Shown here one piece after another: positions 1 to 64,000 of a stretch of DNA of 64,000 nucleotides (positions are counted from its first letter, which is position 1; each line of letters begins with the position of its first letter). The position numbers and the translations under genes were made by a program. The notes beneath the pieces are model-generated. The model did no database searches, was not told where the DNA came from, and was given only the letters and a program-made list of their open reading frames with translations. Source of the DNA: Clavaria fumosa (lineage: Eukaryota; Basidiomycota; Agaricomycetes; Agaricales; Clavariaceae); assembly GCA_951802425.1 (NCBI GenBank), contig OX637800.1, positions 186,001 to 250,000 on the forward strand, read 5' to 3'.

Positions 1-399
1 AGGCCTATTCACCATGCTCACCCGCAAGCTGGGCATATGTGGTGTTGAGGTCATTGAGCTGTACGATATCCGAGTCGAGCCCTGGGCAGTCGACCACCTT
101 GCCCTGTGTGGCCTCATCATTTGAAACGATTCATTTCCTCTGGCACAAAGATGCCCATCGCCCAGCCAACTTTGCAACCCCACTGTGGAGAAAGTGTGGT
201 TCGCCAACCAGCTCATCGATGACGCCTGTGCCTCTCAGGTGAGTGAGCGTGCTCCTCCAGCTTCCACTTCTGGTTTGACGCAGTCCTCACTCATCCAAGG
301 CCATCCTCAATGTGGTCTTCAACTGCCCAGAGGTCGAGATCGGCAACACACTTCGCATGTTCCGCACAGAGACCTCAGACATGTCCCCCACTGTACATT
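1..399 (+). pseudogene. Fragment of UCH37/UCHL5-type ubiquitin C-terminal hydrolase
   Basis: The readable peptide matches the start of peptidase C12 enzymes, cysteine proteases that trim ubiquitin at the proteasome. A stretch reading GVEVIELYDI is followed by the catalytic-cysteine motif FANQLIDDACASQ, a 61-nt intron (239-299, GTGAGT...AG), then AILNVVFNCPEVEIGNTL, the usual continuation around the active site. The frame is broken: TGA at 122-124 interrupts the first block, and the blocks lie in different frames, so at least two indels are needed. Similarity stops near 395 and unrelated GC-rich sequence follows; His and Asp of the catalytic triad are absent. The retained intron argues for a DNA-level fragment rather than a retrocopy. 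The left end may continue outside the window. Confidence 0.72.
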
Positions 400-1272
400 C
401 CCATTCCTCACCACCGCACGCGCCGACGTCGTGCGCACTGTGCGTACCGCCGTCGGCGTCCTGAGCCGCTGCGCAGGCGGGGCGGCGCTCCCCGCCCCCG
501 CACGCGCGCGTGTGCGCGATGTGGTGCTGGCGCTGCCACAGCGCTGGTCACGGCCGGCCGGCCTTGGGGAACCGGGAGGTGCAACGCGCAGGAGGGCAGG
601 GAGGCAGGAGCGAGGGGCCGGCTCAGCTGCGCTGGGCCTGGGACTGGCGTCGCCCCCGCCGTCTCCTTCGTTCTTAGCGGCGACGGCGGTGACGTCGTCT
701 CCGTCATCGTCCTCCCCTCCGCCAACGTCGGCCGGTCCAAGCACAGGCGGTCTCCCCCCTCCCAGCACTAGCACTAGTACCAGCGCGCCCCCCGATCCAC
801 CTGCGACGGCGGCGTCCCTTGCGCCGGTGCGGAGTGCGATGCACGCGGCGCGGTGCGTGCTGACGCTCGCGACAGAGAGCCTAGACGTGCTGCGCCCACT
901 GAAAATCTAAAATCTACCACAACTGCGCTACCTTTCTCTCACATTCTGACACTTCCTGCCCGGATAACAGATGAAAGGCCTTGCCATCTTCAACCTCCCT
1001 CGCCCACCCTGCCGACATCCGGAAACATCTACTCCGTCCGCTTGCTCTCTAACAACCCCCTCTCACAACCTGTTACTGTCACTCAAGAAGTTTGAGCATG
1101 TTCTTCAGAGACCGTCAAACTGCTATATATGCCTCATACATACATTTTTTCTCCATGTCCCTCTGTTCAATTAAGGCACATTTGAATTTATGCTCCGATG
1201 GCAACTATTATTACATGATAAAATGGGCACAGATCGAGATTTTTTTAAGCGAGCTTTTCTCTCTGCTCTGTA
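400..1272. other. GC-rich block, then intergenic DNA
   Basis: Positions 400-905 are very GC-rich and open in several frames on both strands, as GC-rich DNA usually is. The longest plus frame (to 910) is Ala/Pro/Ser/Arg-rich without a recognisable domain. 910-1272 is AT-richer and probably holds the promoter of the next gene. I see no supportable gene. Confidence 0.4.
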
Positions 1273-2809
1273 ATGGCACCTGCACTGGCACTCAAGGCAC
1301 TCACACAACTCCATTCACGCAACGTACCAGCCCCAGCTAGGGCTCCGCTGACAACTGAGCAGCGGAATATCAACCGGGTTACTCGGGAAGAGAAACAAGA
1401 CGAGATTGACCTGGCTGTTCAAGCGTGGTTTTCCAGCACAGTTGCGCTGGCAGAGGAACTTGCAACCAAGCATTCAAAGAAGCCAAGGCACTTCCTAGAC
1501 CTATTCTTCCATGGCGGAGCAAAAATGTTAACACAAAGGAGCTCTACAAACTCATGGAATGCTTGGTCCAGTATCACAGCCGAACAAGAGAATGGTGGTA
1601 AGTTGACTACGTCATCTATGGAATCTTTATTAAAACAAGGCATAGACACCGACAGGCGCTCAAACCTGATTGACATCCAGGAGGAACAACATCACGAATA
1701 CCTTGCCCTCACACAGGAGGCCAAAGACAAACTTGTCCACGAGTTTGACTTGGAAAAGGGTCAACGCAAGACGGCTGTCCGTATATCCTCACGAGGGCGT
1801 ATTCAGGATGTATCAAATGCCGCACGAAACATTGAGTTGATTGTAAGTCTTACCGGCAATGTGCTGTGTCTGCCGCTCTTGACATCATCACACAGCTGCA
1901 AGGGCTCAGGGTTCGGGTTGGCATTGAAGGCTTTTTTGTCATTGCTCGAGCATCGAGCGCATTCCATATGGCTCCGCACTGGTACTTTACATCCCCTGAG
2001 CTAGAGGAATATATGGGGATTTCCATCCGGAAACGTTGGAATACGGAAGAGGTTGGGTTAAAGATAGAGGCATTTGCGTTGGCGGGATCTAAAATATCAA
2101 GTAAGTCATTGCTGCCCTTGACAAGACCCTAGCCTGACCCCAGGCATGGAGATATGCTTACCAGGTCAAAGGACAAAGCCGACTATATCAAAGGCTGCAT
2201 ACGAGACAAGATCAATACGATGCTCAGTAAACAACTCAACCTTACCTGGAAAGGTGCTGATTGCTCACTTTTTATCCAGTTGAGATCACCGGGACACCGA
2301 ACGCAGTCATGCAGTATGTCAAATACGAAACCGAGATTGTTCACAAGTACGGTGTGGAACTCACTGGATGGACACATGACACTTGGGCAAACCCGAGCGA
2401 GCTCACCTCCAGTATCCCACCTCTACAGGCTCTCCTTCACGCAATTGAATCGGGCGCATGCAAGTTTGTCAAGCTGAATTCTGAAACCCTACAGGCCCGG
2501 TTGAAAGAGTACCACCAGCAGGTCGCTGATGGCAAGATCTCCCTCCGAAAGAGGAAGCAAAGAAGTGATAAAGGAACCATGAAACGAAGGGCACCTGTGG
2601 TCATTTCAAGCTCTAGCTCATCTGAGGAAGACTCTAGCAGCGGGTCTGCTGAGATGGGCCTGACGAGGAAGCAGCGCATAGGCAATCCGGTTGAAAGGGC
2701 TTCTGTTGGTGGGAAGCAGCCAAAGAGTTCGGTTATGCCACATGGCAGTGGTCATGATGGTGCGCGGCCATCAGTGGGTGGGAAGCGGCCCAAGAGCTCT
2801 ATAACATAG
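1273..2809 (+). CDS. Lineage-expanded agaricomycete hypothetical protein, five exons
   Basis: Exons fit at about 1273-1597, 1646-1842, 1896-2100, 2144-2226 and 2280-2809, with GT-AG introns of 43-53 nt. The peptide resembles a large agaricomycete family of unknown function that often sits near transposons: an N-terminal helical part (VQAWFSSTVALAEELATKH), a middle block (GIEGFFVIARAS, then HWYFTSPELEEYM), a KADYIKGCIRDK segment, and a C-terminal block with VELTGWTHDTWANPSEL and CKFVKLNSETL. The C-terminus is low-complexity: a Ser/Glu patch and two copies of a VGGK(R/Q)PKSS motif, likely disordered and basic. The junction between exons 3 and 4 does not keep frame with the best splice sites, so a one-base frameshift is possible. 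No catalytic motif is visible. Confidence 0.6.
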
Positions 2810-3231
2810 CCTGTGTCCGTTGCTCAGAACGATGAGCTCAAGTTCACACGGTTGACGAAAGGACAATGTGACCAGCTGCCGCATTGGGAAGGCAGTGTGG
2901 GAAGAGGCCCGTGCACAAATGCGGGTTGAACATTACATGAGGGTGGGGTGCTAACAAGTGGATTCATGGAGAGCTATTGAAGGTGATAACGGCGGGTAAG
3001 AGGAAACGCGTATTTGGCCCTTCCTTAGTGGGCATGACCGCATTCGGTCACGCCCACTAAGTAGTGGCCCACTGTGGGAACCCAGGGTGCAGGATGGGCA
3101 ATCCCCACCAGACACACATGATGCTTATACTCCAGCTGACCAAGAAACACATCTCAGTATTGAGCCTTCCACCTAAAGCCACATGTTGCTTACATAAGCG
3201 GTGTCTCTACCAGAATGGTACAACAAAAGTT
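2810..3231. other. Intergenic DNA downstream of the five-exon gene
   Basis: No coding signal is recognisable. The stretch holds the perfect-stem hairpin at 3024-3061, described separately, and leads into a dispersed repeat copy. Confidence 0.4.
3024..3061. repeat. 16-bp palindromic hairpin
   Basis: The left arm CTTAGTGGGCATGACC and right arm GGTCACGCCCACTAAG pair at 15 of 16 positions around the 6-nt loop GCATTC. Architecture and arm ends (CTTAGT...GACC / GGTC...ACTAAG) resemble the hairpin at 13585-13634 inside the KDZ element. It may be a terminus or a tiny fold-back element. Confidence 0.6.
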
Positions 3232-3370
3232 GTGATGAGGTTGCAGGCTTCCACAGACATTTTGAAGCTTAGTTTAAGTGAAACAAAATGATCACAGATT
3301 TAATTTGAGTAAATTGTCTAAGATGGAATTTCTAATTTTCTCCTCAATATTTAAATACAAGTACTGGGGG
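3232..3370 (-). repeat. Dispersed repeat copy, inverted relative to 13083-13270
   Basis: The reverse complement of this stretch aligns with 13083-13230 inside the KDZ element: both run ATTTAAATATTGAGG, then a TTAGAAATT block, AAATCTGTGATCATTTTG and AACTAAGCTTCAAAATG in the same order. It is an AT-rich, non-coding, MITE-like repeat present both outside and inside the large element. Confidence 0.6.
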
Positions 3371-3587
3371 TGTAATATGAATTCATTGAGGTCAAAATTA
3401 AAGATTCTGCCTCAGACAATCTGTTCAAAATAATTCTAGGATTGTTTTATCTTGCTAGAATGAATTGCCAAACTCAATAGACAGACCAGAAAGGTGAAAA
3501 TGATGAGTACAAAACGAAATTGCATATATTGGGTGAGATAAAAATTGTAAAAATATTCTTATTGCTGGGGAATATAGACCACATACA

Positions 3588-3782
3588 TAGGAACAATATC
3601 TCTCACTAAAGCTAAGCTTGAAAGTGGCTGAGGAATGCAGGAAATGGCACACAGATACCTGAATCCATTTAAGGTAACTCCAGATCTTGTTACTATAAAT
3701 GGATGCAGATATCTGTGTGCCATTTCCTGCATTCCTTAGCCACTTTTGAACTTAGTTTTAGTGAGAGATATTGTTCCTAATG
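3588..3782. repeat. Long fold-back hairpin, arms about 85 bp
   Basis: 3588-3677 and 3690-3782 are near-perfect reverse complements with a spacer of only about a dozen bases. Shared blocks include GGAACAATATCTCTCACTAA, GGAATGCAGGAAATGGCACA and ATCCATTTA. The structure is typical of a fold-back MITE. It abuts another copy (about 3783-3905) of the repeat family at 13190-13280, sharing GGGAGGTCACAACATTTAC. Confidence 0.7.
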
Positions 3783-3905
3783 TCTGTGGAAGCCTGCAAC
3801 CTTGTCACAACTTTTGTGTCAGTGATGTAGTGGGAGGTCACAACATTTACAAACAACCCTGTGTTTGGCAGGAATTGCTGGTCCCCAGTGTAAAAGATGT
3901 CTGAA

Positions 3906-5952
3906 ATTACAGTAAAATTAGAAACTTTTGTTCAAGATGAATTTTTTTAAATGTCCTATTTATTGACATATTGTTGTGGTTTAAACAACAAAGACATTTA
4001 TGAAAGTTTCATCTTGAACAGATGATCAAATAGGATTTCCTCCCCAAAATGTGTGTAGAAAAGGCTCTATGAGGCCCACCAGATTTGACACCAGATTTGA
4101 TGCTGCTGGATTTGTGTGCTTATGTGATCAGTGGCTGTGCACCCATCGTTTCCTGCAAGTTTCTGTGGCCTCATTCTAAATTGCAAATACTATGTGCACA
4201 CAAAGTGTGCAATCTAGGTAACAAAGTAAGCCTTCAAAACTTCATATTTGCCTATCTTATCATTTAAATTATTGTTTACTCTACATTTCAGGCCAATTTC
4301 ATCCTTCTGACACACCTATGGACTTGTACTGGACTGTGTGTACCTGGGGGAAGAATTTGTGGCTTTGGGACACCTAGGTAAGCACTATTATACCATTTTC
4401 TAAACCTTTATCCATCTCCCTTGATGAATTGCAGCTGAGCAAAACTATGCCTCTAAAGTATTCAGCATCACAGAGGTCACAGGCACAAAGTGAGCTGCTG
4501 CTTACAAGAGGGAGGTGTAGGACCATCAGAACCTGTCCCTGACAAGCAGTTGGAGGCCCACACCTCTCATAATGTACAAAGTAAGTTGACTGGATGTGTA
4601 TCTCAAAGTGGGTATCCAGGACTCCCATGCTCACATGATGCACAAAGTTGACTGAAGGTGTATGTCAAAGTGGGTGTCATGGATGCCCACATCTTATAAA
4701 GTCAGTTCAGTTGTGAGTTGAGTCAGTGTCAAGGCTTGTATGCATGTGTTTCAAAGTGTGTGGCCCACAGCAATCAACATATGAGACACAATTGCTGAAT
4801 GAAGTCACTTGGGCAGAGACAGGAGAGCAGACAATAATACAAGGGCAATGGTATGCTGGTATAAGGGTGACTATCTGATAGTGCCACAGGGTCACCAGGG
4901 AGCACTTCAGATAGAGGAGGGCTTGAATGGTTGCTGGATAGAATGGAAGAGGAAGGCCCACCATGGGTAGTGGAGACAAAAAGGCATAATAATGTTAGCC
5001 ACCTATGCAAGAAAGACTGATGAAATGTGGAAACAAAATTCCCTGTCCTTGTCCCCAGTCATCTCAGACCTTCAGAGTCTACTGTCAGCAAGTCACTCAA
5101 CCCCTCAATGTAAGTCTCAGTCTATCATGCTCACCTTGCTTGTATGCCCTGCCCCCACTGCCTTGTTGACTGACAATATGTGCATACCATTGGCTGACTA
5201 TTCGCACCTATCATTGGTCAACAATATGGGCATGTTGTTGATTGAGGATTGAGTTTCCTTGATCAATGATATAAACTGAACTAACACTGCCAGTAGTTCT
5301 ATGACATCAATGCACAGCAGGAAACAGGTACCTGTTTGCTCACCTTCTATCCTGATTCCAAGCTGCAAACCTCTCATGGGATTAGAGTGCACACACACTG
5401 AGTTGAGAAGAGACATAATTATTATACAAGCAGGACATCACATATTATGAGATGAGCAAAGGAGAGGTGCACACACTGCTTATCAACAATGCACCTGCAT
5501 GCCCCAGATATGCATGCAACTGAGACATGTAGGGCCTCAGACTTGGCTTAGAAAACAACAAGGAGCTTCAAAATGAGCAAGATCTACAAGTGGTTGCATG
5601 GCATGTGTGCAAAATTCACTTATGGGGTTATGCAAATATGGTATTGTGTGAGAGTGAGCACAGCTACCACATAATGTATAGTTCAACAACTACATTACTG
5701 GCTTGCTCCAGACAAAGCATCCTCCAGGAAGTGCTGTTGAACAAGTTGCAAAAGTTCCAGAACACCCCTGTTGGTGAAGTTGCAGAAGTGTGGATAGCAT
5801 ACATCATATAGACCATTGACTTTGGTTTTCTTCCAATCTGCTGTTAGTTGTTGGAGATTGGAATCCCACATATGGAGGATGGAGGAACATTCTACTAGGA
5901 ACTGGCCATAGTTGGCTTGGTCCAGGCCAAGGGCTGTGATTGTGCACATAGC
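3906..5952. other. Gene-poor stretch left of the KDZ element
   Basis: Only short scattered frames are open and none resembles a known family. About 4570-4690 holds a degenerate tandem duplication of roughly 70 bp (AAAGTGGGT...CCCA repeated twice). No RNA gene or promoter can be supported. Confidence 0.4.
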
Positions 5953-6294
5953 CACATAGTTCAGTCGGATATTCTAGTATACAACGGGATACCGGACACT
6001 GCAAATCCCCTGTATATAACGGGGTACCGGATTCCGCCAGAGATATCTGATTTTCTAGTAATATATGTGGCCGGCGGAGGATATCCTTGCCAGGATAACC
6101 ATGGGTTCAGCGAATTAAATAGGATATTCTTGACCGGATAACCTCAGGTCCAGCAAAATTGGATAGGGTATCCGTGACTGGATTGAATCCAGGCCACCAA
6201 ATTAAATAGGATATCCTTAACTGGATTGAATCCAAGCAACCATAATAAATAGGATATCCATGACTGAAGAAAATCCAGGCCACCAAATTAAATG
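5953..6294 (+). repeat. Left terminal inverted repeat, high-identity outer part
   Basis: This includes a unique cap (5953-6078) and the first divergent 43-bp units. The cap differs from the right cap at three positions only (TCTAG/TCCAG, CCAGAG/CCGGAG, GGCGGA/GGTGGA, each written in the left orientation). The following odd units (one with CCATGGGTTCAGCGAATT, one with CTCAGGTCCAGC, one with GACTGAAGAAAATCC) appear in the same order on the right, which shows shared ends rather than chance satellite similarity. Confidence 0.85.
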
Positions 6295-9200
6295 GAATAT
6301 CCTTGATTGGATTGAATCAGGGATACCATAATAAATAGGATATCCTTGACAGGTTTGAATCCAAGCCAGCAAATTACATAGGATATCCTTGACTGGTTTA
6401 AATCCAAGCCACCAATTTAAATAGGTTATCCTTGACTGGTTTCAATCCAAGGTACCAAATTAAATAGGATATCATATCCTTGACTGGATTGAATCCAAGC
6501 CACCAAATGAAATAGGATATCCATCAATCAATCACATCCAGGCTACCAAATTAAATAGGATATCCTTGATTGGATTGAATCCAGGCAGATATATTAAATA
6601 GGATATCCTTGACTGGTGTGAATCCAAGCCACCAAATTTAATAGGATATCCTTGACAGGTTTGAATCCAAGCCACCACATTAAATAGGATATCCTTGACT
6701 GGTTTGAATCCAAGCCACCAAATTAAATAGGATATCCTTAACTAGTTTGAATCCAAGCCAACAAATTAAATAGGATATCCTTGACAGGTTTGAATCCAAT
6801 CCACCAAATTAAATAGGATATCCTTGACTGGTTTGAATCCAGGCCAACAAATTAAATAGGATATCCTTGACTGGTTTGAATTGAAGCCACCAAATTAAAT
6901 ATGATATCCTTAACTAGTTTGAATCCAAGCCAACAAATTAAATGGGATATCCTTGACTGGTTTGAATCCAATCCACCAAATTAAATAGGATATCCTTGAC
7001 TGGTTTGAATCCAAGCCAACAAATTAAATAGGATATCCTTGACTGGTTTGAATCCAAGCCACCAAATTAAATAGGATATCCTTAACTAGTTTGAATCCAA
7101 GCCAACAAATTAAATGGGATATCCTTGACTGGTTTGAATCCAATCCACCAAATTAAATAGGATATCCTTGACTGGTGTGAATCCAATCCACCAAATTAAA
7201 TAGGATATCCTTGACTGGTTTGAATCCAAGCCACCAAATTAAATAGGATATCCTTAACTAGTTTGAATCCAAGCCAACAAATTAAATGGGATATCCTTGG
7301 CTGGTTTGAATTGAAGCCACCAAATTAAATAGGATATCCTTAACTAGTTTGAATCTAAGCCAACAAATTAAATGGGATATCCTTGACTGGTTTGAATCCA
7401 ATCCACCAAATTAAATAGGATATCCTTGACTGGTTTGAATCCAAGCCACCAAATTAAATAGGATATCCTTAACTAGTTTGAATCCAAGCCAACAAATTAA
7501 ATAGGATATCCTTGACTGGTTTGAATCCAAGCCACCAAATTAAATAGGATATCCTTAACTAGTTTGAATCCAAGCCAACAAATTAAATGGGATATCCTTG
7601 ACTGGTTTGAATCCAATCCACCAAATTAAATAGGATATCCTTGACTGGTGTGAATCCAATCCACCAAATTAAATAGGATATCCTTGACTGGTTTGAATCC
7701 AAGCCACCAAATTAAATAGGATATCCTTAACTAGTTTGAATCCAAGCCAACAAATTAAATAGGATATCCTTGACTGGTTTGAATCCAAGCCACCAAATTA
7801 AATAGGATATCCTTAACTAGTTTGAATCCAAGCCAACAAATTAAATGGGATATCCTTGACTGGTTTGAATCCAATCCACCAAATTAAATAGGATATCCTT
7901 GACTGGTTTGAATGCAGGCCACCAAATTAAATAGGATATCCTTGACTGGTTTGAATGCAGGCCACCAAATTAAATAGGATATCCTTGGCTGGTTTGAATT
8001 GAAGCCACCAAATTAAATAGGATATCCTTAACTAGTTTGAATCTAAGCCAACAAATTAAATGGGATATCCTTGACTGGTTTGAATCCAATCCACCAAAGT
8101 AAATAGGATATCCTTGACTGGTTTGAATCCAAGCCAACAAATTAAATAGGATATCCTTGACTGGTTTGAATCTAGGCCAACAAATTAAATAGGATATCCT
8201 TGACTGGTTTGAATGCAGGCCACCAAATTAAATAGGATATCCTTGGCTGGATTGAATTGAAGCCACCAAATTAAATAGGATATCCTTATCTAGTTTGAAT
8301 CCAAGCCAACAAATTAAATAGGATATCCTTGACTGGTTTGAATCCAAGCCAACAAATTAAATGGGATATCCTTGACTGGTTTGAATCCAAGCCAACAAAT
8401 TAAATGGGATATCCTTGACTGGTTTGAATCCAATCCACCAAATTAAATAGGATATCCTTGACTGGTTTGAATCCAAGCCACCAAATTAAATAGGATATCC
8501 TTAACTAGTTTGAATCCAAGCCAACAAATTAAATGGGATATCCTTGGCTGGTTTGAATTGAAGCCACCAAATTAAATAGGATATCCTTAACTAGTTTGAA
8601 TCCAAGCCAACAAATTAAATGGGATATCCTTGACTGGTTTGAATCCAATCCACCAAATTAAATAGGATATCCTTGACTGGTTTGAATCCAGGCCAACAAA
8701 TTAAATAGGATATCCTTGACTGGTTTGAATGCAGGCCACCAAATTAAATAGGATATCCTTGGCTGGATTGAATTGAAGCCACCAAATTAAATAGGATATC
8801 CTTATCTAGTTTGAATCCAAGCCAACAAATTAAATAGGACATCCTTGACTGGTTTGAATTGAAGCCACCAAATTAAATAGGATATCCTTAACTAGTTTGA
8901 ATCTAAGCCAACAAATTAAATGGGATATCCTTGACTGGTTTGAATCCAATCCACCAAAGTAAATAGGATATCCTTGACTGGTTTGAATCCAAGCCAACAA
9001 ATTAAATAGGATATCCTTGACTGGTTTGAATCTAGGCCAACAAATTAAATAGGATATCCTTGACTGGTTTGAATGCAGGCCACCAAATTAAATAGGATAT
9101 CCTTGGCTGGATTGAATTGAAGCCACCAAATTAAATAGGATATCCTTATCTAGTTTGAATCCAAGCCAACAAATTAAATAGGATATCCTTGACTGGTTTG

Positions 9201-10089
9201 AATCCAAGCCAACAAATTAAATGGGATATCCTTGACTGGTTTGAATCCAAGCCAACAAATTAAATGGGATATCCTTGACTGGTTTGAATCCAATCCACCA
9301 AATTAAATAGGATATCCTTGACTGGTTTGAATCCAAGCCACCAAATTAAATAGGATATCCTTAACTAGTTTGAATCCAAGCCAACAAATTAAATGGGATA
9401 TCCTTGGCTGGTTTGAATTGAAGCCACCAAATTAAATAGGATATCCTTGACTGGTTTGAATCCAAGCCAACAAATTAAATAGGATATCCTTGACTGGTTT
9501 GAATCCAGGCCAACAAATTAAATAGGATATCCTTGACTGGTTTGAATGCAGGCCACCAAATTAAATAGGATATCCTTGGCTGGATTGAATTGAAGCCACC
9601 AAATTAAATAGGATATCCTTATCTAGTTTGAATCCAAGCCAACAAATTAAATAGGATATCCTTGACTGGTTTGAATTGAAGCCACCAAATTAAATAGGAT
9701 ATCCTTAACTAGTTTGAATCCAAGCCAACAAATTAAATGGGATATCCTTGACTGGTTTGAATCCAGGCCACCAAATTAAATAGGATATCCTTGGCTGGTT
9801 TGAATTGAAGCCACCAAATTAAATAGGATATCCTTAACTAGTTTGAATCCAAGCCACCAAATGAAATAGGATATCCTTGACTGGTTTGAATTGAAGCCAC
9901 CAAATTAAATAGGATATCCTTAACTACTTTGAATCCAAGCCAACAAATTAAATGGGATATCCTTGACTGGTTTGAATCCAATCCACCAAATTAAATAGGA
10001 TATCCTTGACTGGTGTGAATCCAGGCCACCAAATTAAATAGGATATCCTTGACTGGTTTGAATCAAGGCCACCACATTACATAGGATAT
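6079..10089 (+). repeat. 43-bp satellite array, left arm (about 93 units)
   Basis: Each unit begins with the palindrome GGATATCC, followed by TTGACTGGTTTGAATCC, a GCCACC or GCCAACA block and AATTAAATA. Units differ at a few fixed positions (CTGG/CTAG, CCACC/CAACA, AATAGG/AATGGG), giving a few subtypes. Higher-order repeats exist: the block around 8041 recurs at 8901, exactly 860 bp (20 units) later. No ORF survives. The array is flanked by the element cap on the left and the 804-aa gene's 3' end on the right. Confidence 0.95.
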
Positions 10090-10181
10090 TTTGCATCTCT
10101 GGCAACTGTCATGTGATTCACTTTATGTACGTGGTTACTGTCCACAATATTTCCATGTACTTCATTGATAAGTAGCATATT

Positions 10182-12956
10182 TCAAGTCGCAGTTCCCACT
10201 TTGACTCTTTTTGCACCTATCACTGCCTCTTTTCCTTGGTCTCTTCCTCTCCTTAGTGATTTATTCCTGTGCTTTGTTAATAGTTGTAATCACAATTATT
10301 TGAGATAGACTCACAGGCCTCGAGCCAATGGAATCAGTTTGAAAACAGCTGAAATTTCTCGTACCATTGTGGTCCAGTCGACCTTGTCGTCGTCTTTCAG
10401 CGTCAATCCCCACGTCTTCATTCCTACCATAACCATCGCAATACCTGCGAGCCCTGCCCCACACCAGTCAGTCAGGATGAGCGCATCTGCATCGCGCAGA
10501 ACTCCATGTGGCATTATTTGTTGCCACCAGTTGGCCATGTCGTCTGCAATCCCCGAAAAGTCTTGTGTGTCATCCCAGTTACGAGCTTGGCGTGCTTGAC
10601 TCCAGTTCCTGAGTGATTCAGGAACTGCAACCTGTCGATTCTCCAATTTTAATGGAGTCCCTCCAAGGCTCCCCAAAGCTGTCTCAGCGGCAATCCATGC
10701 CTCACATAACGCATACCAATCATTGCCAAGGCTTTGTACGTCATGGTGACCCAGACCCATATCCTGTGATGCCCGTTGGATCAAAGATGGAAGGCTGCTG
10801 AGCTTAAATGGTCGAGGCTTCAGAGTCCGCATAACACCCTGAGAGGTTTGCAATGCGTTGGCTTCCAGTCTAAATTTTCATTTAGACTTAAAAGAGACAG
10901 AACAAATAAATTCTTACGTTTTAACACTAGCAGACAAGTAAGCAGCAGCTTGGGTCATTGCATCCCACAGTGGAAGCTCAGCATTGAGACAATATCCTGG
11001 TGTATTTGGCGCAATAGAGTCAGGCTCAGTGAAAAGGATTTCGCTGAGTTGTTTGAGTCCGAGTCCTAGGCCGAGCAATATCCTTTCGATGAACCCAGGT
11101 GGTGCCACTGAGTTTGGCAAAGAGCCTCTCCAAGACGATGCCCTGATCCAATCAGAAAAGGCAACAGCACTGTCCGGATGTTCAAGGTCTGAAGAGAAAA
11201 ATTCCTTCGGTAGCCATTCGTTGTCAAATGTCCAGCAGGCGAAGGTTGCTGGGATGAGACGGCTGGTGGTTCCTGGACGCTGCCACAGACTCAGATACTG
11301 ACCCTCAAAAGACAAATAAACATACCGCATATTGGAGAAGCTTGAGTGCATGGACGTAGTCTTGTTGATTTGTTAGTTTCTTCAGGTATGCAAGACGGTT
11401 GACGGCTGTTGCTGGAGAGCCTGGGGCAGGCTCGAATCCAACTACTTTCTTGCCCTTGTCAACTGTCAGCGCTCTCTCAGACAGCGCGTCTGTCCCCTTT
11501 GCCTCCGGCTCTGCGTCCTTGTCAGCGGCGTCTGGACCATCATCTAACACTTCATTTCCCACATCTGAATCCATACCCAACCTGATGAATGTCAAAGGCC
11601 TCAGGCCTTGCTGCTGTTTCGTGTACCAGTAAGAATACAAGGCAATTGCCTCAGTCTTGGGCATGTATGAAGGATCTTGAAGGCGGCTGTCTGGCGGAAT
11701 GCCATCCTTTACAAATTCTTCAGGACTGGCAGCGATTCTTTTCCATGGAACAAGTGCAGTTTGCTTTTGAACCACTGAAAATGATATAAGTCATGATTCA
11801 GAAGTGAGAAAAAAATCTTACAGTAGACAGCCTTCACAAATTCATGAATCACGTCCTTCAAAGAAGGAAGTGAGACGTCAAGTGGGAGTTTCCCAAGGAG
11901 GGGGTAGCCAGCATTGTCGTAGTTCAGCTTCCCCCAAGATCTGTCGTCTTCTTGATAATTATCTGGATGATAATTAATACCAGACAACTTAGTGAAATAA
12001 ACTACTTACTATTTCCCAAAGACGCATTGTATCTGCACCAGCTGGGCCAAATTTTCCCAGTTTTCCAATCCGCACATGCCTTGGTGAATTTTTGCCCTTT
12101 GTTGCTCGTTTCGAACCTTAGACATAGATTAGCATGGAGAGACAGCAGACAAAGCAAAAATTACTTTGAGCAAATCGCCTGACCCTCCTCATCCTCAAAT
12201 GACGTGAGCATGAAGACATGTACCCCCATCTTGCGGTACACATCGTCCATGAATTGTGTGACAACTTTATATAAGTCTTTCTCGGCCATCCTAAACAGGA
12301 ATGAGAAGGGGAGAATGTCACAGATATAAAATACTCACTCCCTCTGCAGATCGTGAGGCCATGCACCTGAATTCCAAGCGTGTGCTTGGTCTGTACATTG
12401 TTTCCTGTCCGCTTCGGAAAGGCCATTCAACACTTTCGTGAGTGCTGGCTGATATGCCGCAAATGGTGTCCGGCCCTCCTCGACCAACCTCGTTACTTCC
12501 TGCTGCACTTCCTCTTGATAAACTCGTCCAACTACTCGTCTCAGGTTCCATTTACGCCCCCACACCGACCTCTCATTATTCTTATCTTCCCCCTCAACAT
12601 CATCATCACTCCCATTGTTGCCATCACCTTGGCCATTTCCATCATCAGCATCATCTCGACTGCGAGACATTGGGTGACCCCCTGATACTCGTTTGGCTCT
12701 CGCATTTTTGAACCATGTTTGAACAGCCTACTGAGTTTTTAGTCCAAAAAAATGTAATTACTTGTCAATTTACCTTTGAGAGATCCAGAGGCAGCTCAGG
12801 CAGCCGTTTTCCCTTGGAAACCCGTTGCTGATGAGCCTCCCGCAACTGCTGCACAGTAGTTCTGATGCGATCTGACCGCTCCTTACCCTTTGTGGCAAGC
12901 CACATTGGGAAGGCATTTTCTAGGATAGGAATATAGAGATCGATAGCCCAAGGCAT
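10182..12956 (-). CDS. 804-aa cargo gene of the KDZ element, agaricomycete family of unknown function
   Basis: Nine exons keep one frame: 12956-12774, 12727-12339, 12290-12165, 12116-12010, 11962-11822, 11774-11326, 11297-10918, 10869-10315 and 10266-10182. Most introns are 46-48 nt GT-AG; their sum gives 805 codons. The start is the first Met after an inverted-repeat arm; an in-frame GTG/ATG-less extension reaches 13067 inside that arm. Near residue 62 is a helix-turn-helix-like AVQTWFKNARAKR, then an acidic Asp/Gly/Asn patch, a block with MDDVYRKMGVHVFML and FTKACADWKTGKIWP, a central PWKRIAASPEEF block, and a Trp-rich C-terminal region. The last exon adds a basic tail (KSLRRGRDQGKEAV) that could be a nuclear signal. 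One odd spot: the splice near 11298-11325 implies a 28-nt intron; otherwise a 52-nt intron with a weak donor, or a frameshift, is needed. DNA binding is inferred, not shown. Confidence 0.65.
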
Positions 12957-12997
12957 GCCTGACTTAGCTTTGAGGCAGGGAGGCAGGAGGCAGAGGT

Positions 12998-13451
12998 GGA
13001 AATATTTTAAACGAACGATCACGTGACCGTTGGATCCCCGCGCGACACGGTCACATGGTCTGACCACGTTGCATAATCCAGTGCTCGTATTTAAATATTG
13101 AGGGAGAAATTAGAAATTTCATCTTGGACAATCTACCCAAATTAAATCTGTGATCATTTTGTCTCACTAAAACTAAGCTTCAAAATGCCTGTGTAAGCCT
13201 GCAACTTCGTCGCAACCTTTGGGTCAGTGGTGGGAGGTCACAACATTTACAAACAACCCTGTGTTGGCAGGGATTGCCCCCATATCATGTGCAACGTGGT
13301 CAGACCATGTGACCGTGGGAGGTCACAACATTCACAAACAACCCCGTGTTTGGCAGGGATTGCCCCCATATCATGTGCAACGTAGTCAGACCATGTGACC
13401 GTGTCGCGCGGGGATCCAACGGTCACGTGATCGTTCGTTTAAAATATTTCC
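12998..13451. repeat. 76-bp inverted repeat around a nested repeat insertion
   Basis: 12998-13073 and 13376-13451 are reverse complements with one mismatch in 76. Each arm carries GGTCACGTGATCG or its complement, so E-box-like CACGTG occurs in both. The 302-bp spacer contains a copy of the dispersed repeat seen at 3232-3370 and 3783-3905 (13083-13270) and an 86-bp direct duplication (starts near 13230 and 13315). The arms sit directly upstream of the 804-aa gene on the minus side, so they may form its promoter region. Confidence 0.75.
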
Positions 13452-13687
13452 AACTCCGACCGCTTCGACGCTCATCTCTTTCTCCTTAACCACTACTACT
13501 GTCTTCTTTCCTCGAACTCGTCGACTCTCTTGACTCACAGGTATGTATTTTATTTTATCTTTTATGTAGCCTTAGTAGACGGTGGCCTTAGTAGACAAAT
13601 GACCGGATGCATACGGTCATTTGTCTACTAAGGCTACCTTAGATACATAAACATCTCTTTTGCAGTCTTTTGGTCTGGGGGTAGGGA
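13452..13687. other. Short spacer with a perfect hairpin
   Basis: 13452-13560 is pyrimidine-rich, with TTGACTCACAG|GTATGT at 13533-13546 resembling a 5' UTR exon-intron junction, although no ORF follows it. The rest is the hairpin region described separately. Confidence 0.35.
13585..13634. repeat. Perfect 21-bp palindromic hairpin
   Basis: Left arm 13585-13605 (GCCTTAGTAGACAAATGACC then G) and right arm 13614-13634 are exact reverse complements around the loop GATGCATA. A partial extra copy of the arm, GTAGCCTTAGTAGAC, lies just upstream at 13566-13580. Its plan matches the hairpin at 3024-3061 (CTTAGT..., ...TGACC). Confidence 0.8.
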
Positions 13688-14020
13688 GTGAGCGCCTCGG
13701 TGCGCTCACTCCCAAGACCCTCGGTGGTCTTTTTCGATCTGGGGGCAGGGGGTGAGCGCCTCGGTGCACTCACTCCCAAGACCCTCGGTGGTCTTTTTCG
13801 ATCTGGGGGCAGGGAGTGAGCGCCTCGGTGCGCTCACTCCCAAGACCCTCGGTGGTCTTTTTCGATGGTCTTTTTCGATCTGGGGGCAGGGGGTGAGCGC
13901 CTCGGTGCGCTCACTCCCAAGACCCTCGGTGGTCTTTTTCGATCTGTGGGCAGGGAGTGAGCGCCTCGGTGCGCTCACTCCCAAGACCCTCGGTGGTCTT
14001 GATGATCTGGGGCAGGGCTG
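13688..14020. repeat. 64-bp minisatellite, five units, each with an internal hairpin
   Basis: Units start with GTGAGCGC at 13688, 13752, 13816, 13893 and 13957 (period 64, once 77 because of a 13-bp partial duplication). Each contains GTGAGCGC-CTCGGT-GCGCTCAC (one copy has GCACTCAC), a short stem-loop, then CCAAGACCCTCGGTGGTC. Long open frames on both strands here are by-products of a period that disfavours stops, not genes. Confidence 0.85.
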
Positions 14021-14061
14021 GGCGCCTCGGCGCATGCCACAGACCTTCGGCAGTCTTGAAG

Positions 14062-14460
14062 ATCTAGGGCCGCAGGCACTTTGGTGCGTTTCCATTTCCC
14101 ATTTTACTCATATTGACACTCTCTATCCTTCTGGCAAAGCGTGTCTTGACACATGGGTCTTCGCACCCGACACTTGTATTTGTTGGGAATGTGGGTGTTT
14201 CGTGCGTTTCCATTTACTGTTTTACTGACATTGACACTGACTATCCCTCCAGCACAATCACGTCCTCGACACATCCCGACTCACCGGTCTTCACACCCGA
14301 CACACGGGTCTTCGCACCTGACACTTGTCTGGAGCAGGGAATGTGGGTGTTTCGTGTGTTTCCATTTACTATTTTACTGACATTGACACTGACTATCCCT
14401 CCAGCACAATCACGTCTTCGACACATCCCGACTCACCGGTCTTCACACCAAACATCCGCT
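14062..14460. repeat. Tandem repeat of about 130-150 bp, three diverged copies
   Basis: The block TTTCCATTT(A/C)C...TTTTACTGACATTGACAC...TATCCCTCCAGCACAATCACG followed by GACACATCCCGACTCACCGG occurs at about 14189 and 14340, with a more diverged copy from 14089. It is non-coding repeat DNA upstream of the PHD gene. Confidence 0.7.
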
Positions 14461-14727
14461 GACAAGTTGTCCTTTTTTTGTCTTTTGTGCGCTGTAGCAG
14501 TAGTTATTCATGTCGTAGTAGGGGAGGGGTAGCGGGGATATTCAATGCCGGCCACATTGAGTATCCTTTCTGCCCTGACCATATACTTTTTTCATGTGAC
14601 TTGTAATAATTACTTGTAATTTGTCGAACTCTCATACCCGTTATAAGGCGAGATTCTGCTCCTACGTGTAAGTCACGTGACCACCGAGTGGCTGAGCGGC
14701 TAAGCACTTTGACCTCGAACCGTCACA
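14461..14727. promoter_or_regulatory. Upstream region of the PHD-finger gene
   Basis: This 267-bp stretch separates the tandem repeats from the ATG at 14728. It includes GTCACGTGACC (near 14672), the same CACGTG core found in the 76-bp inverted repeat. A TGGCTGAGCGGC segment near 14690 looks like a tRNA A box, but no matching B box lies at the right distance. Promoter function is inferred from position only. Confidence 0.3.
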
Positions 14728-16381
14728 ATGCCAAGAACGAAACAATCGGCATCCAGGTCAACTGGTGCTCCATGTGTGAGAGTGACCCTTCACCCGTCTG
14801 CCATCAAACAAAATGCGCAGCCTATCGCTCAACCGATTGGAATTAGGGTGAGTCCTCGACTCTTCTGTCGATTTGATCGAGCTGATCAAGGGACACAGAC
14901 AGGTGACAGAGCCCCAAATGATGAAGTCAGACTACTTAACTCCATCTAATATAGTACTGACCTTTTGCAGTGGTGCTGCAGCTGCGGCGATGGCGGAAAT
15001 CTCTTGGACTGCGATTTTTGTGAGTGAGCCGTGTGCAGCAAATGCCTGGATCTTTCCGGAGGCTCCAAGCTCATCAAAGAGCCCGACGTCAATTTTTTTT
15101 GCATGGGCTGTCATTTAGGCTCAGAGAATCGAGCTGAGCCCTTCTATGTAAGTACTGATCTTTATCAACACAAATTTATTGACACAGAATGTTGTATTAC
15201 AGCCTCTCTACCGCAACGGCGAGCCCATCAAAAGTGTCATTGGGCATATCAAGCCCACGACACTAGGGGGCAATTACGCATGGCAAAACACGAACTCGTT
15301 GGCCATCGTCAACATTCGACTGTGCACGATCCCAACCCAAGGCAATCCATACATTTCCGTCGCCAACACCTTGGCCGGCTGGTTCGCCAGCATATCTGAA
15401 AGAAGGATGTTATTTACCAAAGAGGTAGTCTTGGATATTGATGTGGCGAATCCAAGATCATTGGCCAAGCATCAGAGAGTTCTCAAGGATATCATCAAAA
15501 GCTTTCAACAGTGAGTCCGTTTTATTACGATTGAACGCAGCTGATTGCTCCAAACAGATTTGGAGTCCGGAGGCTCGTCGTATTCCTGTTTACCCACGCC
15601 AATCCCGAGAATGGTGACCTCCATTGTGCTAATAACTCAGGAATCCAAGTTGAAAGCGTAAGCTCATCCATACCATCAAATGGTCGCTTACTGATGTAGT
15701 CTACCTTTTCAAAAGTTTCTGGCTCAAATTTTTGGGCAAGATCTCCTTAAGTTTGCACAGGAAGTACATTCACTTCTTGTCCTCGAGGTTTGTGGCGGAG
15801 TTTGGGAGAACGCGGCGTCGTGCAAAGCAGTGACGGATTTTGCTCAAAGGTATGTCTTGGCCCCACCCCTGCTTCCAATGCTGATGATGCCCAGTGCATA
15901 TTTCAATCACGTCATTGGCTTTGGCCAAGCCAATTTCTTTCCCCATCTAGCTATTCCATTCCTCACAAAACTTATCATCAAAAATTTCATCGAATATTTC
16001 TCGATCCTCCGAATTCTGCCAGATCTTCTCAAGGAGGAGGAGGGTCTTGGTGCCCACACCTCCATCCTTCTTTTGTCTCACAGATTCGCCTTGGAATACA
16101 TATGGGTTCACCACCAACTCCGCCCATTTGGTGATGCCGTCGCCCTCCAGTGCCCGAAGTGTTACGCAATTCGGACCCTCACATTCAAGCTACTGGACAG
16201 CAAATCGGGCAGTTACCAGGCAAGCTGTCCTTGTGGTTGGGCCGACAAGAAACCCTCTGGCTTGGGTGACGCAACCTTGCCAAAGGGCCCGACGGGATGG
16301 GCCACTCGCCTGTTGTACGGAACTCCGGCCATTGTGGATGGTATATGGAAGTTGCCACGTTTGATGTATAATATTGTCTGA
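14728..16381 (+). CDS. PHD-like zinc-finger protein with a histone H3 tail-like N-terminus (one premature stop)
   Basis: Seven exons fit in frame: 14728-14847, 14899-14925, 14971-15147, 15203-15510, 15558-15657, 15716-15849 and 15895-16381, giving 451 codons. Residues 1-15 read MPRTKQSASRSTGAP, echoing the H3 tail: R2, T3, K4, Q5, A7, S10, T11 and G12 are kept (H3 numbering), while K9 is Arg. A zinc finger follows with four CxxC pairs (Cys 51 or 52/54, 63/66, 71/74, 93/96), PHD- or ADD-like but with Cys where PHD has His. A central region contains VVFLFTHANPENGDLHC. The C-terminus has a possible zinc ribbon (CPKC ... CPC). Codon 68 is TGA (15025-15027), probably from CGA, so this copy would be truncated. 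Similar proteins recur in agaricomycete genomes; a chromatin role is inferred. The gene lies 603 bp upstream of the transposase on the same strand. Confidence 0.72.
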
Positions 16382-16983
16382 GCCATGTACAAGTTTGTCT
16401 TGTTTGCCTCCATGCTACCCATGTCTACCTACGAAATTCCAATGCTACCCGTGTCTACCTACGCAATTCCAAGATCACCTTCAGTGAAAACAAGATAGGC
16501 CATCGCTTCGCTCTGGCAGTTTTCTATTTATCCAGCAGTTTTCTAATAATCTGAAGTCCTGTATTATATACATTACATTAGTAGTGCTATGTTCACCACT
16601 ACGTAGGCAGATTAGGAGGTCACATCGTCTTTGGGGAAGGAGGACGCAGGCATGCTCTATGTAAAAAACGCAGCGTCTCATGTTACGAAAGACACACTAC
16701 ATCACGAAATGGACTACAACATGGCATTAGGCAACAACCGAACGACCTCCGAACAGTACGGGACGTTGAACACATGAAATGGCAGACAATATGGAACAGG
16801 ATGAAAACAGCCTGCGCCGCACCTACCTCACACACGAACTCCGACTTGCACAGTCAGCACCAAGGATGACATGCAGGAGTACACAAACACAAACATGAAC
16901 ACACAAAATCATGTGACTGATCACATGTTGAGATGTTGAGAGCACATCATGTGACACTGACAGTATTCTGAACGTCACTCAAG
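16382..16983. promoter_or_regulatory. Spacer between PHD gene and transposase
   Basis: It contains a tandem 32-bp duplication at 16412-16474 (CCATGCTACCC...GTCTACCTACG) and, about 60 bp before the transposase ATG, the palindrome CATGTGA-CTGA-TCACATG (16909-16926) plus another ATGTGAC. These repeats could be protein-binding sites in the transposase promoter. That function is inferred from position. Confidence 0.35.
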
Positions 16984-19900
16984 ATGCGGTCAGTCATTGG
17001 GAAAGAAGGACGAGCAGTAGAGAGAACATACACAATAAAAAAGCTCTCAAGGGGGAGGAAGGTCAGGAAAAAAGATCAGCAGATCACTCATAACACTAGA
17101 GCAGGTTCTCAATCCCCATCTCAACCTAAAAAACGAGCAAGGGAGCCCAGCCATCTGTATGAAAATTTGGATTTTGGGAAGGACAACATACTGCCTGGAC
17201 AGGAAAGTTCAGATTCAAATTCAAAAAGGCCAAGAAAGGGGAAGGTAGTTGAATTAATTCTGACCAATTTTGATTTACATTGACATTCTGCAGACACAAA
17301 ATGATTTCCTTCAAGAATGGAAGGACAATGCATGCAATCTGCATCTCTCTGAATTAATGGAGTTTGAAGCTCCTCCTGAAAACCAGAACTGCATGCTCTG
17401 TCACAAACCCTTGGCTTTATACCGGTGTTTTGACTGTTTGTACAGCACCCAACTCGTCTGCCTTGATTGCTGTCTTCTGCAACATCAACGCCATCCATTC
17501 CATCAAATCAAAAAATGGACAGGAACATTTTTTGACAGGAGCGACCTTGGAGATATGGGGCTTTCCATCAATCTTGGCCATGGCGGCAATTTGTGCCCTG
17601 GATACCATGCTGAACTTCCTCACACTGTGATTGATGAACGAAGAATCTGGGATGGGGATGAGTCTGATGATGATGAGTCTCTGGAAGAACTGCTGCCAGG
17701 GGTGGACAGCTTTCAACAGACTCATGGAATAACATTCATAACCAGCTCTGGTGTTTTCAAGCGTCCAGTGAAATGGTGCATCTGTCCAAATGCACCATCT
17801 AATCATCTCCAGCTGCTTCGGATGCGCTTTTTCCCTGCCAGTCTTCAGAGGCCCTCAACTGCATTCACATTTGATGTCCTCAAGTTGTTTCATATCGATG
17901 TTATGGAGTGCAAAACTGCTGCACGAAGCTTCTACTCAAAGCTGCAGAGAATGACTAATAGTGGATTTCCCTCTTCGATCCCAGTAAGTAGCAAAACCTC
18001 CTGATTAGATACAACATCCTAACCCCAAAGGTTTTCAGGATCGTTACCGTGAACTCATGAGGGTCTCAAGACAGTGGAGGCATCTGGAAATGCTTAAGAG
18101 GGCAGGATTTGCACATCATCCTGAGCAAGAGCAGACACCTGGTGACCTTGCACTTTTTTGCCCTACCTGCCCTCAACCTGGAATAAATGTGGCAGTTGAA
18201 GAGGTGAAAGAATCCATGAATCCGTAAGTTCATTAAATTTTTTTCCAAATGCAGAAATTGATTAAAAATTACAGTAGCATTTATCACCGATCTATCGTAG
18301 CTGATGGAAATTTTAAACTGGAGCATGTGAAGTCGAAATGCTCTGAGGGTGATGTCTCCTTAAGTGATGGAAGAGGTTTTATGGTCCAGGATAAACCCTA
18401 CCAAGCTCACATTGCTGCATCTGTCGAAGTAAAACAGGTGACCCTTCAAGTTGGACACCATTCAGGATATTTGTTGACAACATTCTATAGAAACCAAGAT
18501 GTCACAATCATCGAGCAATTACCCAGGTGAACGGTCACAGTGGACGAAAACGAGATCACCTACGAGCAACTGGAGGCGGAGTATGTGCTTGTGCACGTCA
18601 TGGATGCTTTTATCCACACAGCTTCGTTGATTTTCAGAAGGGAGAGAGGTAAGACTTATAATCTTCAAGGTGTCTGGGCTAAGTTTTGTTTTTTCAGGCA
18701 GGCAAACATTGATTATTCACTTTGCCAAGCCCTTCAGAGAGTAAATGTCATCAAGAAGGTGCTTTTTGTCTATGACATAGGATGTGAATGGGGAAGACAC
18801 TTTCGGGACCGAGTTGAAGCAAGCAAATACCTGCATCTCGATGATGGCCTGAAGATTATCACAACAGTAGGGAAATTTCACTTGGGAGCACATATCAAGG
18901 AGTGCTTTGCACTTTTCTCCTTGAACTTTGTTCAAGGTGTGGGGCAATTGGATGGCGAGATTTTGGAAAGTCTCTGGTCAACCCTTGGCAAAGCAGCCAG
19001 CCATACCAGAGGAATGTCTCAAGCTCATCGACAGGAGGTTCTCGACAACCACATGAATGATTCTAACTGGAAGAAGATGATCAAAGCATGTAAGTATGTG
19101 TTCTTATGGTCATAGATATTTTTTTGATGTGTTTAAAACAAAGCACATTCAATCCTTACGAAGTGGAAGAATGCGCAACAGCAACAGGCAGAAACTAAAT
19201 CAGCTCTGGATGAATTGACAGCTAGAATCAGCCATACATGGGTATCAGAGTGGAGGCAATTGGAGGAAAGAGCAATGACTGAGCGAGGAGATTTGCTCAG
19301 AATATATGATGTTGCAAAAACAAATGGTCGGCCATTTCTTACCCCTTTTTGCTTTTGATTGAAGTGCTTTGAAGCCCCTAGCTGTGCAGAAATTGAACTA
19401 GAGCTATCACAGAAGGAACGGAACACAGGTGATTTATCTGGTGGTGCCAGTCTTCTAGCTTTAGGCATACAGTTGGAAAATGAACAGTAAGTTCTCATTA
19501 TGACGTGTATTTCTTTGCGATTTACATTCACATACCACTAGAGCATCATTAGCAGCATATACAAAGACACTGAGAAAACCTTCAACATCCCAGCGAAGAG
19601 AGCTTGAGGAGAAAAGAAGGCGCCTTCAAATCAGGATTACAAAATATGAGAAATGCTGGTCTGACTCGACTCTCTTCATGGGCAAGGCTATTGACTTGGG
19701 AGAAAACCATCTATTGTACCAGGAGAATGAAAGCGAGATCGAGGACAATGATCTGGGCACAGCTGATGAGTGGGAGGATGACAGCAATGGGCTTCACCCC
19801 GAGGCGATGACTATATTCCTTCCATCAAACATGGGTGGCGAGAATCACATGGAAAGTGGTTTGGAAGACATGGCTGCATGTGAAGCAAAACTCCGGGTTG

Positions 19901-20620
19901 GACAAATGAATGATGCCCTTGAAAAACTTAGGATTGCCTTGGGGGAGAAGTCTCTTATATTCAGAGAAAAGGTGGGCTCATTGATCATTTTAATACCAGC
20001 ACTGAGATATCAATTGTTCAGGTCCAGAAGTGCAAGAGTCAACAACTTGCTACCAGAGCTTGGAGTCAAGTGCACTCCATGGAGTCACGGGTACAGCAGG
20101 CAGTCAGGGAATATAAAAGGGCTCGAGCTGCAGCCCAGAGACTGGGGTCCCTGGATCCAAAGTATCAGGACATCTCAAAAGATGACTTGAAAATGCCTGG
20201 GGACGTGATCGAAGAAAACAGGATTGGTCAGCGATCAGAGAAACTATCCTGGTTGTGGAGGTTGGATAGTGGGATGAACAAAGGAGAATGCAGTGAGAGA
20301 ATGAAGGAATGTGAGTGGATGGTGTGGTATGTCATGAATGAAAAATTGACAAATGATTAGTCTACAGAGTGGTTTGGTTGAGAGCAAGTGCAAGGTTCAA
20401 TCGCTGGGATGAGGAAGTCACTTTGCTTCAGCAGGAAATGAAGTGGACAGCCGCATTTTTCAAGCACAAGAAAGATCAATGGGAGCAAATAGCAATGAAT
20501 GAAAGAAATGTAAGGAGTGGGCTGGCATGTTATGCTCACAAGCAGGAGGTGGTATGGGAAAGATTTGAAGGACATGCAAGGAAGATTTTTAGAAGTAGTT
20601 GTCAACTGGAGCCAATCTAA
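16984..20620 (+). CDS. KDZ-family transposase with CxC zinc cluster, intact
   Basis: Eleven exons join in frame without a stop: 16984-17244, 17294-17983, 18039-18223, 18275-18437, 18491-18648, 18698-19089, 19144-19326, 19375-19486, 19542-19971, 20022-20310 and 20361-20620, giving 1,040 aa, a usual KDZ length. The basic N-terminus is followed by a Cys/His cluster (residues 120-157: CMLC, CFDC, CLDCC, HQRHPFH), the CxC2-type domain. The RNase H-fold catalytic core shows VADGNF (D389), a CHNHRAITQ and CARHGCF.PHSFVDFQKGER block, YDIGCEW (D512) and LDGEILESLW (E573 or E576), the expected DDE residues. The C-terminal part has FLPSN and LRVGQMNDALEKLRIALG motifs typical of the family. It should cut and rejoin the element ends in the nucleus. 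An apparent TGA at 19358-19360 falls inside a predicted 48-nt intron. Confidence 0.92.
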
Positions 20621-20700
20621 TGAGCCTTCTTCATAGTGCAGTTGATAGGTCTACTGTGAAGTGCAGGAATATCTCTGCTGGACTGGTGTCATACAGGACA

Positions 20701-23700
20701 TGGATATCCCAATATCTCCAATGATATCCTATTTAATGTAGTGGCTTGGATTCAAACCAGTCACGGATATCCTATTGACTTTGGCAGCTTGGATTACAAC
20801 CGTTCAAGGATATCCTATTTAATTTGGTGGTCTGGATTGAAACTAGTCAAGGATATCCTATTTATTTTGGTAGCCGTGATTCAAACTAGGCAAGGATATC
20901 CTATTCATTTTGGTAGCCTAGATTTGAACTAGTCAAGGATATCCTATTTATTTTGGTAGCCTGGATTCAAACTAGTCAAGGATATCCCATTTATTTTGGT
21001 ACCTTGATTCAAACTAGGCAAGGATATCCTATTTATTTTGGTAGCCTTGATTCAAACTAGGCAAGGATATCCTATTTACTTTCGTAGCCTTGATTCAAAC
21101 TAGGCAAGGATATCCTATTTATTATGGTAGCCTTGATTCAAACTAGTCAAGGATATCCTATTTATTTTGGTAGCCTTGGTTCAAACTAGGCAAGGATATC
21201 CTATTTATTTTGGTAGCCTTGGTTCAAACTAGGCAAGGATATCCTATTTACTTTGGTAGCCTAGATTGGAACTAGTCAAGGATATCCTATTTATTTTGGT
21301 AGCCTGGATTCAAACTAATCAAGGATATCCCATTTATTTTGGTAGCCTTGATTCAAACTAGGTAAGGATATCCTATTTACTTTGGTAGCCTGGATTCAAA
21401 CTAATCAAGGATATCCTATTTACTTTGGTAGCCTGGATTCAAACTAATCAAGGATATCCTATTTACTTTGGTAGCCTAGATTGGAACTAGTCAAGGATAT
21501 CCTATTTATTTTGGTAGCCTTGATTCAAACTAGGCAAGGATATCCTATTTACTTTCGTAGCCTTGATTCAAACTAGTCAAGGATATCCCATTTATTTTGG
21601 TAGCCTTGATTCAAACTAGGCAAGGATATCCTATCTATTTTGGTAGCCTTGATTCAAACTAGGCAAGGATATCCTATTTATTATGGTAGCCTTGATTCAA
21701 ACTAGGCAAGGATATCTTATTTATTTTGGTACCTTGATTCAAACTAGGCAAGGATATCCTATTTACTTTGGTAGCCTAGATTGGAACTAGTCAAGGATAT
21801 CCTATTTATTTTGGTAGCCTGGATTCAAACTAATCAAGGATATCCCATTTATTTTGGTAGCCTTGATTCAAACTAGGCAAGGATATCCTATTTACTTTGG
21901 TAGCCTTGATTCAAACCAGTCACGGATATCCTATTGACTTTGGCGGCTTGGATTACAACCAGTCAAGGATATCCTATTTACTTTGGTAGCCTAGATTGGA
22001 ACTAGTCAAGGATATCCTATTTATTTTGGTAGCCTTGGTTCAAACTAGGCAAGGATATCCTATTTACTTTGGTAGCCTAGATTGGAACTAGTCAAGGATA
22101 TCCTATTTATTTTGGTAGCCTGGATTCAAACTAATCAAGGATATCCTATTTACTTTGGTAGCCTGGATTGGAACTAGTCAAGGATATCCTATTTATTATG
22201 GTAGCCTTGATTCAAACTAGGCAAGGATATCTTATTTATTTTGGTACCTTGATTCAAACTAGGCAAGGATATCCTATTTACTTTGGTAGCCTAGATTGGA
22301 ACTAGTCAAGGATATCCTATTTATTTTGGTAGCCTGGATTCAAACTAATCAAGGATATCCCATTTATTTTGGTAGCCTTGATTCAAACTAGGCAAGGATA
22401 TCCTATCTATTTTGGTAGCCTTGATTCAAACTAGGCAAGGATATCCTATTTATTATGGTAGCCTTGATTCAAACTAGGCAAGGATATCTTATTTATTTTG
22501 GTACCTTGATTCAAACTAGGCAAGGATATCCTATTTACTTTGGTAGCCTAGATTGGAACTAGTCAAGGATATCCTATTTATTTTGGTAGCCTGGATTCAA
22601 ACTAATCAAGGATATCCCATTTATTTTGGTAGCCTTGATTCAAACTAGGCAAGGATATCCTATTTACTTTGGTAGCCTTGATTCAAACCAGTCACGGATA
22701 TCCTATTGACTTTGGCGGCTTGGATTACAACCAGTCAAGGATATCCTATTTACTTTGGTAGCCTAGATTGGAACTAGTCAAGGATATCCTATTTATTTTG
22801 GTAGCCTTGGTTCAAACTAGGCAAGGATATCCTATTTACTTTGGTAGCCTAGATTGGAACTAGTCAAGGATATCCTATTTATTTTGGTAGCCTGGATTCA
22901 AACTAATCAAGGATATCCCATTTATTTTGGTAGCCTTGATTCAAACTAGGCAAGGATATCCTATCTATTTTGGTAGCCTTGATTCAAACTAGGCAAGGAT
23001 ATCCTATTTATTATGGTAGCCTTGATTCAAACTAGGCAAGGATATCTTATTTATTTTGGTACCTTGATTCAAACTAGGCAAGGATATCCTATTTACTTTG
23101 GTAGCCTAGATTGGAACTAGTCAAGGATATCCTATTTATTTTGGTAGCCTTGATTCAAACTAGGCAAGGATATCTTATTTATTTTGGTACCTTGATTCAA
23201 ACTAGGCAAGGATATCCTATTTATTTTGGTAGCCTAGATTGGAACTAGTCAAGGATATCCTATTTATTTTGGTAGCCTTGATTCAAACTAGTCAAGGATA
23301 TCCCATTTATTTTGGTACCTTGATTCAAACTAGGCAAGGATATCCTATCTATTTTGGTAGCCTTGATTCAAACTAGGCAAGGATATCCTATTTATTTTGG
23401 TAGCCTTGATTCAAACTAGTCAAGGATAACCCATTTATTTTGGTACCTTGATTCAAACTAGGCAAGGATATCCTATCTATTTTGGTAGCCTTGATTCAAA
23501 CTAGGCAAGGATATCCTATTTATTATGGTAGCCTTGATTCAAACTAGGCAAGGATATCTTATTTATTTTGGTACCTTGATTCAAACTAGGCAAGGATATC
23601 CTATTTATTTTGGTAGCCTAGATTGGAACTAGTCAAGGATATCCTATTTATTTTGGTAGCCTGGATTCAAACTAGTCAAGGATATCCCATTTACTTTGGT

Positions 23701-25210
23701 AGCCTTGATTCAAACTAGGCAAGGATATCCTATTTACTTTGGTAGCCTAGATTGGAACTAGTCAAGAATATCCCATTTATTTTGGTAGCCTGGATTCAAA
23801 CTAGTCAAGGATATCCTATTTATTTTGGTAGCCTTGATTCAAACTGGGCAAGGATATCCTATTTATTTTGGTAGCCTAGATTGGAACTAGTCAAGGATAT
23901 CCTATTTATTTTGGTAGCCTTGATTCAAACTAGGCAAGGATATCCTATTTACTAGTCAAGGATATCCTATTTATTTTGGTAGCCTGGATTCAAACTAATC
24001 AAGGATATCCCATTTATTTTGGTAGCCTTGATTCAAACTCGGCAAGGATATCCTATTTACTTTGGTAGCCTGGATTGGAACTAGTCAAGGATATCCTATT
24101 TATTTTGGTAGCCTTGATTCAAACTAGGCAAGGATATCCTATTTATTATGGTAGCCTTGATTCAAACTAGTCAAGGATATCCTATTTATTTTGGTAGCCG
24201 TGATTCAAACTAGGCAAGGATATCCTATTTATTTTGGTAGCCGTGATTCAAACTAGGCAAGGATATCCTATTTATTTTGGTAGCCTAGATTTGAACTAGT
24301 CAAGGATATCCTATTTATTTTGGTAGCCTGGATTCAAACTAGTCAAGGATATCCCATTTATTTTGGTACCTTGATTCAAACTAGGCAAGGATATCCTATT
24401 TACTTTGGTAGCCTAGATTGGAACTAGTCAAGAATATCCCATTTATTTTGGTAGCCTAGATTGGAACTAGTCAAGGATATCCTATTTACTTTGGTACTGG
24501 ATTCAAACTAGTCAAGGATATCCCATTTATTTTGGTAGCCTGGCTTCAAACTAGTCAAGGATATCCTATTTATTTTGGTAGCCTTGATTCAAACTAGGCA
24601 AGGATATCCTATTTATTATGGTAGCCTTGATTCAAACTAGTCAAGGATATCCTATTTATTTTGGTAGCCGTGATTCAAACTAGGCAAGGATATCCTATTT
24701 ATTTTGGTAGCCTAGATTGGAACTAGTCAAGGATATCCTATTTATTTTGGTAGCCTGGATTCAAACTAGTCAAGGATATCCCATTTATTTTGGTAGCCTT
24801 GATTCAAACTAGGCAAGGATATCCTATTTACTTTGGTAGCCTAGATTGGAACTAGTCAAGAATATCCCATTTATTTTGGTAGCCTGGATCCAAACTAGTC
24901 ACGGATATCCTATTTCCTTTGGTAGCCTAGATTGGAACTAGTCAAGGATATCCTATTTACTTTGGTACTGGATTCAAACTAGTCAAGGATATCCCATTTA
25001 ACTTGGTGGCCTGGATTTTCTTCAGTCATGGATATCCTATTTATTATGGTTGCTTGGATTCAATCCAGTTAAGGATATCCTATTTAATTTGGTGGCCTGG
25101 ATTCAATCCAGTCACGGATACCCTATCCAATTTTGCTGGACCTGAGGTTATCCAGTCAAGAATATCCTATTTAATTCGCTGAACCCATGGTTATCCTGGC
25201 AAGGATATCC
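20701..25210 (-). repeat. 43-bp satellite array, right arm (about 105 units)
   Basis: On the plus strand the units read GGATATCCTATTTATTTTGG, then TAGCC..GATTCAAACTAG and GCAA or TCAA. The reverse complement is the same 43-bp unit as the left arm, but with arm-specific changes (CTAG for CTGG, GGCTACC for AGCCACC, AAAATAAATA for AATTAAATA). Some units are 42 bp (GGTACCTT instead of GGTAGCCTT). A block containing CAGTCACGG...TTGACTTTGGCGGC recurs at 21901 and 22673, a higher-order period of about 772 bp. There is no gene inside. Confidence 0.95.
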
Positions 25211-25336
25211 TCCACCGGCCACATATATTACTAGAAAATCAGATATCTCCGGCGGAATCCGGTACCCCGTTATATACAGGGGATTTGCAGTGTCCGGTAT
25301 CCCGTTGTATACTGGAATATCCGACTGAACTATGTG
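24992..25336 (-). repeat. Right terminal inverted repeat, high-identity outer part
   Basis: This is the reverse complement of 5953-6294. The cap occupies 25211-25336 and has the same 126-bp length as the left cap. It marks the right end of the KDZ element; the sequence beyond 25336 differs from that left of 5953. Confidence 0.85.
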
Positions 25337-25419
25337 TCTGAAGACGTCTATGGGTAAATGATTTCATGAATTGATTAAGGCTAAAGGCAGGTCATATTGG
25401 ACTAACCGGCGGACAAGTG

Positions 25420-26430
25420 TCAATGCAAAGACCTTCCATATTGGTTGAAGTCGGTGAAGAACGCTGTAAAGTTTTCCAAACCCGCCACGGAAAACACGCA
25501 TGGGGGGTTTCTTCCCCAGGCAGAGGCCCCTTCAAATTTTGGAAGTGGGGGGCTGGAAATTGATATGAGTAGTGAGCATTTGTTACAGTAACAGAGAGAG
25601 GACACACCCAAAAAAAGGAGGGGCCTGTGATCATCGTCGCGCGGGTTGGTTACTTTACTTGAGAGTTGCAACAGCGCTGATAAAGTGAAAGTAGATGCGG
25701 CAAGTCCAGCATCCTTGAAAATCCGGCGATCCCCTTGCTGGGATGTTCGTGGCGCAATCAACATCATTGGGGAGTCGAAGAAACTGCCAGCTGAGACGGA
25801 GCTGTTGGAGTGAGCAATGATAATTTTGTTATTTGTCAGGGAATGGAGAATCTGATTGTTTGCTTCCTTCCACAGATCCGTCGCGTTGCGCAAAGAGAGG
25901 GTGCAGGTGAGATTTTGCGCATCCAAAACCTTGAGCACTTGCATAATCTCTTCCAAAGTGAAACGGTAGGTATGTGACTCGCCACAGTCATCTGACAACT
26001 GAGAAGACAGTAAATAAAGGCTATCTTGAGGAATGAAAGTACCAACGGTGAACGGTAATAAGACAGCTAGGAAATCCGTACTTGTGGCAGGCCCGGACTG
26101 GTTGGGATGATTATTGTGGTTTCCTCTCCGCCCTCCACCCCTGAAAGTGCCTCGCGATCCCCTGTGCATGCGCGCAATTGATTTACTCCTCCTCCTTACC
26201 ACATCTGAGGACGAGGGATTTGGACTGAAAATGAAAGCAGATATGGGTTGCGAGGGTGCCCGGGAACGTGCAGAGGGAAGTCCCGCCGCTTGGCGGGGCA
26301 CGTGCGTGGAGACGTCCGCTGTTACAACAGTGGAACGAGCCGGTGCGCTATGAACCATCAGTAATGAGCAAAAGACCAAGGGCACGAGAAGCATCAGAGT
26401 ACTGACAGCATCGGTCCATGAGAAATCCAT
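25420..26430 (-). CDS. Hypothetical protein with signal-peptide-like N-terminus
   Basis: The start is placed at the Met of MDFSWTDAVSTLM because a hydrophobic run (LMLLVPLVFCSLLMVHSA) follows at once, as in a signal peptide or anchor; the frame stays open upstream to 26466. A Ser/Pro/Arg-rich linker with an RG-rich patch (GSRGTFRGGGRRG) leads to a likely 48-nt intron (25999-26046). Then comes a compact region with LEEIMQVLKVLDAQNLTCTL and NNKIIIAHSNSSVSAGSFFDS that looks like a conserved fungal secreted-protein fold of unknown function. Codons after about 25650 are less convincing, so the true 3' end may be earlier. It lies just outside the right end of the KDZ element. Confidence 0.45.
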   Translation of the reverse strand: MDFSWTDAVSTLMLLVPLVFCSLLMVHSAPARSTVVTADVSTHVPRQAAGLPSARSRAPSQPISAFIFSPNPSSSDVVRRRSKSIARMHRGSRGTFRGGGRRGNHNNHPNQSGPATSTDFLAVLLPFTVGTFIPQDSLYLLSSQLSDDCGESHTYRFTLEEIMQVLKVLDAQNLTCTLSLRNATDLWKEANNQILHSLTNNKIIIAHSNSSVSAGSFFDSPMMLIAPRTSQQGDRRIFKDAGLAASTFTLSALLQLSSKVTNPRDDDHRPLLFLGVSSLCYCNKCSLLISISSPPLPKFEGASAWGRNPPCVFSVAGLENFTAFFTDFNQYGRSLH

Positions 26431-26466
26431 GAGGAAGCGCAAATGCAAGTCATGTTTGTGCTCCAA

Positions 26467-27322
26467 GTTTCGCGCTCATTTCTCTGCCCATGACAGTCAG
26501 TGGAACCTCATTTCGCTGTTGCTAGAAACGCACTGGGTAGAACCCGCCGCACATACTCCGTGCACACCCGCCTTTATTATTTGAGAATTCGTTGGCACAC
26601 AACATGATATGTTGCCACCATACGTGAGTGCAAACGCAACGGTCTGCAGCACTGCGGGGTGTCTATACCATCCAGTACTGATTAGTCGTGAAATCAAGGA
26701 TTTATTTCAGAGCCGGCACACACTAGATGAAATTCATGTGTTGAAAACGCTCCGCATTCACATTCAGCTGCTTGGCACTGTCCTCGTGCTTGAAGAGTCG
26801 GCATGGCAAGACACGAGAGCACAAGACACGAGAGCACAAAGACAGGTTCACAAAGAATGTCCTCGCACAGGACCTCGTGCAACGGCCATTTCTCAGCTCG
26901 GCCCTCAACCCAGCCCTCAGCTCAGCTCCCAGCTCGGCTCTCAGCTTGGTTCTCAACCCTGTTCCCAAGCTGGGAAAATAGCAACCGATAGTGGCATATT
27001 GTATTGTGAGAGATCGAAGCATTCAAGTTCTGATGTACTAAGATGTACTAAGACTTATAATTCGCACTAAGAACCGCAATGACGTCACCTTTATCCGTTG
27101 AAGATGCGCGACCATGCCTTGTCTGCTAGCCATTTCGATTCCTTGATAGCCAGTAAGCTTGGACAGGCCCAAATCAGAAATCAATTGTTCGCACCAACTC
27201 TCCAATTGGAGTCTCAGAGGCTTGAGCTGCTTGACGGGGTGGTACCACCTTCTAGAACATCAGAAATGCGCATCCTCACTATATAAAGGCTTGTTGGTTC
27301 CTTTTGGTACAGGGTACGGACA
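26467..27322. other. Intergenic DNA with simple repeats
   Basis: 26805-26845 has a tandem GACACGAGAGCACAA motif. 26898-26975 has an 11-12-bp CAGCTC(G/C)GCTCTC-type minisatellite that keeps frames open on both strands. A TATATAAA at 27280-27287 lies about 35 bp before the ATG at 27323 and could be its TATA box. Confidence 0.4.
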
Positions 27323-29001
27323 ATGGCTAGCCCCTCAAGCCGCCGCTCGATTCGCCAACGTGTGGCACGGGTTCGCAATGACGAGTTTGACATCTTGCTG
27401 CTTACTGGCCGGGATTCTCACTCACCTCGCCCTCCCCCGATGTCTCCCACCTCTCGGGTTCTCCATACCCCACATCCTCGAGGTACCAACAACCGAAGGC
27501 AGCAGATGACCACCGCTCCTACGTCTTCCTCCGTTATTCAAGGTTCGTTACTTGAAAGTGCTATGTCTCTGGTGATAATGATTTGGCCCCCAAGAATTCT
27601 CGCCCGAAACTCATGGTACGGTAGACGATCCAACGGGTCAGGGTGAGGTTGATAGTGTTGCTAGTAAGTCATGGTTCATTGAGGAGTACTACTTCTGACC
27701 ATTTGCTTAGGCTTCTCTTCACCAAACCTGTCGAGCACTGAATTAGAAGCAGCGATGCCACCTATCAATTACACAGAACCTACTTTCAAGGAAACGCTTC
27801 AACGTTTGTGTGCCATTGATGACCCGCCAACACCCCAACCAGCGATACTGCTCCTCTTAGAGACGCCGACTTCATCACCATCGAGCCCATCATCGAATCT
27901 GTACTCGCTGCCAGGCAGCCCACAGCAGCGCACACAGATGCTGCCTGCTGACCAACTGAGCCAAGTATATCCAGCATCACTGCTTATTGGTTTGTGCCAC
28001 GATGTAAAGAGCCTCAGACGGACGTTCCTCGAAACACAGCTCCTCCTAGAACGCAAACCGATGATCAGCGCGATCCTCCGACAAATCCTCGAACGGCGCT
28101 ATTCCCAGGTTTCACTCATCCTTGGAAAGTGGTCCCATAATCTGACCACATATGTTGCGACCTCTCGGCTCCCCATCGATATCGAAGATTCACAGTATGA
28201 CCATTATCGAACACACTTTAGATACATCAGCACCCTCGAGGCAGCACTGCGCGACGATCAGGGACCAGGTGAAGAGAAGCAGATTAGCCCTGCGCCGGAG
28301 TCAGAAGAGAGGACACGCTTTTGCATGCGAATAGAAATAGATCCGGCCCTTCCTCTCTTCGTTCTCTACATCCAAGAGGTATGTAAGTTTCGTTTGACCT
28401 GATGTCCAACACTCATTGTGCGAAAGGATTCACAAACCCATGACCCGGCCCGTGTTTCAAATGCACCCCCACAAGTCATGGATCCCGTCTGCAGCAGCCA
28501 CAATGAACCTGCGGGGACACGACTCAATTATCTTCACACAACCTATCCGGAACTGGCAGCCATTCTAGAAGGACTCAAGAACCCTTTTTACGGGAAGGGC
28601 TACGTGCATGGTGTGCACTATCGAATTTTTACGAGGATCAAAGGAAATCATCACGTGACTCAAAAGGAGATCATTGGCTTCCTCGGACATCAAGTACATT
28701 CTTGGCGGAATATTAAATCACGGTGTCAGAGAGCAATTGCAACCTATCAGCACTGGACAAGCACGTGTTACGCGGCGACCGTCTACCATCTCAACAGGAA
28801 TGCGACCGGAACGTTTTAAAAGCCATCTTCACAGGCTCCGAGTCGGAGATCCACCTGCTGCCAGTGTCAGAATCCGGTTCAGACAGCACGTCAGATCATG
28901 GTAATGACAATGTTGATCAAATACTAGCAGCTAAGTTGGCATCAGCACAACTTTTAAAAATTGTTGAGCGTTTTCAGAAGTGGACGGCGAAGGAAAATTG
29001 A
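27323..29001 (+). CDS. Uncertain multi-exon hypothetical gene (possibly two)
   Basis: A TATA-like box precedes MASPSSRRSIRQRVARVRNDE. Downstream, open stretches with plausible splice signals continue to 29001: a Pro/Ser/Thr-rich part (27755-28400), a part with ELAAILEGLKNPFYGKGY (28418-28819), and a last frame with LSALDKHVLRGD and an acidic Ser/Glu run ending in LKIVERFQKWTAKEN. Short GT-AG introns are visible (for example 27662-27709), but I could not connect all pieces in one frame. No domain is recognised; the composition suggests a disordered, proline-rich protein. It may be a decayed gene or a transposon-associated one. Confidence 0.35.
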
Positions 29002-29340
29002 GGTTTGAAATTTATAATACATTCGTTCTGTACATACATGTGCAAGTCTTGAATACTAGTACATCATCCGGTGGGCCGAAGACGGACACCAGGACGCGAG
29101 TGAGACCGTGCACGACGATGGCAGACCCGTCAGCTTGCCCGTGCTCGGCGAGGTCGATGCCCATGGGCGAAGCTCATATTGCCTGCGGCCATCTGAACAG
29201 AAACTGCTGTCAGAGCACCTCGATTCTGAATGCAGTTGTATCAGGCGCAGCCTGATACGTGCCATAAAATTTCTGACCAGAGGCTGTTTGGCGACGTGCA
29301 CATGGATTGCAGTCGGTTGCTGAGCTAAGCCATGGTGGCG

Positions 29341-29500
29341 GTTGTCTTCAAGCACTTTCGCATTTACCAGATATTTGGTGCCAATACCTCCATCGGGAAG
29401 ACCATCGTAGCCACTGCCCTTGTCCGCTCTTCCGCTTGTGACACGTTCTATTTCAAGCCAGTGAGCACAGGTACAGGTCCAGATTCTGATGCAGACAAGA
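29341..29500 (+). pseudogene. 5' fragment of bifunctional dethiobiotin synthetase / DAPA aminotransferase
   Basis: The peptide YQIFGANTSIGKTIVATAL, followed by FYFKPVSTG, matches the N-terminus of fungal BioD-type dethiobiotin synthetases (biotin pathway, mitochondrial fusion with the BioA-type aminotransferase). The P-loop (GANTSIGKT) and the substrate-binding KPVSTG are intact. Similarity ends near DSDADK at about 29500; the following codons are unrelated and a stop comes at 29545-29547. A full protein would need several hundred more residues, so this is a truncated copy. It is one of three host-gene 5' fragments in the window. Confidence 0.65.
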
Positions 29501-29547
29501 TGTGCGCAACGCGTCCCAGACTTGCGCTTACTGTCATTTGCACGTGA

Positions 29548-30031
29548 CTTGTCGCCGCGGCAAAAAATGCACTTCATTAAAAAGTCCCAAACTTTTGGAG
29601 GCTATATCTCAGTAAATACTCAACATGTTGACTAGAAATTGAATATCTGAGACCCTCAACCTTGTATTTAGATGCAGCCAGATTTATAGGCTCTAATGTT
29701 TAGATTTGCAAAATTTGAATTTTCAGGTCATGTCACTGCAATACAGTGGTTGCGCAACCCCAATTGGTGTGTATGCGACCAACACCAACACCTCCACGTA
29801 CGTCGCAACACACTGCGCCTGCGCAAGGGCACCAGGAGGGCCAGGACCGGAGGGTGTGCAGATGCGAGGAGCGCACAGATGCTGTGCATCTCCCCCTCCC
29901 CACTATCACCACAGCTGGGTTCACACCACCCTTAGCCTACGGCAACATGGTATCTTGATTCATCCCTCCGCGATCTCTATTATCCCAACATCCACAGTAC
30001 TAGTCAGGACAAAGAAACAAGGGGAAAGAAG
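29548..30031. other. Intergenic DNA
   Basis: An AT-rich half and a GC-rich half hold overlapping frames on both strands, none resembling a known protein. 29735-29935 is rich in CAC/ACC runs. Confidence 0.35.
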
Positions 30032-30415
30032 ATGGGAGCCAGCTTATCTCGTCTGCTCTGCAGCATGCGCCTTCTGCTCAAGTCGATCAAGCACTACGAT
30101 GCCGTCGCCACGCAGCTCACACTTTCCCCTGGACTGCCCAGTGCCATGCCCACGCACTCATTCTGGATGCACCCGCCCGCAGAGGGTGTCACAACGCATC
30201 GCTCACCGCTCCCTGCGCACACGGATGTCGTCATCGTTGGCAGCGGCATCAGTGTCGCGCGAGCGTTGTTGATGCGCGCTGATGCTGCCAAGAAGACTGG
30301 CATAGAGAATGGCGGTGAAAAAGTAGGGTGCTCCGAGGCCTTGCGCATTGTCATGCTCGAGGCGCGTGAAGCGTGTTCGGGCGCGACAGGGCGGTTCGTG
30401 TTCCCACCTCCCTAG
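30032..30415 (+). pseudogene. 5' fragment of an FAD-dependent oxidoreductase (DAO family)
   Basis: The frame starting MGASLSRLLCSMRLL contains PTHSFWMHPP, a dinucleotide-binding strand TDVVIVGSGIS-VARALL and RIVMLEAREACSGATGR, the opening of fungal DAO-family FAD oxidoreductases. The Rossmann GxGxxG is damaged: VVIVGSGI is followed directly by SVARALL, so one or more Gly-containing residues of the loop are missing. The usual NGGH after GATGR is replaced by FVFPPP and a stop at 30413-30415. About three quarters of the enzyme is missing. It is probably a dead fragment rather than a short functional gene. Confidence 0.65.
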
Positions 30416-30631
30416 TCTCGCATCGAATTGATCCAATGAGCCATAGTTTGCATGCAGCGGAGACGAGGCAAGAACGCAACTCGCACACGTCCAACGGTCA
30501 GCACTAAACTGTAAATATTCAACGTTATTCAACGTTCACCTGCTGGCTGGCACCGCGAGGACTGCCAATAACAGCCGTTGCTCGCCACTCAACGGTTGCA
30601 ATTCAAGTTGTTGGGTTCGAAACCTTCTATC

Positions 30632-32683
30632 ATGTCGAAGGGGCCTTTCCGTCGTCAGGTTACTTCGTTTTACCGCTAACTCTTGGTTGACCTCCGCCTA
30701 TCGCATTCGCATGTCGCAAAGCCCGTTCACCAGCTTAAATCTGCTTCACCCGCCTCCTGTCCCCACAGCTGGCCTACCCAGCGCTACTCAGTTCCAGTTT
30801 GCGCTCTTTGGTCAAGAGATTCTAACCAATCCTCCAAACGACCCAATAATCTCACCCCGCGCTGCACGGCCAAGGACAAATTCAACCGCATTCCAACCGC
30901 CCGCGCACAAGCATGCCCACCACCTCCACTCCATCCCTCCTCGAGAGAAGTCCACCCGTACTCCTATAATTGACTATATGGTTTGGGTCCACGGTCGTAC
31001 TCGCTTCGCTCAAGCTCAGGCCGAACTTGGCATGACTGATCGCACAGGTGGTCCCACCTCCAAGAACTATGCTCATGCGCAACGCCCGGAGAACTTTGAA
31101 GAAGATGAAGAGGTGCCCAGTGACGGGGAAGAAGTCACGGTTCTGAGGGCTAGGCTCGGCCCTTTCGGCGACCTCTGCGGAAGTGAAGAAGATGTGAGGA
31201 CTCGTAAGCGAGACCTGAATCTTGTAAGGAGTCTTAGACTGCGTTCAGAGGGGATGTAGAAGGTTGTCACGTCGATGTTGGACCAGCTGCCAGCTGTTCA
31301 TCCCAACCACGATGACTATCTTATGTCTGCAACGACCTCCTCAGGATTGAAGCCTCATTCGGACTCCTCACATCCACATACGTTGCCAAATGGTGGCCGC
31401 CTTCGTCTTGCCCTGAGCGCCGTCATAAACGACTTATTCGCTTGGCAGGCTCCTGTATCCCATCAACACCAGGCACCCGGTTCCGTTTCTGTCACGTCGG
31501 ACTCTTTACCCTCTGAGTCCCCAGAGCTTTCTTCAGCGTCAATCTCGCTTGATGCGACTCAGCGAGTTGTCGTTCCACCTTCTCTTGTTCCCCTGTCGCA
31601 CATATCCGGTATTTCGAGTACCGTGAACCCCCCTCCTGATTACTTGCAATCATACATCCCGGTATGTTCTCTGCCCATCCCCGGAAGAATAACCGCACGG
31701 CGCTGAAGGCAAAGCAGTACACTTCCTTCCTGCCCACTCCATCAGCGCATGCTCGCGCTCTGTACGCAGGTGGCGCAGACCCCCGTCTTTCCTCTCATTC
31801 TCAGCTTTGTCCGTGCCATCTACGGGTGGGGTGCGACATGTGTGCCGACGCGAAGTCTAACCTCCCCGGGAGAACATCCTTCTCGCTAAACGCCACTACC
31901 GAAGCCCGCCGCCGCGGTACGTGCATCAGCGGGTGGCTCGACAGCCCGGGTGTCGGAAGCGGCCTTGCACGGCCCGCCACAGGCGAGAGCGTCCTCCGGA
32001 GGAGGCCCGCAGCAGCCGACGCAACGGGCGGCGGCGGCAGTGACAATGGGGCCGGGTGCACGCTCGCGGGGCTCCTCCCGCGCTTCGTGCGCCTAAGCGC
32101 GCTGGTTTCGGCTGAGCTCGCGAGCGAGGCACGCGAAGCGGAGCTCGGCGAGCAGCACGAGTGGGCGGAGCCCGACGAAGACCGCATGACGAGGGGCTTG
32201 GCGGCCTCTGGGGCTGGTCCTGCGTTGCGGATGAGCGCGCGATGCAGGGTTGGGGCGCTGCCCGTCCTCCGACCAACACGGGAGTGGTATATGCTCCTTG
32301 CGGGCCTGGCCACGCGGGCCGTGCTGGAGGGGTATGCTACGTGCCGATGGAAGGGCACTGCGCCATTGGAGTGCTTGTTGCTGCTTGGCCAAGGAGTGAA
32401 CGACGTGCCTGGTGAGAAGAAGGGGGAAGGGAGAGCGGGGGATATGCGCGAGTGCGAGATCGAGATCGAGGACGAGTTCGCATGGTTCGACCCGGACGAG
32501 ACGCCGAGCCTTCAAGAGGCGACGCGTATCCTATTCCCCTCGCTGGGCACGTGCAAGAGTATGGCAGCGCCAAGCAAGGAAGGGCCGGAGGCAGAGTTTG
32601 AGGCAGAGATGCGAGAACGGCTGCGAAGGGTTTGTCTCAGACACATGAATTCGCGAACACGCCCGCCCCCGCCGTGTCACTGA
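30632..32683 (+). CDS. Conserved basidiomycete protein of unknown function, interrupted by TAG and a probable frameshift
   Basis: Exon 1 (30632-30658, MSKGPFRRQ) joins after a 64-nt intron to 30723, in phase. The protein has a Pro-rich N-terminus, a conserved block DYMVWVHGRTRFAQAQAELGMTD, an acidic patch, and after residue MRSEGM-like sequence a TAG (31257-31259) exactly where a Glu codon would continue into KVVTSMLDQLPAVHPNH. Near 31660 the reading frame moves to a second long ORF (31664-32683) with FSAHPRKNNRTALKAKQY, a Cys-containing CPCHLRVGCDMC, PTREWYMLLAGLATRAVLEG and a C-terminal FDPDETPSLQEATRILFPSL. Either an intron at 31661 (GTATGT) or a one-base indel explains the shift. The blocks look like a single conserved gene of unknown function; this copy is probably non-functional or mis-sequenced at two points. 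Confidence 0.6.
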
Positions 32684-32770
32684 CGAAATGATCTGTAATT
32701 CTTTGGCATAGACATATTTTCATAGAGACATTGTGTGAGTAAATTGAATAAACAGTGATGGGCTGGCTTC

Positions 32771-33618
32771 TCATTCAGACAACTGCATCCTGAACTTTCC
32801 TGCCTTCACAAGGTCAACGTCTTCCTCAGCATACTGAATGAGCAAGTCAGCTGTTCCTTTACCAATACCAAGCCAATCAGAAAGCTTCTCCACTGATATA
32901 CGGTTACCTGTGAGCTGGTGGATGCGACGATACCCTTCATTGTTGAATTTTTGAGCATACGCAGAGAAATTTTCTCCAGAGCGAGAAGGATGTTGGTCAC
33001 AATATGAGAGCCACGGTAAAATTTTTGGGTATTCGACAAGGGTGGTGGGAACCGGATTAGAAATAGGTGTGGCGAGATTCTCACCAGGGGGAGGGGGTGT
33101 TTGATAGAGGGGTGGCATCATAAATGGAGGATAAAACATGTAAGGGAAGGGCATAGGCTGTGATTGAGAAGGCAAATTGGTGCCTGATTGCAAAGGCAAA
33201 TTGGTGCGTGATTGTGAACGAGGTTCGTTCCCATACAGGTTGATTTCGCTAGGTTTTTCTGTTGTCAAGTACTTCTCTGGCTCCCTTGCCTTCACAGAAT
33301 GAGTATATAGATTATTTGAATAATTAGAAACATACATGGAGTGTTGCCCAATAGTTGAGATTCGTTTCCGTGATTGGATAACACGCTCTTTGAACCGGAT
33401 CTTTCCAGCACAATGCTTGTTTGTCAGGAAGGCTATGGACTGGACATGCAAACGCTTCTGTGATAGCTCGTCGAGATGTCAGTAGTTTCACTGGGCTGTT
33501 GAAATTATCAATGTCAAGTGGATTGCATATCTCGAGGACTCACTTTACTCTCACTCTTTGAAGTCTTTGAAGTCTGAGAGTCCTTCGAAAATACTTGAAC
33601 CGTTACTGGCTTCATCAT
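32771..33618 (-). CDS. Fungal hypothetical protein with C-terminal SAM-like domain
   Basis: Three exons fit: 33618 to about 33550, about 33488-33336, and 33289-32771; the last intron is 46 nt and keeps frame. Exon 2 gives SRRAITEAFACPVHSLPDKQ and DPVQRACYPITETNLNYW. Exon 3 starts AREPEKYLTTEKPSE, continues through a Pro/Met/Tyr-rich linker (PPFMMPPLYQTPPPP) and ends in a compact helical domain (YRRIHQLTGNRISVEKLSDW, LGIGKGTADLLIQYAEEDV), reminiscent of SAM-type protein-interaction domains. This arrangement recurs in agaricomycete genomes without known function. The exact exon 1/2 splice is uncertain: with GTGAGA as donor and CCCAG as acceptor the frame holds. Confidence 0.55.
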
Positions 33619-33989
33619 GCGAGTCGAGCGGTGTCCATTGGCAAGAATCCGTGGAACGATAAGTGGTCGGAGTAAGGCAATCAACGTGTCCAGATGTCGC
33701 TGAGAAAAGAGATCACATGGCAGATCCCTTTTGCCATCAGTGCTGAGATGATAAAGCAGACGGAGCGACGAGGGATAAATGTTGAGATGTTCGGCAATCG
33801 TTTGCTGAAGCTCGTACCACGTGATTGTCGAAGAGACGATCTCGCGGGTTCTCGTTGCTCCATCTGTGATCTCTATCGTGAATTTTCAGATGCTAATTTT
33901 CATATTATTACTATAATAGGAAACCGTAAACCCGGCAAACCATGGGTACGGTGCATGGTCTGGCTGAGGGTACAAAATTAGGACACCAC
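33619..33989. other. Intergenic DNA between SAM-like gene and gypsy remnants
   Basis: One plus frame (33694-33981) is open but has no recognisable motif; nothing else is supportable. Confidence 0.35.
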
Positions 33990-34800
33990 ACCCATAACCC
34001 TGGAACCCTTGAGCCAAAACCCACAGATAAACCCAGACCCATGGATTTCCCTAGTTGGAGAGCACCAGGAGCAGATCCATTTCCTGCTGGGAAAGACCCA
34101 GTCCCACATGGTGATTCTTGGGCATGACTGGTTAAAGTGACATAACCCAGAGATCGACTGGGTCAAGGCTGAAGTAAAGCTTACTCACTGCCCCAGCCCC
34201 AGCTCCTCCCCACCCCACTGCCACCCAACCCCTGCGAAAGCCCCTGCCCCCCCAAAGGTGAGTACCCTGGCCTCAGCCAGTATTCCAGACACTCACTTCT
34301 CCAACTCTGGCCCCACCCCCAATTGGTCCCACCTCTACCCCACTGTCTTTAGTCAAGTGAAGTGGGATGAGCTCCCCCATGCTGGCCTGGACTTTGATAT
34401 TAAAATTGAGTTCAAAAAGGACCCTGGGCACCTCTTCTCCAAGCTGTACTCACTAACCTGGAGAGAGATGGTGGAGATGAACCACTGGGTGGATGAGCAG
34501 TTGGCCTCTGGACATATCCAACCTTTGAAGTCCCCATATGCCAGCCCCTTCTTCTTCAAACATGAGAAGGACAAGCTGTGACCAATCAACAACTACTCAG
34601 GGTTGAATGCTTACTTGATCAAGGACAAATACCCCTCCCCCTCATCTGGGACACAGTGGATGTGCTTAAGGGAGCATCTATCTATTCCAAGATAGATGCA
34701 AAGGGAGGTTTCCCCTTGATGCAGGTTTGGCCAGAGCACCAACACTGCTGTGCTTTCTTGACACCTTGCAGACTCTTCGAACCAGCAGTTAGCTGAATGA
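33990..34800 (+). pseudogene. Decayed Ty3/gypsy protease - reverse transcriptase fragment
   Basis: Read through stops, the plus strand gives a retropepsin tail (VILGHDWLK, then NPEIDWVK), a Pro-rich linker, and the N-terminal part of a reverse transcriptase: LPHAGLDFDIKIEFKKDPG, MVEMNHWVDEQLASGHIQPL, SPYASPFFFKHEKDKL, then NNYSGLNAYLIKDKYPSP. TGA, TAG and TAA codons occur at arginine, lysine or tryptophan positions of normal elements. The YxDD box, RNase H and integrase are missing. No flanking LTR could be tied to it. Confidence 0.7.
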
Positions 34801-34949
34801 CAGTGAAGCATGTGGCTTTCATCAGAATTATGAATCACATGTGGGATTGCCAATTGTCAGTTCAGAGGGATCATCAGGTGGCAGAATTGAGTTGGGAGCA
34901 CTCATTGAGTGTGAGAATGTGTCAGGTGGCCCATAACTGAGTGTGTTGG

Positions 34950-36480
34950 GTCATGACAACAACTCAGCTCACTGAGAATTTTGGTCCCTATGATGCAGTC
35001 CAAGAGGCAGAGTTCAAACTCAATGCCTCTGGATGTGTGAGGACCAGAAGTTGATGAAATACATGATTTGGTTCAATAGATTTGCTGCTATGGTCCATTG
35101 GGATGAGTATGCATTGCAGCAGCAGTTCTACAAAGGACTGGCAAGCTGCATCAAAGATGAATTGGCATGCATAAACCACATGGATATGCTCTGGACTCTG
35201 TGAGTAGGCTAGCATGATTGATGGTCATTATTGGGCTGCAGCAGGAGATCTCTCAGGACTCTGCCAAGGCTCTGACTCCCAATCACAATAAAAAAGAGGC
35301 TTTGGATAATACCAAGCCTTCTAACCCACCTGACACTAATACAAAGTCTGGTAAACCATCAGATAAGCATCTGGCAAACTCCAGTTCAAACCCTGGGATC
35401 TAAAACTGCCAGAAACCCCAGCAGCTCTGGTAACTCTGGTGATTCCAAAAGGCCCCATCTTGAGGGCAAACTGGGTGCAGATGGAAAACTGACCCCAGAG
35501 GAACACCAAAGGCATTTTGACAACAACCTCTCCCTCTTCTGTGGCACAGCAGGCCATAAGGCCAATGAGTGCCAGAAACAGACCTGGCAGGCCAATGCCA
35601 ATGCTGCCTGAGTCACCTCTGACAGAGATGACTCTACCCCAAACAATGACTAAGCAGCCTGTGGAGCACAGCATGACTCTTCAGCTGCTCCAACTCTGAT
35701 CATGCTAAATTATACCCAATACCCTTTCTTTTCATCACTCTCTCTATACCTGTTTCCTCTCCATCTCTTTTGTCTCCTTTTTGAGTGCTATTAGACTCCA
35801 GCACTGAACTCTGTTTCATTGATACCAAGTTTGTCTCTTGACTCCATCTCCAAACAAAAAACTCCAGTGACCCCCCAGGAGGTCATTTTTATAAATGAGA
35901 CCACCTCTGTCTGGGTCACTGAACCACCACTGTCTGGGTCACTGAACCACCTCTGTCTGGGTCACTGAACCACCTCTGTCTGGGTCACTGAGGCAGTCCA
36001 GCTCTCCATTCAACTCTCTGCCATGGGTCCAACTGATGTCTTGCTTGTTGTTACCAATCTTGACCCCTCTTGTGATGTGATCTTGGGAATGTCCAACACA
36101 ATCTGCTGGTTGATTGGACTACAGGTCACATAACACCCAGACCATCTACTAATGAGGAAAAAACTCTGAAATCTGTTCCAAAGGGCACACTGGCCAGCAC
36201 CTTTCACCCTGTCCCTCCATCTATCTCTGATCCATGTGTCTCAGTTTTATCATCATCTGCAGCAATTCTGAACCAAGCCCAGACTCTGACTCTGACTCCA
36301 ACTCCAATGTTGATGATTCTCTCAGCCTCTGTCCTTACTGGGGAACCAAAAGTTTCCTTTGTGAATGCTGCTGTGTTCACCAGGGCTTGTAGACTTTGTG
36401 GGTCTCAAACCTTTGGTATGACATTGTCAAGTGAATTGGCCTTGGCAGCCTCTGCTTTGTTCAACATTTGGGAATGGCCA
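34950..36480 (+). pseudogene. Decayed gypsy gag and protease fragment
   Basis: The plus strand carries a broken gag of the same family as Element 1: LTENFGPYDAVQEAEFKL, HWDEYALQQQFYKGLAS, a Ser/Asn/Pro linker and a CCHC knuckle (CGTAGHKANEC with an upstream Phe for one Cys). A retropepsin-like stretch follows (ELCFIDTKF ... DVILGMSN) containing four tandem copies of a 24-bp CTCTGTCTGGGTCACTGAAC unit at 35905-35995. Similarity ends near FVNAAVFTRAC...ALFNI at 36470. Element 1 is inserted just to the right, so these remnants are older than it. Confidence 0.7.
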
Positions 36481-36519
36481 GGAAAGGATAGATATGGTGG
36501 GCATCCAGATGACAGGTGT

Positions 36520-37256
36520 TGTCACAGTCCTAACAAGGTTAATGGTGAAGGGGTTAACAGAGCAGAATGGAGATGTATTATTGGAGTCCAATCAGAGTCC
36601 AATATCGGAGAAACAGAGTAGTAAGTAGAGAAGAAGGAGACTTATGGGACTGCAGCCTCAACATATGTGTTGTGCCACCACATATATACCTTGTCCCTAT
36701 TTATCAAACAGAAAACAATGCCAGAAAGAAATCAAACAGAGAAGTCAAACTCCAAGAATATCAGAGTCAGCTGGAATTGATTGGAGTTGGTCGGAGTTAG
36801 TCAGATGATGTGGAGGACATCGAGGACAATGAGGATGAAAGCTCAGAGATGTTTTTAGGATCAAGAGATGTTAATATTCAAACTGAGGAGCAGGGAGATA
36901 CAGGTGGAAGCTTATACTGCAAGGACAGAGTAAAGGAGTAATGTGAAACAATGTACATATCAAATTACTAGGAGAGTTTCACCACATGTGCCTGTGCAAT
37001 TTTTATGGAACAAAGGAACAACAACAAAAAAGCAACTCCCATGGGTCAAGGGTATCCTCTCAATGGTAAACAGGATGAGGGGATGGAGGGAGAAGGTTCT
37101 AGAATGAAGTCTGAACAGTCCGAAGGCTGGCAGAGTAAAGTCCGATGGAGGTGTGGAATGGAGCACACAGAGTTACAGTGGAGCAGATCGGAGTTGGTAC
37201 GGAGCTCGGAGTCCAGGGCGGGGATCATGCTTATGCAAGCGGATGGGGTCATAACA
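36520..37256 (-). repeat. 3' LTR of Element 1 (737 bp)
   Basis: TGTCACAGTCC ... GGTCATAACA, preceded by the TSD GGTGT. It differs from the 5' LTR largely by C/T and G/A changes (for example CAGAGTCC versus CGGAGTCC), as expected after cytosine deamination. Confidence 0.9.
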
Positions 37257-37485
37257 GTATCCTCCTCTTAGGGTCGAACCCCTGAGACCCTGTGGCTCAA
37301 CTCTGCGTGAACATGTGTTGTCCATAACGAGTTAGCATCGGAGTTTTGTGGCACTTTGATCGGAGTCCGAAATTTTTTTGGGGGTTAAAACAACCATGCG
37401 CAACGCACTCCGCTTTTCTCTTCCTTAACTCATCACTATCACCACTTGCCCCTAACACGGGCAATCTTTCTTTTAAAAACTTATC
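37257..37485. promoter_or_regulatory. Spacer between the 3' LTR and the antisense ORF
   Basis: Only 229 bp separate the LTR edge from the antisense ATG, so transcription of that ORF would have to start in this spacer or in the LTR read backwards. A pyrimidine-rich tract near 37400-37475 precedes the ATG. Promoter activity is inferred. Confidence 0.3.
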
Positions 37486-38535
37486 ATGTCCAATGCACAA
37501 TTGACGCCCGGAGCTGGGCCCAGCCGCCCCTCCCGCCCTTGTCCACGACCCATAGTCGCCGTCCCCACGCAACCTCGCATGGAGGACGAGGACCCCGAGA
37601 TCACAGCCCTCACAAAAAGGATCAATGCGTTGAGGGAGAAAAAGGCAAGGGAGGAAGAGGAGTGGCAGAGGCAGGAGGAAGAGGAGCAGAAAGCAAGGGA
37701 GGTGGCAGATAAGGTGTGGCGGGAGGAGCTGGAGAGGGCAAAGGCGGTGGAGGCAAAGTGGAGGGCAGCAGAGGTGGCACAGGAGCAAGGGGTAGGGAGG
37801 AAGCGATCTCCGACACCGGAGATGGAGGCAGATCATGCGGAGTGTGCGCAATGTCATAGGTTGGGGGTGGCCTGTGTGTGGCCGAGTGGGGGGCAGGGGA
37901 CGGCCTGCAATGCCTGTGCAGGGGCGAAGCAGAAGTGCAGAGGTGGAGAGGTGGAGAGGCCGGAGCGGAAAAAGGCAAAGGGGACGCAGACCAAGCGGTC
38001 CACAGAGTCAGAGGAGGATAGGGTGGAGATGTGGGTGCTGCGGGGCCGGCGGGCGGAGGAGGAGGAGTTAAATTTGATGCGGGCCACGCATAACGTGGTC
38101 CTGAGGGGGGTGGTCACGATAGAGAAGTGGAGGATGGAGGCGGCAGCAGAGCGGAAGGCCATGGCAGAGGATCGGAAGATCCTCTGTGGGATTTTGGAGA
38201 AGTGGGGGAGGAGGATGGAGGTGGTGGAGAAGGCGGAGGCAGCAGAGGAGGTGAGGAAGAAGAAGGCAGAGAAGGCGGAGGTGGAGGACATGGTGGTGGA
38301 GGTGATGGGGAAGGAGAAGGGAAAGGCGAAGGAAGAGGTGGAGGTGGAGAAAGAGGCAGAGGAAGAGGCAGAGGCGGTAGTGGAGTCTGGGCTTAAGAGC
38401 CTGAAGGAGTTTTACAAGCATTGCCCGGCTTGCCCCCCTCCACCTAAAAATATAAAAATATATATCTATGTTGTATTTATTGTTTTTCTTTTTATTGTTT
38501 TCTTTTTTATAATTTTTATTGTTTTTTATCCTTGA
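37486..38535 (+). CDS. Antisense ORF of Element 1: coiled coil plus Zn(II)2Cys6-type cluster
   Basis: A 349-aa intact frame lies between integrase and the 3' LTR on the strand opposite to gag-pol. After a Pro-rich start comes an acidic heptad-rich helix (about residues 30-105: Glu/Lys/Arg/Ala, likely coiled coil). The cysteine cluster C-x2-C-x6-C-x10-C-x2-C-x6-C (about residues 124-153, CAQCHRLGVAC ... CNACAGAKQKC) has exactly the spacing of Gal4-type fungal zinc clusters. A basic linker (RKKAKGTQTKR) and a second long coiled coil follow. The C-terminus has about 28 hydrophobic residues (IYIYVVFIVFLFIVFFF), which may be a membrane tail or AT-rich 3' sequence read as protein. Unlike gag-pol it has no stops. 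A DNA-binding role is inferred from the cysteine pattern. Confidence 0.7.
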   Translation: MSNAQLTPGAGPSRPSRPCPRPIVAVPTQPRMEDEDPEITALTKRINALREKKAREEEEWQRQEEEEQKAREVADKVWREELERAKAVEAKWRAAEVAQEQGVGRKRSPTPEMEADHAECAQCHRLGVACVWPSGGQGTACNACAGAKQKCRGGEVERPERKKAKGTQTKRSTESEEDRVEMWVLRGRRAEEEELNLMRATHNVVLRGVVTIEKWRMEAAAERKAMAEDRKILCGILEKWGRRMEVVEKAEAAEEVRKKKAEKAEVEDMVVEVMGKEKGKAKEEVEVEKEAEEEAEAVVESGLKSLKEFYKHCPACPPPPKNIKIYIYVVFIVFLFIVFFFIIFIVFYP

Positions 38536-38869
38536 ACTTGAGTGAAAAGTAAGCGGAGTGAAAGAAAAATAAGTAAGACAAGATGGAGAAGATGAAGAGA
38601 GATTCAGAGTCAGACTTGGGAGAAAATAAAAAGTTCAGAGTTTTCAGAGAAAAGGAATAAGAAGAAAGGAGGTTTTTCAGAGTTTTTGGAGTTTTTGGAG
38701 AAAGGAACAGAGAGAGAGACGGAGAGACGGAGAGATGGAAATACAGATTTTTTTTTATTTAATGATTCAGAGAAGACGGAGAAAAGAGACGGAGTTGTAT
38801 AGAATGGAAAATGTACGTAAATAGAAGCATAAGAGAAATTTTGGGGTATTGGAGTGAATGGAGAAAAGT
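38536..38869. other. Convergent spacer between antisense ORF and chromodomain stop
   Basis: Purine-rich plus strand (GAGAGACGGAGA, AAGAAGAAAGG) with runs of A and T. The two convergent reading frames end on either side, so it probably holds both 3' ends. No gene is seen. Confidence 0.4.
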
Positions 38870-40161
38870 CTAGAGGGTATTGAGAGGTCCGGGCTTGTTC
38901 GGATAAGCTTGGTGGAAATCTGAAATGGCCTTGGAGGCATGAACAAGTTTGGTAGCAGGGAGCCAGGATGTTTCCTCATCAGTTCCTTCATATCTGGACC
39001 ACCGCACCAGGTATAGGAGTTTGCAGGTGTGGCGTTTGTCAATCTTGGAGTTGAGCACTTCAGAGATTTTGTGCTCTAGGTCTCCGTCAATCTCTACCAG
39101 AGGAGGCGGGGAGATGGTACAATTTGGAATTGTATTCGGAGTGACTGGCTCCAGCATGGAAATGTGAAAGATGGGGTGGACAGCTTGCATGGCCTCGGGG
39201 AGTCGGAGTACAAAGGAGTATGAACTGGCCTCTCCGATGATTTCGAAGGGTCCAAGGAACTTGTCAGAGAGTTTTTTGGAGGGTCTGGTTGTACGGAAAA
39301 ACTTCGCCTTAATGTAGACTTGGTTTCCAACCTTAAACTCCAGTGCCGGAGTCTGACAGTTGTCCGCTGGGCCCTGATAGCGACTCTGCACTTCAGTGAT
39401 TTGGGTATGGAGTTCTTGGTGCAGCTGATCCAAGTCTACAGTGAGTTCTCAGGCATGGACCGAAGTTACTTCACATTCGGGGAATACCAACATATTCAGG
39501 TGGTAGCCCTTGTTCGTGAAGAATGGAGAAACCCCAGTGGTGGCACTCAGGGCATTGTTGTAGGCAAACTCGGCCAGGGGAAGGAGCTGTGACCAGTTGT
39601 CCTGCTGGTAATTGCAGTAACAACAGAGGTACTGTTCCAATGTCTGGTTAGTCCACTCCATCTGTCTGTCGCCCTCCAGATGATATCTGGAGGTGAAGTG
39701 TAAAGTCATGTCCAGGACTTTACCCAATGAGCAAAAAAAAGGGAAATGAACTTGGAGCCATGATCGGAGGTGACATGTGACAGAACTCCATGTTTCGAGA
39801 AGACGTGGAATATGAATAGACAGGCCAACTCTGCGGAGTTCACTTCGTTGGTCGTCGGGATGAAGATCCCCTGCTTTGTAAACCTATCAACAACCACCAA
39901 TATTGCAGTAAAACCGGAGCTCTCAGGGAGTTGCTTGATGAAATCCATTGAAATGGAATTCCACGGTTTCTTGGGTATGGGCAGCTGCTTGAGCATTCCA
40001 TATGGCTTATGCCAAGGGGCTTTCGCCCTACCACAAGTCGTACAAGATTTGCAAAAGTCCAATACAAATCCTTGGAGTTTCGGCCAGGTATAATCCCTGA
40101 AGACCAAGGCCATAGTCTTGGTCTGACTGAAATGTCCGGCAAGTGGGTGATCATGTCTCAC
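38870..40161 (-). pseudogene. Element 1 integrase with chromodomain
   Basis: Minus-strand blocks give the HHCC zinc module (HPLAGHFSQTKTMALVFRDY, CKSCTTCGRAK), the catalytic core (MDFIKQLPES for the first Asp, TSDHGSKF for the second, RQMEWTNQTLEQYL for the Glu), a GPF/Y-like module (SDKFLGPFEI) and a C-terminal chromodomain (SEVLNSKIDKRHTCKLLYLV, RWSRYEGTDEETSWLP) that would steer integration to marked chromatin. At least one frameshift near 39720 and one near 39440 break the frame. The chromodomain places Element 1 among the chromoviruses. Confidence 0.85.
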
Positions 40162-40176
40162 ACATAAAACATGGAG

Positions 40177-42132
40177 TCAGAGGTCATTGATGTCCAGTAC
40201 ATAAATCCATCCATGCTCGCAGAGAAGTCCGTCGTCATCCATGGACCACTTAGGGTCTGCAGAGTTCGAGCGGAGGTCTTCTAGGATCAGGACAATCACA
40301 GGATCGAGCAAGAGTCCAGACCAGATGTCCTCTCGGAGTTGATGATCATCAATCACAAATGACGTGCAGAGTGCAGGTATGTAAAGTGACAAAGCTCGGA
40401 GAGACAATATCAATTGTTCACTGGAGAACATCGGCCGGAGGTTTTGCAGATTGATGCGGGCATAGTCGCTATCCCCCTCTTTGGGATAGACATCCCAACA
40501 TCTAGTCAATGCATTGGGTTTCATTCTGAGGTGCCCAGGGCAGAATCGGATCATGAAATTGAACTGGGAAAGGAACTCCGACCACCTGGCTTGATGCCGG
40601 GTGAGCAGGTGGACCGTGGAGAAGTACTAGAGGTTCTTATGGTCAGTAACAATGTCGACCAGAGTTTCAGAACCTTCGAGATAGTGCCTCCAAGCAGTAA
40701 ACACCTCAAATATAACAAGGAGTTCCTTATCGTGGGTGTCATAGTTCAGTTTGGAGATGCCTAGGGTGTGGGAATGAAAAGCGATAGGATGGACTTCACC
40801 GTCGGAGGTGACCATAGAGAGTATCACAGCGACAGCGTAGTCTGAGGCGTCCGTTTCGACTATCAGCGGAGCTCCAGGAATGAAGTGCGAGAGGATTGGA
40901 GCTGTGGAGAATGTAGTTTTCAGATAGTCAAATGCAGACTGGCAATTGCTGGACCAATGCCACTCGATGTTTTTATGCGTCAAGCAGTTCATCGGAGTGA
41001 CGATCTTGGAATAGCCATGGATGAAATGGTGGTAGAAATTGGCAAACCTGAGGAAGGACTGGACATCCTTGACCTTCCACAGGATCAGCCAATCCTGTAT
41101 AGTTTTCACTTTAGCTGTGTCCATAGAAAGTCCGGACGGAGATAAAACAAATCCAAGATACTCCATGGTTTCAGCATGAAATTCACACTTAGCTGGGTTC
41201 AAGAAGAGACTGTTCTTCCGGAGCCTTTGGAGTACCTCTTGGACATGCTCAACATGTTGTTTCAGATCCTCAGAGTAAATAAGGATGTCGTCAAGATAGA
41301 CAACCATGAATGTGTCGAGGAGGTCGGAGAATATGTCATTCATAAAGTGCTGGAATGTGGCAGGCGCGTTTGTGAGCCCAAAGGGCATCACACACCATTC
41401 AAAGGATCCATATCAGGTGCAGAATGCGGTCTTCCATCCATCACCTTCAGCAATACAGACCAGGTGATATGCATGTCAGAGGTCAAGTTTTGAGTAGATT
41501 CGGGCTTTTCCTGGAACATCAAGAAGATCTTTAGTCAGTGGAAGCAGATATCAGTCTTTTTTGGTCAATTTATTGAGACCACGGAAATCAATGCATAATC
41601 AGAGGGTTCCATTCTTCTTCCAGACAAAGAGCACAGGTGCTCCATGTGGAGAATGGCTTGGATGGATAAATCCAATATGGAGGTGCTCATTCAGAAACTT
41701 GCAGAGTTCGCTGAGTTCAGACTGTGACAGAGAGTAGACTGCACCTGGTGGAGGGGATTGGCCATCCAGCAGGTTGATCTTTAGATCATACAGTCGATGT
41801 GGAGCAAGGGTGTCTGCCTTCGTTTTACTGAAGACATCTGGAAAGTCCCTGTACTCCTCTGGAACAGAGAGGAGATCCTGGGGGGTGGTGTTGGGAATGT
41901 TGAACAAAGTGGAGGCTGTGCACACGGACTTGCTCGACAAAGTCATGCAAAAGACTTGGGACCCATGAAGTCCACAAGCTGTGACGAATGTGGCAGCATT
42001 CACAAAAGAAACCTTGGGTGTCTCCTGGAGAGACAGAGTAGACAGAAAGGTCAGAGACAGAGTCAAAGACAGAGACAGAAGCAGAGATGGAGATGGAGTC
42101 TGGGTCTGGTTCGGAGTCACTGCAGACGACAT
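40177..42132 (-). pseudogene. Element 1 reverse transcriptase and RNase H
   Basis: Visible in order: FVNAATFVTACGLHGSQVF, the linker PEEYRDFPDVFSKTKADTLAPH, RT motifs PHGAPVLFVWKKNGTL, FGLTNAPATFQHFMNDIF and the active-site YLDDILIYS, the connection PMNCLTHKNIEWHWS, RNase H (IVETDASDYAVA, NYDTHDKELLVI) and its end [15 protein letters not shown]. Stops at about 41596, 41530, 41490, 41415 and 40624 interrupt the frame, several of them TGA or TAA where Arg, Gln or Trp is expected. The polymerase is dead. Confidence 0.85.
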
Positions 42133-42328
42133 TTGAACTGGAGTGCACAGAGTGGAGACAGACAGAGGGACAGAGGTGGACAGAGGGACAGAGTGGAGAG
42201 TGCTGGCTGGTGCACCCTCTGGATCAGATTTCAGAGTTTTTCCTCTTTCATAGATGGTCTGGGCTTTATCTGGCCAGTAGTCCAGTCAACCAGCAGGTTG
42301 TTTTGGAACAGCCAATTCATTCCCAAGA

Positions 42329-42712
42329 TCACATCACTAGAGCAGTAACTACACACAAGACATTGGTCAGATTCATGGCGGAGAGCCGAATGGATAACCA
42401 GACCGCTTCAGTAACCCATACAGAGGTGGTCCCATTAATAAAAATGACCTCCTGAGGGGTCACCAGAGTTTTTGGAAGACGGAAACAAGAAGCAAACTTG
42501 GCATCAATGAAACAAAGTTCAGCACCAGAGTCTATCATTGCTTTGAACGGAAAAGGAATAGAAGGAGAGGAGGCAAAAAGGGAAAGAGAACGATGAAAGG
42601 AAAGGGTATTGAGTATAGGTTTAGTATGATCAGAGTCAGAGCAGCTGGAGAGTCGTACTGTGCTCTCTGGGCTGCTCAATCTTTTTTTGGCATGGAGTCA
42701 TCTCCATTGGAG
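42329..42712 (-). pseudogene. Element 1 retropepsin-type protease
   Basis: The minus frame reads FKAMIDSGAELCFIDAKFAS with the catalytic DSG triplet, then TPQEVIFINGTTSVWV. A separate stop (the gag end at 42718) lies just upstream, so protease would be made by frameshift, or the stop is a mutation. The flap and the closing LG(x)W region run into 42.2 kb and are damaged by stops. Confidence 0.75.
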
Positions 42713-42717
42713 GTGAT

Positions 42718-43340
42718 TCATGCAGCGCTGGCACTGGCCCACAAGGTCCGCTTATGACAATCATTGGCTTTGTGGCCTGCTATTCCACAGAAGAGGCACA
42801 GATTATTATCAAAACACCATTGGCATTCCTCTGGAGTCAGTTTTCCATCCTGACCCAGATGGGCCTTCTTTGTATCACTGGAGCTACCGGAGTTAGTGGA
42901 GCCCTCAGCGGCCTTTGGAATGGAGTTCCCAGAAGTCGAACCAGAGTTCACTGGACGCTTTTCCAAGGGTTTCTCAGACTTGGTATTAACGCTGGAAGTG
43001 TTCAGGGACTTGGGACTATCTGAAGTCTCTTTTTTGATGGTGTTGTTAGGCATCAGAGCCTTAACAGAGTCCCAAGAGATCTCCTGCTGCTGAGCCCAAT
43101 AATGGCCATCGATCACACTGGCTTGCTTGTGGAGTCTGCAGAGTGTGTCCATGCAGTTAATGTGGGCCAGTTTGTCCTTGATGTGGCTGGCAAGTCCTTT
43201 GTAGAACTGCTGCTGCAATGTGTACTCATCCCAATGGACAATGGATGCGAATCTGTTGAACGAAATGGTGTATTTCATCAACTTCTGGTCCTCGCGCATC
43301 CGGAGGTGTTCGAGTTCGAACTCTGCCTTGCAGATTGCAT
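42718..43340 (-). pseudogene. Element 1 gag, C-terminal part
   Basis: This continues the gag interrupted by Element 2: ICKAEFELEHLRMREDQKLM, HWDEYTLQQQFYKGLASHI, a Ser/Thr/Asn-rich linker, and a zinc knuckle CLFCGIAGHKANDC (C-x2-C-x4-H-x4-C) for RNA binding. The upstream gag half is at 54819-55333; the two join at the duplicated GCAT. The frame itself is open over this part. Confidence 0.85.
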
Positions 43341-44296
43341 TGTAGTAGGTATTACGTGTATTTGCTGCAACTGCTTGATTACAGTCAAGTTCTTCAGGGG
43401 GGGTCTGACCCAACACCTAAAACAGTGAGTGCAACCTTGGAGGATGTGGAGGATGAGTTAAATGAGTTGATAGGACGAGAGTACACGATGTCCAAAGTGT
43501 CTGATAGACTCTGATATCAGTCCAATATTGGATCTGATGTTGAGCAAGAGAGTAGTCGAAGATATGAAGGGCTGGCAATGATGAAGGCCAGCGGAACGAT
43601 GTGTACAACGGAGGATGAGCCTAACAGAGGTCACACAAGATGTGGGCAATGAGAATAAGCTGCTTTTTGTAGAGTCCAATATGTTCTTAAGTACATTTTT
43701 GTAATTACAAATGCTCCGGATTGTACCAGATGATCTGGAGGTCATGGGGAATGAGGGAAGGTCATAGGTAAGATCATGTGGAGTTCATAGGTCATAGAAG
43801 AAACGGCATAGTATGTAGAAATGAAGAGTCCGAATTAATTGGTCATTGGGAATGCTGGTAGGAAAGAAGAGAAGGCATAATCGAGTATAGTACATACACA
43901 GATCAGCGTAGATAAAACACTTTTGAGTGTAGAAATGTTTACAAATTCAGAGGAACACATGATATGAAATTTACAGCATTTAAGGATAAAACAGGGGAGA
44001 GTACATGAAACATCGGTCACAAGGAGCACTAAGCAGAGTAAAGTAATGAAATTGGAGTATATGGGCGCCATGGATCACCTGTGTAATGTGGCAGCAGCGA
44101 GGAATTTGATTTAACGAGGGTCTGATATCGGATAGTTATCGGATGAGTATTGGGCTTTACAGACAGTCATCGGAGGGCATTGGATGGTGTCAGATGGTGG
44201 TCGGTTCGCGTCAGATACAAGGCGGGTGTGTGCTGAGTTCTTCGGATGGTAGGTATCCATCATGTTTCTGTGCTGGAGCTGTATGTTATCCTTACA
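43341..44296 (-). repeat. 3' LTR of Element 2 (956 bp)
   Basis: Same length as its partner at 53863-54818, differing mostly by C/T and G/A changes (ATTACGTG versus ATTACATG). Preceded by TSD GCAT. Confidence 0.92.
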
Positions 44297-45004
44297 TTCT
44301 CCTGGGGGCTGAAAATGCGACTGTCCTCACACTGCAAGACCAGAACCTGGTGAAAATCACCATATGAAACACCCTGAGAAGTGGTGAATAGCAATGGTTT
44401 CCTAGGTGAAAATCACCAGGACTTGTTGATAATCACATCTTTATTGGGTACATGAAATGGGTGATTTTCACCACTTATATGACCGAATTCACCCACTGTT
44501 CTCTGGGTGAATAATACTACAATTCAAGTGTATTTTAAACTCATCTATAATAGGTGAATTTCACTCTATCACAAGTGCCTTTTAAACTGATCTAATAGGT
44601 GAATTTCATGTTGGTTTTTATGTCATCTTAGCCATAATCTTAGTTGTTTTTCACTCTCTTTCTCTGCAAGAAATTGCACAAAATTAATTTGTTGATGATA
44701 TCTTGAAACTGTATTGGTTGATAATCAGGTACATCAAATGGGTTATTTTTCAGCACATATATGACCAAATTCACCTGCTTCTCTCCAGGTAAATGTCACT
44801 GCTATCAAGCACATTTTAACCTGATATTTGAGGTGGCTTCTACATACTTTTAGTGATTTTAACTATGTCTCCAGGTATTTTTTTAGCCTCTAAATTATGC
44901 ACTCAATGGGAGTTGAACTCAAGTGCTCATGGAATTGGACTTAACCCATAACTGCTATGTTACCCATTACACTACAGTCCCCATCTAGACAATAAGATTT
45001 TGTG
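44297..45004. other. Non-coding AT-rich spacer of Element 2
   Basis: It contains several near-palindromic GGTGAAAATCACC / GGTGAATTTCAC motifs (44348, 44407, 44460, 44560, 44598) at irregular spacing. Apart from the tRNA-like sequence near 44990 there is no coding content. Confidence 0.5.
44910..44992 (-). tRNA. tRNA-like sequence, probably a pseudogene or tRNA-derived piece
   Basis: On the minus strand GGGGACTGTAGTGTAATGGG begins like a tRNA acceptor and D arm with an A-box-like TAGTGTAATGG; about 45 nt later GAGTTCAACTC resembles a B box and T loop. The T stem does not pair well and an anticodon cannot be assigned. It lies inside Element 2, so it may be captured or chance. Confidence 0.3.
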
Positions 45005-45700
45005 GCTTAATGTCACTCACATTGAGAGATGTATCACTCAATATCCTCCAGTTTGATATCACTTAGATTGAGGGGTGTATTGTATCACTCAAAGTCCTCC
45101 AGTTTAATCACTCAAATTAAAAGGTGTATTATATCACTGAGTATCCTTCAGTTTAATATCACTCAAATTCATGGGGTGTATTGTATCACTCAATATCCTC
45201 CAGCTTAATATCACTCAAATTGAAGGTGTTTTGTATCACTCAATATCCTTCAGTTTAATATCACCCAAATCAAGGGGTGTATTGTATCACTCAATATCCT
45301 CCAACTTAATATCACTCAAATTAAGGGGGCCTATTGTATCACTCAATATTCTCCAGTTTAATATCACTCAGATTGATGGATGTGTTGTACCACTCAATAA
45401 CCTCCAGCTTAATGTCACCCAAATCAAGGAGGTGTATTGTATCACTCATTGTCCTTTACTTCAATATCACTCAATATCCTCCAGCTTAATATCACTCAAA
45501 TTGAAGGTGTTTTGTATCACTCAATATCCTTCAGTTTAATATCACCCAAATCAAGGGGTGTATTGTATCACTCAATATCCTCCAGCTTAATATCACTCAA
45601 ATTAAGGGGGCTATTGTATCACTCAATATTCCCCAGTTTAATATCACTCAAATTGATGGGTGTGTTGTATCACTCAATATCCTCCAGCTCAATATCCCTT
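45005..45700. repeat. 51-bp tandem repeat, about 13 units, in Element 2
   Basis: Units of 50-52 bp run TTGTATCACTCAATATCCTC, CAGTTTAATATCACTCAAAT and a variable GGGGTGTA. 45171-45330 and 45475-45640 are almost the same, showing a higher-order duplication. Long plus frames here arise from the repeat, not from a gene. Confidence 0.85.
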
Positions 45701-45906
45701 AATTCCAAATCACCCATCACCTGTTTTTTGGGTGAAAGTCTTAAATCATCTGTCCAGATGGTGATATTAACCTGCTATTGGGTCCATAGTGTCAGTTGCA
45801 ACCAAATGAGGCCAAACATCGCTTGTTGATTGTGTGGCATGTTGCATGAGTTGCCTAAGTCCAAACACACTTGTTTTCTAACCACCACAATGACCAAACC
45901 ATCAAC

Positions 45907-47522
45907 ATGAATGACTTCGACACTACAATTTTGCAAAACGCAGTGCAGGCGATGGTGGAGGCATGAACTATGGTGCCAGGAGATTCACTGCCAGAACAGG
46001 GGCAGGATGCGGAGTACGTGGAGTGGGTGGAGATGTATGGGGGTGATGCAGTGTGTAACCGGGTTTCTTATTTATCATGTTTTACTGACACAGTTTTTCA
46101 GGATGATTTCCTCACCAGTTACGTGGCCACAATTGAGGAGGATGTGGATATCGACGAGGGGTTAGTCCCCATTGCGCATAGGTTAAAAAAATGGCACAAG
46201 TTATGTGGCGAGGAGTGGGCCGCAGAGCGGGCCAAATGTCATGAGGAGGCCAAGGCTGCAAGACGCATGGAGGAGGAGAGGGTTGCCATGGAGAGGGCGA
46301 CAGCAGAAGCGGAGGTGGCGGAGAGGCGGACCGAGGAGGCTAGGGCGGCAGAGAAGAGGGCGCGAGTGGCCCATGTGCGCCGGATCATCGACAGCGAAGA
46401 TGAGGAGGGTGATGAGGTGACAGTGGTGGGGGTAGCAGCAGCAGCAACAACAGCAGCAGCAGCGATGACAGCAGCAGAGCCGGTGGAAGAGGAACCGATG
46501 GGCGCGGATGAATTGTCCATGCCAGACATCGTCGAGATCAAGGTGGACGGGATGGTCAAGAATGCGAAATCGGCCGTGGATGCGGAGGAAGCATCGGGGA
46601 ATGGTCATCGGACCGTTTGGGGGACCAACAGGGTAACTCCCATTGGTACAATTGAGGCGGGGTCCGTGAATGCGGCGGCTGGGGGGCGCGGTGTGGTCGT
46701 TGAAGTGCCCGTGCTGGAGGCTCGGGTCAGGGGGCAGATGATGGCGACACCGGTGTGGGTGAAGATCGCGAGGTGGAAGGACGCAGAATGGGGGTGAGGC
46801 AGGAGGACCGGAGTGGGAGCAGCGGTGAGGTCTCGGGCTGTGCGTCAGCCCGATGATAAGGTAAGTTGTTAATTTATCTGATCAATTCTTAGCTGATTTA
46901 TCCATAGGAGCATGAGCCAGGATGTGACGCTTGCATTTGGAAGGGACGTGAGTGTTATGGGTTGGAGGGGGTGGCCTGCTGGTGGTGCAGGGTGTATAAG
47001 GTTTCGTGCAGCATATCGGCTGCTCAAGGTAAGTGGAAAATTCCTTGTTTCTGTGAACAAGAGAAAAACTGAAGGTTGGAATTTTTTTAGGTGTGAAACC
47101 AGAGAAAGGAGTGGGGTCCGGAGACAAGGGTGAGTCGGATGAACTGTCGGTCATGTATCGGCTAATGGCGCATAGCAGGTGCGGGGGTGGCGGAGGCACA
47201 GGGCAGTAAGCGGCCGTGATGGGTGGTGGTGCACGTGCCAGTGCACAACCAAACAACTACAGATGAGGAAGGGGAGGACAAACTCGAGGCTGAGGAGAGC
47301 GTGGAGGTGGTAGAAGAGCCACTGGCGAAGCGGAGGAGGTCGGAGATGGGGCCGGGGCCAAGTCAGAAGGGGAAGGAGAGGGAACTGGCATCAGGGTCCA
47401 AGGGCAGGGAGGCTCTTGGACGGGCATTAACAATGATGGAGCGAGGCTCCGACCAAGTGAAGGTGGGAGCAGAGCTGGTGAGGGTGGGTGTGGAGCTGCT
47501 CTGGGTGCTGCTCCTCGAGTAG
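45907..47522 (+). pseudogene. Antisense ORF of Element 2: coiled coil plus Zn(II)2Cys6-type cluster
   Basis: It lies between integrase and the 3' LTR on the strand opposite to gag-pol, in the same place as the Element 1 antisense ORF. From MNDFDTTILQNAVQAMVEA a TGA (45964-45966) interrupts; the frame resumes with a conserved-looking block, a long Glu/Ala/Arg coiled coil, an acidic patch and an alanine repeat. After a second TGA (near 46795) and a 48-nt intron (about 46862-46907), the exon encodes CDACIWKGREC ... CWWCRVYKVSC, C-x2-C-x6-C-x7-C-x2-C-x6-C, again exactly a Gal4-type zinc cluster. Another intron follows (GTAAGT at about 47029), then a Gly-rich end; a further frame (47223-47522) has KRRR basic and Glu-rich stretches. 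Two stops suggest decay. Confidence 0.62.
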
Positions 47523-47739
47523 CTGTCCACTCCTGTAAATATATATATATATATTGTATATGTTTGAATATGTGTCAGAAATGTGGCGGACAGTGAACGA
47601 AAAGTAAGGGAACTCAAGAATTGGAGATTGAAAACGCTGTGTGGAAGATTTGGACTTGTCCGATTTTTTTTTTTTTTTTGGGCGAAGTTAGAATCGGCGA
47701 ATGAAGGATGGATAATAAGTTAGAATAGGTAAAAGGCAT

Positions 47740-49413
47740 TCAATTGTTTGTCTGTAGCTTTCGGACTATTCCAGGATGTTGCAAAGGTGTGTCGGATGTA
47801 TCAGATTCGTTGGCAGTGTGGTTGGAATTGTCAGATTGTGCATCAAAGTGAACGGAGTGTTCTGAGTGTGTGATGAATTTGTCATTAACTTGTTCAGCAT
47901 TGGGGTCATTATTGGATACTTCGTGGTGAAGTTCGGGTGGGGTGTCGTCTGTATGCTCATCCGTAGGTTCGATAATTACAGTGACCGGAATTGATGTATG
48001 TGTTCGAGGATAGTAGGGAATAATTCGAAAAGCGGCATATCTGATTTTTGAAACCAATCCATCCAGTTCTGATAAAATATATGTGCCATGCGAAGATCGG
48101 CAGACAACGATCATCGGTCTGAAAAATCAAGGCTTGGTCTTCTGGTTCAGTTCCATTTTGACAGCTGAATTTCGAATAAGAACAAGTGATCTGGGTTTGA
48201 AGTCAAAGTCGAAGATGGCATTCTGGTGGGCATCAATAAATTGCTTAACAGATTGCTTTTGGGCATGGAGAACCTTGTCAGAGATCAGTGCGAGGTCTTC
48301 CTCTCGTTTCTGCAGTTGATGGGTGCGAAGTGCGATAAGTTCCGGCGTTGTCATCGGGGCATTGGCAGTGGGAATCATGTATGTAGTCTCAGCTATATCA
48401 AATGGGAGAAGAGGCTCAACTCCATGAGCAATGTAGAAGGGGGAGAAACTGGTGGAACATTGGATGGTGACTCGTTCGGCCCATATTATGGATGGAAGAA
48501 CATCGGGCCATTTCGATTTGTCACCATTTGCCGATTTGATGAGTGATTCATGGACGGAGCAGTGAGTGCATTCGATGACACCATTGGCACGAGAGTTGTA
48601 TCCGGATATGCGAATGTTGTGTATTCCATACTGTTCTTGCAGTAGGTCGAGGGCTTTGACAAACAGTGCCCTGTTGTCAGTGATAATTTCTTCAATGGCT
48701 CCCCATCGGCAGAGGATATCTTCGAATATGAATGATCTGATGAGTCGGGCGGTTTTGTTTCGGAGCGGTCTGGCTTCTGGGTAAGCAGAAAGTGAGCATT
48801 GGGTGTGAACGAGGAGTCGGAATCTGCAGGCTCTGGGTAAAAACATGGTGTCAATATGGACACATCGAAAAAGCGCAGCGGGGGTGGCAACTGTCGGAGG
48901 GATGAATATTTTGCAAATTTGTTGCATTTGGCACTGGTGGCATGTTCGTACAAACCACTTCACATCCTGGTCTAGCTTCGGCCACCAGAATCAGGTCAGA
49001 AGGCATGAGCAAATAACATAAACTCCCTTATGTCCCAGTGAATCATGCACTTCCGTTATAAGAGCGAGTCGTTTGTCATCCGGAGGAACGATTTGATGAT
49101 GTCCATTGGGTTGGTGGCGCCAGAGTTTGTTGTTGAGTATAAAGAAATCGGATGCAGATCGGACCAAGCGTTGGAATTCTGTAGTGTCCATGTCCGATGA
49201 TTGAATAGGGTTGCGGAGGAATGCTTCGGTGTTGTGGAGGCGCTGCTGGTGTTTGATGGCCGCATCGGATTGGGGAATAGTCATGATGGTGGGCTTGTTA
49301 GAAGGGGATTCATTCAATTCCATCGAATTGAGTAGCATCGATCCTGTGTAAATGTTGAAGCAGGGGTAGGCGACTTGGGGTTGATTGGTGTCGGATAAAT
49401 GGTGCGATTCCAA
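47740..49413 (-). pseudogene. Element 2 integrase and C-terminal tail
   Basis: The minus strand gives the zinc module (HDSLGHKGVY ... CHQCQMQQ), catalytic Asp in VHIDTMFLP, Asp in ITDNRALF and Glu in SRANGVIECTHCSVHESL, then a SWP-like and a GPY-like tail (FKPRSLVLIRNSAVKM, then FRPMIVVCRSSHGTYIL), ending in an acidic Asn/His/Thr-rich stretch. There is no chromodomain. Stops at about 48124 and near 48993 break the frame. Confidence 0.82.
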
Positions 49414-49509
49414 TTTGCAGTTGATGAGCTCCGTGATGAATATGTAGCTCCAATCAATCCAATCTTCATGGTCATTGGCTTCTGTATCAATTTCATTATC
49501 TGCGGCTTG

Positions 49510-50982
49510 TCAGTGGGACAATCTGTCAGCTCCAGTGTGCTTATCTGTGGGGATGTGAGTCAAATTGAAGTTGAAAAGTAGGATGCCGGCAATCCATCTG
49601 TTCATCGCAGCATTTGGTTGAATGTTGGGATTGTTGAGCATTCCTTTGATAAATTTTGCGTCCATTTTGACGTTGAATTTTGGGAGTCTGATGAGGTAAA
49701 TGCAGTATGATCGGAGTGCTCGAAACAGTCCATATATTTCGATTTTAGCTTGCAAATATCGGGTTTCACGTTCATTCCAGGTGATCGATCTGAATCTTGA
49801 GGGGTATCGAATCCCATCTTTGCTGATTTGGAATAATGTGAAGCTGACAGCGATGTTGGAGGAATCGACAGCCATAATCACAGGATGTCCGGAACAATAG
49901 TTGATAGGTCGGATGGTGGAACAGTTGAGAATGGCATGTTTCAGTCAGTCCATCGAGTTTTGTTCTTCTTCTCCAAAGTTAAATGGCACATCTTTTCAAG
50001 TTAGGTTGACAAGTGGACAGGCAAGTAGAGTGTAATTCTTGATGAAGTGCCCGAGGAGTCCGCAAACACCTAGAAATGATTGGATGTCGGTCAATGATTC
50101 ACATGACGGCCAGTGATGGATCTGTTGGACATTTGATGAATTGGGTATATGGCCTTCGTAGGTACAGGTGTGTCCAGTGACGATCGCTTCCAGTGTGCAG
50201 ATCATCGTCTTCTTTCTGTTAAACGTTCCTCCGACTTTCTTGACTTGTTGAAGTACCTGGTTGATGTTGTTTATGTGTTCCCACACAAATTGGCGAATCT
50301 GTGGATTTTCTGGGATCGTTTCGTAGGTGCCATCGGGTAGTTCATATTGGGTCTCAGGGCCCTTGATGGCTACATCATCGACGAAGGGGATGGTGACATG
50401 TGGAATTTCATCCTGTAAAATATGAGTGACGTCCCCATGCATTATCTGAGTCACGTTAGTGTATCCCATCGGCACACAAGTCAACTGCTTTGCTCTGAAG
50501 GGGGTTTGAAATGTAGTAAGGTCTTGGCTTCGTTCGTTGAGGGAGCGTTGATCAAAGGAAACAAAAAGGTCGAGGGATCCATAACAACCACGTCTAGCGA
50601 ATGATTCTGCAAAAACTTCCATGATTGGAGGGACGGCAGAGTCTCTGATCGTGACTTTGTTGAGAGGCTGAAGGTTGTGGACAAGCCAGAGCGACTTTCC
50701 GTCTTTCTTCAGAATGCAAAACCATTGAGATTGGTATGAGGAGTTTGATTCTTCATAGACTCCAGCGGCAATCTTTTCTCGGATAACTTTTAAAACATCG
50801 TTGTAGATGCCAGGTGGGATCGGAATATTTTTGAAGACCCAAGGGATGTGTTTGACCATCAGGATTATTATCGGATCGAAATATTTCGCATCAAAACGTC
50901 CTTTTTCAGTCTCTTTCCAGGCAAAAGCATCCTCTTGGATCTTAATAAGATGGTGTACGAGTTTTTCTTCCTCTGGCCACAA
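49510..50982 (-). pseudogene. Element 2 reverse transcriptase and RNase H
   Basis: RT motifs on the minus strand: QSQWFCILKKDGKSLWLVHN, PPIMEVFAESFARRGCYGSL, FRAKQLTCVPMGYTNVTQIM, the active site IPFVDDVAIKG, and CESLTDIQSFLGVCG in the connection. RNase H follows in a separate block with IMAVDSSNIAVSFTLFQ, YLQAKIEIYGLFRAL and LTHIPTDKHTGADRLS. A stop at 49995 and missing frame at 49882-49990 separate the two. The tether at 50.98-51.10 kb (WPEEEKLVHHLIKIQEDAFA) joins to protease. Confidence 0.83.
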
Positions 50983-51099
50983 GAATCCTGTTCGGTTGGC
51001 GCTATGTTCGTCCTTTCGATCCTGTGTGTACCTGGGGCCGGGAACAAACTCAGGCAGATGCTTTGGCAGGATAGGAATGTCGGCGAGGGGGTCCGGGTG

Positions 51100-52690
51100 T
51101 CAGCATCGGACGATCCGAAATTCTTCGGGAATGGTTGCTTTAATCGGGTTGATGCGGTTGGCAACTTTCTTGTATTTCTTCCCAACATATACAGGTATAA
51201 TTGCTTCTGTTGGTGATATTTCGATGGACTGGATGTTGGAATAAAAGGTAGGCTGAGGTGGTACTGGTGTCTCTGATGCTTTGTTAATGATTTTCGGAGG
51301 TCTGGATGGCTCGAGAGAGATATCCCAAGAATTGGTGAATGGCAAGGGGTCGAGAGTCATTGATGGTACAGATTGAAATGTGTGAAACGAATGAGTAGGA
51401 GATAATTGGATGGCTGGAGTATCGGATGTGGGTATAGCTTTGATTTTGGTGACCATTGGGTAGTCGTCCGAAGATTTGGTCAGGTCCAATACTCCAGCTA
51501 TCAAAAATCCGGATTGTTAGTTTTTGCTTTTAAAACTTTCCGGAGTGGGATTCTCTCCCTAGTCAGCATGATGATTCTCTCTCCAGTGTTCGGATTGTTT
51601 AGAATCAAGTCTTGGGCTCTGTGTGGGTGATCTATCATTTGCGATCCGGTTAGCATAAAGAATGGTTGTCTGATAAGTACCTCACATGGTAGGGTGTTGG
51701 CAACCTGCATTTGGACGTGGAAGGTGCATGGTCCGATTTGTAATGGAAAGTTCTTGATCTGTCCAAGCATCGGTGCAATGGTGCCGTGTGAGGATTCCAT
51801 GTGTAGTATATGTTCGGAGTATAGGGGATTGCTGAGCCACTCCCAAATGTCACATCTCATTGCGATGATTGAGCTTCCTTGGTCTAGGAGACATTCCGCT
51901 GTGATCCGACCATCGAGGGTTCCTTCCACAATTCGGAGTGGTGTGGCGTCAACTGCTACGACGAGATCAGAGGTGTCCAGTGCTGCAGCATCCGTAAATA
52001 ACGTGTTCTGCAAGATACCAGTAGTGACAGGAACTCGTTTAGCTGTTACCATGTCCTTCATCTTCTTTTGAACTTCTCCGGAAATCACTAATAGTTCACG
52101 CTGTGTCATCTGGACTGGGACATCAAGTGCCCATTCGAAAACTTGTTGAATGGTTTTCGGGTCTTCGACTGGTGCTTGGTAATGGTATTGAACATCAGGC
52201 CGGTCGATCTTCGCAGGTTTTATTGGTTGGGTGGTTGATGGTGGGGTTATAACCACTGCAGGTGGAGGGGGCAGTCGAGATGGTTGCGGATTGTTGTTCC
52301 TGGTGGTGGGCATTCGCTTTTTTCCTTTGTCTACCTTCTTTGCAACTTCGTTAGCAAAAATGCGAGCCATGTCTTCCAGTTCAGCATCTGGTTGTTCTTC
52401 ATCATTGGATGTGTCATCCATGTTGGCATTGTCATCGGACACCATCATCGGCTTGACTTCGAACACAGCTGTCATTGTCGGTTGTACATTCTGGGACTGA
52501 TATGTTGCATAGTACTTGTCGAAGTGTTCGGAAAGGTTCTTTCCAACGATAGAACCTGGTAGGTAGCGTCCGGAGGGTAAACAAATCCTATTTTCGCTAT
52601 TCCAGACACATTTCCCTGTTGCAATATACTCGAGGGCCTTCGGGCAGGCACTGATGAAGTGACCAGTTTCCGAGCAGAAATTACATGTTC
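51100..52690 (-). pseudogene. Element 2 zinc knuckle, protease and linker
   Basis: The minus strand starts with CNFCSETGHFISAC (C-x2-C-x4-H-x4-C), a spacer with HFDKYYATYQSQNVQP, an acidic and Pro-rich region, FEWALDVPVQMTQRELLVIS, and a retropepsin-like ECLLDQGSSIIAMRCDIWEW where DQG replaces the usual DSG or DTG, as in related agaricomycete elements. The linker continues past a stop at 51501 to 51100. The zinc knuckle was not part of the longest open frame because of a stop right before it. Confidence 0.78.
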
Positions 52691-53726
52691 AGTTTATCAG
52701 TCCGTTGGTCGTCCTTGGTGCCAGTCGTTTGGCTGTGTCTTGGGATGATGCTGATAAAATAGATTCGAGCTGAGCCATGCTGGATGCAAAGGTCACAAGG
52801 GCAGCTGATATGTTGAATTCTTCTTTCTTGATCTTGGGTTGTGCTTCTTTCCTGGGGGCTGCGGATGCGAAGCGGATGGGTCCGGAAGAATAGTTGGTGG
52901 ATGCAGAAAGAGGGGATGTTGATGACAATAAAAATTCGGCAGCGGCATGTACTTCATTCATCAGGTATGGATCCTCAGGATGGTGGTCGGGAAGCTTGAT
53001 TGCGAGCCTACTTTCAATCCGGCATCTTGTGTGATCACCAAATCCAAGAATGTATAGGCAGTTTCTGTCATTAGTGGTCATCTGCTGCGAATCTATGAGG
53101 TGTGAGGTAATGTGGAGGAAGTCCCTGTAATATTCTCCATGTTCGGCACGCGTATATATGCCCTTCTGTGCTGAGTCCAATATGAAACGATCAAGATTGG
53201 CGATGGAGAATAACCTTCCACCATCGGCACCTGGATATAGTCATCGGACTGCTGCTTTAAACGTGTCCCAGGTCCAGGCTTCATCTGGTGGTGGTGGTGT
53301 TAAGGTTTCCCATAAGAGGCAGGTATTGGTGTCGAGGTAGTGCTTTGCATAGCGGATTAGGTCAGCTTCAGGAGCGTTGGGATTCACACCGGTGAGGACA
53401 ATATGTATGTCTTCAAAGTATCTGTTGAGATGTGTTGGTACTCCGTCGAATACTGGTGCACCATGTGTGCCTCGGAGTGGATATCTCACTTGATTGGCCA
53501 TTTGCTGTTTGATGTCCAGTGGAAACTGTAAAATGTTCGGGTCAAGTGGTAATGGTGTGAGCAGTGACGGGGATGATTGCGGTTCATCAGGTAGTAGCTG
53601 CAGTAAAGCGATAACTGGTGTATTAAAACTGGTGTGTGAGTATACGATGGAAGAGATGCTGGGGATATTTGATGGGTGAAGGTGAGAAGATTCGATAACT
53701 TCTCCAGATGGTTTGGATTGCAGCAA
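52691..53726 (-). pseudogene. Element 2 gag
   Basis: The frame starts near MLQSKPSGEVIESSHL close to the primer site; a capsid-like part reads MANQVRYPLRGTHGAPVFDG, HLNRYFEDIHIVL, LIRYAKHYLDTNTC and TWDTFKAAV. A stop at about 53241 interrupts it, then LDSAQKGIYTRAEHGEYYRD and DRNCLYILGFGDHTRCRIES follow. A Ser-rich tail leads to the zinc knuckle next door. Confidence 0.78.
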
Positions 53727-53862
53727 GTCCGATGTTGGTAGCTGAATCCGGGCTCTCAGGCATTCGGAATGTCGAGGGTTGGATGCTGATGATCCTCTTG
53801 GGATCCTTGAAGGTGGTTGTGAAGACTTTTTTGTGGCCCCCCCTCACGGTGGGCTCCAGAAT

Positions 53863-54818
53863 TGTAGTAGGTATTACATGTATTTGCTGCAACTGCTTGA
53901 TTACAGTCAAGTTCTTCAGGGGGGGTCTGACCCAACACCTAAAACAGTGAGTGCAACCTTGGAGGATGTGGAGGATGAGTTAAATGAGTTGATAGGACGA
54001 GAGTACACGATGTCCAAAGTGTCCAATAGACTCCGATATCAGTCCGATATCAGATCTGATGTTGAGCAAGAGAGTAGTTGAAGATACGAAGGGCTGGCAA
54101 TGACGAAGGCCAGCAGAACGATGTGTACGACGGAGGATGAGCCTAATGGAGGTCACACAAGATGTGGGCGATGAGAATAAGCTGCTTTTTGTAGAGTCTG
54201 ATACGTTCTTAAGTACATTTTTGTAATTACAAATGCTCCGGATTGTACCGGATGATCTGGAGGTCATGGGGCATGAGGGAAGGTCATAGGTAAGATCATG
54301 TGGAGGTCATAGGTCATAGAAGAAATGGCATAGTATGTAGAAATGAAGAGTCCGAATTAATCGGTCATCGGGAACGCTGGTAGGAAAGAAGAGAAGGCAT
54401 AATCGAGTATAGTACATACATGGATCAGCGTAGATAAAACACTTTTGAGTGTAGAAATGTTTACAAATTCAGAGGAACACATGATATGAAATTTACAGCA
54501 TTTAAGGATGAAACAGGGGAGAGTACATGAAACATCAGTCACAAGGAGTGCTAAGCAGAGTAAAGTAATGAAATTGGAGTATATGGGCGCCATGGATCAC
54601 CTGTGTAATGTGGCAGCGGCGAGGAATTTGATTTAACGAGGGTCCGATATCGGATAGTTATTGGATGAGTATCAGGCTTTACGGATGGTCATCGGAGGGC
54701 ATTGGATGGTGTCGGATGGTGGTCGGTTCGCGTTGGATACAAGGTGGGTGTGTGCTGAGTTCTTCGGATGGTAGGTATCCATCATGTTTCCATGCTGGAG
54801 CTGTATGTTATCCTTACA
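53863..54818 (-). repeat. 5' LTR of Element 2 (956 bp)
   Basis: Partner of 43341-44296; followed on the right by the TSD GCAT and on the left by the primer-site-like TGGAGCCCACCGTGAGGGG (minus strand, about 53842-53860). Confidence 0.92.
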
Positions 54819-55333
54819 GCATTGTGAGGACCAAAGTTCTCTGTAAGTTGAGCAATGAACATTTTATAGTTTGAAAGGACTGGATGGTCTTCACCATCCA
54901 AGATCATCGGTTCAAACCATTCCAGGGCAAAGCCCCAGAGAAAAGAAAGGATGTAGCATACCTTATGAGAATCAGACTTGAACGCTCTTGGGTGATCAAG
55001 GAAGTTTAACTGGCATTGGACCAAGAAGCTTTTCAACTTCTTAGCATCCAAGCCATCAAATGTGTCAGGGTCACACAGTTTTACCATCTCTGGGCACTTG
55101 TTGGCATTAATAATCTGCTGAAGGAGACATGCTGGAGTTGGTTTGCACTCAGCTCAAGGTGTCGGAGGTTCATTTAGCTTGTTGTCATCGTCAGTGACTG
55201 AGGGATCTGACTCTTCATTGTGGTCTGGTGGTCTGGACACACTCAGAGTCAGAGTATTGTTGGCTGGTTCTGGAATGTCGACGTCATCGGCAACAGTAGG
55301 TGGAAGTCGAGCACTGGATCGTGTAGTAGGCAT
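54819..55333 (-). pseudogene. Element 1 gag, N-terminal part
   Basis: The ATG at 55333 starts MPTTRSSARLPPTVADD, followed by an acidic region, a TGA (55154-55156), and the capsid-like block MVKLCDPDTFDGLDAKKLKS, FLVQCQLNFLDHP, ALEWFEPMILDGEDHPVL and LTENFGPHNA. It stops where Element 2 was inserted and resumes at 43340. Confidence 0.82.
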
Positions 55334-55373
55334 TGTTGAGTTGGTATATATGAGGTTTGAAGTTTGAATATAC

Positions 55374-56090
55374 TGTCACAGTCCTAACAAGGTTAACAGC
55401 GAAGGGGTTAACAGAGCGGAATGGAGATGTATTATCGGAGTCCAATTGGAGTCCGATATCGGAGAAATGGAGTAGTATGTAGAGAAGAAGGAGTCTTATG
55501 GGACTGCGGCCTCAACGTATGTGTTGTGCCACCACATATATACCTTGTCCCTATTTATCAAACAGAAAACAATGCCAGAAAGAAATCAAACAGAGTAGTC
55601 AAACTCTGAGAATATCGGAGTCTGCCAGAGTTGATCAGAGTTGGCTGGAGTTAGTTGGATGATGATGAGGACGAAAGCTCAGAGATGTTTTAGGTCAAGA
55701 GACATTAATATTCGAACTGAGGAGCAGGGAGATACAGGTGGAAACTTATACTGCAAGGACAGAGTATAGGAGTAATGTGAAACAATGTACATATCAAATT
55801 ACTAGGAGAGTTTCACCACATGTGCCTGTGCAATTTTCATGGAACAAAGAAACAACAACAAAAAAGTGACTCCCATGGGTCAAGGGTATCCTCTCGATGG
55901 TAAACAGGATGAGGGGATGGAGGGAGAAGGTTCTGGAATGAAGTCCAAATGGTCCGAAGGCCGGCAGAGTAAAGTCCGATGGAGGTGTGGAACGGAGTGC
56001 ACAGAGTTACAGTGGAGCAGATCGGAGTTGGTATGGAGCTTGGAGTCTGGGGCAGGGATCATGCTTATGCAAGTGGATGGGGTCATAACA
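55374..56090 (-). repeat. 5' LTR of Element 1 (717 bp)
   Basis: Same boundaries and orientation as 36520-37256, followed by the TSD GGTGT at 56091-56095. The gag Met codon lies only about 40 bp inside (55333 on the minus strand). Confidence 0.9.
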
Positions 56091-56979
56091 GGTGTCAAAG
56101 ACCAACAGTGGTGATGGCATCCCACATTGATGGACCATCACACAAATGGGCTATACTGTCAGTCCTGGAACATGACTGGTTAGTCAGTGACTCTGTGACC
56201 ATGGCACTAAAGGTTGTGGTTTTGAGTATTAGTAGGGTCATGTGATGTTACCACAACACCTTGCTGAGATAACCGTGCTACTTCAGCAGCCACAGGCCTT
56301 GCCAAGATAACAGGGTATTAATCTAGACTAGTCACAGGACCTTAGTCTAGACTAATTAGCTAATAGCTCTGAAAGAGCAATGCTGGCTTCTTAGCCTAAC
56401 ACTTAGTCACACAATATATTGGGTCAGGGGGCATGCTGAACATGCTTTCCAGCAGCCTATTTATATTGTTTCAAAGGTAACTACTATTTACAGTAATTCT
56501 TAGAGAGGTCAAGAAATAATGCATAAATGGAAGGGAAAATAGATTCATTCCATAGAATTGACTAACAGCCACTCTCCAATATGTGCTTCATATTTATAGA
56601 GCTTATATAATAAATGATATACTGATTTATGACATAATTTCATTTAATAGCATTATGATGAGTTACTGTGAGTCATGTGCACTGCAGTACCATCTGGATA
56701 TGTGGGGGCAATGCCCACAGCATTGAAGCAAGGTTTCAGGCTTGGTTGAGACAGGCTCTTTGGAGTGCTTGTGGTTGTTGTTTGGTCCATATCACATGAC
56801 TTTGTCATAGCGAATCGTTTCGGCCGCAGAATGACTGCAGTTGGGGCCGGAAAGTCCTCAACTGTACCCATCCTCGCTATCAGCACATTGTGACACAACA
56901 CAGGGAGTGCCACATATACGCGATAGAGCTCAGGCTTTGCACGCACTCGAAGGCGATTGGAATTTTGTTGCTTGGGGAA
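56091..56979. other. Region right of Element 1
   Basis: Starts with the TSD GGTGT. 56280-56390 contains repeated TCTAGACTA/TAGTCTAGA palindromes; 56540-56640 is AT-rich. No coding frame is recognisable before the ATG at 56980. Confidence 0.4.
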
Positions 56980-58805
56980 ATGGACCCACTCGAAGCTTAT
57001 CGCGAGGCTTACCATGGCTTAGCAGGTCGTGTGGGAGCCGGGCTTCAGTCGCTTGTGCTTGATGTGAGTACCCTTGAAAGACTTCAGGGTGAAGTTTCAG
57101 AGCTTCGAATCGCCGCTGAAAGGGTATGTGGACGCTATTTTTCACAACGACTACCGGATAAATCCCGTTTCAGAATAGTGGTGTCTTTCCAGCTGGGGAG
57201 TACAGGACTCTATGTCACAGCCTCGATGCGATGCTGCATCACTTGGATGATGCTCGCCAACGTGCCTTGGATCCGCCAGACGAGCCGCTGTGCTCGTCGT
57301 GAGGAGTCATCAGCAAAGTAGTCGGCCTGGGCGTCCTCGCATCGAATTTGATCCACACTTTCTAGAATCCGCTTTACAGCTGCGTGGTCCTGCTGCTATT
57401 GCCAACGTCTTTGGGTGTAGCTCCCGAACCGTGAGGAGGAGAGCTTTAGAATGCGGTTTTCTCCCCGCTGGTGAATCGCCATTTCAGACCATCGAACGCC
57501 AGGACGGAACTACGTATCAGTATCACGTCCGCACACCCAGACACACTCGGATGTCTCTCATATCGGATGAAGATCTTGACAAGCTTGTTGGGGACATCCT
57601 CAGAGATTTTCCCTCTTTTGGACGTCGATTGATTGACGGCCATTTGAAGAGTTTGCGCATTCATGTTCCAAGAAGTAGGGTTACAGCTGCATACCTTCGC
57701 GTCAACGGACCTCCACCTATCTTTGGCCAGCGACGGATACAGCGAAGAGTTTACAATGTTGTAGGCATCAATTCTCTTTGGCATCATGATGGCCAACATG
57801 GTCTGTATTTTTCTTTCCATCTATGCTTGTCTCACTGTCAATGTTAGGGCTGATCCGATATAAATTGATCATACATGCCTTCATTGATGGAAGATCACGG
57901 GCAGTAACTGGGGCTGGAGTGCATAACAATAATCGTGCATCCACAGTGTTGTGTCTGTTCCTGGAGGCGACACGATGATATGGAATTCCAAGGCGGATTA
58001 GAGGTGATCATGGCACAGAAAATATTGAGGTTGCCAAATGGATTGATGAATATCATGGCGGAGCTGCCTATATCTGGGGACCGTGAGTGCACACTTACAA
58101 ACTGGTTTCAAGTCTTATGAGGTCTGTAGAAGCGTCCATAATACCCGTGCTGAGAGGCTATGGTATGATGTCACCCAAGGGATGGGAGCGAAGTGGAAGG
58201 ATTTTTTCATGAGCTTGGAAGCTAATGAGGATCTGGATCCAGACTGTTCCGCCCACATCTGGCTTCTGCATTGGCTATTCCTTGATGCGATCAACCAAGA
58301 CCTTGAGGAATGGGTGGAAGCATGGAACCACCATATTATCTCCCTCAAAGATGAGCCCAACAGGAGCCCCATGGACCTTTTCACATTTGGGATTCTAGAA
58401 GATGGTCCTCGGGGGATACACCATCTTCTTGCTCATGATGGGAATGATTGGGTTGGTGGTCCTTCTGATGAGGGAAACCCTGGCATCATAGAATATGGTA
58501 TTGATTGGGAGGTCATGGATGATCCTATCCTCATGCGTCATTTCCATGAAAACAATCCAGGGGATTGGGATAATGATGAAGAAGAGGTGGACATGACCTT
58601 TGATTCAGATCGGTTCCCAGCCCATGTTACACATATCGAGTGTGAGGTAGAGGAAGATGTGGTTTCAGCAGACTTTAAAGCAGCATTGCAGCAACTATTG
58701 GAAGGTGACCCCCAACTTGACCTTGGTTCCAGGGAGATGACAGCTCGTCGTTTTGTCTGGCAGAGGGCATTGCAACATTGTCGAGATTTGGCTCAACAAG
58801 AATAA
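56980..58805 (+). pseudogene. DDE integrase-like transposase gene of the agaricomycete rve type (decayed)
   Basis: Exon 1 (56980-57123, MDPLEAYREAYHGLAGRVG) joins 57174 in phase. The next block runs HSLDAMLHHLDDARQRALDP, then a one-base shift near 57290 precedes RPGRPRIEFDPHFLESAL and a helix-turn-helix (IANVFGCSSRTVRRRALECG). The catalytic core follows: SLWHHDGQHG (first Asp), an intron, FIDGRSRAVTGAGVHNNNR, RIRGDHGTENIEVAKW (second Asp), another intron, and RSVHNTRAERLWYDV (Glu). The tail has HIWLLHWLFLDAINQDLEEW and a long acidic C-terminus ending at 58805. A TGA at 57976-57978 (after ATR) plus the frameshift make this copy inactive. The family is common in agaricomycetes, with retroviral-type integrase fold but no retroelement around it. 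Confidence 0.72.
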
Positions 58806-59470
58806 ATTGCCTTCAGATAGCCATGTAGTTTAGGCCATGACCATGTATTGTCAAATTTTCTGTCAGTCTGTCAATCCTGCTGAAGTGATAGTGTTTCAAA
58901 AAGTGCCAGAAAAGGATTTTCAAAGGAGTCAATTTTTTCCATGCATTTGTTGCTGAGACAAATTCAAACCATAATAATACTACCCAAAAAATTAGAAGAA
59001 AAATTTAAAATATTATAACCCTACAACTTTTGTATTTTCTGACCAACTTGGATATGTGAAATAATCTTTTCTAAAAAAAATCAAAAATTTTCCCAATATG
59101 TGAAACCAGTTTTGAGGCCTACAAATTTTAACTTTTTTTGCATCCTTTATCATAATTCTATAAGTCTGCCATGAATGCTGTGCAAAGCAGAGGAGGTTGA
59201 TTGGATTAGTCTTTTCCCATGCTGAAAAGAGGCAGAGGAAAATACTCTATTGGCAATGTGTCATGTCAGATAGTCAGGCAGAGCCAGAGCAAAGTCCTGT
59301 TGTGGTGAACCCAACTGTAGGGGCAAGGGTGTAAGACAGTTGTACAGGTAGAGTGAAGAATGAATGAATTCCAAAGTCTGGAGAATCAAGGGAAAGATGG
59401 GCTACTTATATACTGAGGGTATGAATATTGGCAAGGGGACTACAATGTCACTAAGATATTAAAGTAACAG
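58806..59470. other. AT-rich intergenic DNA
   Basis: 58850-59170 is strongly AT-rich with poly-A/T runs and no frames of interest; 59270-59470 is unrelated filler up to the solo LTR. Nothing else is seen. Confidence 0.4.
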
Positions 59471-59475
59471 GATGA

Positions 59476-60222
59476 TGTCAAGGTCCAGTCAAGGTCCAAG
59501 GGGCAAGAAGGTCAGAAGTATGTCAGTAACAAAGTCCAGTCAGAGTCTGATGTCAAGGAGGCAATATAGAGGTGAGAGGGTTTGGAGGGAGTGGGACTGT
59601 GGCCTCAACTTATGTGTTGTGCCACCACATATATACAAGTCCCTATTTGACAGATTGACAGTTGCAGACAAGAGGATGCAGAGACAGAAGATAACTCTGG
59701 AGTCCATCAGAGTTAAGCAGATAAGCATTGAGAGCATTGAGGGTGATGAGGAAGAAGCACAAGGAGGAAGAGGACAAGAGATATTAATATTCAAACTGGG
59801 GGGTATAGAGGTACATGTGAAGATCTTATACTATGAGGACAGGAGCTTAGTAATACTTATGAAACATTGTATGCTACAGATTTCATAGTATGTTTTGTAG
59901 TAAGCATCAAGTATAGTTTGGACCATGCATGTGATAGATGATGTTCCCATGGATGTAGGACAGTGTCCTTATGTCTCTAACCAAGGTGATGTTCCCATGG
60001 ATGTAGGACAGTGTCCTTATGTCTCCAACCAAGGACTAATGCCAGGAAGTTGTCCAATGTGAAGTCCATGAAGTCCAAAGTGAGGAGGGAATGGAGTCCA
60101 GGTAAGGAGTGGAGCAGAGTATGCAGACATGATATGGAGCAGATTGGAGTTCATCAGAGTTGTCATAGGGTGTGGAGTCTGGAGTGGGGGCAATGGTCAT
60201 GTGATTGAAATGGATCATAACA
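59476..60222 (-). repeat. Solo LTR related to the Element 1 LTRs
   Basis: TGTCAAGGTCC ... GGATCATAACA, 747 bp, flanked by GATGA on both sides (59471-59475 and 60223-60227), a 5-bp target duplication. It shares the block GTGTTGTGCCACCACATATA with the Element 1 LTR. A 48-bp internal duplication (GATGTTCCCATGGATGTAGG at 59940 and 59988) is specific to this subfamily. Confidence 0.85.
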
Positions 60223-60431
60223 GATGATACCAATAGTGTAGGTCAGGGAAATGGAGCAGATGATGAGGGTGATGAAAGATGAGCAGTATGGCTGACACCC
60301 TACACTCTGGTGATCACCATGTTGCACTTTGAATTATTCTTCTGGTGCCCAGCAAGGCAGTCCTGTTTTTGTGCTTACCAAGATTCATATTACTGTATCT
60401 GGAAGTTCATGTCATGTGAACTCCAGGTCCC

Positions 60432-60659
60432 TGTTAGGATGGCTTACATAAGCCACCTGGGTGATGTAATTGGAAAATCACATGACTTCCATATCAGGAT
60501 GGTCATGTGATGCAGTGGGTCTGAGCATGGGAATTTCAGCAAGTCCCAAAGCACTTGCTATATATACTTTCACTTTTCACTATTTGTACTCTTTTCCCCT
60601 TATGTTAGTATTGTTGTCATGACCTTACAATTAAGTTGTGTGAGACCCAGTCTGATATA
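60432..60659 (+). repeat. Partial LTR of a third, short LTR family
   Basis: Shares TGTTAGGAT at its start and TAGTATTGT(T/C)GTCATGACC, then GTGTGAGACCCAGTCTGATA at its end, with 61071-61362. A TATATATA lies at 60559. It is shortened internally relative to that copy. Confidence 0.65.
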
Positions 60660-60701
60660 ATACTAACATCCACCCATCCACCCTAGCCTGTCCTAACCTG
60701 G

Positions 60702-60985
60702 CTAGCCTGGACCCTTAATTTCAAACTGTGACACATTGTCACAGTTAAGCCCCTACCATCCTCTTTTCCTTTACCCTGCCTTGCCCACAGTGTGTAACAG
60801 AACTGCACAATAATTTTACTGTGTGTAGATACACTAGCCCCATGTCCTAACCCACTAGCCTGGACCCTTAATTTCAAACTGTGACACATTGTCACAGCTC
60901 AGCCCCTATCATCCCCTTCTCCTTTACCTTGCCCACAGTGTGTAACAGAACCATGTGACATTTTTACTGTGTGTAGATACACATG
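60702..60985. repeat. Tandem duplication, period about 153 bp, with a palindrome
   Basis: The block starting CTAGCCTGGACCCTTAATTT occurs twice (near 60701 and 60856) and includes the inverted repeat AACTGTGACA-CAT-TGTCACAG(T/C)T. The two copies differ by small changes. It separates the two third-family LTR copies. Confidence 0.75.
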
Positions 60986-61070
60986 ACCAGACCTGGAGGA
61001 CAACCACTGTGACCCTCCCCAAGTGATACTGAGTGCCCAAGGCCTGGAACCTTATTTTTCAGTGCCATAG

Positions 61071-61362
61071 TGTTAGGATCGCTTACATAAGCATTGAAAA
61101 AGAGCAGTTGTGGAGAAACTGGGAAGGGTTGTTGGAAGGTCACATGACCTGTGGCTGTGTCCAAAATTATGTAATCGGAAGGTCACATGACCTGGGCCTG
61201 GGCGCATCACGTGATCCGAGGGTCCAAGCGTGGGAAAGTCGGCAAGTGCCGGGGTTCCCGCTATATATACTTCGTCTTTTCCATTTTTGTACTCTTTTCC
61301 CCTTATCTTAGTATTGTCGTCATGACCTTACGCTTAAGTTGTGTGAGACCCAGTCTGATACA
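61071..61362 (+). repeat. LTR of the third family (292 bp)
   Basis: TGTTAGGATC ... GTCTGATACA has TG...CA ends, a CTATATATAC TATA-like box at 61260 and a polyadenylation-like tail. It contains repeated GGTCACATGACCT palindromes (61137, 61181). A gag fragment follows within a few bases, so it is the 5' LTR of a plus-strand element. Confidence 0.7.
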
Positions 61363-61365
61363 TAG

Positions 61366-61630
61366 ACTGATGCTGGACCTAGCTGTTGCCCCCTTTGACA
61401 GGCAGAAAAGGAACTTTCATACATTCCTCCAATCACTTTGCTTCCTGTTTATGGCGAACCCAACTGTTTATGCTACAGACCTGGTGAAGGTCCTCTTTGC
61501 TCTGAGCAAAATCACTGAAGATGGATTTGCCTTGGAATGGGCAAATATGAAAGCAGAAAAGATCCTGGGTGGTGGCAAGGCTGGAACCTGGGTAGAGTTT
61601 GTGGAGGAAATGAAACAGGCATTTGACTGA
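61366..61630 (+). pseudogene. Gag fragment of the third LTR family
   Basis: The plus frame gives VAPFDRQKRNFHTFLQSLCF, LFALSKITEDGFALEWANM and WVEFVEEMKQAFD, the pattern of fungal gypsy capsid regions. The frame ends at TGA 61628-61630 and an inverted LTR piece follows at once, so only about 90 residues remain. Confidence 0.65.
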
Positions 61631-61654
61631 ATGACCAATCAACTACTCTCACAG

Positions 61655-61731
61655 ACTATCAGACTTAGTCTCACACACTTAATTGTAAGGTCAATGATGA
61701 TGATACTAACATAAGGGGGAAAGGGTACAAG
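61655..61731 (-). repeat. Inverted piece of the third-family LTR
   Basis: Reverse complement of the 3' end of the LTR at 61071-61362 (GTATCAGACTGGGTC-like, then TTAATTGTAAGGTCA and ACTAACATAAGGGG). Its presence in opposite orientation shows rearrangement or a second insertion. Confidence 0.6.
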
Positions 61732-62328
61732 GGTTATGATCTGTTCCAATCACATGACCATCATCCCCACTCCAGACTCTGCACCCTATGCCAACTCCAA
61801 TAAACTCTGATCTGCTCTGTGTTATGTCCACATACTCTGCTCCACTCTTTACTCAGACTCTGTTCCCTTGTTACTTCAGACTTCATGGACTTTGCATTAA
61901 ATGACCTCCTGGCATCAGTCCTTGGTTGGAGACATAAGGACACTGTCCTACATCCATGGGAACATTGTCTATCACATGCATGGGAACATTGTCTATCACA
62001 TGCATGGGAACATCATCTATCACATGCATGGTCCAAACTATACTTGATGCTTACTACAAAACATACAACTCTCAATGCTTATCCACTTAACTCTGATGGA
62101 CTCTGGAGTTACCTTCTGTCTCTTGCATCCTCTCATCTGCAACTGTCAACCTGTCAAATAGGGATGTATATATATGTGGTGGCACAACACATAAGTTGAG
62201 GCCACAATCCCACCCTCTCTTAACCCTCTCACCTCTTCATTGCTTATTCAACATTGGACTCCAACCAGACTTTGATACCCATTATACCTCTGACCCTCTC
62301 ACCCCTGAACCTTGACTGGACCTTGACA
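61732..62328 (+). repeat. 5' LTR of Element 3 (gypsy, plus strand)
   Basis: Reverse-complement relative of the Element 1 LTRs: starts (G)GTTATGATC and ends CCTTGACA, followed by GTATATTCAAACTTCACACC, which matches the first bases after the 5' LTR of Element 1. Four CATGCATGGGAACATTGTCT-type units (about 61950-62030) are a short tandem repeat inside. Confidence 0.75.
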
Positions 62329-62373
62329 GTATATTCAAACTTCACACCTCATATATACAACAATCAACAATGC

Positions 62374-63089
62374 TGTCAAGGTCCTATCACAGAGGGTGCA
62401 AAAGGTTAAGCAGAAATGGAGATAATGTCAGAGTCTGCTCAGAGTCTGAGAGGGTAAGCAAGCAGAGTCAGAGGTGTAATTAGCAGAATGAGAATGGGAC
62501 TGCAGCCTCAACATACATGTTGTGCCCCTGCATGTATACCTGTCCTGTATTTACCTAAGAGCACAATGCCCAAGACAAGACTAGAATTTGGAGTCAGATA
62601 TCAGAGTCTGTCACAGTTGATCAGAGTCAATCAGAGGATGTTCAGGATGTTGAGGATGATGAGGACGAAGCTCTGAGACTTATAGGAACAAGAGATGATA
62701 ATATTTGAACTAAGGAACAGAGAGATACAAGTGGGATCTTATACTGCAAGGACAGGAGTATAGGAGTACTCTGAAACATAGTATATCAAATATTCAGGAG
62801 AGTTTCACCACTAGTGCCTGTGCAATTTTCATGGGACAAAGAAATGATAACAATAATGACTCCCATGGGTCATGGGCATCCTCCCATTGGTTACCAGATG
62901 AGAGGGATGCTTGAAGAAGATTCTGTAACAAAGTCCACAGGGTCTGAAGAATGAAGAACAGAGTCTGAGGGAGTGTTGGAGCAGAGTACATGGAGTTACA
63001 GCAGAGTGGAATGGAGGAAGCCAGAGTTGGTTCAGAGTCCAAGGCCCAGAGTGAAGATAATGTTTATGTTATCAGACAGGGTCATTACA
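62374..63089 (-). repeat. Solo LTR inserted at the gag start of Element 3
   Basis: TGTCAAGG ... GTCATTACA, 716 bp, flanked by AATGC on both sides (62369-62373 and 63090-63094). The duplicated target contains the gag ATG, so the insertion left a new ATG at 63091 in front of the gag frame. Confidence 0.85.
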
Positions 63090-63090
63090 A

Positions 63091-64000
63091 ATGCTGACTA
63101 CATGTGCTGGTACATGTGTTCCCCCTCAAACACCTGAAATCCCCAATATCTCTGAACCTACTGAGGTCGCCCTGAGTGTTTCAACACTGACAGAATGCAA
63201 TGACAAATCAGAACCCTTGGTAATTGACAATGACATGGACAACCATGACCTTCTGACACCCCATACTGATTGTGATGTCACTCCCACTCGTCTCCTGAAG
63301 GTGATGATTCAAGTGATGAGACATCCAGAAATGGTCAAACTGCATGATCCAGACATGTTCAATGGGCAGGACCCCAAGAAGCTGAAAAGCTTTCTGGTCC
63401 AGTGCCAACTCAGCTTCATCAATTGCCCTCATGCATTTGACTCCAACTCACAAAAGGTAAATTATGTTCTCTCCTATCTCTGGGGCTCTGCCCTGGAATG
63501 GTTTGAACCAATGATCCTGGATGAGGAAGCTCATCTGGTTCTCTTGAACTATCAGCTGTTCTCTAAACAGCTTATGGGGAATTTTGGTCTGTACAATGCA
63601 ATCTGAGAGGCAGAGTTTGAACTTGAACAACTCTGGATGTGCAAGGACCCCAAGTTGACGAAATACACATTTTGTTCAACCCATTGGGCAGCAGTCATCA
63701 ATTGGGATGAGTACACTTTGCAGCGGCAGTTCTACAAAGGACTTGCCAGCTGCATCAAGGATGAGATCACTTGTATTGAGTGTGTGGATACACTCTGTGG
63801 ACTCCACTACTGGGCCCAGCAACTGGAGATCTCTCAAGACTCCATTAAGGTGCCCACACCTAATACAAAGAGTAAAGGTTCCATGGACATTAAGAAGTCC
63901 CCAAGCATGTCCAATGCTGCAAAGAAGTCTGACAAACATCCAGACCAGCATCTGACAAACTCCTCTTCCAATTCTGGACCCTCAGGGTCTAAGTCCATTG
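63091..64000 (+). pseudogene. Element 3 gag, runs off the window
   Basis: The plus strand encodes a gag of the Element 1 family: MLTTCAGTCVPPQTPEIPN, acidic linker, MVKLHDPDMFNGQDPKKLKS, FLVQCQLSFINCP, ALEWFEPMILDEEAHLVLLN and FGLYNAI, then a TGA (63604-63606) where Element 1 has a Cys-Lys codon pair, and EAEFELEQLWMCKDPKLTK, YTLQRQFYKGLASCIKDE. The zinc knuckle and pol lie beyond the edge. With the 5' LTR at 61732 it belongs to a third gypsy copy on the plus strand. Confidence 0.78.

What the first reader, a model, noticed from the sequence alone, without database searches (positions are those of the whole stretch)
5953..25336. A 19.4-kb KDZ transposon whose ends are inverted satellite arrays
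Seen: matching 126-bp caps in inverted orientation with three mismatches, the same irregular order of first units, then about 4.0 and 4.5 kb of 43-bp repeats on the two sides, framing a transposase and two further genes. Known: KDZ elements in basidiomycetes carry accessory genes. Inference: satellite-built ends of this length are unusual and may be an undescribed end architecture.
Basis: partly seen in the sequence, partly recalled or inferred. Interest (0 to 1): 0.92.

Follow-up and report, generated by a model that had tools for sequence, protein, structure and literature searches.

The report
Jumping gene with expanding satellite ends
A fungus, probably a mushroom relative, carries a multi-copy family of large DNA transposons whose two ends have grown into long, length-variable arrays of a short repeat, and a second transposon family in the same genome appears to show the same design with an unrelated repeat.

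Summary
The caps are the ends of a repeated KDZ transposon: 44 end matches in the genome form 16 inverted pairs; 13 of 16 pairs have exact 7-bp target-site duplications directly outside the caps; a KDZ exon is listed inside 15 of 16. So the arrays lie inside the mobile unit. The inverted repeat is about 344 bp (98%), followed by arm-specific 43-bp arrays; arms measured from end to core range from about 0.5 to 11.2 kb. The palindrome GGATATCC in each unit is nearly invariant. A second KDZ family has 131-bp arrays in an arm whose inverted match lies at the other end, and exact 7-bp duplications in 3 of 3 copies with both ends read. Termini (CA..TG) and 7-bp duplications match Kyakuja.

The window copy is not one clean insertion: its flanks come from two loci, which points to exchange between two elements (or a misjoin). 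And long inverted ends with tandem repeats are known from Foldback, Galileo, Tetris and Tm1, so this is a new variant: a foldback-like KDZ element. Most likely the units are amplified transposase-binding sites; that step is inferred.

The parts
   Evidence: 338 of 344 positions equal to the right end; cap alignment
6076..10089 (+). A arm: 43-bp array (93 units counted from offset 123), consensus ATAGGATATCCTTGACTGGTTTGAATCCAAGCCACCAAATTAA
   Evidence: Tandem Repeats Finder 6113-10089; unit count and A-type assignment
10311..12956 (-). accessory gene 1 (9-exon model, 749 aa); only a weak homeodomain match (E 0.08, below cut-off); 29% identity over 30% of the query to Leucogyrophana mollusca BV22DRAFT_1133619
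   Evidence: gene model; Pfam; homologue; no internal stop in E2, E3, E5, E6 and the window copy, stops in E1 and E4
14728..16381 (+). accessory gene 2 (6-exon model, 441 codons) with an ATRX-like PHD finger and a C-terminal Cys cluster; interrupted by a stop in this copy, open in E2, E3, E5, E6
   Evidence: models in six copies; ATRX chain 2lbm, E 4.7e-5; homologues P0001-P0003
16984..20620 (+). KDZ transposase gene, 11-exon model, 1,016 aa, CxC2 plus KDZ domains
   Evidence: 455 proteins at E <= 1e-3, best about 46% identity in Suillus and Leucogyrophana
20719..25213 (-). B arm: 43-bp array (106 units), consensus on the minus strand ATAGGATATCCTTGACTAGTTTGAATCCAGGCTACCAAAATAA
   Evidence: Tandem Repeats Finder 20719-25126
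24993..25336 (-). right terminal inverted repeat (344 bp)
3090..5952 (.). left flank: 98% identical to C11:287794-290640, where the sequence runs on without an element (empty site) after ACATAGC
25337..64000 (.). right flank: part of a segmental duplication shared with C2, C3 and C4, where elements E5, E6, E7 sit at the same position (tested at 25337-33336 and 44001-63999; within the latter 61071-63999 matched the three places; 33337-44000 not tested)

Best explanation
It is one copy of a multi-copy family of KDZ (probably Kyakuja-lineage) cut-and-paste transposons. Shown: defined CA..TG ends, 7-bp target-site duplications, a 344-bp inverted repeat, a CxC2-KDZ transposase, two accessory genes, and subterminal tandem arrays in both arms that lie inside the element. 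Shown on the assembly as it stands: arm length is hypervariable (about 0.5 to 11.2 kb) and differs several-fold between copies of one and the same insertion that was duplicated with its flanks. Inferred: each unit carries a palindromic recognition site (GGATATCC) for the transposase or a partner protein; the outer 344 bp are the functional minimum; the arrays are amplified copies of that site that grow and shrink by unequal exchange or slippage while the site itself is kept. Inferred: the window copy arose by exchange between two elements at different loci, which joined the flanks of the two.
For: 16 inverted cap pairs; 15 of 16 enclose a listed KDZ exon of the 194-aa-frame type, and the 18 such exons listed lie inside a pair (15) or just inside a single cap (3). 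Exact 7-bp duplications in 13 of 16 pairs; among all pairs of 44 element ends, exact boundary matches of 7 bp or more occurred only in those 13 pairs, in cross-pairs of the duplicated locus, and once between two single ends (10 bp). The six outermost units start at the same offsets (123, 166, 210, 253, 296, 339) in 15 of 15 arms and 13 of 16 further arms. A-type units prevail on the accessory-gene side and B-type on the KDZ side in 15 of 15 arms (B arm of E1 only 4 to 3). E5, E6, E7 are one insertion copied by segmental duplication, yet their B arms have 258, 129 and 51 units. GGATATCC positions 99-100% conserved against 92-93% for the rest, with an anchor outside the core; in 13 of 13 arms that had at least 10 scorable units (of 15) the core is among the 4 best of 28 windows, first in 8. 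The 126-bp cap has 4 GGATATCC-like sites against 0.53 in shuffles, P 0.0005. A second family has a similar design with another palindrome.
Against: No binding or transposition was measured. Complete short arms (about 0.5 kb: A arm of E14, B arm of E16) sit in elements with exact duplications, so long arrays are not needed for insertion, or were lost later. Core conservation could partly reflect recent homogenisation; for the second family the permutation test is weak (P 0.044, 19 units). The two Laccaria Kyakuja families described have no inverted repeats. Two of 16 pairs (the window copy and E15) lack matching duplications and E12 has one mismatch. The short B arm of E16 has 2 A-like and 0 B-like units among those scored. 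The exchange reading of the window copy has no reciprocal product among the ends read.
Confidence: 0.8

Rival explanations
1. The kilobase arrays are neutral: any tandem unit near the end expands by slippage or unequal exchange and the element tolerates it. The units have no role beyond the outermost 344 bp.
For: About 24-fold range of arm length in one family; edges shared between copies while the middle differs; exact duplications around E14 and E16, each with one complete 0.5-kb arm; F237 shares its cap with F277 but has no kilobase array in the one arm read.
Against: One palindrome is held at 99-100% while the rest of the unit drifts, in 13 of 13 arms scored; a second family amplified a different palindrome in the same place.
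Confidence: 0.45
2. The window copy is a misassembly: the 19-kb repeat was used to join the C7 left flank to a segmental-duplication contig. The family is real, but this exact structure is not.
For: Four near-identical copies of the right flank exist and the element is long and repeated; no reciprocal end was found.
Against: 17 contigs for 48.8 Mb suggest long reads (inference); single ends on C2 and C10 share a 10-bp boundary match, hinting that split elements recur, though that too could be a misjoin.
Confidence: 0.3
3. The two arms are unrelated satellites that happen to flank a KDZ gene.
For: A and B arms have different consensus units (4 of 43 positions).
Against: Inverted caps with 7-bp duplications in 13 of 16 pairs, common register and inverted orientation.
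Confidence: 0.01
4. The arrays serve chromatin: they attract or exclude silencing (for instance through the PHD-finger accessory protein), rather than transposase binding.
For: Accessory gene 2 encodes an ATRX-like PHD finger; seven copies diverge mainly by CpG-context transitions, 177 of 234 variants at 5.9% of positions, so copies were probably methylated; the consensus 43-bp units contain no CpG.
Against: No chromatin data; a CpG-free unit may only be the end point of deamination; the F277 consensus unit does contain CpG.
Confidence: 0.15

Closest known systems
Kyakuja lineage of KDZ (Kyakuja-1_LB, Kyakuja-2_LB of Laccaria bicolor; Kojima 2025, PMC12730594, sections 3.1.1 and 3.2 and passages read)
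   Same: 7-bp target-site duplications and 5'-CA..TG-3' termini; large elements with accessory genes; four listed relatives of this transposase (P0050, P0059, P0086, P0117) carry PF12851, the Tet_JBP family (name recalled)
   Different: Those two families have no inverted repeats and carry TET/JBP; this one has 344-bp inverted repeats and satellite arms, and no TET/JBP match appeared in the gene pieces and models scanned
Galileo (P superfamily, Drosophila; Marzo 2013, PMC3688188, abstract and Discussion read)
   Same: Long, internally repetitive inverted ends whose tandem repeats hold extra transposase-binding sites; noted for chromosomal inversions
   Different: Unrelated THAP-type transposase; ends of more than 1 kb; binding was shown there and only inferred here
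Foldback-type elements: Tetris (PMC4079207, passages) and Tm1 (Mutator-like, PMC3169594, abstract)
   Same: Inverted ends of variable length; in Tetris with internal tandem repeats that also built satellite arrays
   Different: Other superfamilies; no transposase is known for Tetris; here arms reach 11 kb and copies keep a transposase gene
Cryptococcus KDZ1-KDZ3 (PMC12810828, passages)
   Same: Mobile fungal KDZ elements with 139-241-bp inverted repeats
   Different: About 9-11 kb, CxC1 rather than CxC2, 4-8-bp duplications, no satellite arms mentioned in the passages seen

Membership tests
KDZ superfamily | KDZ transposase domain with CxC cysteine cluster | tested here: met
   PF18758 E 6e-30 and PF18803 CxC2 E 1.9e-24, both over cut-off
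KDZ superfamily | target-site duplications at both ends | tested here: met
   exact 7 bp in 13 of 16 pairs; E12 one mismatch, E15 and the window copy none
Kyakuja | 7-bp duplications | tested here: met
   the second family also, 3 of 3
Kyakuja | CA..TG termini | tested here: met
   CACATAG..CTATGTG
Kyakuja | absence of inverted repeats (as reported for the two Laccaria families) | tested here: not met
   344-bp inverted repeat, 98%; whether absence defines the lineage is not stated in the sections read, so Kyakuja membership is left as probable only
Kyakuja | transposase phylogeny | not tested
Zisupton / Dileera | 8-bp duplications (PMC12730594) | tested here: not met
   7 bp
Foldback-type architecture | long inverted ends of variable length with internal tandem repeats | tested here: met
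   arms from about 0.5 to 11.2 kb
Galileo-like function | repeat units bind the transposase | not testable with these tools
   only sequence conservation of the core

The most novel reading that the evidence does not exclude
KDZ/Kyakuja transposons have at least twice turned their ends into self-amplifying satellites: palindromic recognition sites next to the end (GGATATCC in one family, GGCC in another) were expanded into kilobase arrays while the site was kept, so the transposon end is itself a fast-evolving satellite, and the long shared arms promote exchange between elements and thereby chromosome rearrangements.
Probability: 0.45. Interest if true: 0.78.

Novelty: new variant of a known kind. 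Interest (0 to 1): 0.62.

Why it matters
Foldback-like ends are known in the P and Mutator superfamilies; finding them in KDZ, in two families with unrelated repeats in one genome, suggests convergent evolution of repeat-built ends. The family offers a natural length series (about 10 to 258 units per arm) with near-identical cores, plus a relative of the second family with a related cap and no long array in the one arm read, so the old question whether such repeats help transposition or merely accumulate becomes directly testable. One insertion present in three duplicated copies with B arms of 51, 129 and 258 units could serve as a clock for array turnover. It also links a transposon to satellite birth and, if the window copy is not a misjoin, to a large rearrangement.

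Tried and rejected
Rejected: separate satellites around a gene (duplications and register). Rejected: E5, E6, E7 and the window copy as four hits on a preferred target; their shared flanks are a segmental duplication (99.4-99.7% over 1 kb; 8 kb, and matched again 36 kb away), so the 13 exact duplications stand for 11 independent sites. Rejected as unsupported: a caspase/CHAT-like reading of accessory gene 2, which rested on motifs recalled by me; no Pfam, NCBIfam or PDB match supports it and the Cys is not aligned in P0003. Led nowhere: an empty site for the duplicated locus (0 matches); a third family, F421 (L061-L062), whose ends could not be defined; the right end of the F277 copy on C6, not found within the stretch read; a first reading frame for accessory gene 2 that was off by two bases (replaced). 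Not run: structure prediction and fold search, because the spliced proteins are not contiguous in the window.
Full report
WHAT WAS CHECKED. The window is C7:186001-250000 of an unnamed 48.76-Mb genome in 17 contigs. The described coordinates are exact ends. The 126-bp caps differ at 3 positions, but the inverted repeat is longer: 338 of 344 positions agree over eight blocks of 43 bp, after which the arms diverge at once. Arrays of 43-bp units follow on both sides.

A TRANSPOSON FAMILY. The cap search scored 40 places out of 76 candidates in its first look; a 34-nt pattern from the end gave 44 places, 22 per strand, with 0 for the reversed control. By position and orientation they form 16 inverted pairs 13.6 to 43.7 kb apart and 12 single ends. 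The KDZ search listed 18 exons of the same 194-aa frame; 15 lie inside pairs (every pair except C11:2265789-2290078, E14) and 3 just inside single caps. The KDZ list was cut, so the missing one is not proof of absence. I read both ends of all 16 pairs (window). Exact 7-bp duplications lie directly outside the caps in 13; E12 has one mismatch, E15 and the window copy have none. As a control, all pairs among 44 ends were compared: exact matches of 7 bp or more occurred only in those 13 pairs, among ends of the duplicated locus, and once (10 bp) between single ends on C2 and C10. Because E5, E6 and E7 are one insertion (below), the 13 stand for 11 independent sites. Ends are CA..TG.

GENES. The transposase model has 11 exons and 1,016 aa, with CxC2 and KDZ domains found in its pieces. 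Its best relatives, about 46% identical over nearly all of the searched residues 150-700, are CxC2-KDZ proteins of Suillus and Leucogyrophana; four listed relatives also carry PF12851 (Tet_JBP, name recalled). Accessory gene 1 (minus strand) has one database relative, in Leucogyrophana mollusca (29% over 30% of the query), on a contig of 28,374 bp; the second-listed KDZ relative, from the same species, lies on a contig of that same length. That suggests, without proving, that the two genes travel together in another genus. Accessory gene 2 has a PHD finger whose best match is ATRX (E 4.7e-5; that this is ATRX's ADD domain is recalled). It is interrupted by one stop in the window copy and in E1, truncated in E4, and open in E2, E3, E5, E6. 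Its ratio of non-synonymous to synonymous change is 0.16-0.29 against E4, which suggests selection, but 0.75-0.97 between E1 and the copies other than E4; ratios for the pairs printed with E1 or E4 are 0.47-0.61 for the transposase and 0.44-0.78 for gene 1, and the transposase pair E10-E3 gives 1.32 on six changes. The gene models are unverified by transcripts; under the transposase model one stop appears in E1, E2, E3 and E5 and two in E4, none in E6 and the window copy.

ARMS. In eight copies (E1-E7 and the window copy) arms were read to the core, the A arm of E1 being split by insertions and left out of the counts. Unit counts are 18 to 93 for A (seven arms) and 16 to 258 for B (eight arms). 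For the other eight pairs 1.5 kb of each end was read: 13 of 16 show exactly the same six first offsets; E14 left is one base off at the sixth, E16 right is shifted by 12, and E15 right shows only two sites. Two complete short arms join the normal core directly: the A arm of E14 (about 0.5 kb) and the B arm of E16 (about 0.5 kb); the B arms of E12 and E15 are about 0.8-0.9 kb. E14 right, E16 left and E15 right do not run into the core in the stretch read; E14 right and E16 left pass into other sequence. Between copies the outer units (up to 15 in order) and the innermost ones are often shared, while the middle differs. A-type units prevail on the accessory-gene side and B-type on the KDZ side in 15 of 15 arms (E1 B arm only 4 to 3). 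In one search the better-filled arms agree; E16 right has 2 A-like and no B-like units scored, against the rule.

SAME INSERTION, DIFFERENT ARRAYS. E5 and E6 share both flanks (99.6-99.7% over 1 kb), E7 shares 120 bp on each side with E5 at 100%, and the right flank is 8 kb of near-identical DNA on C2, C4 and C7, and on C3 with a 3.6-kb insertion. They are copies of one insertion, yet B arms have 258, 129 and 51 units and A arms 24, 38 and 42. Unless the assembly is wrong in the arrays, arm length changes faster than flanks diverge.

THE WINDOW COPY IS A JOIN. Its right flank belongs to that duplication; its left flank is 98% identical to C11:287794-290640, ends exactly at the cap, and on C11 runs on without an element. 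The two flanks carry different target sequences. The simplest history is an element at the C7 locus that exchanged with the element of the duplicated locus. A misjoin over a 19-kb repeat is the main alternative, and no reciprocal product was found among the 44 ends.

WHY BINDING SITES. With an anchor outside it, the core GGATATCC is 99-100% conserved while other positions average 92-93%; it ranks in the top 4 of 28 windows in 13 of 13 arms with at least 10 scorable units, of 15 arms. GGATATCC-like sites are also over-represented in the 126-bp cap (4 against 0.53 in shuffles). In Galileo, tandem repeats in the long ends hold extra transposase-binding sites (PMC3688188, abstract and Discussion). 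The transfer of that function to this element is inference.

A SECOND FAMILY. I sampled two other KDZ families by one locus each. One (F277) has 131-bp arrays about 0.5 kb from its left end. A search with that stretch gave five inverted pairs of matches to the array arm, on C3, C5, C6, C8 and C10; the right arms themselves were not read beyond their tips. Both ends were read for three (C3, C5, C10), and all three have exact 7-bp duplications and related termini (..TTCAGTC..). The 131-bp unit holds four GGCC palindromes 28-37 bp apart; over 19 units they are 99.7% conserved against 93.0% (permutation P 0.044), and the 352-bp cap has 9 GGCC against 0.73 in shuffles. A relative (F237) shares 347 bp of the cap at 90% and has 10 GGCC in its first 500 bp but no kilobase array in the single 3.4-kb arm read. 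The other sampled family (F421) contains tandem repeats, but its ends were not defined. So the design was found in one of the two further families sampled.

KNOWN OR NEW. The two Kyakuja families of Laccaria have 7-bp duplications and CA..TG ends but no inverted repeats (PMC12730594, section 3.2.1). Foldback-like ends occur in P and Mutator elements (PMC3688188, PMC4079207, PMC3169594, parts as stated). Searches for KDZ with 'subterminal' (0 papers), KDZ with 'tandem repeat' and 'terminal inverted repeat' (1 paper, on Ectocarpus, whose passages mention giant KDZ elements with nested insertions but no satellite ends), Kyakuja (12 papers: two of them read in part, ten seen as listing only) and Zisupton (65 papers, 30 listed) turned up no description of satellite arms in KDZ. 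The library holds open-licence papers only, so this is not proof of absence.

LIMITS. No reads, no genomes of relatives, no phylogeny, no functional test. The organism was not identified; that it is an Agaricomycete is inferred from the transposase relatives.

Noticed in passing
window 25337-33336 and 61071-63999; C2:4711918-4719917, C3:226374-237956, C4:4015916-4023915: Near-identical segmental duplication seen over about 38 kb on four chromosomes; spacing of matched blocks differs between copies, so it contains insertions or deletions.
   Followed up: partly
window 4557-5537: Part of a dispersed repeat with dozens of copies, many within tens of kb of contig ends, which looks subtelomeric.
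   Followed up: no
window 45030-45696 and about 45.8-54.8 kb: A 51-bp tandem array beside a repeat with 91-93% copies on C1, C3 and C7; possibly another transposon with a tandem array near its end.
   Followed up: no
window 13230-14449: 64-, 77-, 86-, 141- and 152-bp tandem repeats between the accessory genes, inside the element core; copy number differs between elements.
   Followed up: no
C2:696517 (L049) and C10:156740 (L055): Two single ends on different chromosomes share a 10-bp boundary match, as if one insertion had been split by an exchange or a misjoin; the length is odd for a family with 7-bp duplications.
   Followed up: no
C5:1428481-1443219 with C5:1444587: Element E9 is inserted, with an exact duplication, inside the B array of another copy.
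   Followed up: no
gene regions of E1-E6 and the window copy: 177 of 234 variants between the seven copies are CpG-context transitions although CpG makes up 5.9% of positions, a methylation-decay signature; the 43-bp consensus units lack CpG.
   Followed up: partly
C1:118674/137644, C4:4476528/4457515, C5:67295/86281, C11:2676881/2657875: F237-type KDZ exons lie about 19 kb from a related cap in four places about 67-224 kb from contig ends, which may mean one insertion spread by duplication of chromosome-end regions.
   Followed up: no
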